Shown here: in pieces, positions 1-39,068 of the stretch
Layout of the letters: each line of letters starts with the position of its first letter
Position numbering within the stretch: the stretch's first letter is position 1
Source: Bacillota bacterium
GTDB lineage: Bacteria; Bacillota; Clostridia; Saccharofermentanales; Fastidiosipilaceae
Assembly (NCBI GenBank): GCA_030055235.1
Contig: JASGUW010000152.1
Location: 1 to 39,068 of the forward strand
DNA: 39,068 nt
Direction: 5' to 3'
Position numbers and translations under genes: made by a program
The notes under the pieces: model-generated
The model's input: only the letters and a program-made list of their open reading frames with translations
What the model was told of the DNA's origin: nothing
Database searches by the model: none

Positions 1-2
1 AG

Positions 3-110
3 AATAAGCAAGAGAACAAGAAGAAAGAATTAAATGTCTACCAGCACCTCATTGGTGTCTTTAAGCGGCGACACATGTCAGAAGCGAGCAGTGTAAAGCA
101 GCCTGGTTGA
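3..110 (+). CDS. C-terminal end of an unidentified gene (5' truncated)
   Basis: This frame is open from the left edge and stops at TGA 108-110. The 35 visible residues are polar and basic (start NKQENKKKEL, end SVKQPG) and match no family I recognise. The stop overlaps the TTG start of the next gene as TTGA, the classic arrangement of translationally coupled genes. That overlap is the main reason to believe the frame is real, because the downstream gene has no Shine-Dalgarno sequence of its own. A chance open frame of 36 codons cannot be excluded. Confidence 0.4.
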   Translation, partial: NKQENKKKELNVYQHLIGVFKRRHMSEASSVKQPG

Positions 111-2863
111 CCCCTGTGAACAGTAACAACAAAACCACAGGACGAGCAGCATATTATCCTCAGTGCGATAACTTCTGGAGGTACGGCATCTGCCCAAAGG
201 CATCAGGGGCCAAAGTGCCGTGCAGGGACTGTAAGAACAGGAACTGGACAAAGCTGGGGGCAGTACAAATAGAAAATCATCTGCGCGGTCTTAAAAAAGA
301 TGGTTCTGATGTAATAGGCGTCTATCCTCTTTTTCCTGACGGAAGCTGCCGATTTCTAGTCTTCGACTTTGATAACCACGACAAGGATGCAGACGAACAT
401 GACTACGCCAATACAGACGACAGCTGGATTGACGAGGTGAATGCACTTCGCGACATGGGAAAAGCGAACGAGATTCCCATGCTGGTCGAACGTTCACGCT
501 CCGGGAAAGGAGCACATGTATGGATATTCTTTAATGCTCCAGTTCCCGCAAAGCTTGCCCGAAGATTCGCTTTTTCCCTGTTGGACAAAGGTGCAGAATC
601 GGTAAACATGAAATCCTTCAGCTATTACGACCGCATGCTTCCTGCGCAGGATTACATAGAGGACGGAGGCCTGGGAAACCTGATCGCCTTACCCCTTCAG
701 GGGCAGGCCCTGAAGCAGGGGAACAGTGCTTTTGTCGATGAGTTTTGGAACGCTTATCCCAATCAATGGGCCATACTGCAGAGCACAAGCAAGCTTTCTG
801 CCTCCAGGTTAGAAGAGCTGCTGACGAAATGGAACAGTTCCTCTGCTGAGGCAGCCGTGGGCAATGCTTTTCCTACAGATAATAATGACGTTAAACCATG
901 GGAACGCAGCAAACGCTTACGGCTCGATGATGTGTCCGGAAAACTCTCTATCACGATATCCAATTTGTTGTATATCGAAACGAGCAATCTCAAGCCAAGA
1001 ATTCAAAATCAAATCAGAAGGATGGCCGCCTTTCCGAACCCGGTATTCTTCCGCAATAAGGCTATCGGCCTGTCAAACTATGCGAATTCACGATTCATTT
1101 ACCTTGGCGAAGACGATAGTGGTTATATATGCATTCCAAGAGGCCTGCTGGAGCATTTGACTACGAGGCTTGAAACAGCCGGGATTCCTTACCGTATATC
1201 CGACAAGCGAATGGGCGGGCGATCCATCAATGCCAAATTCGTTGGCGAACTGCGGGAGAACCAGGAAAGAGCCGTCAACGCGTTGCTGCAGCACAACAAC
1301 GGGATTTTAAGCGCAGCTACTGCCTTTGGAAAAACAGTTGTCTGCAGCAATCTGATTGCCCGGAAGCAGGTAAACACGTTAATCCTTTTGGAGTCTTCGT
1401 CATTAATTGAGCAATGGGAAAAGTCACTTTCGACATTCTTACAAATCAATGAAGAGCTGCCCAGGTACGAGACGAAAACAGGTCGCGTCAAAACAAGAAG
1501 CAGTCATATTGGTCTTATTCAGGGTGCAAAAGACACTTCTACAGGGATCGTTGATATCGCCATGGTAGGCTCTCTATATAGAAAAGGCGAGTTTCATCCA
1601 CGGCTGAAAGAATATGGCATGATTCTCGTCGATGAGTGCCACCACAGTGCCTCCGACACGATCAGCAGAATACTAAGAGAAGTACCTGCCAGGTATCTGT
1701 ATGGCGTTACAGCCACACCGTTTCGCAGCGACGGCCTGGACAAAATCAACGAGATGCTTCTCGGTCCGGTTCGCTTCACGTACTCCGCGAAGGAAAAAGC
1801 CGAGGAACATGGCATCGACTATCTGGTAGTCCCCCGCTTTACAAGAACAGTCAGTCCGCACGGACGAAACAAGCTCCACATCAACGAAGCCTATGAAATC
1901 ATCCGCAAGAGCGAAGTTCGTAATGAGCAAATTGCAGATGACATTCGATCCTGTATCGCCGCGAAACGAACGCCTGTTGTCCTGACGAAGTTTACCGAGC
2001 ATGCCGATGATCTTTACAGTCGGCTTCTAAACTCAGCCGATCACGTTATTCTTCTTACCGGAAAAAAGTCGAAACGGGAACAGCGCGATCTCCGAGCTCA
2101 GATGGATTTGATTCCCGTGACGGAAAGCCTGATCTTAATAGCGACCGGTCAGCTCATTGGAGAAGGCTTCGACTTTCCAAGGCTCGATACCTTAATCATG
2201 GCTACCCCGATTGCCTGGAAAGGTCTTGTCGAGCAGTACGCTGGACGACTGAACCGGGATTTTGAAGGCAAGCAGAACGTAATGATCTACGACTATATCG
2301 ACGCTAACATACCCGTATTCGACAACATGTATGCGAAGCGGCTGAAAGCATACCGGCGTATCGGCTACAAGTTGTACGATGAGAATCCCGTTGAAAAGCA
2401 AAGCGTTAACGCCATCTATGATTCGGAATCCTATGGACCGGTATACGAGCAGGATCTGAAAGAAGCCCACAGTGACATTGTGATTTCCAGCCCTACACTC
2501 GGAAAACACAAGGTCATGCGGATGCTTACGCTGCTAAAGGAACGTCAGGAGGCGGGCGTCAGGGTCACGATCGTGACCTGGCATCCGGGCGCCTATATGT
2601 ATGGTTCAGAAGTACACCGTATCCAACTGATGGCGGACATAAAGAACGCTGGATTCAACATCGAACTTGTCGACGACAGCTGTGAACGTTATGCCGTTAT
2701 CGATAACGAAATTGTCTGGTACGGAAGCATGAACCTTCTTTCCAAAGACGATGTCGAAGATAATATCATGCGAGTAGTCAGTAAGCGCATAGCAGCCGAA
2801 CTGCTAGAAATGACCTTCAATAAGGAGAATCAGCTCCAATCCTTTACCTTGCCACTGGACTAA
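107..2863 (+). CDS. TOTE-type primase-helicase-PLD fusion protein
   Basis: A 918-residue cytoplasmic nucleic-acid enzyme. Residues 20-42 form a zinc knuckle (Cys20, Cys29, Cys39, Cys42). An archaeo-eukaryotic primase-like domain follows, with the metal motif DFD (Asp87, Asp89) and the nucleotide-binding SGKGAHVW motif (His137). From about 370 to 780 there is an SF2 helicase: AFGKT near 408, DECHH near 509, GVTATP, and the motif V/VI region GEGFDF...QYAGRLNR near 690-715. The C-terminal ~125 residues are phospholipase-D-like (VTWHPGA, WYGSMNLLS). This order matches the AEP-TOTE conflict systems thought to act against foreign nucleic acid. The start is TTG at 107, overlapping the upstream stop; the next upstream in-frame stop is TAA 62-64 and the only other early start is GTG 116. 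The PLD motif looks degenerate, with CERYAVID where HxK...D is expected. Confidence 0.85.
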   Translation: MTPVNSNNKTTGRAAYYPQCDNFWRYGICPKASGAKVPCRDCKNRNWTKLGAVQIENHLRGLKKDGSDVIGVYPLFPDGSCRFLVFDFDNHDKDADEHDYANTDDSWIDEVNALRDMGKANEIPMLVERSRSGKGAHVWIFFNAPVPAKLARRFAFSLLDKGAESVNMKSFSYYDRMLPAQDYIEDGGLGNLIALPLQGQALKQGNSAFVDEFWNAYPNQWAILQSTSKLSASRLEELLTKWNSSSAEAAVGNAFPTDNNDVKPWERSKRLRLDDVSGKLSITISNLLYIETSNLKPRIQNQIRRMAAFPNPVFFRNKAIGLSNYANSRFIYLGEDDSGYICIPRGLLEHLTTRLETAGIPYRISDKRMGGRSINAKFVGELRENQERAVNALLQHNNGILSAATAFGKTVVCSNLIARKQVNTLILLESSSLIEQWEKSLSTFLQINEELPRYETKTGRVKTRSSHIGLIQGAKDTSTGIVDIAMVGSLYRKGEFHPRLKEYGMILVDECHHSASDTISRILREVPARYLYGVTATPFRSDGLDKINEMLLGPVRFTYSAKEKAEEHGIDYLVVPRFTRTVSPHGRNKLHINEAYEIIRKSEVRNEQIADDIRSCIAAKRTPVVLTKFTEHADDLYSRLLNSADHVILLTGKKSKREQRDLRAQMDLIPVTESLILIATGQLIGEGFDFPRLDTLIMATPIAWKGLVEQYAGRLNRDFEGKQNVMIYDYIDANIPVFDNMYAKRLKAYRRIGYKLYDENPVEKQSVNAIYDSESYGPVYEQDLKEAHSDIVISSPTLGKHKVMRMLTLLKERQEAGVRVTIVTWHPGAYMYGSEVHRIQLMADIKNAGFNIELVDDSCERYAVIDNEIVWYGSMNLLSKDDVEDNIMRVVSKRIAAELLEMTFNKENQLQSFTLPLD

Positions 2864-3451
2864 CTGCAAAGCAGCACTGCGGCATGTGTTGTTCCGAAAT
2901 ATAAGCACTATCAATCAAGCTCTCTTACACCAATAAACAAACAAGATATGAGACTTCATTGCAGTTGGCATAAGCATGGACAAGAGCGTCACGTTGAAAC
3001 AGGAGAAGTAAAAGTAATAAGGACATAAAGGCCGTCAAGCGACCGCCCTTACTGCGAGGTAAGCCAAGCTTGTCGTTAATACCAACGCACCAGAGTCCCA
3101 GGATTTCACCAAAGGAATCACAGAAGCTGAGTTTGGGTACATTCTCCAGCGCGCTGAATTACGCTCCGCCACACTGAATTCCAGCTCCGGCAACGCCTTG
3201 TCGTTGATCTTCCTACTGGCGGTCAACGGTATGGTGCCAGCGCATCATGGCACCGGGCACCATCCAGGAGGACAAGAACAGGAGGAACAGTAAGCTTCTC
3301 CTGCTGTTTATTGAAACCAGTTTCTATATGAACCTAACGCGATCAATCGTCGCAGTCCTTGGCAGCAATGCCGACAGGTACACAAATGGCGATCACTGTC
3401 TCTGCGGAAGCACTCCGCATCACAGCACTCACCACGTCATACTTGTCCGGA
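2864..3451. other. Intergenic region with possible decayed coding sequence
   Basis: No gene is supported here. On the minus strand about 79 codons stay open from roughly 3162 to a TAA at 2925-2927 and read like protein (fragment VPKLSFCDSFGEILGL), but there is no start codon or RBS, so this may be a gene remnant. An inverted repeat ATGGTGCC (3231-3238) / GGCACCAT (3256-3263) and a 6-bp hairpin CAGGAG/CTCCTG (3279-3303) are visible. On the minus strand the second is followed by a pyrimidine-rich run, so it could weakly terminate the NRPS operon. Between 3343 and 3451 a second minus frame continues beyond the ligase stop with coding-like codon choice. Confidence 0.4.
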
Positions 3452-4828
3452 TCAAAGAAACTCTTTGAACGCGATACGCAGTTTGCCGCTTCGGGTACGC
3501 TGGAGAGGCTTATCCACCAGTTCAATCCGTACGGAATTCAGCCCGTTGCCCTCAAGAAACTTCCGGATACCGGAAAGAAGCTTCTGCTCTGTTTCGATTC
3601 GGTCATATCCCTGCAGAATTGAAGCTCTTATCTCTATGGCATCCGGGGCCCGCTGGATCACCTGACAGTGATCACATCCGGAAAACTCGTCCGTACACAC
3701 CAGAAACAGAAATCCCGGAATGCGTACCGTTGTACCGTTGCGATCAAATTCCAGAACGTCTTCCGCGCGGCCTTCTATTTCGATCCAGGGGGTATTCAGA
3801 CCGCAGCCACAGATCTCATCATGCAGGATCACACTGTCGGACATATGGTATCGAATCACCGGCTGCACCAGACAGGCTAGATTGGTCATCAGAATACCTT
3901 CGGATTTGACGCCGCTGGGCACGGGATTCCCTTCCCAATTTACTGGTTCCACGATGACCCAGTCGCTGTTTACGTGCAGATGACCGTTGGGACAGAGCAT
4001 GGCAACCTCGCCGCCTTCGGTACTGCAGTAATTGTCATTTACCGGGCAGCCGAAAGCCTCGCTGATGAATTTTCTGTTTTCCTCAGGCAACTTTTCTGCA
4101 GAACAGCCGATGATCTTTGGATGAATACTAAGCCTGCCCGCTTCCTGCTCAAAGGCCAGGGTATAGATCACGGAAGGATAGCAGCCAATGACATCGGGCT
4201 GAAACTCGTTAAGCTTACGGATCATTTCCTCCAGAGGCGTAAGCGTTGACAAAAACAGCGTACGGTCCTCCATCCCACGGGCCTTGTAGCTTCTACGTAA
4301 GCGTTCAAAGGATAGATAGGAGGAATTCATGCCGCCCGGCGATATGATGGCGCACTGTTTCAGATCCGGCTTATCGAGTCCCTTCACATCCTTCAGAAGG
4401 GGGCCGCCAAAATAGCGCTGCGCCATCAATGCATCATGAATGGCAAGGTGTCGGCTGTCACGGATGATGCGCAGCGGCTTCGCCGTAGTCCCGGAGGTGC
4501 TGATGACCCTGTACTTCCCCAGAAAAGGAGTGAACAGGTTTTCAAAATCAGCCAGATATTCATCCACCTTTTCGCTCGTGATCTCGGGGTCCGAGACCCA
4601 GCGATTAAACTGCTGCGTCATCTCTTCCCGGGTGGAGATGGGAATATCCGCCAGGCCATAATTCTCCGGAAGATCCGCGTATTTTTCCTTCAGGTAAGGG
4701 GAATGTTCCCGCGCATAATCCACCAGGAAATGAAGGCGCTGCTGCGCCAGAGCCTCAATCTCTTCCCTACCCCGCTGATCGGCACCGGCCACCAGAGCAG
4801 CCGCCTCTTTTGCATCAATAATTTCCAT
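3452..4828 (-). CDS. PaaK-like adenylate-forming ligase
   Basis: A 458-residue ANL-superfamily enzyme of the phenylacetate-CoA ligase / CapK type. It should activate a carboxylic acid as the acyl-adenylate and then pass it to CoA or another thiol. Visible motifs are the phosphate-binding STSGTTAKP (residues 110-118), CSTEGGE near 270 in place of the YGxTE motif, GRAED near 355 and the C-terminal catalytic-lysine motif SGKLR near 450. The start has AGGAG eight bases upstream of ATG. It is the last gene of the minus-strand NRPS operon, 58 nt after the MATE gene, so it probably prepares or loads an acyl or aryl building block, or tailors the product. The substrate cannot be read from sequence. 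Confidence 0.82.
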   Translation of the reverse strand: MEIIDAKEAAALVAGADQRGREEIEALAQQRLHFLVDYAREHSPYLKEKYADLPENYGLADIPISTREEMTQQFNRWVSDPEITSEKVDEYLADFENLFTPFLGKYRVISTSGTTAKPLRIIRDSRHLAIHDALMAQRYFGGPLLKDVKGLDKPDLKQCAIISPGGMNSSYLSFERLRRSYKARGMEDRTLFLSTLTPLEEMIRKLNEFQPDVIGCYPSVIYTLAFEQEAGRLSIHPKIIGCSAEKLPEENRKFISEAFGCPVNDNYCSTEGGEVAMLCPNGHLHVNSDWVIVEPVNWEGNPVPSGVKSEGILMTNLACLVQPVIRYHMSDSVILHDEICGCGLNTPWIEIEGRAEDVLEFDRNGTTVRIPGFLFLVCTDEFSGCDHCQVIQRAPDAIEIRASILQGYDRIETEQKLLSGIRKFLEGNGLNSVRIELVDKPLQRTRSGKLRIAFKEFL

Positions 4829-4886
4829 ATCATTTTCTCCTGCGTTTCATGGTTTTTCTATGAGCGGAAGATATTCTTTTATCACT

Positions 4887-6644
4887 TTATTGGATGTTAA
4901 AGGTCAGAACACTGGTGTTGAATCCCAGCTGACGGCTGTATTCCATGCGCGAAGCCAGCTTTTTTACCAGCCCGATGCTGTCGGTGATCAGGCCGTCATT
5001 TTCCTCAGGAATATATTCCAGGGGATTGAAGGGTTTGCCATTATCACGCATCAGGATAGTCACCTCTCTATCCGTCACATGGACCAGGATATCAATCAGA
5101 CCGCTTTTGTCTGCATGGGCATAGTGAACGGATGCGAGCGTCATTTCCTCCAGCACAAGCGCAAGTTTTTTCAGCAGGCGGGTGTTGACAGTCGCTTTCT
5201 CCGCCAGAGCCAAAACCCGCTCAGACAGCCGGACAGCCTCTTCCCTGCTGGCCGTGATCGTAAAATCAAATTTGTCGATGCAGTCGTCCCGTTCGCGGAT
5301 CATCAGCAATCCCTTTACGTCTTCTTTCTTCTGGATGCGGCGGGCCACAAGCAGCAGAACAAGCAGTGTGCAGGCGCCGGAAGCTGCATTGCTCAGCCAG
5401 AGCAGATTGGCCTGGATGCCGGACAGCAGCAATGCGAAGGGAACCACAAACACAAGGCCATCCATCACCACCAGGCTGGTGGCGAGACTTTGGCGCTCGG
5501 TGATGTTATAGAAACTCTGCAGCAGCAGTAAAGCACCTGAAAATGGAAGATACAGCGCGAACAGCCGCAGCGCAGGCTTGAGCAGAGCCAACGCTTCCTG
5601 TGATGTCAGGCCAAAGAGCATACCCATCAGCTGTGGTGCCGTCAGGAAAAAGGCTACCAGCACGGCACTTGTCAGCATCAGCACACGCCGGGCGGTTTTC
5701 ATGGCCTGACGGATGCCGAAGAAATCCCGTTCTCCATAGAGCGTGCCGACAATGGGCAGCAGGGTGTCCGCAATACCGGCCTCAAAAATATTGGAGATCA
5801 TCAGCATATTGGTACAAACGGTCATGATGGACATGCCGATGGATCCAATCTTGGAGACAATCACGGCGTTGATCACCAGAGAGCGCAGCAGATTGCAGAC
5901 CTGGCCGACGGCCTTGGGCATGCCGCTCTTCAGGATGTCGCGCAGCGTTTTCAGGAAGCTTTTCCCGGGGCAGACAAAATGGAAACTGCGCTTTTTGTTC
6001 AGCAGATAGGGAATCACAATGACGGAACCTGCCACATAGCCCAGCGTAGTAGAAAGGCCTGCCCCGGCGATACCGGTGTTCAGGAAGCGGATCAGGACAT
6101 AGTCCAGCACTAGATTGACCGCGTTGGCGATCACCACAATCACAGCAGAGACTTTGGGATTGCCGTCCATCCGGATGAACACAGCCATGCCGGAGGAAAA
6201 CATCAGTGCCGGACCGGTGAACAGCAAGGGGCGCAGGTAGCTCTCCGTCAGGGCGGCCAGCTGCAGATCCCCGCCGGCGAGGCTGCTGCAGAGCGGGTGC
6301 AGAAAGATCTGCATCACCAGCAGGAAGATGCCCATCGCGCCAAGTCCTCCGCCGACGGACATGGTGAAGTACTGGTTCGCCATGGCAAAATCGCGTTTGC
6401 CCAGCGAGACGGATGCACATGTAAGCCCGCCGACAGCAAAAAGCATATAAATGAGATTTATGCCGAAGATGAGCGGGCCGGACAGGCCAACAGCAGCCAG
6501 CGCCACATCACCCAGCAGACTGCCCACGATGATGCCATCCACCACCGAAGCCATGGAGATCGCCATGGAGGTCAGTACCGTGGGCAGCAGATATTCCCCA
6601 AACTTCTGCCGGATGATCTGTCCGCTTCGTTCATACATGGCCAT
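4887..6644 (-). CDS. MATE-family exporter fused to a GHKL (RsbW-like) ATPase domain
   Basis: A 585-residue inner-membrane protein. Residues 1 to about 440 form a MATE multidrug/oligosaccharide-type carrier with about 12 hydrophobic segments. Residues 450-585 resemble the GHKL ATPase domain of anti-sigma kinases such as RsbW/SpoIIAB: an N-box-like helix (LEEMTLASV, near 499), a G1-like DNGKPFNP near 535, and a terminal motif IGLVKKLASRMEY. The Mg-coordinating Asn expected four residues after the N-box Glu is missing (Leu or Ala instead), so ATP binding may be weak or lost. Its start overlaps the NRPS stop as TAATG; a second ATG at 6638 has better spacing from GGAG. As the only transporter in the NRPS operon it is the likely exporter of the product. 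Confidence 0.85.
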   Translation of the reverse strand: MAMYERSGQIIRQKFGEYLLPTVLTSMAISMASVVDGIIVGSLLGDVALAAVGLSGPLIFGINLIYMLFAVGGLTCASVSLGKRDFAMANQYFTMSVGGGLGAMGIFLLVMQIFLHPLCSSLAGGDLQLAALTESYLRPLLFTGPALMFSSGMAVFIRMDGNPKVSAVIVVIANAVNLVLDYVLIRFLNTGIAGAGLSTTLGYVAGSVIVIPYLLNKKRSFHFVCPGKSFLKTLRDILKSGMPKAVGQVCNLLRSLVINAVIVSKIGSIGMSIMTVCTNMLMISNIFEAGIADTLLPIVGTLYGERDFFGIRQAMKTARRVLMLTSAVLVAFFLTAPQLMGMLFGLTSQEALALLKPALRLFALYLPFSGALLLLQSFYNITERQSLATSLVVMDGLVFVVPFALLLSGIQANLLWLSNAASGACTLLVLLLVARRIQKKEDVKGLLMIRERDDCIDKFDFTITASREEAVRLSERVLALAEKATVNTRLLKKLALVLEEMTLASVHYAHADKSGLIDILVHVTDREVTILMRDNGKPFNPLEYIPEENDGLITDSIGLVKKLASRMEYSRQLGFNTSVLTFNIQ

Positions 6645-9600
6645 TACTCCATCCCTATTTCAGAATCCTGATCGAAGAAACCAAGGCCTTCCATCATGGC
6701 AAAGAAGCGATCCAGGTAAGCATCGGAAGTGATGGGCCACTTAAAGCCCTGGCGCAGCAGCACCTGCGAGGTATAGCTGTTGCTGGACTTGATGGGCACG
6801 ATGCGCTTGCCGTGCTCGCTGTAGGCGATCAACGAATTGAGATAGCGTGCCTTGGCAGGATCCCGCATGGCCTCACCAAAGCTTGACTCATACTCCTCTG
6901 CCTCGCACGGAATAATGTCCATGCCCCGTCGGCGCATGACCTCGATGGCATCGCCCAGGAAGATCTGATGATCGTTGTAGGGATGGAACACGCGGCACGC
7001 TTCAGGCGTTTTCGCCAGCAGCAGCACCGCCACGGCAGTGAAATCAATGGGCGCAAATTCCGTATTCATGCCCATGGCTTCATAGGGAATCCTGCCAATG
7101 AGGCTGTATGCCTTCAGCCGGCCGAGGAAGTTGTTGGTCGCAAAATTGATCTGGAATTCCCCATCGGCGTCGCGGGCCATCAGGTTGCACACGCGCATGA
7201 TCTTCACATCCAGACCATTAAGCGCCGACTCCAGCACGGCACGCTCCGCCAGGAATTTACTGCGGGCGTACTTGTTGGAAAGATCCTGGCCAAAATAGAG
7301 CATCCGCTCACCAAGCAGGAGCGTTTCATCCGGCTGGCCATTGATGCTCATGCCGGCTATGCTGGCCGTGGACACCTGCACAAAACGGCATTTCTTCTGA
7401 CGGCAGAAGTCCAGCGCCAGCTTGACGCCGCCGTAGTTAATGTCCTCAATATCCGTGCCGGCGGAGAAGTGTTTCACGTTGGCGGCACAGTTGATATAGG
7501 TATCAACGGGCAGCCGGGCAAGCTCCTGATACAGGGACGCATCCGTGATGCTGCCGTCGATCACCACAATGCGGGTGGAAAACAATTCATCCATCGCATC
7601 CAGGAAGGGCTTGCCATTGATCTTCAGTGTATCTCCACCGAAATAGTAGGCGAGCATGCTCTTGAGGCGCTTTTCTGCGCTGAGGTTCTTTCTGCCACGG
7701 ACGACACAGAAGGCTGTTCCCTTCTCCATCTGCAGATAGGCACGCAGCACATGGATGCCAAGGAAACCGCTGGCGCCGGTGATGCAGACATTCCCCAGCT
7801 CACGCAGCCTGCCATCCCGCAGGGCTGCGATGGTATTTTCCTCCAGCAGCTGCTGGATGGGCGCGTAATCATAATCCGAAATCTCATCCTTCGCGGGCGA
7901 CGGCTCCGCCTGATGGCGGATGGCAGCCAGCTCTCTGGGACTGGGATTGGCAAATACGTCGCCATAGCTCAGCGCGATACCCTTTTGGGCGGCATCAATG
8001 GTCACCTGCGTCACCAGCAGCGAAGTGCCGCCGAGGTCAAAGAAATTGTCCGTCGCCCCGACGCGTTCCAGGTGCAGAATGCTGGCAAAAATATCGCAGT
8101 AGGTCTGCTCTGCCTCATTGGCGGGAGCCTGGTATTCCTGACGCTGCATCAGCCTGGCATCCGGGAGACGTTTGCGGTCAATCTTGCCGTTGGGGGTCAG
8201 AGGCATTTCATCCAGCTGCAGATAGGCAGTGGGCACCATGTATTTCGTAAGGGTCTGGAGCAGGACCTCACGCAGCTCCTCCGCGGGCAGTTCACGCGTG
8301 GCCGTATAGTAGGCACACAGATGCTCCTGTCCGTGCAGCCGGCGCACCAGAACGGCGCAGGAGCGCACATCGGCCACCGCGTTCAGCGTATTTTCGATTT
8401 CACCCAGTTCAATGCGCAGGCCGCGCAGCTTGATTTGTCCGTCATTTCTGCCCAGAACGACGATTTCACCGTCATCCGTCCACCTGGCGAGATCACCGGA
8501 CTTGTACCAGCGCAGCCCATCGTATTCCACAAAGCGCTCGGCGGTCATTTCAGGATTGCCAAAGTAGCCCCGTGCCACACCGTAGCCGGAAATCCACAGT
8601 TCACCGATAAAGCCTGCAGGCAGGGGCTGGCCATAAATATCCATCACCTGCTCCACCACACCGCGCAGCGGCGCACCGATGCTGACGACATCGCTCGTGA
8701 GCAGTTTTCCGTTGGAAGACACCGTGATTTCGGTCGGACCATAGGTGTTGATCAGCACCGCGTCGGTCACTTCGCGCAGTTTTCGGTACAAAACAGGAGG
8801 ATACGCCTCACCGCCGGCCATGATGACCCGGCACGCAGCCAGTGCCTCCTTCATTGCGGGCAGTTCCATATACTGCAGCATGCGTGAGGGCGTGGCATTG
8901 AAGGCATTGGCGCCCGTGCGCGCAAACAGGGCAGCCAGCTGATCCGGGTTTCTGGCTTCCTCATCGTCAGCCAGCACCAGGGTCAGGCCATTCATCACCG
9001 TAGTGAAGGCTTCCTTCAGGAACATGTCAAAACTGACCGTAGTCACCGAGCACATGGTGCAGCGATGCTCCACCAGCGCCCGCACATGGCGGTTTTGCTC
9101 ATCATCGAGCACGTAGTTGATGATGCCGCCGTGGGTGAGCATCACGCCCTTGGGCTTCCCGGTGGAACCTGAGGTGTAGATGATGTAGCAGAGCTGTTCC
9201 TGACGTACAGGCAGATTCGGATTGCGCGTATTTTCGTTCGCCAGCAATGCGTTTATATCCAGACTGTTCGTCAAAGCAGAAGGACCGTCCGTCAGAATGA
9301 AGCGGGCCTGACTGTCCTCCAGCACATGTTCGACACGCTCCCGGGGATAATCCGGATCCACGGGAATATAGGCGCAGCCGGCCTTGATAATGCCCAGCAT
9401 GGACACCAGGATGCGGCTGTCGCGCCCCAGCATAAAGGCTACGCGATCCTCATGCTTTACACCCAGAGCCAGCAGGCTGTGTGCCAGTTGATTGGCACGC
9501 CGGTTCAGCTCGGCGAAGCTGAGAGCTGCATCAGATGCCATCAGAGCCACAGCATCCGGCGTCTGACCGGCCCAGCGCTCAAAGAGCTGATGCAGTCCGC

Positions 9601-12600
9601 CGACCGGCCTGGCAGGAAGCCCAGGGCTGAAGGAATTCACCAGCGCCAGCTGCTCCGGGGTAGAGATCGAAAGGCTGCCGACAGGCGCGTCCGGATTGCG
9701 GACCAGCATTCCGGCGGTATGGGCGATACATGCTGCCAGCGTGCGCATGGTAGAGGCGTTAAACACGGCATCGTCGTATTCCGCTTCCACGATAAAGTCC
9801 GTATCGTTCTCCTGAATGTTGACGGAAATGGGGAATTTGGCGCTGTTCAGGCTGAGAGGGTGCATGGTAACAGGACTGTCGCCCACTTTATAGTCAGAAA
9901 CGACACCACCCTGATAGGCATAGAGCATCTGTGAATTGTAGCCGTAATCCGACGCCGCCTGCAGGTAGGAATAGGCCTGATGTGCCAGCACTTCATTCAT
10001 CTCCTGCTGCACGCCAGCCAGGTAAGAGGCAGCTGTCACAGCCGGGTTAATGTCCATAACCATGGGCAGTGTTTTGACCAGCATGCCGAAATTGCGCTGC
10101 ACATGAGCACCCTCACGGCCGTTACTGATGGCAGCAATCCGCACACTCTGTGCGGAGGCAAAGCGCCCGGAAACCAGCATGCTGGCAGCCAGGAAGAGAT
10201 TGGAGGCCGTCAGGCCCATGCCCTTGATGGCCTGCTCCACGCTGCTTTTGGCGATTGTGGTTTTCACTGACCTGGGCACACCGGGGACATCACTCTTTTT
10301 GTCAGCAGGGAACAAGGTGGCGCCTTCTCCATCCGCCAGCCGCTGCTGGAAGAAGGCCTTATCCTCCGCCCAGGCACTGCCCCTGGTCTTTTCCTGCTCC
10401 AGCAGCGCCAGGTCAAAGCTGGTGAAGGTTTCCGCCTCAATCCGGGCACCTTCGTAAGCTGCGGCCAGATCATTGAGGAAAATGTCCATGGAGCCGCCAT
10501 CAAAAATCATGTGGTGGAAATCCGCCAGCAGCTTCACAGCATCAGGCAGCACGCAGATTTCCATGCGGAACAGCGCGCCTTCAAAGAAGGAGAAGGGGCG
10601 CACGAACGCGGCCCTGCGGCTGGCATATTCTTCCGCCGTGCAGCGGATCACCGCTATCTCTGCCTCAGCGTCGTCCAGGCGCAGCTGTACCGGCTCATTG
10701 TCGCGCATGGAGAAGCGGGTCTTGATGTAGGGATGGGCCTCAATCACCTGCAGGATGGCGCTGTGCAGTTTTTCCGGCTCGACGCCGCTGCCAAAGGACA
10801 GCTCAACAGGAATGTTATACACCAGTGTGCCGGGATCCTTGACACAGGCGAAATACAGGCCCATCTGGTTCTGTGTCAGCGGATACCAGGCCTTTTTCTC
10901 ATAGGTCCTGATCTGATAGTCACTGCTGTCTGCCATGAGACGAACGATTTTTTCGATGGTCTTTTCCCGCATGAGATCGGCAGTGCGCAAGCTTTTTCCG
11001 GTGTTTTCCGTGATCCGTGCCGCGGCCTTGATGGCAGAGAGAGAGTTCAATCCTGCATACATCAGGTCCGTGGTCACGCCGAAGTCTTCATGCTTAAGCA
11101 CTGACGCCACTGCGTCAAAAATGGCTTTCTCTTCTTCATTTCTGGGCGCGACAATCTCATCCGCCTGCAGCTGAATCCGCGGCAGTTCACGGCGATTGAC
11201 CTTGCCGTTCTGGTTCAGCGGAATGCGCTCGATCTGCATGGTGGCAGAGGGCACCATGTAGGCGGGCAGCTCATCCTCAATGAAGGCATTCATGGCCTTG
11301 ATATCCACCGCTTTGTCGGAAACTACATAGGCCACCACACGCTTGCCGCCGCCGGCATCATCCTGGGCGATGACCGCTGCATCCTTGATACCTTCAAACG
11401 CGCGGATGCGGCCCTCAATCTCTGTCAGTTCCACGCGGAAACCGCGGATCTTCACCTGGAAGTCACGCCGGCCAACGAAGTCGATCGCACCGTCCGGCAG
11501 GAAGCGCACCACATCGCCGCTCTTATACACCCGTTCGTAGAGCGGCTCGTCGGTGAAGGGATTACGAATGAATTTCTCTGCGGTCAGGTCAGGGCGGTTC
11601 AGATAGCCGTCCGCTACCTGTACGCCGGAAATATAGAGTTCCCCGGGAACACCCACAGGCGCCAGCCGGCCCCGTCCATCCACCACATAGAGAGCCGTGT
11701 TGTAGGTGGCCCTGCCGATGGGGACACGGTCATAGAGCTTATCGACCTTCTGTTTGGTACAGGCAATCGCACATTCTGTGGGGCCGTAGAGATTAAACAG
11801 GGCATATTCCGGCGGATCCAGCGGCACCAGCGCTTCGCCACCCACCGACAGGGCGCGCAGTGTGGGAACGTAGATGCTTTCGGCAAACTGCCTGCCGAGC
11901 TGTGTGGTCAAAAAGGCCACGGTGATTTCGTTCTCTTCAAAATAGCTGCGAATGCCCGGCAGATCCAGACGCAATTCCTCCGGCAGGATATGGAGGCAGG
12001 CCCCCCTGAGCAGGGTGGGATACAAATCCATCATGTGCGCATCAAAGCCGAAACTGGCATAGGCAGTAATACTGTCGCTTTCGTCAAGCTCATAGCTGTC
12101 CGCATAGAAGTAAAGGTAATTCGCCATATTGGCGTTGGTAAGCATGACGCCCTTGGGCTTGCCGGTGGTGCCGGAGGTGTAGAGCAGGATGAAGAGATCC
12201 TCCGGACGCGACAGATCTTCCAGCGCTTCTGCAGCAGGAAGTGTGTTCAAACTGGCGCTGTCCACAACAAAGCCGGAATACTCCGGTACACGGTCCAGCA
12301 GGTCGCTGTCGCAGATCAGCAGCTTAGCATTCGCGTCCTCGAGCATATACTGCAGGCGATCGGCAGGATAGCCGGGATCAAGGGGCAGATAAGCCGCACC
12401 GGTTTTTAATGCAGCCAGTGCGCCTACCGGCATCATCAGACCCCGCTTGACCATGATGCCCACAACGCTGCCGCGATCGGCGCCCCCCTGCCGCAGATGG
12501 ACAGCCAGACGTTCAGTCAGCTCATCCAGCTGGCGATAACTCAAAGTCTGCTTCCCGAATACGACCGCCGTGTTGTCGGGAGTCCTGGCTGCCTGTTCCC

Positions 12601-15600
12601 TGAAGAGAGAAATAATCGTTCTGCCACCCCAGCCTGCCACGGTTTTACCCGGGAAATCGCAGAGAATCTCCTGTCTCTGACGCTCGGGCAGTTCGACAAG
12701 ATCGACCAGCATCTGGTTATCACCGTCGTCACAGCAGCGCTTCAGAGTGACGAGGAACTGTTCTAAAAAGTTCTCCACAACCGCAACGTCATAGAGCTCG
12801 CGGGAATAAGAGAGCTTGAACTTAAAATCGGGGCCTTCCGGCACCGCCTCCAGCACCAGATCCATCTGCAGTGCCTGACCCTTAACAGGAATGTATTGGG
12901 CTCTGGCGCCTTCGATGGCGGGCAGAGGCGGCTCCTGCAGATAGTTAAAAATCACATCAAAGACCGGAGAACGGGAAGCGTTGCGGTCCGGAGCCAGCAT
13001 GGGCACCAGACGTTCGAACGGATAGGTCTGATTGGCCTGTACACCCCGGATGGTCTGTGCCGTTCTGAGGAGATAATCCTTTAACAGCATATCCCCAACG
13101 GGCTTCAGGCGCACCGGCAGGGTGTTGACAAACATGCCCAGCATTTTCCTCTGTTCCTTCAGGGTTCGGCCGCTCATGGCTGTACCCACCACGACGTCCT
13201 CGCTGCCACAATACTTGGCCAGGGTCATGCCGAGCACGCCAAACAGGAAACTATACTGCGTCACACCAAGGCGACTGGCCGCTTCTTTGATGGGGGCTCC
13301 GGACCAGGTGGCCACCAGGTCCTCATCGGCTTCCGGCAGCACGGAGGGCCGCTTCACATGGGTCGGCATTTCGTTTTCCGGAACACCGTCGGCAAACATG
13401 TCCTTGAAGAACGCTTCCTGTCCGGTAAGATCGTCCTGTTCCGCCTGCCAGACAGCGAAATCCAGATAATCGAAGACCAGATCCGGCAGCGTCTCCCCCT
13501 GGTAAAGCCGGAACAGCTCGTCTACAAACGTGGGCCAGCCGGAGCCGTCCATGATGATATGGTGGAAACAAAAATGCAGTGTACAAAGGCCGGGTACATG
13601 TTCAAAGACCTGGCAGCGCAGAAGCGGCGCCTTGGCCAGATCAAAAGGATGGTTCTCTCTTTCCAGGATGCCTGGCACTTCTTCCCTGGCGCAGCTGCGG
13701 CGCACGATGGGAATGTCAAGTTCATCCAGAATGCGGTGTACATATTCTCCCTTTTCCAGAGGATAGTAACTGCGCAGCACCGCATGGCGCTTAAGCATGG
13801 CGCCGAGCGCCTCTTCCAGGCGGTCGACATCCAGTTCGCCTTTGATCTCCAGGGCCAGGAAATTGATGTTGTAGGAAGTGGACTCAGGATTCATGCCCTG
13901 TTCCACGACCATCTGCCGCTCGGCAAAGGTCAGCGGCCAGCTATCGCGTTGTTCCGCTTTGCTCAGGCCGGCTTTCACCCGCGCAGCCAGCTGCTGCGGA
14001 GTGCCCAGTGAGAGAATGTCGCTGGCAGACAGATTCATTCCCTCCAGTTCTGCCTGAACCTTCGCCGCCAAGATGGAATCACCGCCGATCAGGTTGAAGT
14101 CATCCAGCGTACCGACACGGTCAAGGCCCAGCACACGCTCGAAGGCCGCACAAATGGCAGCCTCCCGGTCATTTTCCGGAGCCTGATAGGCAGAGCGGAA
14201 CCTGGCCGCGTCCGGCGGCAGAATGCTCTGGCGGTCGACCTTACCGTTGGCATTTAGTGGCAGTTTATCCACCTGCTGCAGGAAGGCAGGCATCATATAG
14301 GCCGGAAGGAAGCCGCGAATGGCCGCCGTGACGGCTTCCGGCGCCAGGGTTTCTGCGGAGGTGTAGACACAGAACAGACTGGTTTCCCCATTGGCATTTA
14401 TGAAGCCCTTCACTACGGCCTGATCCGCTGAGGTCAGACGGACAATCGTGGCCTCGATCTCACCGGGTTCCACGCGGTAGCCGCGCACCTTGAGCATCCA
14501 GTCCTTTCGCTGCACATATTCGAGCTGCCCGTCTTTATTGATCCGTCCGATGTCATTGGTCCTGAACAAAATTTTGTCATCCTCATCCTCTGACCAGGGA
14601 TTCGGGATGAAGCGTTCTGCTGTCTGTTCCGGAAGATTCAGATAGCCCAGTGCCACCTGTCCTGTGACACAGATTTCTCCCTCTTCTCCGTCCGGGAGCC
14701 GCTTGTTTTCGTCATCCAGAATGTATACCCGGCTGCCGGCATAGGCCTGGCCGATGGGCGTGATATCGGGATAGGCGCGGTCGATCGGAAAGCTCGTGAG
14801 CGGGCCGCAGGTTTCGCTCGAGCCATAGACATTAAAGAGACGCACCCTGTCACTGTAGATATTCGATACGCGGTCGGAGCCGATGACCATACTGGAGAGC
14901 TGATTCTCCAGCTGCGGCAGGATGAGGCGCGCCAGCTGCGGGGGAGCGAAGGTCGTGGTGATGCCATGCTGACGTATGTAGTCTACAAGTGCCCCGGCAT
15001 CCTGGCGCAGATTGTCGCCGGCAATATGGATGGTGCCGCCCAGCGAAAGCGGCGTGAGGATTTCCAGCACCACGGCAATGAAGGAGAAAGAGGCAACGGA
15101 CAAAAACGTGTCATGCTCCGTGCGGCTTAAGGTATTGCCACGAAGCGCCATGGAGAGAGCCCGCTGTGAATTGACGACACCCTTGGGATTGCCCGTAGAG
15201 CCGGAGGTATACACAACGATCGCCGGGTCATCCTTTTGGCCTTCAGGGGATGAGACAATCTTAGCTGCGGCAGGCAGTTGTTCCAGCCACTTGAGATCGA
15301 TCACCAGTTTGGCCCGGGTATCGCGAATCACGAAATCAATGCGCTCCCTGGGATACCCCTCTTCCGTGACACAGACAGCCGCACCGGACTTCATTACACC
15401 GAGAAGCGCAGCAACGGCTTCCCTGCAGCGGGGCAGCCGGATGACAACAATATCACCGCGTCCAATGTCATTTGCCATCAGGCAAGAGGCGATACGACTG
15501 CTTTCGTCATCCAGCCCGGCATAACTGAGGGATTCCCCTTCAAAAACAAGGGCGGGCTTATCGGCATATTCCCGAGCGGTACGGGCAAACAGATCCAGAA

Positions 15601-15604
15601 ACAT
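6644..15604 (-). CDS. Three-module nonribosomal peptide synthetase with terminal reductase
   Basis: A 2986-residue NRPS. The start at 15604 was chosen for AAGGAGT just upstream; an ATG at 15631 lacks one. Approximate domain order: A1 1-450 (YTSGSTGNPKG near 135, LNANGKVDR), T1 (GGDSIL near 508), C1 560-980 (HHIIMDG near 683), A2 1010-1440 (YTSGTTGKPKG near 1145, NLYGPTE), T2 (GLNSLS near 1519), C2 1570-1960 (HHMIFDG near 1700), A3 1990-2440 (YTSGSTGKPKG near 2146, NTYGPTE), T3 (GGTSLL near 2526), R 2600-2986 (TGASGFLG near 2609, YARSK near 2778). There is no epimerase or thioesterase. A terminal reductase releases the chain with NAD(P)H as an aldehyde or alcohol. My hand-derived specificity codes are A1 IALFISVGPK, A2 DAMFSGLIAK and A3 DMKNMGTVSK. 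A1 lacks Asp235. Confidence 0.93.
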   Translation of the reverse strand: MFLDLFARTAREYADKPALVFEGESLSYAGLDDESSRIASCLMANDIGRGDIVVIRLPRCREAVAALLGVMKSGAAVCVTEEGYPRERIDFVIRDTRAKLVIDLKWLEQLPAAAKIVSSPEGQKDDPAIVVYTSGSTGNPKGVVNSQRALSMALRGNTLSRTEHDTFLSVASFSFIAVVLEILTPLSLGGTIHIAGDNLRQDAGALVDYIRQHGITTTFAPPQLARLILPQLENQLSSMVIGSDRVSNIYSDRVRLFNVYGSSETCGPLTSFPIDRAYPDITPIGQAYAGSRVYILDDENKRLPDGEEGEICVTGQVALGYLNLPEQTAERFIPNPWSEDEDDKILFRTNDIGRINKDGQLEYVQRKDWMLKVRGYRVEPGEIEATIVRLTSADQAVVKGFINANGETSLFCVYTSAETLAPEAVTAAIRGFLPAYMMPAFLQQVDKLPLNANGKVDRQSILPPDAARFRSAYQAPENDREAAICAAFERVLGLDRVGTLDDFNLIGGDSILAAKVQAELEGMNLSASDILSLGTPQQLAARVKAGLSKAEQRDSWPLTFAERQMVVEQGMNPESTSYNINFLALEIKGELDVDRLEEALGAMLKRHAVLRSYYPLEKGEYVHRILDELDIPIVRRSCAREEVPGILERENHPFDLAKAPLLRCQVFEHVPGLCTLHFCFHHIIMDGSGWPTFVDELFRLYQGETLPDLVFDYLDFAVWQAEQDDLTGQEAFFKDMFADGVPENEMPTHVKRPSVLPEADEDLVATWSGAPIKEAASRLGVTQYSFLFGVLGMTLAKYCGSEDVVVGTAMSGRTLKEQRKMLGMFVNTLPVRLKPVGDMLLKDYLLRTAQTIRGVQANQTYPFERLVPMLAPDRNASRSPVFDVIFNYLQEPPLPAIEGARAQYIPVKGQALQMDLVLEAVPEGPDFKFKLSYSRELYDVAVVENFLEQFLVTLKRCCDDGDNQMLVDLVELPERQRQEILCDFPGKTVAGWGGRTIISLFREQAARTPDNTAVVFGKQTLSYRQLDELTERLAVHLRQGGADRGSVVGIMVKRGLMMPVGALAALKTGAAYLPLDPGYPADRLQYMLEDANAKLLICDSDLLDRVPEYSGFVVDSASLNTLPAAEALEDLSRPEDLFILLYTSGTTGKPKGVMLTNANMANYLYFYADSYELDESDSITAYASFGFDAHMMDLYPTLLRGACLHILPEELRLDLPGIRSYFEENEITVAFLTTQLGRQFAESIYVPTLRALSVGGEALVPLDPPEYALFNLYGPTECAIACTKQKVDKLYDRVPIGRATYNTALYVVDGRGRLAPVGVPGELYISGVQVADGYLNRPDLTAEKFIRNPFTDEPLYERVYKSGDVVRFLPDGAIDFVGRRDFQVKIRGFRVELTEIEGRIRAFEGIKDAAVIAQDDAGGGKRVVAYVVSDKAVDIKAMNAFIEDELPAYMVPSATMQIERIPLNQNGKVNRRELPRIQLQADEIVAPRNEEEKAIFDAVASVLKHEDFGVTTDLMYAGLNSLSAIKAAARITENTGKSLRTADLMREKTIEKIVRLMADSSDYQIRTYEKKAWYPLTQNQMGLYFACVKDPGTLVYNIPVELSFGSGVEPEKLHSAILQVIEAHPYIKTRFSMRDNEPVQLRLDDAEAEIAVIRCTAEEYASRRAAFVRPFSFFEGALFRMEICVLPDAVKLLADFHHMIFDGGSMDIFLNDLAAAYEGARIEAETFTSFDLALLEQEKTRGSAWAEDKAFFQQRLADGEGATLFPADKKSDVPGVPRSVKTTIAKSSVEQAIKGMGLTASNLFLAASMLVSGRFASAQSVRIAAISNGREGAHVQRNFGMLVKTLPMVMDINPAVTAASYLAGVQQEMNEVLAHQAYSYLQAASDYGYNSQMLYAYQGGVVSDYKVGDSPVTMHPLSLNSAKFPISVNIQENDTDFIVEAEYDDAVFNASTMRTLAACIAHTAGMLVRNPDAPVGSLSISTPEQLALVNSFSPGLPARPVGGLHQLFERWAGQTPDAVALMASDAALSFAELNRRANQLAHSLLALGVKHEDRVAFMLGRDSRILVSMLGIIKAGCAYIPVDPDYPRERVEHVLEDSQARFILTDGPSALTNSLDINALLANENTRNPNLPVRQEQLCYIIYTSGSTGKPKGVMLTHGGIINYVLDDEQNRHVRALVEHRCTMCSVTTVSFDMFLKEAFTTVMNGLTLVLADDEEARNPDQLAALFARTGANAFNATPSRMLQYMELPAMKEALAACRVIMAGGEAYPPVLYRKLREVTDAVLINTYGPTEITVSSNGKLLTSDVVSIGAPLRGVVEQVMDIYGQPLPAGFIGELWISGYGVARGYFGNPEMTAERFVEYDGLRWYKSGDLARWTDDGEIVVLGRNDGQIKLRGLRIELGEIENTLNAVADVRSCAVLVRRLHGQEHLCAYYTATRELPAEELREVLLQTLTKYMVPTAYLQLDEMPLTPNGKIDRKRLPDARLMQRQEYQAPANEAEQTYCDIFASILHLERVGATDNFFDLGGTSLLVTQVTIDAAQKGIALSYGDVFANPSPRELAAIRHQAEPSPAKDEISDYDYAPIQQLLEENTIAALRDGRLRELGNVCITGASGFLGIHVLRAYLQMEKGTAFCVVRGRKNLSAEKRLKSMLAYYFGGDTLKINGKPFLDAMDELFSTRIVVIDGSITDASLYQELARLPVDTYINCAANVKHFSAGTDIEDINYGGVKLALDFCRQKKCRFVQVSTASIAGMSINGQPDETLLLGERMLYFGQDLSNKYARSKFLAERAVLESALNGLDVKIMRVCNLMARDADGEFQINFATNNFLGRLKAYSLIGRIPYEAMGMNTEFAPIDFTAVAVLLLAKTPEACRVFHPYNDHQIFLGDAIEVMRRRGMDIIPCEAEEYESSFGEAMRDPAKARYLNSLIAYSEHGKRIVPIKSSNSYTSQVLLRQGFKWPITSDAYLDRFFAMMEGLGFFDQDSEIGME

Positions 15605-15762
15605 AAAAATACTCCTTCTGCTATATGTCACGGTATTCCGCGTTGCAGGCGCACAGGCGTTCCTCCATCAGGACGAACAAGATCCTTCAATTATGCAAAA
15701 TCCATCTGTCTTCCGGCATTGATTTCTTTCCTGGCAGACATAAAGACATCTCTTCCCTGACT

Positions 15763-16386
15763 TCATCTGGACAGCAATTCGTTTCTTGAAAGCCAAACAG
15801 GCATCTCCGCTCTGCCGGGATGTTCTGCGGCAGTGCAAATGATATGAGCATCCAGGGCAAGCCAGTGGAGATACCAGCTCTGACCCCCCACAATATTGGC
15901 AAAGCCCTCCTCCGGACGAATCTCAAAACGCTCCGGCGGCAGATGAAATCCCAGTCCCAGCGCCTTCATAATGGCTTCCTTACCCGTCCACAGGCGGAAA
16001 AAGGCTTCGTCCGTTGCCTGACGGCTGAGCCAGCTCTGCTCCACGGCAGTAAAGACCTTTTTTGCCACAGTTTGTGAATACGGGGTAATGAGTTCCACAT
16101 CCACACCTACCGGCTGTTCATCAGCAAGCAGCACAACCATGTTACCGGAATGGGAAAGGTTAAAACAGGGACCGTTCGGCAGAATCGGCTTGCCAAACGA
16201 GGATACGGTCATGGAGGAAACAGCGTCCTCTCCAAAGACACTCTGCAGCATGAGTCCGGCTGTAAGGCAACGTACCCGATCCTCCAGCCTGCGATACCTG
16301 TAGACACGGTCTTGGCGCTTTGCATCCAATAAGGAAATTCCGGGAAGATCGAACAGACCCCTTATATCACTTATATAAAGTTTCAT
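15763..16386 (-). CDS. Sfp-type 4'-phosphopantetheinyl transferase
   Basis: The enzyme transfers phosphopantetheine from CoA to the Ser of carrier domains and should activate T1-T3 of the adjacent NRPS. Visible motifs are LSHS (near residue 78), the Mg-binding GVDVE (near 94) and FRLWTGKEAIMKALG (near 135). With the start at 16386 (MKLYISDIRG) the protein has 207 residues, close to the family norm. An in-frame ATG at 16407 lies only two bases after AAGGAGG, and the frame extends further to 16512; the alignable part begins at MKLY. It is the first gene of the minus-strand operon, with 158 nt to the NRPS start codon and no convincing terminator between them. Confidence 0.9.
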   Translation of the reverse strand: MKLYISDIRGLFDLPGISLLDAKRQDRVYRYRRLEDRVRCLTAGLMLQSVFGEDAVSSMTVSSFGKPILPNGPCFNLSHSGNMVVLLADEQPVGVDVELITPYSQTVAKKVFTAVEQSWLSRQATDEAFFRLWTGKEAIMKALGLGFHLPPERFEIRPEEGFANIVGGQSWYLHWLALDAHIICTAAEHPGRAEMPVWLSRNELLSR

Positions 16387-16436
16387 GCACTTAATCCCCC
16401 GGAACATTTCCTCCTTCTGCCGACAGTACAAAATAG

Positions 16437-16464
16437 CATTTATCTGCGAAATACGTTTTGTCAA
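16437..16464 (-). promoter_or_regulatory. Candidate promoter of the NRPS operon
   Basis: On the minus strand a perfect TTGACA (16464-16459) lies about 50-80 nt upstream of the Sfp-type gene. A poor -10-like TAAATG follows after 16 bases. The -35 is good and the -10 is weak, so this is a candidate only; an activator could compensate. Confidence 0.35.
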
Positions 16465-16632
16465 CACAAAATCGCAGCAGCTGCCGGTATCTTCTTCTCC
16501 TCCCGTCTTCATACATGCTCATTGAGCTCAACAACAGGTAAGAGGCGAAAGCCCGAAGACGGCTGCTTTGCAAGCCTCCCCGGGCCTCATGCCTCAACAG
16601 ATCCGAACGTCAGGAATCACGTCGGTCTTTCC

Positions 16633-18444
16633 TTAATAAAAAAGGTCCATGAACGAATAGAAGCTTTCTGGATCTTCTCCCGAAACAAGCAGCTTTCCGC
16701 TTGCTACGGCGTCTTCAGGACTGAGACTGGTCAGAACCACCTGCTTCCAGGTCAGCTGGTCGGTCACGATTTCAAACTGGCTCTCACCCGCAGCCGGGGG
16801 ATTGATCTCCAGGATGCCCTTACGCACGTTCAATATGTAGTGATCCGGCAGCTCCGGATCCACGACGTCAGTCAGTTGCAGGCTGACAAGGATATCCGTC
16901 TCCAGCGATTTCGCTGCATTGAGATTGACGGCCAGGATACGATGCAGGGTATCCATGGGCATCAGCTCAACAAAGCGATCGTCGATATTCGCATAGACAA
17001 ACTCCGGATGACCGAACGGGTAGACCCTTCTGGCCTGGTCCGTCAGCAACAGATAATCGGAGAGAAGCATGTTGCGCGCCTGCGAATTCATCGTGCTCTC
17101 TGCCAGGACCAGCATAGCCGCCTTCTTGGTCTCAAACGCCACAGCGTTATCCGGGTCCAGCAGAAGCGCATCGTCGGCGAGCCTTAGTGCCCATTCCGGG
17201 TTGATCTCCAGAGCCGCCTGGGCTTTCGTAGCCAGATCACCATCGCCTTCAGCCAGGAAGGCCGACATCTCTGCCTCACTCTGCGTCGTCTGTGGGAACA
17301 GATCCCTTACTTCGCCGGTGTAGTAACCGCGGTAATAGCGGAAGATGTGGACGATGTTCCATTCTTTCGATCCATAAATCTCCTGCAGATAGGGGCTGGA
17401 GGCAAGATGGGGCGGCAGCTCGATCAGGTCCATCATCTCCCCTGCTGTGTAGCTTCTGTTCATGTAGTAGAGTGTCTGGTCATTGACGAACTGGATCGCA
17501 TCGCTGAAGTTGGTGAGGTATTGCCTGACCTCTTCTTTTCCGCTGTTGATGGGATTGGGACCATGGATCGTCACCAGGTATTCGGGATTGAGTCCCCTGG
17601 CAATCTTCAGGGTATTGACGTAATCCAGCGGATCTCTCAGGCGGCTGCCCCGCGTGGTCGAGATAGCCGGAAAGGCCTCGTAGACGACAGCGATCTGGAT
17701 CAGGACTTCTTTTTGCGGCAACCACACCAGAAGGACATCCGTTGTCTCACCGGCCACAGGAATGAGATCCACATCAACACCGGCGATCGTCAGGCTCGTC
17801 TCTTCCTTAATGCTCCTTGTCGGCGCCAGGAAGCCTGTCTGCCCGGTCGTCTGCGTCCCGGCGAGGCCGTAGCCGGCAAACCAGCCTTCCCCGTCCTGGA
17901 CGGGTGCGTCCTGGAACATGATTCCAGTCATCTTGATGCCGCCCTCGACGCGCGACGGATAGACCGGGCCAAACCACTCACTGAAGAGGTTGGCAAGCAG
18001 GCTTTCGTGACCGATGATCTCTGTCTGCTCGTCGGCAAAGACAGAGGCGCCGTTGATATGGCAGTCATGGTGATGGGTGTAGATGATTGCCTTGACAGGT
18101 TCCCTGTCAAAAATATTGTCCAGGCTGGCATTAAAGGCATCCTTGACCATCTGAGCCGCGGGAATGCTCTCCCCGGGATCTACGACAATCAAGCCGTCGC
18201 TGCCCTCAATAAGCACAGGATTGTCGCGGTTATAGCCTCTGGCCACCCAGACACCGTCTGTTACTTGTAACACGGCGGCGGGAAAGAACTCCTCATACGT
18301 GGCCAGGAGCGTCGGATGGACGGGTACTGCCTCCGGATCATAGGGCTCCGGCACTGCCTGAGCTTCTTCTGCCGCTACGTAGCCAACTGTCCCGGCCAGA
18401 ACCAGGATGATCACGAGAGCAAAAACTTGGAATTTCGTTTTCAT
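16633..18444 (-). CDS. Secreted alkyl-sulfatase-like metallo-beta-lactamase-fold protein
   Basis: A 603-residue protein with a signal peptide (hydrophobic residues 6-24, likely cleavage after VAA), so it should act outside the membrane. Residues 55-300 are a metallo-beta-lactamase fold. The region after about 300 resembles the dimerisation domain of SDS-type alkylsulfatases (PYLQEIYGSKEWN) and the tail the SCP2-like domain. Such enzymes hydrolyse sulfate esters at a two-zinc centre. Here the HxHxDH motif reads HHHDCH (124-129), so Cys128 sits where Asp is expected, and the later acidic GDN-type ligand position reads QIA (250-252). His294 is kept. The start at 18444 is supported by GGGGAG seven bases upstream; the longer frame to 18486 lacks this. 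It is a single gene with its own divergent promoter region. Activity on sulfate esters is unproven. Confidence 0.8.
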   Translation of the reverse strand: MKTKFQVFALVIILVLAGTVGYVAAEEAQAVPEPYDPEAVPVHPTLLATYEEFFPAAVLQVTDGVWVARGYNRDNPVLIEGSDGLIVVDPGESIPAAQMVKDAFNASLDNIFDREPVKAIIYTHHHDCHINGASVFADEQTEIIGHESLLANLFSEWFGPVYPSRVEGGIKMTGIMFQDAPVQDGEGWFAGYGLAGTQTTGQTGFLAPTRSIKEETSLTIAGVDVDLIPVAGETTDVLLVWLPQKEVLIQIAVVYEAFPAISTTRGSRLRDPLDYVNTLKIARGLNPEYLVTIHGPNPINSGKEEVRQYLTNFSDAIQFVNDQTLYYMNRSYTAGEMMDLIELPPHLASSPYLQEIYGSKEWNIVHIFRYYRGYYTGEVRDLFPQTTQSEAEMSAFLAEGDGDLATKAQAALEINPEWALRLADDALLLDPDNAVAFETKKAAMLVLAESTMNSQARNMLLSDYLLLTDQARRVYPFGHPEFVYANIDDRFVELMPMDTLHRILAVNLNAAKSLETDILVSLQLTDVVDPELPDHYILNVRKGILEINPPAAGESQFEIVTDQLTWKQVVLTSLSPEDAVASGKLLVSGEDPESFYSFMDLFY

Positions 18445-18551
18445 TGCATTTCTCCCCAGAGCCTCTCCTCTGTTGCCTGCTGACAAAGCCTGCTGCAGCG
18501 ATGTACAGACTGGCCTTTACCGTTCTATTAATAGTAAATAAAAAGCCCTTT

Positions 18552-18585
18552 AAACAAATACCCGTTTTCCGGCAAAATAGTCTAG
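18552..18585 (-). promoter_or_regulatory. Shared 34-nt element, copy 1
   Basis: Read on the minus strand, this block matches the plus-strand block at 22662-22695 in 28 of 34 positions, with identical cores ACTATTTT and CGGAAAACGGGT at the same spacing. It lies about 108 nt upstream of the alkyl-sulfatase-like start codon and points toward it. A regulator site or a conserved promoter element is likely; the binding protein is unknown. Confidence 0.6.
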
Positions 18586-18630
18586 AAAAAGCTTTCCATG
18601 CCTGCTGCAGCGAAAGAGCAGGGCTTTTTC
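18585..18630 (+). terminator. Terminator-like hairpin before the phosphatase promoter
   Basis: An outer stem GAAAAAGC (18585-18592) / GCTTTTTC (18623-18630) encloses an inner stem CCTGCT (18601-18606) / AGCAGG (18617-18622). The T-run makes it terminator-like on the plus strand. No plus-strand gene lies close upstream, so it may act as insulation before the -10 at 18654, or simply be a relic. Confidence 0.35.
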
Positions 18631-18659
18631 TTCATCCGCAGCTTATTCCACGGTATAAT
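18631..18659 (+). promoter_or_regulatory. Candidate promoter of the phosphatase-STAS operon
   Basis: A perfect -10 TATAAT lies at 18654-18659. The best -35 at 17-bp spacing is TTCATC (18631-18636), which is poor. It is about 145 nt upstream of the chosen start codon. Confidence 0.45.
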
Positions 18660-18804
18660 TTTTGCAAGGCTGGTTTCCTCCCTGAACCTGGTGCTGTCGC
18701 TGGAGTCATGGCAACTGACAGAAACGCAGCCCGTTTCACGACCAGCGCGATGTACGCCTTCTCATGGCAGGCGATTCAACTCTGACAGGAAAGGGCGTCG
18801 CTTT

Positions 18805-20757
18805 ATGAAACACTCCATTGCCAGATCCCTGTTCATTCTGATCCTCCTTATAAGCCTCCTGACGATCGGGATCACAACGGCCATGAGTGTCTATGAAGCC
18901 AATGTGTTCGTGCGGGAAACCGTGGTTTCCAGGGCCAGCAATGCCGCGCAGGTGATTGCTGTCCTCTACGACGGTGTACTTCCTGATACTGTACTGGCCG
19001 ACGAGCAGGTCGGCACGGTGATGTCGCAGACCTTTGAGATCCTGATCCGAAGCTTTCAGCTGGAGTATCTCTACATCATGATTCCGGACACCGATTCCGG
19101 GCAGATCACCTATGTCTGTGTCGAGGGAAATGAAGAAAATCGCGAATCTGCCTGGAGCCTGCCGCCAGGCACGATCAGGAAACGGGACATTTCCCCTGAG
19201 CTGGCAGCCGTCATGCATGGCGACACGAAGCACATCACCCGTGAAACAGACAATCAATATGGGCATGTGTTTTCGGCCTATGTACCGCTTCTTGATGATG
19301 ACGGATTGGTGACGGCGGTTGTCGGAGCTGACATCAGAGCCGATGATCTGTCAAGTCGCTTTGAGAGAGTGCTCATCTGGAAGGTTGTCTTCTTTCTGGG
19401 CCTGGTGATCGTCGTCTCCTTCGTTTTGTACCATGTGCTGAAAAAGAAGGTCATCAAACCTGCAGAGACCATCAGCGCCAGCATGAGGGCCTTTGGCGAA
19501 GATGACAATTACGATGTCAAGCCGCTTCAAATCCAGGGAGACAATGAATTCAGCCATATCGGAATGGCATTCAACCACATGGCGGCGAATACGCGTGACT
19601 ATATCGCCCGTATCAAGGCCTATACGGAACTGCAGAACCGACAGGAGTATGAGTTTCGCGTTGCCTCCGAGATACAGCAGGGCTTTCTGCCTGAACCACA
19701 GCATGCAGACGAATACTCGGAAATCCGCGCGCTCATGCTGCCTGCCAGGAATGTAGGCGGTGACTTCTATGATTATTTCGCAGACCGCGGTCATATGGTG
19801 CTCGTTGTCGCAGATGTTTCGGGGAAGGGCCTCAGCGGAGCCATATTCATGGCCAGCGTCATCACCCTGATCCGGGGCTTTGTCAAGCAGGGCCTGACGC
19901 CGGGCGAAGTGCTGGAAGCCGTGAATGCCGAACTGGAACACTCCAACCCGAACATGATGTTTATCACGGTCTTTCTGGCGTTTGCCGACCCGAAGGCGGG
20001 AGTGTTCCGCTATGCCAACGCCGGGCACAATCCCCCCTATCTCCTGCATGAGGGGAAGTTCGCGCCCCTTTCCTCTGCCGGCGGAGTCCCGCTGGGGCTT
20101 TTCTCCGATGAAAGATACCAGACTGCCGAGCTGGTCTTGCCGCTCGACAGCACATTCTTTCTCTATACCGACGGCGTCAGTGAAGCCGTTGACCTGAATG
20201 CGAAGTTCTTTGGGCTCGAGCGGCTAGAAAGAATTCTGGCGGAGACAGATGGCGCCAACACGGTGCTGCAGGTCAAAAACGAACTGGAGCATTTTACGGC
20301 CGGCAGCGAACAAAGCGATGACATCACCATGCTGTCCTTCACCTCCCTTTCGGCGAGGCTCACCCTGCCGGCCGAGCTGTCGGCACTTGGCAGCCTGCAC
20401 AACTGGATCCGTACGGATGACAGGATCCCCGAAGAGATCAAGAAGCGCCTCTGCCTGATAGCGGAAGAGTGCTTTGTCAATATCTGTTCCTATGCCTATG
20501 AGCCGCCGGGGGGGACCGTGATCTGCCATAAACAGAGCTGGGCAGACGGAACGGTTGCCATGCAGTTCACGGACAGCGGCAGGCCCTTTGACCAGACAAA
20601 AGATACAATCAGGGCGGAAGATTACAATCCGGATGAGCAAATCGGCGGACTGGGGAGGCTGATCTTTCAATCTCTGGCGGACTGCTGCCGCTATGTGAAT
20701 CTGGACGGAAATAATGTATTGCTTATCATTATGTATGCCAAGGAGGAGCACAGATGA
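18805..20757 (+). CDS. Membrane SpoIIE/RsbU-type phosphatase with C-terminal RsbW-like domain
   Basis: A 650-residue signalling protein. A membrane segment at about 6-27 and a second at 188-211 flank an extracytoplasmic sensor region. A HAMP-like linker comes next, then a PP2C/SpoIIE Ser/Thr phosphatase with its metal residues intact (GGDFYDYF near 318, ADVSGKG, YTDGVSEA, SDDITM). The last ~130 residues are a GHKL anti-sigma kinase-like domain with a proper N-box (EECFVN near 554). It should dephosphorylate a STAS protein in response to an external cue, and the fused kinase-like domain could rephosphorylate it or bind it. Start at 18805 begins the first membrane helix; AAGGG lies upstream, and the longer frame from 18598 gives an implausible N-terminus. 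The next gene overlaps it by 4 nt. Confidence 0.88.
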   Translation: MKHSIARSLFILILLISLLTIGITTAMSVYEANVFVRETVVSRASNAAQVIAVLYDGVLPDTVLADEQVGTVMSQTFEILIRSFQLEYLYIMIPDTDSGQITYVCVEGNEENRESAWSLPPGTIRKRDISPELAAVMHGDTKHITRETDNQYGHVFSAYVPLLDDDGLVTAVVGADIRADDLSSRFERVLIWKVVFFLGLVIVVSFVLYHVLKKKVIKPAETISASMRAFGEDDNYDVKPLQIQGDNEFSHIGMAFNHMAANTRDYIARIKAYTELQNRQEYEFRVASEIQQGFLPEPQHADEYSEIRALMLPARNVGGDFYDYFADRGHMVLVVADVSGKGLSGAIFMASVITLIRGFVKQGLTPGEVLEAVNAELEHSNPNMMFITVFLAFADPKAGVFRYANAGHNPPYLLHEGKFAPLSSAGGVPLGLFSDERYQTAELVLPLDSTFFLYTDGVSEAVDLNAKFFGLERLERILAETDGANTVLQVKNELEHFTAGSEQSDDITMLSFTSLSARLTLPAELSALGSLHNWIRTDDRIPEEIKKRLCLIAEECFVNICSYAYEPPGGTVICHKQSWADGTVAMQFTDSGRPFDQTKDTIRAEDYNPDEQIGGLGRLIFQSLADCCRYVNLDGNNVLLIIMYAKEEHR

Positions 20758-21071
20758 CCATTCGAGTAGAAAAGAGCAATCGTGACTACATCATCCATAC
20801 GGCAGGCTGGATGAACACCGAGTCGGCACCTGCCCTGGGAGCGGAGATGGAGAAGATCACGGAAGCGGAAACGATTGTGCTCGATTTCAGGGAACTGGAG
20901 TACATTTCCTCCTCCGGACTCCGGCAGGTCGTCTCCGCCTATAAAAAGGCCATGACTCTGGAGGCGGACTTCTCCGTCATCAACGTGGGCAGTGATGTGA
21001 TGGAGATCTTCCGGCTGACCAATCTCGACAGCAGGATTCACATTCTGCCCTTGGGCGAAGAGGTCAACTAG
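20754..21071 (+). CDS. STAS-domain anti-sigma factor antagonist
   Basis: A 105-residue single-domain SpoIIAA/RsbV-like protein. The motif YISSSGLRQ places the likely phosphorylated residue at Ser53. When unphosphorylated, such proteins bind the GHKL anti-sigma kinase and release its target. Its ATG overlaps the upstream stop (ATGA) and AAGGAGG lies seven bases before it, so both proteins should be made together. The upstream phosphatase is the natural partner. No sigma factor gene is nearby, so the final target is unknown. Confidence 0.9.
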   Translation: MTIRVEKSNRDYIIHTAGWMNTESAPALGAEMEKITEAETIVLDFRELEYISSSGLRQVVSAYKKAMTLEADFSVINVGSDVMEIFRLTNLDSRIHILPLGEEVN

Positions 21072-21393
21072 AAAAAAGCTATACCCCGCTGACGTCAGGA
21101 CGCTTCGGGCTCCGGAAAAATTGGACAAGGGTACAGCGCCAGCTGGCAGCTGCCAGACAGCAGAACCTTGGGGCTTTCGCTTTCTGAAGGACAAGCTCCA
21201 TGTCCCCTTGTTGTGGGCGCACTTGGCATAACATGCATGTGCCGGGGTGGCGACTGGCTGTGATATCGAGGAAACAGACACCCGTTCACTCCGGATCCCG
21301 GATCCGCTTGTTGTGCCCTGAAACTAAGCGGCGGGGGAATGCCAGGGTTTTCACGTGATCTCCCTTAAGTGTCCCGTCCGGCAGCCAGACGGC
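21072..21393. other. Convergent intergenic region with palindromes
   Basis: There is no credible gene in these 322 nt between convergent genes. Perfect palindromes are CTGACGTCAG (21089-21098), GCCAGCTGGC (21138-21147) and CTGGCAGCTGCCAG (21143-21156); a GGATCC repeat occurs near 21295. Their role is unclear. Confidence 0.4.
21374..21392 (+). terminator. Candidate terminator of the phosphatase-STAS operon
   Basis: An 8-bp stem CCGTCCGG/CCAGACGG (one G-U pair) with a CAG loop is followed on the plus strand by CTTATTTA. It lies at the 3' ends of the convergent phosphatase-STAS and LuxR units and overlaps close to the LuxR stop. The U-tract is imperfect. Confidence 0.4.
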
Positions 21394-22410
21394 TTATTTA
21401 CTCAGACAGTCTTTCAGATCGGTACGCTTGGTAATGCCGAGCTTTTGATAAATCACCGAAAGATAGGACTTTACCGTATTGATTGAAATGTACATGAAAT
21501 CGGCAATTTCCTGATTGGTCTTACCTTTGGCTGCCAGCATGGCCAGGGCAAATTCGTAGGGGGTCAAGAGGCTGGTCACCTGGTTGGGGGATTGCGGATT
21601 GTGAATCTTCGCCCATCCGTCTCTGAAGCGCACGACCTTTTCAGCGATCTGCCGGTACAGTTCAGGTTCCCGGTCGCGAATGTGTTTTTCCACCATTCCC
21701 TGCAAGGGTCCGTGATGCCCGATAAAGGGCTGGATGTATCCGTCCGGAATGGCCAGCTCCAGGGCATTGAGAAAGAACTGGTCGGCCAGTTCAAAACGGG
21801 ACAGACCCATGGCCGCCATGGAAGCCGCCAGATTCAGGTAGATGCTGATAATCTGATGGCGATCAGCAGCCATCAGCAGCCCAGCCTCCGCCACACCCAG
21901 TGCCTGCGCATATTCCTGCTTTAGATACAGCGCGTAAGATCGCGCGTACAGTGAAAAGAGCCGGATCCCCTCAGAACTGTCGCGGATATCTACCTGCGGC
22001 GATGGAGCAATGTCTTCGCCAAGATGAAAAAATACCGACACAACGAAACGGGAAACATCATTGAGTGCCACAACGCGCCGGTTTTCCGGATACCGCGACT
22101 TAAGCTGCAGAGTTTGAAAGTCGTTCTGGACAGCTTCGGTATTGTGCTGTGCCACGCTGATCATGACGTGGCACAGCAACGCAAGTTCACGTATTTCCGG
22201 GTGACGGCTGTTCCGGCAGCGTACAGCTGCGGCAGCGGCATCCTCATATCGTGCCTGCAAAAAGAAGTGCACCATATCCGCAACTGCGTCCTCTTCTTCA
22301 CCGGACAGCGTCAGGGCCGGATCGTCTGACGAAGTGTCGCTCAGAGACAGATTGGGAAAGAGATATTCCAGGATAAGCCTCGATCCTTCACGCTGTCGCC
22401 GGTCAAGCAT
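21394..22410 (-). CDS. LuxR-family transcriptional regulator with helical-repeat sensor region
   Basis: A 338-residue DNA-binding protein. Residues 283-338 form a LuxR/GerE helix-turn-helix (LTPYEFALAMLAAKGKTNQE, then IADFMYISINTVKSYL). Residues 40-270 are alpha-helical and TPR-like, reminiscent of the MalT superhelix, with no receiver domain and no membrane segment. A ligand or partner protein probably controls it. GGAGG nine bases upstream supports the start. It is divergent from the sulfatase-MFS genes, and a copy of the shared 34-nt element lies in the intergenic region, so it is a plausible regulator of the sulfatase genes; this is inference. Confidence 0.82.
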   Translation of the reverse strand: MLDRRQREGSRLILEYLFPNLSLSDTSSDDPALTLSGEEEDAVADMVHFFLQARYEDAAAAAVRCRNSRHPEIRELALLCHVMISVAQHNTEAVQNDFQTLQLKSRYPENRRVVALNDVSRFVVSVFFHLGEDIAPSPQVDIRDSSEGIRLFSLYARSYALYLKQEYAQALGVAEAGLLMAADRHQIISIYLNLAASMAAMGLSRFELADQFFLNALELAIPDGYIQPFIGHHGPLQGMVEKHIRDREPELYRQIAEKVVRFRDGWAKIHNPQSPNQVTSLLTPYEFALAMLAAKGKTNQEIADFMYISINTVKSYLSVIYQKLGITKRTDLKDCLSK

Positions 22411-23096
22411 AAACTCTATCCTCCAATGCCAGTTCTTCTTCTGTCGGGGTGAACCTTATCCACCGGCAAGCCCTCTTGTCCGAAACAGTTCGAGCTATGT
22501 TGCTGCCCCCCGAGCACATGTCGAAACAGCTGGAACAGGGAGTCACTACACTTGAAATACCACACTCGTACCCGTGAGCAAGTGCCGTCAAAGCAGGATT
22601 CAGTGAAAAAAGATCCCGTGCGACGCTGCACAGCTTGTGTGAACAAGCCTACAAGGAATTCCTATACTATTTTAGCGGAAAACGGGTGTTTTTTATTAAG
22701 AGCACTCCAAATAAAATAAATTATTTAAGCTAGTTTATTTGTTTCCATGCTGCAGTCATCCCCCTGGAAGCGGGCCGGCGGCAGAGCCGCAGCTGCTGCA
22801 TCCCCCTCAGACAGAGTCAGGCCATTGCGCTGGAGGGAAATGAGTTTCAAAAAGGAAAATCAGCTTCAGCCATGTGCATGGCCCCTGAGCTCACTCTAAG
22901 GCAAGACTGCTGTATTATTGTTCCAAAACAAACGATACCGAATCAATTACAAGAAACGCCGGTGAACAGACGGAAGAAACTGTGTAATACCGTTCCCATT
23001 GGCGAATGCAAGACAAAATATCACCATGTGGTTGAAAATGCCTGAAGGGCACGAAAAGCCGGCAAGTGCCCGTCTACGCTGTGAGGGAATTCAAAG
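22411..23096. other. Long divergent intergenic region
   Basis: No gene is supported in these 686 nt. They hold a perfect inverted repeat GCTTGT-GTGA-ACAAGC (22633-22648), the second copy of the shared 34-nt element, an AT-rich stretch (22690-22742) and a G+C-rich repeat-like part near 22770-22800. The sequence TGTGTAATAC near 22980 resembles an extended -10 for the sulfatase, but has no good -35. Confidence 0.4.
22662..22695 (+). promoter_or_regulatory. Shared 34-nt element, copy 2
   Basis: This block matches the minus-strand block at 18585-18552 in 28 of 34 positions. It points toward the sulfatase gene, 401 nt away, and lies about 250 nt upstream of the LuxR-type gene in reverse orientation. 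It follows directly after the GCTTGT/ACAAGC inverted repeat. Confidence 0.6.
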
Positions 23097-24569
23097 ATGA
23101 AAAGAAAACCAAATCTTGTTTACATCCTGGCAGATGACATGGGCTATGGGGATGTCAGTGCCCTGAATCCAGACGCTGCATTCAAGACAGCGAATTTTGA
23201 TGCCATGGCAGATCATGGCGTGGTCTTCACCGACGCCCATGCCTCCTCCGCCGTGTGTACTCCCTCCCGCTACAGCATTCTGACGGGCCGCTACAACTGG
23301 CGCTCAGGCCTGAAGTCCGGCGTCATAGGCGGCTTTTCCCCTCCCCTGATTGAGTCGGGGCGGGCCACGGTGGCCAGCCTCCTGAAGGATCAGGGCTATC
23401 GTACCGCCGCTGTGGGCAAGTGGCATCTGGGCATGGACTTCGCCAAAAACCCGGATTTTATAGAGCTCGAAGGTTTCGCCCACAGTCCGGGAGTCGATTA
23501 CCGCAGGCCCATCCAGAACGGCCCCAATGCTTATGGTTTTGACTATTTCTTCGGCATCAGCGCCTCACTCGATATGCCCCCTTATGCCTATATCGAAAAT
23601 GACCGTTTTACTGCCGTCCCGGATCCGGGCCGAGTTTTGGGTGGCGAGGGCAAGGAGTTTTTCAGAGAAGGCCCCTTGGCCCCCGACTTTGCTCACGAGC
23701 AGGTCCTGGATGTCCTGACGGACAGGGTGCTTGCCAAGCTGGAAGAACTGCGGGAAGAGCCGTTTTTTCTGTATTTTGCCCTGCCCGCGCCCCATACGCC
23801 CATCTTCCCTGCCCCGGCCTTCCGGGGAAAGTCCGGCACCAATGCTTACGGGGACTTTGTCCTCCACTGCGATGACGTGGTGGGCAGGGTGCGAAACAAA
23901 CTGAACGAGCTCGGCATCAGGGACAACACGCTCCTCATCTACACTTCCGACAACGGCTGTTCGCCCATGGCGGACTTCGAGGAACTCAGGGCCTATGGTC
24001 ACAATCCCAGCCATGTGTTCCGCGGGATGAAAGCCGACATTTATGAAGGCGGGCACCGGGTACCGCTGCTCATGGAATGGCCGGAGGGAATGCCCAAAGG
24101 TGAAAGCTGCGACCGCCTGGTCTGCCTTGGCGACCTCATGGCTACTCTGGCAGAGCTGCTGGAGGTCAGGCTGGCGGACAATCAGGGGGAAGACAGCGTG
24201 TCCATCCTGCCCCTGATGAAAAACCCGGAGGCAGATGAGGTCCGCAGAGACCTGGTCCATCAGAGCATTGACGGCTCCCTCTCCCTCAGGCGCGGCTGTT
24301 ACAAGCTGGCTCTTTGTCCCGGATCCGGTGGCTGGTCGAATCCCCGACCCGGTGAAGAATCCCCGGACGCACCCGCTTTTCAGCTTTTCAATCTGGCGGA
24401 GGATGTCGCGGAGCAGCAGAATCTGCTTCACCAGTTCCCGGACATGGTTCAGGAGATGAAACAGACCCTGAAAAACTACCTCTGCCGGGGGCGCAGCACG
24501 CCCGGCGCTCCCCAGGAAAGCCGGGGGGAGGCCATCTGGCAGAGCATTTCGTGGGCTAAGCAGTCCTGA
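23097..24569 (+). CDS. S1-type (formylglycine) sulfatase
   Basis: A 490-residue alkaline-phosphatase-superfamily sulfatase that hydrolyses a sulfate ester. The CTPSR motif (Cys54-Arg58) is the substrate for conversion of Cys to formylglycine. Metal ligands Asp13 and Asp14 (ADDMGYGD) and Asp285-Asn286 (SDNGC) are present, as is GKWHLG. There is no signal peptide, so it should act in the cytoplasm on an imported sulfated compound. GAGGG precedes ATG by nine bases. An MFS gene follows 262 nt downstream and may import the substrate. No maturase for the Cys modification is in this window. Confidence 0.9.
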   Translation: MKRKPNLVYILADDMGYGDVSALNPDAAFKTANFDAMADHGVVFTDAHASSAVCTPSRYSILTGRYNWRSGLKSGVIGGFSPPLIESGRATVASLLKDQGYRTAAVGKWHLGMDFAKNPDFIELEGFAHSPGVDYRRPIQNGPNAYGFDYFFGISASLDMPPYAYIENDRFTAVPDPGRVLGGEGKEFFREGPLAPDFAHEQVLDVLTDRVLAKLEELREEPFFLYFALPAPHTPIFPAPAFRGKSGTNAYGDFVLHCDDVVGRVRNKLNELGIRDNTLLIYTSDNGCSPMADFEELRAYGHNPSHVFRGMKADIYEGGHRVPLLMEWPEGMPKGESCDRLVCLGDLMATLAELLEVRLADNQGEDSVSILPLMKNPEADEVRRDLVHQSIDGSLSLRRGCYKLALCPGSGGWSNPRPGEESPDAPAFQLFNLAEDVAEQQNLLHQFPDMVQEMKQTLKNYLCRGRSTPGAPQESRGEAIWQSISWAKQS

Positions 24570-24770
24570 ATGGCAGCGCTACGCCAGAGATAGATCCGGG
24601 GACTAAGACTTTCAGCCATTGGCGTTTTGCTGATGGACTTCGTTTTTTGAACGATGTGAAAAAGAAAGGATTTTCCTAATTCACAGTTGCTGTTGAAGCT
24701 GAAAATACAGTAGCATGAAGTCTGTACCGAAGATTGGGTTTGAGCAGGTGCATGGGAACCAGTGATTATC

Positions 24771-24798
24771 ATTTCAGATTTTGATTTATATCTGAAAT
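24771..24798 (+). promoter_or_regulatory. Inverted repeat before the MFS gene (possible operator)
   Basis: Perfect 9-bp arms ATTTCAGAT (24771-24779) and ATCTGAAAT (24790-24798) are separated by 10 AT-rich bases and end 33 nt before the ATG. The centre-to-centre spacing of 19 bases suits a dimeric repressor; a hairpin covering the 5' leader is the alternative. Confidence 0.5.
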
Positions 24799-24831
24799 TC
24801 AGATCGTCACATTCATGAGAGGTACATTGAG

Positions 24832-26088
24832 ATGAAGGAAAAGACAGAGTTTTCAGGCTGGCGTGTAGCCGCCGGTGCGTTCATGATCATGTTCATGACT
24901 CTGGGAGCACTCCAGACCATAGCGATTTTCATGCCCCCCATCATTAAGGACACCGGTTTCTCCGCCAAATCCATCATGCTCATGCCGACCTTTGCCACGC
25001 TGTCCGGCTTTGTGTCCAACATGCTCTTTGGCAAGTTTGTGAAAAAGCTTGGACTCAAGTGGACTATCTTTACCGGGGTCGCCTTACTCTCCCTGCACTA
25101 TCTCGTGATTGCCATGACATCGTCTTTGACAATTCTGCTCATCGGTACGGTTGTAGGCGGTTTTTGTTTCGGCTTCGCCACCGTCGCCCCCTGCTCCATT
25201 TTGGTCTCCAACTGGTTTGTGGAAAAAAGGGCGACCGTGACCAGCATCGTCTTTGCCGGCTCCATGATAGGTGGGGCCATTCTGACGCCCGTATGCGGCA
25301 GCATCATACAGAACTTCGGCTGGCGCACGGCTTATATCGTCCTGGCCATCAGCATCATGGTCGTCTGCCTGCTGGCTCTTTTCCTGATTATCGAGTCCCC
25401 CTCTGAGAAGGGACAGAAAGCCCTGGGTTATGACAAAGCCGCGACGGCGAAAAAGGAGGGCCGCTCCGGCAGCAGCTCCAAAAGCAGCCAGGCCTCCCAG
25501 GTGCTGAAGTCACCGGGCCTCTATGTCATCCTCATCGGCGTGTTCTTTATTGGCCTGGCCACCAATTCCGAAAGCTATCTGGGCATGTTCTGGCAGGAAA
25601 AAGGGATGCGCATTGACACGTCATCCAATCTGCTGGGACTGTATTCGCTCTTTGCCGCCGGTGCTACCCTGATCCTGGGGCGCGTTACGGATAAGTTCGG
25701 GGGAAAGATGTATCTGCTCATCTTCACCGTCATGATGGCTGTCGGCCTGGGACTCATGACATTCACCGGTGTCAGGAGCATGATTCCGCTGGTCATCGGC
25801 CTGGCCTGCTTCTCCTTTGGAGGCAGAAGAACCGCCAACGTAATCGCACCCATCATCCTCCAGGACTCCTTCAACAGCGAAGAGTACAAGCTCATTGCCG
25901 GCTATGGAGCTGCCGCCACCCAGCTCGGCATGGCGGCCAGCGGCCCGGCGGTGGGTATTCTCTACGACATCAGGTCAGCCTATGAACCCGCCTTTTATAT
26001 CCTCATCGGCGTAGGCGTCATCGCCGCGCTCCTGATAAGAGTCGGCATGCTGAAGGTGGCGGCGGAACAGGCCCGGCGGGCATATTAG
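24832..26088 (+). CDS. MFS transporter
   Basis: A 418-residue integral membrane protein with about 12 hydrophobic segments in two halves, joined by a polar loop near residues 190-225 (rich in Lys, Ser and Gly). The GWRVAAGAF start and overall pattern resemble the oxalate/formate-antiporter and monocarboxylate-like MFS group. AGAGG lies nine bases before ATG. Its position after the sulfatase suggests uptake of a sulfated or desulfated organic acid. Substrate and direction cannot be read from the sequence. Confidence 0.85.
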   Translation: MKEKTEFSGWRVAAGAFMIMFMTLGALQTIAIFMPPIIKDTGFSAKSIMLMPTFATLSGFVSNMLFGKFVKKLGLKWTIFTGVALLSLHYLVIAMTSSLTILLIGTVVGGFCFGFATVAPCSILVSNWFVEKRATVTSIVFAGSMIGGAILTPVCGSIIQNFGWRTAYIVLAISIMVVCLLALFLIIESPSEKGQKALGYDKAATAKKEGRSGSSSKSSQASQVLKSPGLYVILIGVFFIGLATNSESYLGMFWQEKGMRIDTSSNLLGLYSLFAAGATLILGRVTDKFGGKMYLLIFTVMMAVGLGLMTFTGVRSMIPLVIGLACFSFGGRRTANVIAPIILQDSFNSEEYKLIAGYGAAATQLGMAASGPAVGILYDIRSAYEPAFYILIGVGVIAALLIRVGMLKVAAEQARRAY

Positions 26089-26112
26089 CAAGGGAGCAGA
26101 GCCCGCCTGTGT

Positions 26113-26129
26113 GGCGGTCGCCGGCCGCC
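26113..26129 (+). terminator. GC hairpin after the MFS gene
   Basis: A 7-bp stem GGCGGTC/GGCCGCC (one G-U pair) with a three-base loop lies 25 nt after the MFS stop. No T-run follows on the plus strand, so termination here is uncertain. Confidence 0.25.
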
Positions 26130-26229
26130 TTCGCATAAAAAAGCAGCCTGCCTAAGCCTGGCCGCAGCATAGCAGCCGACTCCTGAAGCATCAGACAGAC
26201 GAAGCTCTACGTTTCCCGTACAATCAGCT

Positions 26230-27474
26230 ATGGCCTACAGTGAACTGATCAAAAACTTCAACCGCGTTCGCGGGTACATGCGCGAATTCTTTGTCTATGG
26301 CTTTAAAAGCCGCGAGGACTACACCCAAAAGAGCCTGCGCAGCTATGACAATGAGCGCCGCCGCATCGAAAGCTGGCTTGGCGACTACATGCGCTTTCAT
26401 CAGACGGCTGAGGGTAAGATCGTCTTCCTGTCCATCGACAGCCGCAGGGTTCGCCATAACCCCTTCTACAGGGCGTGGAAGTCCAAAAGTTTTACAGACG
26501 GTGCGGTCACACTCCACTTCATCCTGCTTGACATCCTGGCGGGTCCCGAAGATGTCCATTCGCTGGCTGAAATCTGCGAGCAGATCAACGAGTACACTGC
26601 CCTTTTTGACGGAGCCACCGCCTTCGATGAGTCCACCGTGCGCAAGAAGCTGAACGACTATGTCAGAGAAGGCATTCTTGAAAAGCTAAGGCGCGGCAGA
26701 TCTGTCTACTTTCGTCGCAGCTCCAGCCCGCCGTACTACAGTCGTGATGTCCTGGATTTCTTCTCCGAGGTCGCCCCCTGTGGCGTCATAGGCTCCTTTC
26801 TGCTGGACAAGAGTCCGCAAAGGGAAAGCCACTTCAGCTTCAAGCACCACTACATCACGACAGCTCTGGACAGCGAAGTCACCGCCGGAATTCTGGACGC
26901 CATCAAGCGCAGGAAGAACATATGTATCCGGATTCTGAATCGCAACAAGAACTCTGTCTCCGAGCACCTGGTCACTCCCCTGCGCATCCTCTACGGTGTC
27001 CAAAGCGGCCGCCAGTACCTGATGGCCTATCATCTGCGTTCCGGCTACATCAATTCCTACCGTCTGGACAGACTGCTCTCTGTGAAGACAGAAAAAGCAG
27101 CCGCAGAATTCGATGCCCTGCGCGAAAAGCTGGACCGGATGCAGTCCAATATCTGGGGCGTCAGCACCTGGTGCCGGACGAAGGACAGCCTGGAGACGGT
27201 GACCTTTACCGTCTGCTACTCTGACAGTGAAGGCTTCATCCACGAGCGGCTGGAACGGGAAAAACGCTGTGGAAGCGTGGAACGACTGGATCCGAACCAC
27301 AGCCGTTTCAGCGCCAAACTCTACGATTCGAGCGAAATCATCCCCTGGATACGCAGCTTTATCGGCCGCATCGTCACGATCGAGTTTTCGAACAGGGAGA
27401 TCGAAGAGCGCTTCTGGAGCGATCTGGAGGAAATGTACCGGCTCTACCATCAGGATGAGGAGGTGAAGGGGTGA
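26230..27474 (+). CDS. WYL-domain transcriptional regulator (first of a pair)
   Basis: A 414-residue protein. The N-terminal part (MAYSELIKNF..., SYDNERRRIESWLG) is typical of a WYL subfamily common in Clostridia. A winged-helix-like region follows near 75-160 (STVRKKLNDYVREGILEKL). The WYL domain at about 245-290 (PLRILYGVQSGRQYLMAYH, SYRLDRL) probably senses a nucleic-acid or nucleotide ligand. No Shine-Dalgarno precedes the ATG at 26230, but the family-like N-terminus supports it. It overlaps the next gene by 4 nt (GTGA) and heads the RNA-repair-like operon, so it is the probable regulator of that operon. Confidence 0.82.
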   Translation: MAYSELIKNFNRVRGYMREFFVYGFKSREDYTQKSLRSYDNERRRIESWLGDYMRFHQTAEGKIVFLSIDSRRVRHNPFYRAWKSKSFTDGAVTLHFILLDILAGPEDVHSLAEICEQINEYTALFDGATAFDESTVRKKLNDYVREGILEKLRRGRSVYFRRSSSPPYYSRDVLDFFSEVAPCGVIGSFLLDKSPQRESHFSFKHHYITTALDSEVTAGILDAIKRRKNICIRILNRNKNSVSEHLVTPLRILYGVQSGRQYLMAYHLRSGYINSYRLDRLLSVKTEKAAAEFDALREKLDRMQSNIWGVSTWCRTKDSLETVTFTVCYSDSEGFIHERLEREKRCGSVERLDPNHSRFSAKLYDSSEIIPWIRSFIGRIVTIEFSNREIEERFWSDLEEMYRLYHQDEEVKG

Positions 27475-28385
27475 TCTTCAGCGAGCTTTATGGCGCCTAC
27501 TACAACGTCCTGGCCGGAATTCTCCAGATAGCCGTCAGCTCTCCTCCCCTGACGCCTGAAGACCTCCATCGCATTGTCGAGGAGCGGGCCTTTTCCGAAA
27601 GCCTCTGGCAGCTGGAAGCGCTTCTGAAAAACGAACGCTGGCCACTTCTTAAGACGGACGGCAGTACAGCTTTGAAGCATCCGCCGACCATGCCCCTGAC
27701 GCTGCTGCAGAAGCGCTGGCTGAAGGCTATCTCCCTGGACCCGCGTCTTAAACTCTTTTGCGACGAGCCGCTCGACTTCCCCGGCATCGACCCGCTCTTC
27801 ACAGCCGCTGATGTCGGCTGCTATGACCAGTGTCAGGACGGCGACCCCTACGAAGACGAAAACTATATCCAAAACTTCAGGCAGATTCTGGATGCCCTGC
27901 ACAGGCGCTGTCCCCTTCGCATTCACAGTCTGGATGCCGCCGGCAGAAAGCGCTATGCCGATGTCATGCCCGACCATCTGGAATACTCGGAGAAGGATGA
28001 CAAGTTCCGCCTGCAGTGTCACAGAGGCCGCAGCTCCATGACGATCAACCTGGCCCGGATCATCCGCGTGAGCCCAAGCGACAGGGAGATCCAGCCCTCT
28101 CCCGGAAAGCTTCGCCTGCCAAAACAGGGGCAGGTGGAATTTGAGCTTATCGATCACAGAGACGCGCTGGAACGTGTTCTTCTGCATTTCGCCCATCTGG
28201 AAAAAGAAGTCAGAAAACAGGATGCGCTGCACTATGTCGTGCGCCTGAGCTATGACCAGCAGGACGAAACAGAAATCCTGATCCGTATACTCTCCTTTGG
28301 CCCCATGCTGAAGGTCATCTCCCCTCCCCACTTCGTCGACCAGATCAGGGAGAGGCTGCGGCGCCAGAAAGAGCGGCCGCTTTAA
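27471..28385 (+). CDS. WYL-type regulator (second of a pair)
   Basis: A 304-residue protein with a GTG start overlapping the previous stop; GAGGAGG lies seven bases upstream. The middle part (residues 130-205: RCPLRIHSLDAAGRKRYADV, then PDHLEYSEKDDKFRLQC) is WYL-like, and the C-terminal ~90 residues resemble the WYL C-terminal extension (IRILSFGPMLKVISP). A clear helix-turn-helix is not obvious, so it may act as partner of the first WYL protein. Tight coupling suggests they function together. Assignment to WYL rests on pattern and context. Confidence 0.7.
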   Translation: MIFSELYGAYYNVLAGILQIAVSSPPLTPEDLHRIVEERAFSESLWQLEALLKNERWPLLKTDGSTALKHPPTMPLTLLQKRWLKAISLDPRLKLFCDEPLDFPGIDPLFTAADVGCYDQCQDGDPYEDENYIQNFRQILDALHRRCPLRIHSLDAAGRKRYADVMPDHLEYSEKDDKFRLQCHRGRSSMTINLARIIRVSPSDREIQPSPGKLRLPKQGQVEFELIDHRDALERVLLHFAHLEKEVRKQDALHYVVRLSYDQQDETEILIRILSFGPMLKVISPPHFVDQIRERLRRQKERPL

Positions 28386-28440
28386 GTTCGCAAGCTTTTT
28401 TCCGTTACTTCTTCTCCCGGCGCTGCTAGGATGCTGTCAT

Positions 28441-28567
28441 GCAGAAAGGGCCAGGGGCCACCAGATGGCACACGGCTCTTCTGCTCTAAAGGCACCTACA
28501 GCAAAACTGATTCTTCGTTATTGTTCAAAAGCCATTTCAGGAATGGAGTCCACCTGAAAGGTGCCTT
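28441..28567 (+). ncRNA. Structured RNA candidate before the Ro-like gene (possible Y-RNA or leader)
   Basis: Two adjacent foldable units fill the 216-nt gap. The first (28441-28484) pairs GCAGAA with TTCTGC, GGGCC with GGCTC (one G-U, one bulged A) and GCCA with TGGC. The second has perfect 9-bp arms AAGGCACCT (28489-28497) and AGGTGCCTT (28559-28567). Inside it CCATT/AATGG (28532-28546) and the alternative TTTCAGG/CCTGAAA (28535-28559) exclude each other. Bacterial Ro proteins often have Y-RNA genes beside them, so this is a candidate; an attenuator-like mRNA leader is the alternative. I did not recognise a definite Y-RNA or tRNA-like motif. Confidence 0.35.
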
Positions 28568-28601
28568 GTCTTTATTTTTAACGACAGGAGGAGACCTGGA
28601 A

Positions 28602-30086
28602 ATGCTTGAATGGATCAAAGATGAAGCCAATCTGAGCTTCACCGAAAACGGAGCCGTTACCCGCCTGACCACGGGCTCCGACTGCCTGGATTTATTCGCC
28701 ACCATCGGCGCTCTGCGCCATGCCAGCGAAAGCGAAATCATCCTGCGCTTTATCCGTGCCTTTGGCGAAAACCCCAATCTGGCAATGAAACTGCTCTTCT
28801 ACGCCAGAGACATCCGTGGCGGCCTGGGGGAACGGCGCGTGTTTCGCATCCTCCTGAGCTGGCTGGCGCAGAACGAGCCCGCTGCGGCGTTGAAGAACCT
28901 TCGCTATGTGGCGGACTTCGGCCGCTACGACGACCTTTTGGTGCTGCTCGACACGCCCCTGGAAGAGGCCATGCTGGAGCTGCTCAAGAGGCAGTTTGAA
29001 GAGGACCTGAAAGCACTGCGCTCCGGGGCTGCGGTTTCCCTGCTGGCCAAATGGCTGCCCTCCATCAATGCATCGAGCCAGAAGACGATTCGGCAGGCCA
29101 AACGGGTGGCCGGGGCCTTCGGCTGTAATGCCGCCGCCTACAGGAAGGCACTGGCGGCCCTGCGTGCCAGAATTGAACTCACGGAAAACCACCTGCGGCT
29201 GAGAAGCTATGACTTTGACTACGAAAAGCAGCCGGCAAAGGCCATGTTCAAGTACCGGAAGGCGCTTGCGAGAAACGATGGCGAGCGCTACCGCAGCTTT
29301 CTGGCCGGTGTCAGAGCCGGCAGAGCCAGACTGCACACCGCGACGCTGGCGCCCTATGAGCTGGTTTCATCCTGTCTCACCGGGCTCTGGGGCTCGGACA
29401 GCTGTCTGCGCCCCCTGACGGAGGCGGAAATAGAGAGCTTGAATACGACCTGGGCTGCTCTCCCCTCCTATGGCAACGGGGAGAACGCACTGGCCGTCGT
29501 TGACACATCCGGCTCCATGTACTGGGACAGCCGGCCGGCTCCGGCCGCGGTGGCTCTGTCACTGGGTCTGTACTTTGCCGAGCACAATACCGGAGCGTTC
29601 CGGAATCACTTCATCGAGTTTTCCGAGCGTCCGCAGCTGATCGAGATCAAGGGCGAAAGCTTCTACGAGCGCCTGCGCTATGTGACCAGTTTCAGCGAGG
29701 TGGCCAACACCAACCTGGAAGCCGTCTTCGACCTGCTGCTGCGGGCTGCCCTGCGCGGCCGGGCCAGCCAGAGCGAGCTGCCGACGAGGCTCGTCATCAT
29801 CTCGGACATGGAGTTCGACGCCTGTGTCGACAACGGCGCGGCCAGCAACTTCGAGAATGCCAGGGCGAAATTCGCCGCCTGCGGCTACCGGCTTCCCGAC
29901 GTCATCTTCTGGAATGTCTCCAGCCGCAATCGGCAGCAGCCCGTCACCCGTAACGAAGCAGGTGTCGCCCTGGTCTCCGGGGTATCTCCCCGCCTCTTTG
30001 AGATGATCGCCTCCGGCGAACTGTCCCCCTGGCGCATCATGATGGATCTGCTGATGAGCGAGCGCTACGCCATGATCGCGGCCTGA
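28602..30086 (+). CDS. Ro60-like TROVE/DUF2828 protein with vWA domain
   Basis: A 494-residue protein. The N-terminal ~290 residues are helical and resemble the TROVE/DUF2828 RNA-binding ring (start MLEWIKDEAN, FYARDIRGGLGERR). Residues 295-494 are a von Willebrand A domain with an intact MIDAS motif DTSGS (Asp301-Ser305). Ro-type proteins bind Y RNAs and misfolded or damaged RNAs in the cytoplasm. AGGAGG ten bases upstream supports the start at 28602; the longer frame from 28431 runs through the structured leader and is unlikely. RtcB follows 42 nt downstream, matching the known association of Ro homologues with RNA ligase RtcB. Confidence 0.82.
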   Translation: MLEWIKDEANLSFTENGAVTRLTTGSDCLDLFATIGALRHASESEIILRFIRAFGENPNLAMKLLFYARDIRGGLGERRVFRILLSWLAQNEPAAALKNLRYVADFGRYDDLLVLLDTPLEEAMLELLKRQFEEDLKALRSGAAVSLLAKWLPSINASSQKTIRQAKRVAGAFGCNAAAYRKALAALRARIELTENHLRLRSYDFDYEKQPAKAMFKYRKALARNDGERYRSFLAGVRAGRARLHTATLAPYELVSSCLTGLWGSDSCLRPLTEAEIESLNTTWAALPSYGNGENALAVVDTSGSMYWDSRPAPAAVALSLGLYFAEHNTGAFRNHFIEFSERPQLIEIKGESFYERLRYVTSFSEVANTNLEAVFDLLLRAALRGRASQSELPTRLVIISDMEFDACVDNGAASNFENARAKFAACGYRLPDVIFWNVSSRNRQQPVTRNEAGVALVSGVSPRLFEMIASGELSPWRIMMDLLMSERYAMIAA

Positions 30087-30128
30087 GGTCACAGGATCTG
30101 CCGCCGCCAGGATGAAACGAGAAACAAA

Positions 30129-31409
30129 ATGATTGAAATCAAGGGAACGGTCAGCAGCGCGATCTGCTATACAAATGTACTGGATGATGCCGCGGCGGCT
30201 CAGATACGCCGCATGTGCGATTATGAGCTCAGCGCCGGCAGCCGGATCCGCATCATGCCCGATGTCCATGCCGGCAAGGGCTGTACCATCGGCACTACGA
30301 TGACCATCCGCGACAAGGTCTGCCCCAATATCGTCGGGGTCGATATCGGCTGCGGCATGTATACGGTCAGACTGGCCGAAAAGGAAGTCGACCTGCAGCG
30401 GCTCGATGAGGCGGCACATTTTATCCCGTCCGGGAGCGATGTTTGGGCCTTCGCAAAAAACAACATGGACTGGGAAAAGCTCCGCTGCCAGCGCTCCCTG
30501 AAGAATACCGGGCGGCTGGCCCGCTCGCTCGGCACACTGGGCGGCGGCAACCACTTTATTGAGCTTGAAAGGTCCAGCGACGGCACGCTCTACCTGGTCA
30601 TCCACTCCGGCAGCCGTAACCTGGGCAAGCAGGTGGCGGAGATCTACCAGCAGATCGCCATTGATCTGCACAGAGGGCTGGAGAAGCGGCTGCAGAGGAG
30701 AGAGGAGATCATCCGCGGCTACAAGGCAGCCGGCAGGAGTTCTGAAATCCAGACGGCGCTGGAGGAACTCGAGAAGCAGTACCGGACGCTGAGGCCGGAG
30801 GTGCCGGAGGATCTCTGCTGGCTCCATGGCGAAGCATTGGAGGACTACCTGCACGACATTGAGTTCTGCCAGAACTTCGCCCGTGAGAACCGGGAAGAGA
30901 TGGCCGGGGTGCTGCTGGAAAGGACAGGCCTGACGGCGCTGGATGGCTTCCACACCGTCCATAACTACATTGACACCGGTGAGATGATTCTGCGCAAAGG
31001 GGCGATCGCCGCCCACCGCGGCGAAAGCGTCCTGATTCCGCTGAACATGCGGGACGGCTCCATCCTGGCCGTCGGCAGGGGTGATGCTGAGTGGAACTTC
31101 TCCGCCCCACACGGAGCCGGACGTATCATGTCGAGAACACAGGCCAGAGCCAGGCTCAGCATGGAGGAATACCGTGCCTCCATGGCCGGCATCTACACGA
31201 GCTCCGTCAATGAAAGCACCCTGGACGAAGCACCCATGGCCTATAAGGCTCTGGAGGACATCGTCGCTGTGATCGGGGACACGGTCGACATCATCGATAT
31301 CCTGAAGCCCGTCTACAACTTCAAGGCATCAGAAGCTGATTACTTCGCAAAAGGGCGCAAGCGCCCGGAGCCTGAAGGCCAGGAAAGCGAATACCCGGAA
31401 AGCGAGTAG
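30129..31409 (+). CDS. rtcB: RNA-splicing ligase RtcB
   Basis: A 426-residue GTP- and Mn-dependent ligase joining RNA 2',3'-cyclic phosphate or 3'-phosphate ends to 5'-OH ends. Signature motifs are complete: MPDVHAGKGCTIG (residues 43-55), VGVDIGCGM with metal ligand Cys75, GTLGGGNHFIEL, IHSGSRNLG, and PHGAGRIMSR with the guanylylated His328. Length is close to E. coli RtcB. No archease gene is nearby. Co-occurrence with the Ro-like protein and the WYL regulators indicates an RNA damage-repair or tRNA/rRNA-healing operon, comparable in logic to the rsr-rtcBA operon of enterobacteria, but with WYL proteins in place of RtcR. Confidence 0.95.
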   Translation: MIEIKGTVSSAICYTNVLDDAAAAQIRRMCDYELSAGSRIRIMPDVHAGKGCTIGTTMTIRDKVCPNIVGVDIGCGMYTVRLAEKEVDLQRLDEAAHFIPSGSDVWAFAKNNMDWEKLRCQRSLKNTGRLARSLGTLGGGNHFIELERSSDGTLYLVIHSGSRNLGKQVAEIYQQIAIDLHRGLEKRLQRREEIIRGYKAAGRSSEIQTALEELEKQYRTLRPEVPEDLCWLHGEALEDYLHDIEFCQNFARENREEMAGVLLERTGLTALDGFHTVHNYIDTGEMILRKGAIAAHRGESVLIPLNMRDGSILAVGRGDAEWNFSAPHGAGRIMSRTQARARLSMEEYRASMAGIYTSSVNESTLDEAPMAYKALEDIVAVIGDTVDIIDILKPVYNFKASEADYFAKGRKRPEPEGQESEYPESE

Positions 31410-31468
31410 ATGAATCGTGACATCCACTCCGGCCCGCGTCAACGTGTTCAGCCGGGATACCAGAATCT

Positions 31469-31496
31469 AAAGCCTCTGCTTTCGAGCAGGGGCTTT
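31469..31496 (+). terminator. Terminator of the RtcB operon
   Basis: A 12-bp stem (31469-31480 with 31485-31496, one T-G pair) is closed by a TTCG tetraloop and ends in TTTATT. It lies 60 nt after the rtcB stop. Confidence 0.75.
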
Positions 31497-31499
31497 ATT

Positions 31500-31542
31500 G
31501 GTGCAAACTTCCCTGTCTTCTTTCGAGGTCAGGTATTGCACC
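31500..31542 (+). other. Second hairpin downstream of rtcB
   Basis: Outer arms GGTGCAA (31500-31506) and TTGCACC (31536-31542) enclose CCTG/CAGG and a further 3-bp stem. It starts right after the terminator and is followed by a weak T-rich tract, so it may be a back-up terminator or part of a small RNA. Confidence 0.3.
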
Positions 31543-31665
31543 GGCCGTATCTTGTTTCTATGATGACAGGCAAACAGCAGCAGGCGCCAGGATTTCATTC
31601 GATTCCAACAATGAGTAACCTGACACGAAGTCTATGTCATATGAAAAAGGGTAAAGGAGGAAAGC

Positions 31666-32397
31666 ATGGCGAGACAACAGACAAAGGGCCGGTGCCGGTA
31701 CTGCAATAAGGAGTTCACCAGAACCGGAATCATCAGACACCTGGCGTCCTGCAAAGTGAGAGCCGAAAAACTGCCGTCAGACGACAAGGGCCAAACGACC
31801 GGCTATTTTGAGCTGCTGCTCACGGGCAGGTACGACAGAGATTACTGGCTGGTAATAGAAATGGACGAACGCCTGGACCTTGCCGATTTAGACCACTTTA
31901 TCAGAAATATCTGGGTTGAGTGCTGCGACCATCTGAGCGCCTTTTATATCGACGGTGGATCTTATGATTCGGCGTACGGCGAAGTTGCGACCTGGAGAGA
32001 AAATTCCCACAGCATGCATACCCGGCTCAAAAAGCTGCTTCATGTCGGGCAGGAGTTTTTATACGAGTACGATTTTGGTTCCACCACAGAACTGCTCATC
32101 TCAGTAAAGGACTATAGACGGGGAGCAAAACAGCAGGAGAAACTGAGCATTCTGGCCCGAAACAACCCACCGGAAATCCTTTGCAGCACCTGCGAAAAGG
32201 AAGCTGCAGCATGGGTTTATATGGGTCATTTTGATGACGATAAGCCGTTCATCTGTGAAAGCTGCCTTGAGATGCGCAGGCAAGAGGAAAGCTGTGACGA
32301 AGAGGCGGAGTACTTTGAGGACTATCTGCTTCCCGTCTGCAACTCTCCCAGAATGGGGGTATGTGGCTATACGGGCAGTGAAATATATCCCGATTAA
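31666..32397 (+). CDS. pRiA4b ORF-3-like protein with zinc-binding motifs
   Basis: A 243-residue protein. The N-terminus has a Cys10-Cys13-His25-Cys29 zinc-finger-like motif. The middle (YFELLLTG..., FLYEYDFGSTTELLISVKDY) fits the plasmid pRiA4b ORF-3-like fold. A second C-x2-C pair of motifs (CSTC...CESC) forms a treble-clef-like site, and the tail NSPRMGVCGYTG is typical of the Bacillota members I know. GGAGG five bases before ATG is a strong RBS. The molecular function of the family is not established; relatives are often found with mobile elements, and a transposase relic lies next to it. Confidence 0.75.
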   Translation: MARQQTKGRCRYCNKEFTRTGIIRHLASCKVRAEKLPSDDKGQTTGYFELLLTGRYDRDYWLVIEMDERLDLADLDHFIRNIWVECCDHLSAFYIDGGSYDSAYGEVATWRENSHSMHTRLKKLLHVGQEFLYEYDFGSTTELLISVKDYRRGAKQQEKLSILARNNPPEILCSTCEKEAAAWVYMGHFDDDKPFICESCLEMRRQEESCDEEAEYFEDYLLPVCNSPRMGVCGYTGSEIYPD

Positions 32398-32691
32398 ATC
32401 AAAGCTTCGCTTCTCGCCGTAATCTGACCCGCTGTCTGATCTGTCAGCCGTTTCCGGGTCGTGCTGTCGTGCGACCAGGAACGGTTTTGCCTTTGCTTCA
32501 TGCAATTTCCTGACCTGCTCCCGCTCTTCCCGACGAAAGATCTTAAGCCGGAGAAGCGGATGGAATTTCAGGAAAACACAAAGCCTGTAGATTTGGGTTT
32601 TTTGTGTCCTGCGCACAGGTGAAGGCCTCCTTGTTTCTCCTCCCATCCTGTTTAGTTCTATGAAACTTGTACAATCATCCCGGAGGCGCCT

Positions 32692-34074
32692 ATGTACATA
32701 GCTGTCGTGGGAGCGGACCCCTACAAAACCGTACAGCTGAGGGAAGATTTCAGAATTCCCGGAACGAAGAAGAAAAGAACCAAAGTCATCAGGACTTACG
32801 GGAAGTATGATGAGCTTCTGGCCAATGATCCCGATTTTCTGGAAAAACTGAGAGCCGAAGCGCGAAGGCTCACGAAGGAAAAGAAGGAGGCGGCTGCCGC
32901 CGTACAGATCAGCCTGTCGGCGGACGAGATTCGTAAGCCCGAAGATGCTGCGCACACTCTCTCCTTCGGACACGCCTGTCTGGCTCAACTCTGGCGACAG
33001 ATCGGACTGGACACGTTCTTTGGCAATATGGCCCCAATGAAAAATGCCAGGGAGCTTGCCCCCGCACTATATGCCCTGACCTTGGACAGGATCTGTCCAG
33101 GCGTCGCTGTCCGGGCCGGACACAGGAAGCAAAAGCAGTTTCTGGGAGTGGACGCAAAGTCTCTGGATCTTTTCGACGAAGTGCTGACCTTTTTATATGA
33201 ACACAAAGACGCAGTCCTCGATGTTCTGGAGCGCTACTCTGGGCGGCAGATCAAGTGCAAAAACCATGAAGCGGATTTCTATGTGAGCAGCTACTGCTTT
33301 GAGAATCTGCGGCAAGAGGCACTGCGAGAGTCCGGCTGCTTCAAAGATGGCAAGCTTAATGAGGCTGGGGTCGCAATGGGGCTCCTCATTGACCGGAAGG
33401 GCATCCCCATCACCTTCGAGCTGTTTCCAGGCAATGCCCTGGACCCGCAAACGCTGCGGTCGGCGCTTTGCAGACTGAAGGAGAAATACCAGCTTGACAG
33501 GGTCACCATCGTGGCAGAAAGAAGTCGAGTTGAGAAAGACAAGCTCATTGATCCGGAGGAAGAGTCTCATAGCTTCGCTGCTGGATACCAGCTTGAGAGC
33601 GCCGCTCAGGACCTGGCAGGCCCGGCTCTTTCAGGGAAGCGCGGCAGCCATGAAGCTTCCGAACAGTCCGACATTCTATGGACCATCAAGGACTGTTTCC
33701 GCATCCAAAAGCTTGAGCTCAAGGCGCGACCGGACTTCATCTGGACGGACGAACGCATTCAGGGGTACTTCACACTCTGCTTTCTGGCGCTTAGTCTCCT
33801 GCGCTGTATGCAGCATCTGTATACGGCAGAATACGGTGAAGCAATCAGTGCGGAAAGGATCAGGGACTGCCTGCTCGAGGCAGCTGTCGTTTTTGTCGGA
33901 GAATATCCCAGAGCGCTACTGCTTCCTGTCAACATCAGCGAAGACTATCTGCGTCTTCACAAAGTATTTGGAATGAAGCCGCTGAAGAAGGCAATGACAT
34001 TTGCCGAGTTCAGGTCGGCGACGAAACTGGATCCCATGAGAAATCCAGAGCCTCATATAAAGGAACATTCGTGA
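32692..34074 (+). pseudogene. IS1634-like (IS4 superfamily) transposase, catalytically dead and internally deleted
   Basis: A 460-codon frame resembling IS1634-family transposases, which are normally nearer 560 residues. Matches include GLLIDRKGIPITFELFPGN, LDPQTLRSAL and, near the end, ARPDFIWTDERIQGYFTLCF. About 100 residues are missing between VAERSR and ILWTIKDCFR. All three DDE positions seem lost: YDVT-type Asp reads FYVS, the VADRG Asp is Glu, and the WxIE Glu reads WTIK. Yet the frame is open and keeps GGAGG five bases before ATG. I found no terminal inverted repeats. It is either a relic or, less likely, a domesticated DNA-binding protein. Confidence 0.75.
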
Positions 34075-34076
34075 GA

Positions 34077-34113
34077 GAAAAGGGCCGGCCTGTCAGGGAT
34101 CTTGGCTCTTTTC
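34077..34113 (+). terminator. Candidate terminator after the transposase relic
   Basis: A 10-bp stem GAAAAGGGCC (34077-34086) / GGCTCTTTTC (34104-34113), with one G-U pair and a 17-base loop, starts 3 nt after the stop codon. The U-rich side lies in the stem and CTCTTTC follows. Confidence 0.45.
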
Positions 34114-34348
34114 CTCTTTCCTGCTTCCCGAAGCCGGGTCTCCTTGTCATCTGGGTTTGACTTCAGCTCAGGCTTTAACACGAGCTGTACGGTCGTAAAG
34201 GTGGCCATCTGAATTTTCCAGCCGGCATCAGGCCGCTTACGCAGCGTTGCTCACTGGCATACGAGGCAGCCTCTGACAGGAAGTTTGCTTTCAGGATTAT
34301 GGGCATTCACCTACTTTATTAAAAAAGAGAAATTCGCGCATCTGTGTC

Positions 34349-34357
34349 TGATAGAAT
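34349..34357 (+). promoter_or_regulatory. Extended -10 promoter of the c-di-GMP genes
   Basis: TGATAGAAT fits an extended -10 (TGn plus TAGAAT) 60 nt before the diguanylate cyclase start. No good -35 is visible, which extended -10 promoters tolerate. Confidence 0.4.
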
Positions 34358-34417
34358 ACCTAAGAAGATCAAGTGACAAAGGATTATTAGCCGCTGACGG
34401 AGCCGAAAAAAAGCACG

Positions 34418-35500
34418 ATGAAAGAAAAATTAGCTGCTTATGCATACCTGTACCTGCAGCGCATAAAACTCGCGGACGACAATGAGAAATATCTGTTTTT
34501 GATTTCGTTTATTGCATCCACCTATGCAATATCCATGCAGCTCTTTCTCTTGTTTTTCCATCTAATCATCGGCGATACCATCCTGTTTTTTATCTATCTG
34601 TGCGGTTTTCTGATTGACCTGTCGCTCTTCTGGCTGGTCTGTAAACGTCGTTACCCCCTGTTCGGTATCCTGCTTTCCTTCGTCGTAATCGTTGAAACCC
34701 TGCTCTCCTCCGTCTGTATTGGCACAGATAATTTCATAATCGTGTACCTCTTTGTTGCACTTTTGATGCAGATCATCATCCCTTATGCAAGCATCCGGAT
34801 TCGTGCCCTGGTTGTGGCAGCACTCTGGGGCAGCATGATGGCCCTGGTCTACATCAGCAACTACATGGTGCCGATCAAGGACATTGGTGAAGCCAACACC
34901 ATACTGGCCTTCTTCAATATCCATCTGGCCTTTTTTGGTACCGTCATCCAGCTGACCATTGGCAATGCCATCTGGGACATGATTATGAAGTTTAACCTCG
35001 AAAAGCTGGAGGAAAGCGAAAGCGAGGCTAATACCGATCCCCTCACCGGTCTTCTTAATCGGAGATACGCGGACACATTCTTCAACAAGCTGCGGACGGG
35101 CCAGCTCGAGCAGATATGGTGTGTCGCAATGGTCGATATCGATGATTTCAAGCGGCTTAACGATACGTACGGACATCGGGTCGGCGATGGCGTATTGCAA
35201 TTCATCAGCGATTTTTTCATGTCAAACCTGCGCAGCAGTGACCTGGTATTTCGCTGGGGCGGAGAAGAATTTCTGATTCTCCTGAAAGACGCCAGTGTCG
35301 CGCTTGCCTTTCGTGTCCTGGACAAGCTGCGCGGGAAACTGGAGTCAGAAATGATTCAAACACATGACAGAACGATAACAGTAACGGTAACAATCGGCGT
35401 CTGCCCTCTGGACATCCAGAACGTGGATAAGAGCATAGAAAGCAGCGACCGCCTTATGTATGAAGGAAAAGGTCTGGGAAAGAATATGGTGGTCATGTAA
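34418..35500 (+). CDS. Membrane-anchored diguanylate cyclase (GGDEF)
   Basis: A 360-residue protein. About six hydrophobic segments fill residues 25-195 (an unclassified membrane sensor). The GGDEF domain follows, starting DPLTGLLNRR near 210, with the active-site motif GGEEF at 281-285 and the allosteric I-site RSSD (Arg272-Asp275) five residues before it. It should make c-di-GMP from two GTP and be subject to product inhibition. The Shine-Dalgarno is weak. The phosphodiesterase-type gene lies 106 nt downstream on the same strand, so synthesis and breakdown are encoded together. Confidence 0.9.
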   Translation: MKEKLAAYAYLYLQRIKLADDNEKYLFLISFIASTYAISMQLFLLFFHLIIGDTILFFIYLCGFLIDLSLFWLVCKRRYPLFGILLSFVVIVETLLSSVCIGTDNFIIVYLFVALLMQIIIPYASIRIRALVVAALWGSMMALVYISNYMVPIKDIGEANTILAFFNIHLAFFGTVIQLTIGNAIWDMIMKFNLEKLEESESEANTDPLTGLLNRRYADTFFNKLRTGQLEQIWCVAMVDIDDFKRLNDTYGHRVGDGVLQFISDFFMSNLRSSDLVFRWGGEEFLILLKDASVALAFRVLDKLRGKLESEMIQTHDRTITVTVTIGVCPLDIQNVDKSIESSDRLMYEGKGLGKNMVVM

Positions 35501-35606
35501 GCATGTCAACGGGATTTTCTCTGCAAATATGCTCCGCTCCGCTGCCGCAGCAGCATTCTTCGAAGTGTTCTGCTGTCCTGTTTGCAGCCGGATGGAGGAT
35601 TCGATC

Positions 35607-38600
35607 ATGAATCATGAACCAATCGTATCTATCGTGTTCTACATCTGCGGGTGTTTTTATATGGTGTTTGGAGCAAGCATCCTGGCTGCCAACGCCAAAA
35701 GCCCTGCCAACAGGCTGTTTCTCTTTCTAACCAGTTCCCTGGCCATCTGGTCCTTTTCATATTCCATTTCCAATGCCGCACCCACAGCGGAAACGAGCGC
35801 GTTCTGGAGATCCTTTTCCGTGTTTGGCTGGGGCGTTTACAGCAGTCTTCTGCTGCATTTTGTACTGGTTCTCACGGGATACAGCAGCCGAATAAAGCAA
35901 AAATCCATGTATCTCCTGCTTTATCTGCCTGCACTTATCAATATCATCCTGTTCGGACCCCTGGGTATCTTCGTAGAGAAACAATACATCATGGTCCAGA
36001 CCGATTTTGGCTGGATGAATGCAGCTCCCTTCTATGCTGCCGGAATCTGGCTGAACTCATACTACGTGGTATTTTCTCTGGCAAGCCTTGTACTGTTTAT
36101 TCTCTGGTGGAGAAAGCTCTCAAAATCCTCTTCTCCCGTAAAACGACAGGCCAGATTTTTTATTGTTTCAATACTGCTTCTTTTCTTTATTGAAACCTTT
36201 GTCGATATGCTGCCCGACATATTGGACAAGAAGTTCTTTCCCAAATCAGCTGTTGTATTCCTGCTGATCCCGACAATCATGCTGTTTTCACTTTTACGAA
36301 AAACCGGACTTATCCGAAGCCAGAGGAGAAAGCTACAGTCATTACCGGATATCACAAGAGAACAAACGGAAACGCGCCTGCGTCTGTTTAAAACTGTAAC
36401 CGTTATTTTTCTCCTTGGCAGCTCACTGTCCTTTTTAGTCGGCTATTTCAGCATGAAACGATCATTGGAGCACGAGCTTCTGCTTGCCGGTTCTTTGTTG
36501 GTAATGGGAATCGCCTTACGATTACTACCTGTCTTAACCAAGAACCAGACGGTTCAGAACAACCTTTTCCTGGCCATTTCAACCTTTGGCCTCCTGTACT
36601 TCATGGTAAAGGACGCCCAGACCGCTGCGCTGACCATCTGGGGAGTATATATTCTGTTCCTGCTTTTTACCGTCATTCTTGACAGCCCCATTCATGCCAA
36701 TATCTTTGTTGCAATAAGCGTTATCGTTCAGATCGTGTTCTGGATCTTTCACCCCGTTACCCCTGTCATCATTGACGGCAACGAATATGTGACAAGGATA
36801 ATCATTATCATACTGTCTTTTGTCACGGTGAGATATCTGACGGCAGAGTATGCATCCAAAATCAGGGGATATCAGGGACTGGCCAGAGAACAGGAAGTGC
36901 TGGAAAAGATCTCTTCCAGTTTTATTGCGGTCAACAGTGAGAATGTCCGGGAGAAAATCAATGAAACGATGGAAATGGCTGTCGAAATCCTGGAATTCAG
37001 TCAGGCATATCTCATCGAATTCAGCAGCGATTGCGAGGACGCCACCATTCTATGCATGTATGAGGAAGATGACGGGGACAGCACATGTTCCTATCAGCCG
37101 GGAATGCATTTCAAGACCACCGAACTTCCCTTATTCCGCTCTCTGATCGAGCATAACGAACCCTTTATCTGTGAAGACACCGCAAGAATCTCCTTTGTAG
37201 AAGGCGGAGCACAAAAAGAATACTTCACATCCAGAGGAGTGCGTTCCTTTTTCGCATTGCCCATAACAGCTGACGAAAAAACAGCCGGAGTCCTTGTCGC
37301 TGAATATGCGAACAAGCTTGAATCAGCTTACGCCCAAAGCCGTTTGAACGTTCTGCAGATCATCACCAATATACTGGGAGACGCAAGAAAGAAAATCCTG
37401 TATGAGGAAAGGCTTTACTCTATCGCCTATTTTGATGATGCAACAAAACTGGCGAACAGAAACATGCTGAAACGGAGGCTGGATCAGCTTATCAGCAGCA
37501 ATGGAGGGTCAGGGAAAGCGGCAATAATTGATCTGGAGCTCGAGAACCTGAGAGTGATTAATGACACCTTTGGCCACGGCATCGGAGAGCAGATCATGAT
37601 CAAATCGGCAACAATCCTGAAACAGTTTTCGCAGGAGTGCGGTGTTATCTCCAGGGCAGGCACCGGAGGATTTGTTGTCGTCCTGCCTGATGTGAAAAGC
37701 AGAGAACAGATTGAGACCTTCGCAAAAAAACTGTTGTCCTCTTTCTCCCATCCTGTAGCAACCAGTACCGGCATTGAAGCATTGTTCGTCTCTGTCCTTA
37801 TAGGCATATCCGTGTATCCGGATGACGGAAGAGATGCCGAAACTCTTTTGAAGAATGCCGATCTGGCAAGATTTGAAGCAGAAAACACCAATGAAAAGAT
37901 CGTTTTCTACACAGAACGACTGGGAGACCAGATTGCTGAAAACACCGTGCTGACGAACAGGCTCTATCGAGCCCTGGAAAACAGAGAGTTTTTCCTGGAA
38001 TTTCAGCCTCAGATCTGCTGTAAGACTGGTAAAACCGCGGGTGCTGAAGCCCTGCTCAGGTGGACGAGTGATGGAAAGCAAAGAGTATCTCCGGACAGGT
38101 TTATCCCCATACTGGAACAGACCGGATTAATCCATGAGGTGGGGCTCTGGGTGTTGGAAGATGCACTCAGGGAACACAGGAGGCTCATAGCAAAAGGGCT
38201 CTCGCCTCTTCGCATTTCAGTAAACCTGTCCGTAGTCCAATTTCAGGGCGAAGGCTTTATCCGCGATTTTGTAAGGATTATCAAGGAAAGCGGAGCATAC
38301 CCAAAATACCTTGAACTGGAAATCACAGAAAGCTTTTTCTCCAAGAATCCGGAGCAGACATTGGAAAAGCTACGTATATTAAGGGAATTAGGTGTAAGAA
38401 TTGCCATAGACGATTTCGGCAAGGGCTACTCATCTCTCAGCCGCCTAAAACGGATACCTTTTGACAGGATTAAAATTGACAAAGACATCATAAGCCATAT
38501 TGATGTAGAAAGAAGAATAGCCCCCATCACGGAAGTCATTATTTCATTAGCGAAAACCTTCAACGCAAGTATTACAGCAGAAGGTGTGGAAACAAAAGAG

Positions 38601-38732
38601 CAGGCAGACTTTTTGAAAAGCATATTCTGCGATGAAATACAGGGATACTATTATTCCAGACCCCTTTCAGCGGAGGCATTGGAAGAACACCTCAAGAAGG
38701 AACGACAGGAAAATAATGCCGACCGGCCTTAG
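35607..38732 (+). CDS. Membrane GAF / degenerate GGDEF / EAL c-di-GMP phosphodiesterase
   Basis: A 1041-residue protein. GGAGG eight bases upstream supports ATG at 35607; the frame is open back to 35460 inside the previous gene. The N-terminal ~420 residues carry many hydrophobic segments, the first set like the 7TM region of some histidine kinases. A GAF-like domain lies near 440-590. The GGDEF domain is degenerate (GTGGF at 685-689) and so probably regulatory. The EAL domain keeps its catalytic motifs: EALLRW (814-819), ELEITES, DDFGKGYSS (Asp935-Asp936), KIDK and AEGVE. It should cleave c-di-GMP to pGpG, opposing the neighbouring cyclase. Confidence 0.9.
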   Translation: MNHEPIVSIVFYICGCFYMVFGASILAANAKSPANRLFLFLTSSLAIWSFSYSISNAAPTAETSAFWRSFSVFGWGVYSSLLLHFVLVLTGYSSRIKQKSMYLLLYLPALINIILFGPLGIFVEKQYIMVQTDFGWMNAAPFYAAGIWLNSYYVVFSLASLVLFILWWRKLSKSSSPVKRQARFFIVSILLLFFIETFVDMLPDILDKKFFPKSAVVFLLIPTIMLFSLLRKTGLIRSQRRKLQSLPDITREQTETRLRLFKTVTVIFLLGSSLSFLVGYFSMKRSLEHELLLAGSLLVMGIALRLLPVLTKNQTVQNNLFLAISTFGLLYFMVKDAQTAALTIWGVYILFLLFTVILDSPIHANIFVAISVIVQIVFWIFHPVTPVIIDGNEYVTRIIIIILSFVTVRYLTAEYASKIRGYQGLAREQEVLEKISSSFIAVNSENVREKINETMEMAVEILEFSQAYLIEFSSDCEDATILCMYEEDDGDSTCSYQPGMHFKTTELPLFRSLIEHNEPFICEDTARISFVEGGAQKEYFTSRGVRSFFALPITADEKTAGVLVAEYANKLESAYAQSRLNVLQIITNILGDARKKILYEERLYSIAYFDDATKLANRNMLKRRLDQLISSNGGSGKAAIIDLELENLRVINDTFGHGIGEQIMIKSATILKQFSQECGVISRAGTGGFVVVLPDVKSREQIETFAKKLLSSFSHPVATSTGIEALFVSVLIGISVYPDDGRDAETLLKNADLARFEAENTNEKIVFYTERLGDQIAENTVLTNRLYRALENREFFLEFQPQICCKTGKTAGAEALLRWTSDGKQRVSPDRFIPILEQTGLIHEVGLWVLEDALREHRRLIAKGLSPLRISVNLSVVQFQGEGFIRDFVRIIKESGAYPKYLELEITESFFSKNPEQTLEKLRILRELGVRIAIDDFGKGYSSLSRLKRIPFDRIKIDKDIISHIDVERRIAPITEVIISLAKTFNASITAEGVETKEQADFLKSIFCDEIQGYYYSRPLSAEALEEHLKKERQENNADRP

Positions 38733-38799
38733 CTCTTATGACTTTTGTGCCAACATCAAATAAGCGCACATTTCCCATGTTCATTCGTCACTATAAATA

Positions 38800-38827
38800 G
38801 CACCCTATAAATGTATTTATAGGGTGC
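38800..38827. terminator. Bidirectional terminator
   Basis: A perfect 12-bp stem GCACCCTATAAA/TTTATAGGGTGC with a TGTA loop lies 67 nt after the EAL gene stop and about 100 nt after the convergent minus-strand gene. T-rich sequence follows on both strands (ATCTTCATTTT on plus, TATTTAT on minus). Confidence 0.75.
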
Positions 38828-38925
38828 ATCTTCATTTTCCCATTGACATTTTGTCATTTTGCTTTTTTCATAATTTCACGAAAGAAGAAGTATGAGAATT
38901 ACAGCGATGCACATTGCTGTACGAC

Positions 38926-39068
38926 TCATTCCCAAAACAGCCAATCGATCCCTTCGCGAATTTCTCCAAATCGCATGCGGACATTTTGTGGATATCCAAG
39001 AAAGCCAATAGGGCAAATTTCGTTGACACAGACTCCCCTTATTAATACAGCAACTGCAGGATTTCGAT
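38926..39068 (-). CDS. C-terminal end of an unrecognised gene (5' part beyond the window)
   Basis: On the minus strand one frame is open from the right edge to TGA at 38926-38928. The 46 visible residues are strongly protein-like (CVNEICPIGFLGYPQNV, then RMRFGEIREGIDWLFWE). I do not recognise the family. The bidirectional terminator at 38800-38827 sits where the end of such a convergent gene would need one, which supports the call. Confidence 0.55.
   Translation of the reverse strand, partial: RNPAVAVLIRGVCVNEICPIGFLGYPQNVRMRFGEIREGIDWLFWE

Follow-up and report, generated by a model that had tools for sequence, protein, structure and literature searches.

The SdsA alkyl sulfatase of Pseudomonas is paired with the LysR-type regulator SdsB. 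In Psychrobacter, the slfCHSL alkyl-sulfatase operon is controlled by SlfR, an AraC/XylS-family repressor that is relieved by lauryl aldehyde (PMC10779009). NarL activates yeaR-yoaG and ogt of E. coli, with the ogt site centred at -44.5 (PMC7419079).

The locus studied here lies in a window of 39,068 nucleotides, which is the whole stretch of DNA that was analyzed. It resembles SdsB/SdsA in that a regulator gene is paired with an SdsA-like alkyl sulfatase, but the regulator family and the phylum are different. Similar to SlfR/slfCHSL, a dedicated local regulator adjoins the SdsA-like gene, whereas the Psychrobacter system has no LuxR protein and another operon content. Like the NarL sites of yeaR-yoaG and ogt (PMC7419079), a proposed site for a GerE-type HTH regulator abuts the -35 position and leaves a usable -10; in contrast to them, no 7-2-7 inverted heptamer was found, the box is longer (~33 bp), and Pfam shows no receiver domain in the regulator. 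The gene that recurs behind the box belongs to the family of SdsA1, Pisa1, and YjcS (PDB 2cfu, 2yhe, 4pdx), of which the window's own alkyl-sulfatase-like copy represents a divergent clade, ~25% identical to the other clade and carrying THHHDCH vs. the canonical HxHxDH.

A literature search on LuxR control of alkyl sulfatases returned only the SlfR paper, where LuxR is mentioned in a reference (PMC10779009), and the regulon proposed below is not known to have been described previously. Its regulation is otherwise of an ordinary kind, as GerE-type activators next to a -35 are well known. Alkyl-sulfatase-family enzymes, so far found under AraC or LysR regulators in Proteobacteria, would thereby be tied to a LuxR-type protein in Clostridia, and a testable regulon with an operator, a promoter geometry, and a likely regulator is offered for a group represented here by draft MAGs only.

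Two copies of the box in the window

The two copies of the box and the surrounding genes are as follows.

3452-4828, minus strand: adenylate-forming protein, the last of the same-strand run 3452..16512
4887-6644, minus strand: MATE-HATPase fusion, in the same-strand run behind the alkyl-sulfatase-like gene
6644-15631, minus strand: NRPS of 2,995 residues with three A, two C, and three PCP domains and a terminal reductase
15763-16512, minus strand: phosphopantetheinyl transferase, in the same-strand run behind the alkyl-sulfatase-like gene
16633..18444, minus strand: SdsA-like alkyl-sulfatase-like gene, metallo-beta-lactamase fold, the first gene downstream of copy 1
18531..18536, minus strand: TACTAT, predicted -10 of copy 1, 23 nt after CGGGT
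18552..18585, minus strand: copy 1 of the element, CTAGACTATTTTGCCGGAAAACGGGTATTTGTTT, proposed operator over a degenerate -35, profile score 55.7 bits
18805-21071, plus strand: SpoIIE-HATPase/STAS pair, between the two copies
21394..22410, minus strand: LuxR-type regulator and proposed activator, with a GerE HTH at residues 281-332
22622..22694, plus strand: footprint kept with the sister species G001 (73 bp, 79%), surrounding intergenic DNA not conserved
22662..22695, plus strand: copy 2 of the element, CTATACTATTTTAGCGGAAAACGGGTGTTTTTTA, profile score 47.6 bits
22712..22717, plus strand: TAAAAT, predicted -10 of copy 2, 24 nt after CGGGT
23097..24569, plus strand: type I (Cys-type) sulfatase, ~400 bp downstream of copy 2

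The original prediction described a 34-nt element in two intergenic copies, and both a recount and shuffled controls bore this out. Copy 1 and copy 2 were identical at 28 of 34 positions in an ungapped alignment, with ACTATTTT and CGGAAAACGGGT the same in both and at a fixed spacing. This was the top score among all 34-mer pairs in the 4,090 intergenic bases used, while the best pair in 100 Markov-1 shuffles of the intergenic DNA reached at most 26/34 (mean 23.0). Even with three mismatches allowed, ACTATTTTNNCGGAAAACGGGT occurred in the window only at 18560-18581 (minus) and 22666-22687 (plus), vs. 0.00 matches expected from 100 dinucleotide shuffles.

In the whole genome (G000; 3.4 Mb in 242 contigs, 94% complete), a scan allowing up to three mismatches to a 30-nt pattern found two copies only, and with a profile built from 12 copies only copies 1 and 2 scored >15 bits. 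The 12-base core CGGAAAACGGGT alone had two further exact matches in the genome, both without the ACTATTTT block. As neither the mismatch scan nor the profile scan found scattered copies, a small repeat family, which had been considered as an alternative, was dismissed. That the genome holds just two copies would also suit a chance likeness of two AT-rich intergenic stretches, but the score was never reached in the shuffles and conserved copies are known from five other species, which already refute this explanation and leave it a negligible probability.

Copy 1 lies 108 bp upstream of the alkyl-sulfatase-like gene, and copy 2 lies between the LuxR-type gene (minus) and the type I sulfatase gene (plus). 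Thus the claim that each copy points to a sulfatase-like gene held for the orientation, whereas the two "sulfatases" proved to be unrelated enzymes, based on their different domains and motifs. The 16633-18444 protein has a metallo-beta-lactamase fold with PF14863/PF00753/PF14864 (Lactamase_B, Alkyl_sulf_dimr, and Alkyl_sulf_C all present); the 23097-24569 protein matches PF00884, and its CTPSR at residue 54 satisfies the formylglycine motif C/S-x-P-x-R. As a side observation, the THHHDCH of the former is a metal-site variant, and it is the same in the G001 and G188 orthologues.

The region 3452-21071 combines a three-module NRPS cluster with a partner-switch signalling set (an RsbW-like HATPase fused to MATE, SpoIIE-HATPase, and STAS). 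A literature search on gut NRPS clusters with SpoIIE/MATE/STAS found nothing specific.

Co-occurrence of the box, luxR and alkyl-sulfatase genes

A first pattern search with up to two mismatches in 98 related genomes identified G001, of the same genus, and G037 and G058, of another family of the order; reversed controls likewise gave three matches, so that this short pattern alone was weak. Using a 28-nt consensus with up to three mismatches, the box was found in 4 of 188 genomes of the order, namely G000, G001, G037, and G058 with two copies each, while the reversed-pattern controls on the same 188 genomes gave no match. The full-length orthologues of the LuxR-type protein (84, 71, and 67% identical to the window's) and the alkyl-sulfatase dimerisation domain PF14863, each determined by a separate search of the 188 genomes, were present in the same four. 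When one genome per species of 84,980 species was scanned with the LuxR alignment, five loci were obtained, those of G001, G037, G058, and two newly found MAGs labelled Christensenellaceae, G188 and G189. In both MAGs, luxR and an SdsA-like gene flank one copy of the box, and another copy precedes the gene of a secreted protein.

Fourteen copies were accepted, two per genome in most and at least four in G189, all genomes compared being draft MAGs or drafts (G058 copy 2 is at a contig end). In a 391-genome sample of the class, only chance-level matches were found besides G000 and G001, four genomes reaching 25-28 bits with the box profile, for which E-values are rough. Therefore, two 28-bit matches (G188:C23 and G189:C12), which lack a -10 at the expected distance and score at this chance level, were not counted, and a partial copy at G189:C25:8615 (33 bits) was left out as well. 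G189 copy 4 (25.8 bits) was accepted solely because a sulfatase relic and an NRPS operon follow it.

The 21394-22410 protein carries a C-terminal GerE HTH (PF00196, E=9.3e-12, residues 281-332), which is kept in six orthologues. No Pfam domain, whether autoinducer-binding, receiver, or MalT-type ATPase, was found in residues 1-280, and the AlphaFold prediction was all-helical with a pLDDT of 56, too poor for a fold search. The protein is the sole regulator near the box that is present in all six genomes. In five of these genomes its gene is the divergent neighbour of a copy, no more than ~0.6 kb away, and in G058 it lies 5 kb from the box. In the order it is absent where the box is absent, except for a 58-residue C-terminal fragment (76%) at a contig end of G049, in which neither PF14863 nor a box scoring >16 bits was found.

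These distributions favour the LuxR-type protein as the binder of the box, although the counts are not independent events, as the six genomes are related. The proposal that it runs the regulon was thus supported by the phyletic pattern common to box and LuxR, from which we infer the binding. Phage origin of the box and LuxR was also considered and rejected, as no LuxR relative and no exact box occurred in viral contigs.

Another conserved, unlinked regulator, for instance a global one or a response regulator of the NarL type, might instead use the box as its activator or repressor site, with luxR merely a target or neighbour. In G058 the box is flanked by a histidine kinase/response regulator pair and the alkyl-sulfatase gene, with luxR 5 kb off, and the second copies of G037 and G188 and copy 3 of G189 are far from luxR, as would be expected from this explanation. 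But a widespread regulator should leave boxes without luxR, and none was found in the order without a full-length luxR orthologue, nor any above chance level in the class sample besides G000 and G001; moreover, the kinase/response-regulator pair is not beside the box in the remaining five genomes. Control by another regulator is therefore considered unlikely, and the LuxR-type protein is preferred.

Anatomy of the box and its proposed promoter

Twelve copies aligned without gaps as (G)AATTTATAGACTWTTTTRCCGRAAAACGGGTRTTC, followed by AT-rich DNA and then TANNNT from position 49 or 50, counted from TAG. TANNNT was found 23-24 nt after CGGGT (one offset +/-1) in 13 of 13 copies, vs. at most 3 of 13 at any non-overlapping offset. 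Setting TANNNT at -12 to -7 puts the end of CGGGT near -37 and the box at ~-61 to -34 of the predicted start; the hexamers at the -35 position are poor (TTCCAA, TTCTAA, TTTGTT, TTTTTT). Based on this fixed distance, the box is placed like a class II activator site, over a degenerate -35.

Conservation is concentrated on the box. Among the 12 copies, 15 of the 16 invariant columns are inside it; between the window and G001, past the luxR-proximal part, intergenic conservation was found only at 22622-22694, and between the window and G037, of another family, the region from luxR to the next gene is conserved only at 22667-22692 (26 bp, 88%). A NarL-type 7-2-7 arrangement (TACCGAA-AA-ACGGGTA), plausible by eye, scored at chance level over the 12 copies, the dyad centred at 18.5 with a gap of 2 ranking 76 of 410 possible dyads. 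The best-scoring dyad pairs a T-tract with an A-tract about a centre at position 13.

One could suspect that the box is an extended promoter read by an alternative sigma factor, since CGGGTAT is superficially like a general-stress -10, one G037 copy has a divergent ECF-like sigma gene as its neighbour, and the window contains the SpoIIE/STAS pair. Yet the TANNNT at its fixed 23-24 nt is sigma-A-like, the ECF-like gene is beside the box in G037 only, and G188 lacks the SpoIIE gene, making such a promoter very improbable. In G188, which retains luxR, the box, and the SdsA-like gene, no SpoIIE protein and no NRPS were found.

Parts of the leader, CTGTACATC, are common to the copies, indicating that some of them arose by duplication of a single ancestral promoter and do not count independently. 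In addition, the stretch CTGTACATCNCCGAT downstream of the -10 is shared by many copies, and the box is still present at relic genes. The box could be no more than the core of a promoter-leader cassette that was duplicated along with alkyl-sulfatase and surface-protein genes and has no dedicated regulator; its conservation would then reflect descent and promoter function. However, conservation peaks upstream of the -35, beyond the usual reach of sigma-A, the leader decays (it is absent in copy 2 of the window's genome and copy 2 of L078), and the perfect co-occurrence with luxR would be left unexplained. We regard a mere cassette as improbable, more so than control by another regulator, and retain a LuxR-type operator joined to a promoter.

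Two further stretches were observed near the copies. A second conserved stretch, AATCTGTACATCNCCGATNNCGG, lies a few tens of nt past the -10 in the predicted leader of most copies (L071, L072, L073, L077, and L110; ~18490-18515 minus in the window), and in G058 it falls inside a 47-residue open frame (HIPDAGYARLEKDPVPALALNNYRYGELVTAGIIDEANVVFDSTIDL) with no Pfam match; it may be a leader element or what is left of a coding sequence. Letters like TGTGAACAA occur ~25 bp upstream of TAG in copies of the second type, i.e., at 22638-22662 in the window and in the second copies of G001, G037, G058, G188, and G189, and are absent from first-type copies. They are perhaps a second regulator site.

Target genes and the proposed regulon

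The 14 accepted copies precede six intact and two relic SdsA-like genes, five genes for secreted proteins, and one type I sulfatase gene. An intact SdsA-like gene is behind one copy per genome in all six genomes, in agreement with a conserved regulatory element upstream of alkyl-sulfatase-family genes. The targets belong to the THHHDCH clade in G000 and G001 and to the SHTHxDH clade in G037, G058, G188, and G189, the G058 target matching SdsA1 at 5.8e-161. Copy 2 of G001 is followed by 70-73% identical fragments of a decayed SdsA-like gene, and copy 4 of G189 by a relic of the 5' end of such a gene. The G001 relic (L069, ~9055-9272 minus) derives from a canonical SdsA-like gene.

Secreted or surface proteins, some of them homologous across genomes, follow the second copies of G037, G058, and G188 and two copies of G189, the G058 target being judged from its start codon and leader only. 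Among the six genomes, only the window has a type I sulfatase adjoining the box. That two sulfatase classes stand together here probably reflects a local replacement, as the box of the sister species points at a dead SdsA-like gene; an SdsA-like relic was looked for between copy 2 and the window's type I sulfatase, and none was found. Therefore, of the predicted sulfate-ester regulon, the recurrence of SdsA-like genes stood, while the type I sulfatase was particular to the window and several targets are secreted surface proteins with no visible tie to sulfate esters.

A lack of conservation in relatives that keep the genes, which would have refuted the original prediction, was not observed, as the element is kept in relatives. 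In G188, the gene orthologous to the alkyl-sulfatase-like gene of the window has no box. This gene and a third, likewise boxless alkyl-sulfatase gene of G037 show that the box does not mark all alkyl-sulfatase genes. NRPS orthologues are present in five of the six genomes, with the NRPS run behind the box and an intact or relic sulfatase-like gene in G000, G001, G037, and G189. The NRPS operon of G058 has no box, so that not all NRPS operons of this type can be served by it.

Taken together, the box is probably operator and promoter of a small regulon run by the LuxR-type protein as an activator. The 21394-22410 protein would bind the ~33-bp box TTTATAGACTWTTTTRCCGRAAAACGGGTRTTC, the right edge of which lies on the degenerate -35, and, once bound, would assist initiation by the housekeeping RNA polymerase from the TANNNT -10 located 23-24 nt past CGGGT. 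The constant member of such a regulon would be the SdsA-like alkyl-sulfatase-family gene, the others being secreted surface proteins, and in several species it would take in the NRPS operon behind the sulfatase-like gene.

In the window, the alkyl-sulfatase-like gene would be expressed from copy 1, perhaps along with the NRPS run that follows; judged from gene order and strand, the transcript starting at copy 1 may possibly include 3452..16512 as its distal part. Copy 2 is oriented towards the type I sulfatase gene and may also serve the divergent luxR. The box could thereby provide a handle for finding what switches on the peptide-synthetase cluster.

More speculatively, and with rather low confidence, the protein might represent a new LuxR-family type with an unclassified helical sensor domain and a long asymmetric operator, which senses alkyl sulfates or related surface-active sulfate esters (or the alcohols derived from them) and, in uncultured Clostridia, coordinates an SdsA-like hydrolase with proteins of the cell surface and a compound made by the NRPS.

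Minor observations were made on neighbouring genes. A Radical SAM/SPASM protein is encoded beside SdsA-like genes in two genomes (L072 11904-13040 and L141 4706-5848), and is possibly a sulfatase-maturase-like enzyme; SdsA enzymes need no formylglycine. In the window, 107-2863 encodes a protein with TOTE conflict-system primase, helicase, and PLD-like domains, likely a defence or conflict element. At 26230-31409, after two WYL/WCX-domain genes, a DUF2828/DUF7788 protein adjoins an RtcB RNA ligase, and this region looks like an RNA-repair-type cassette.
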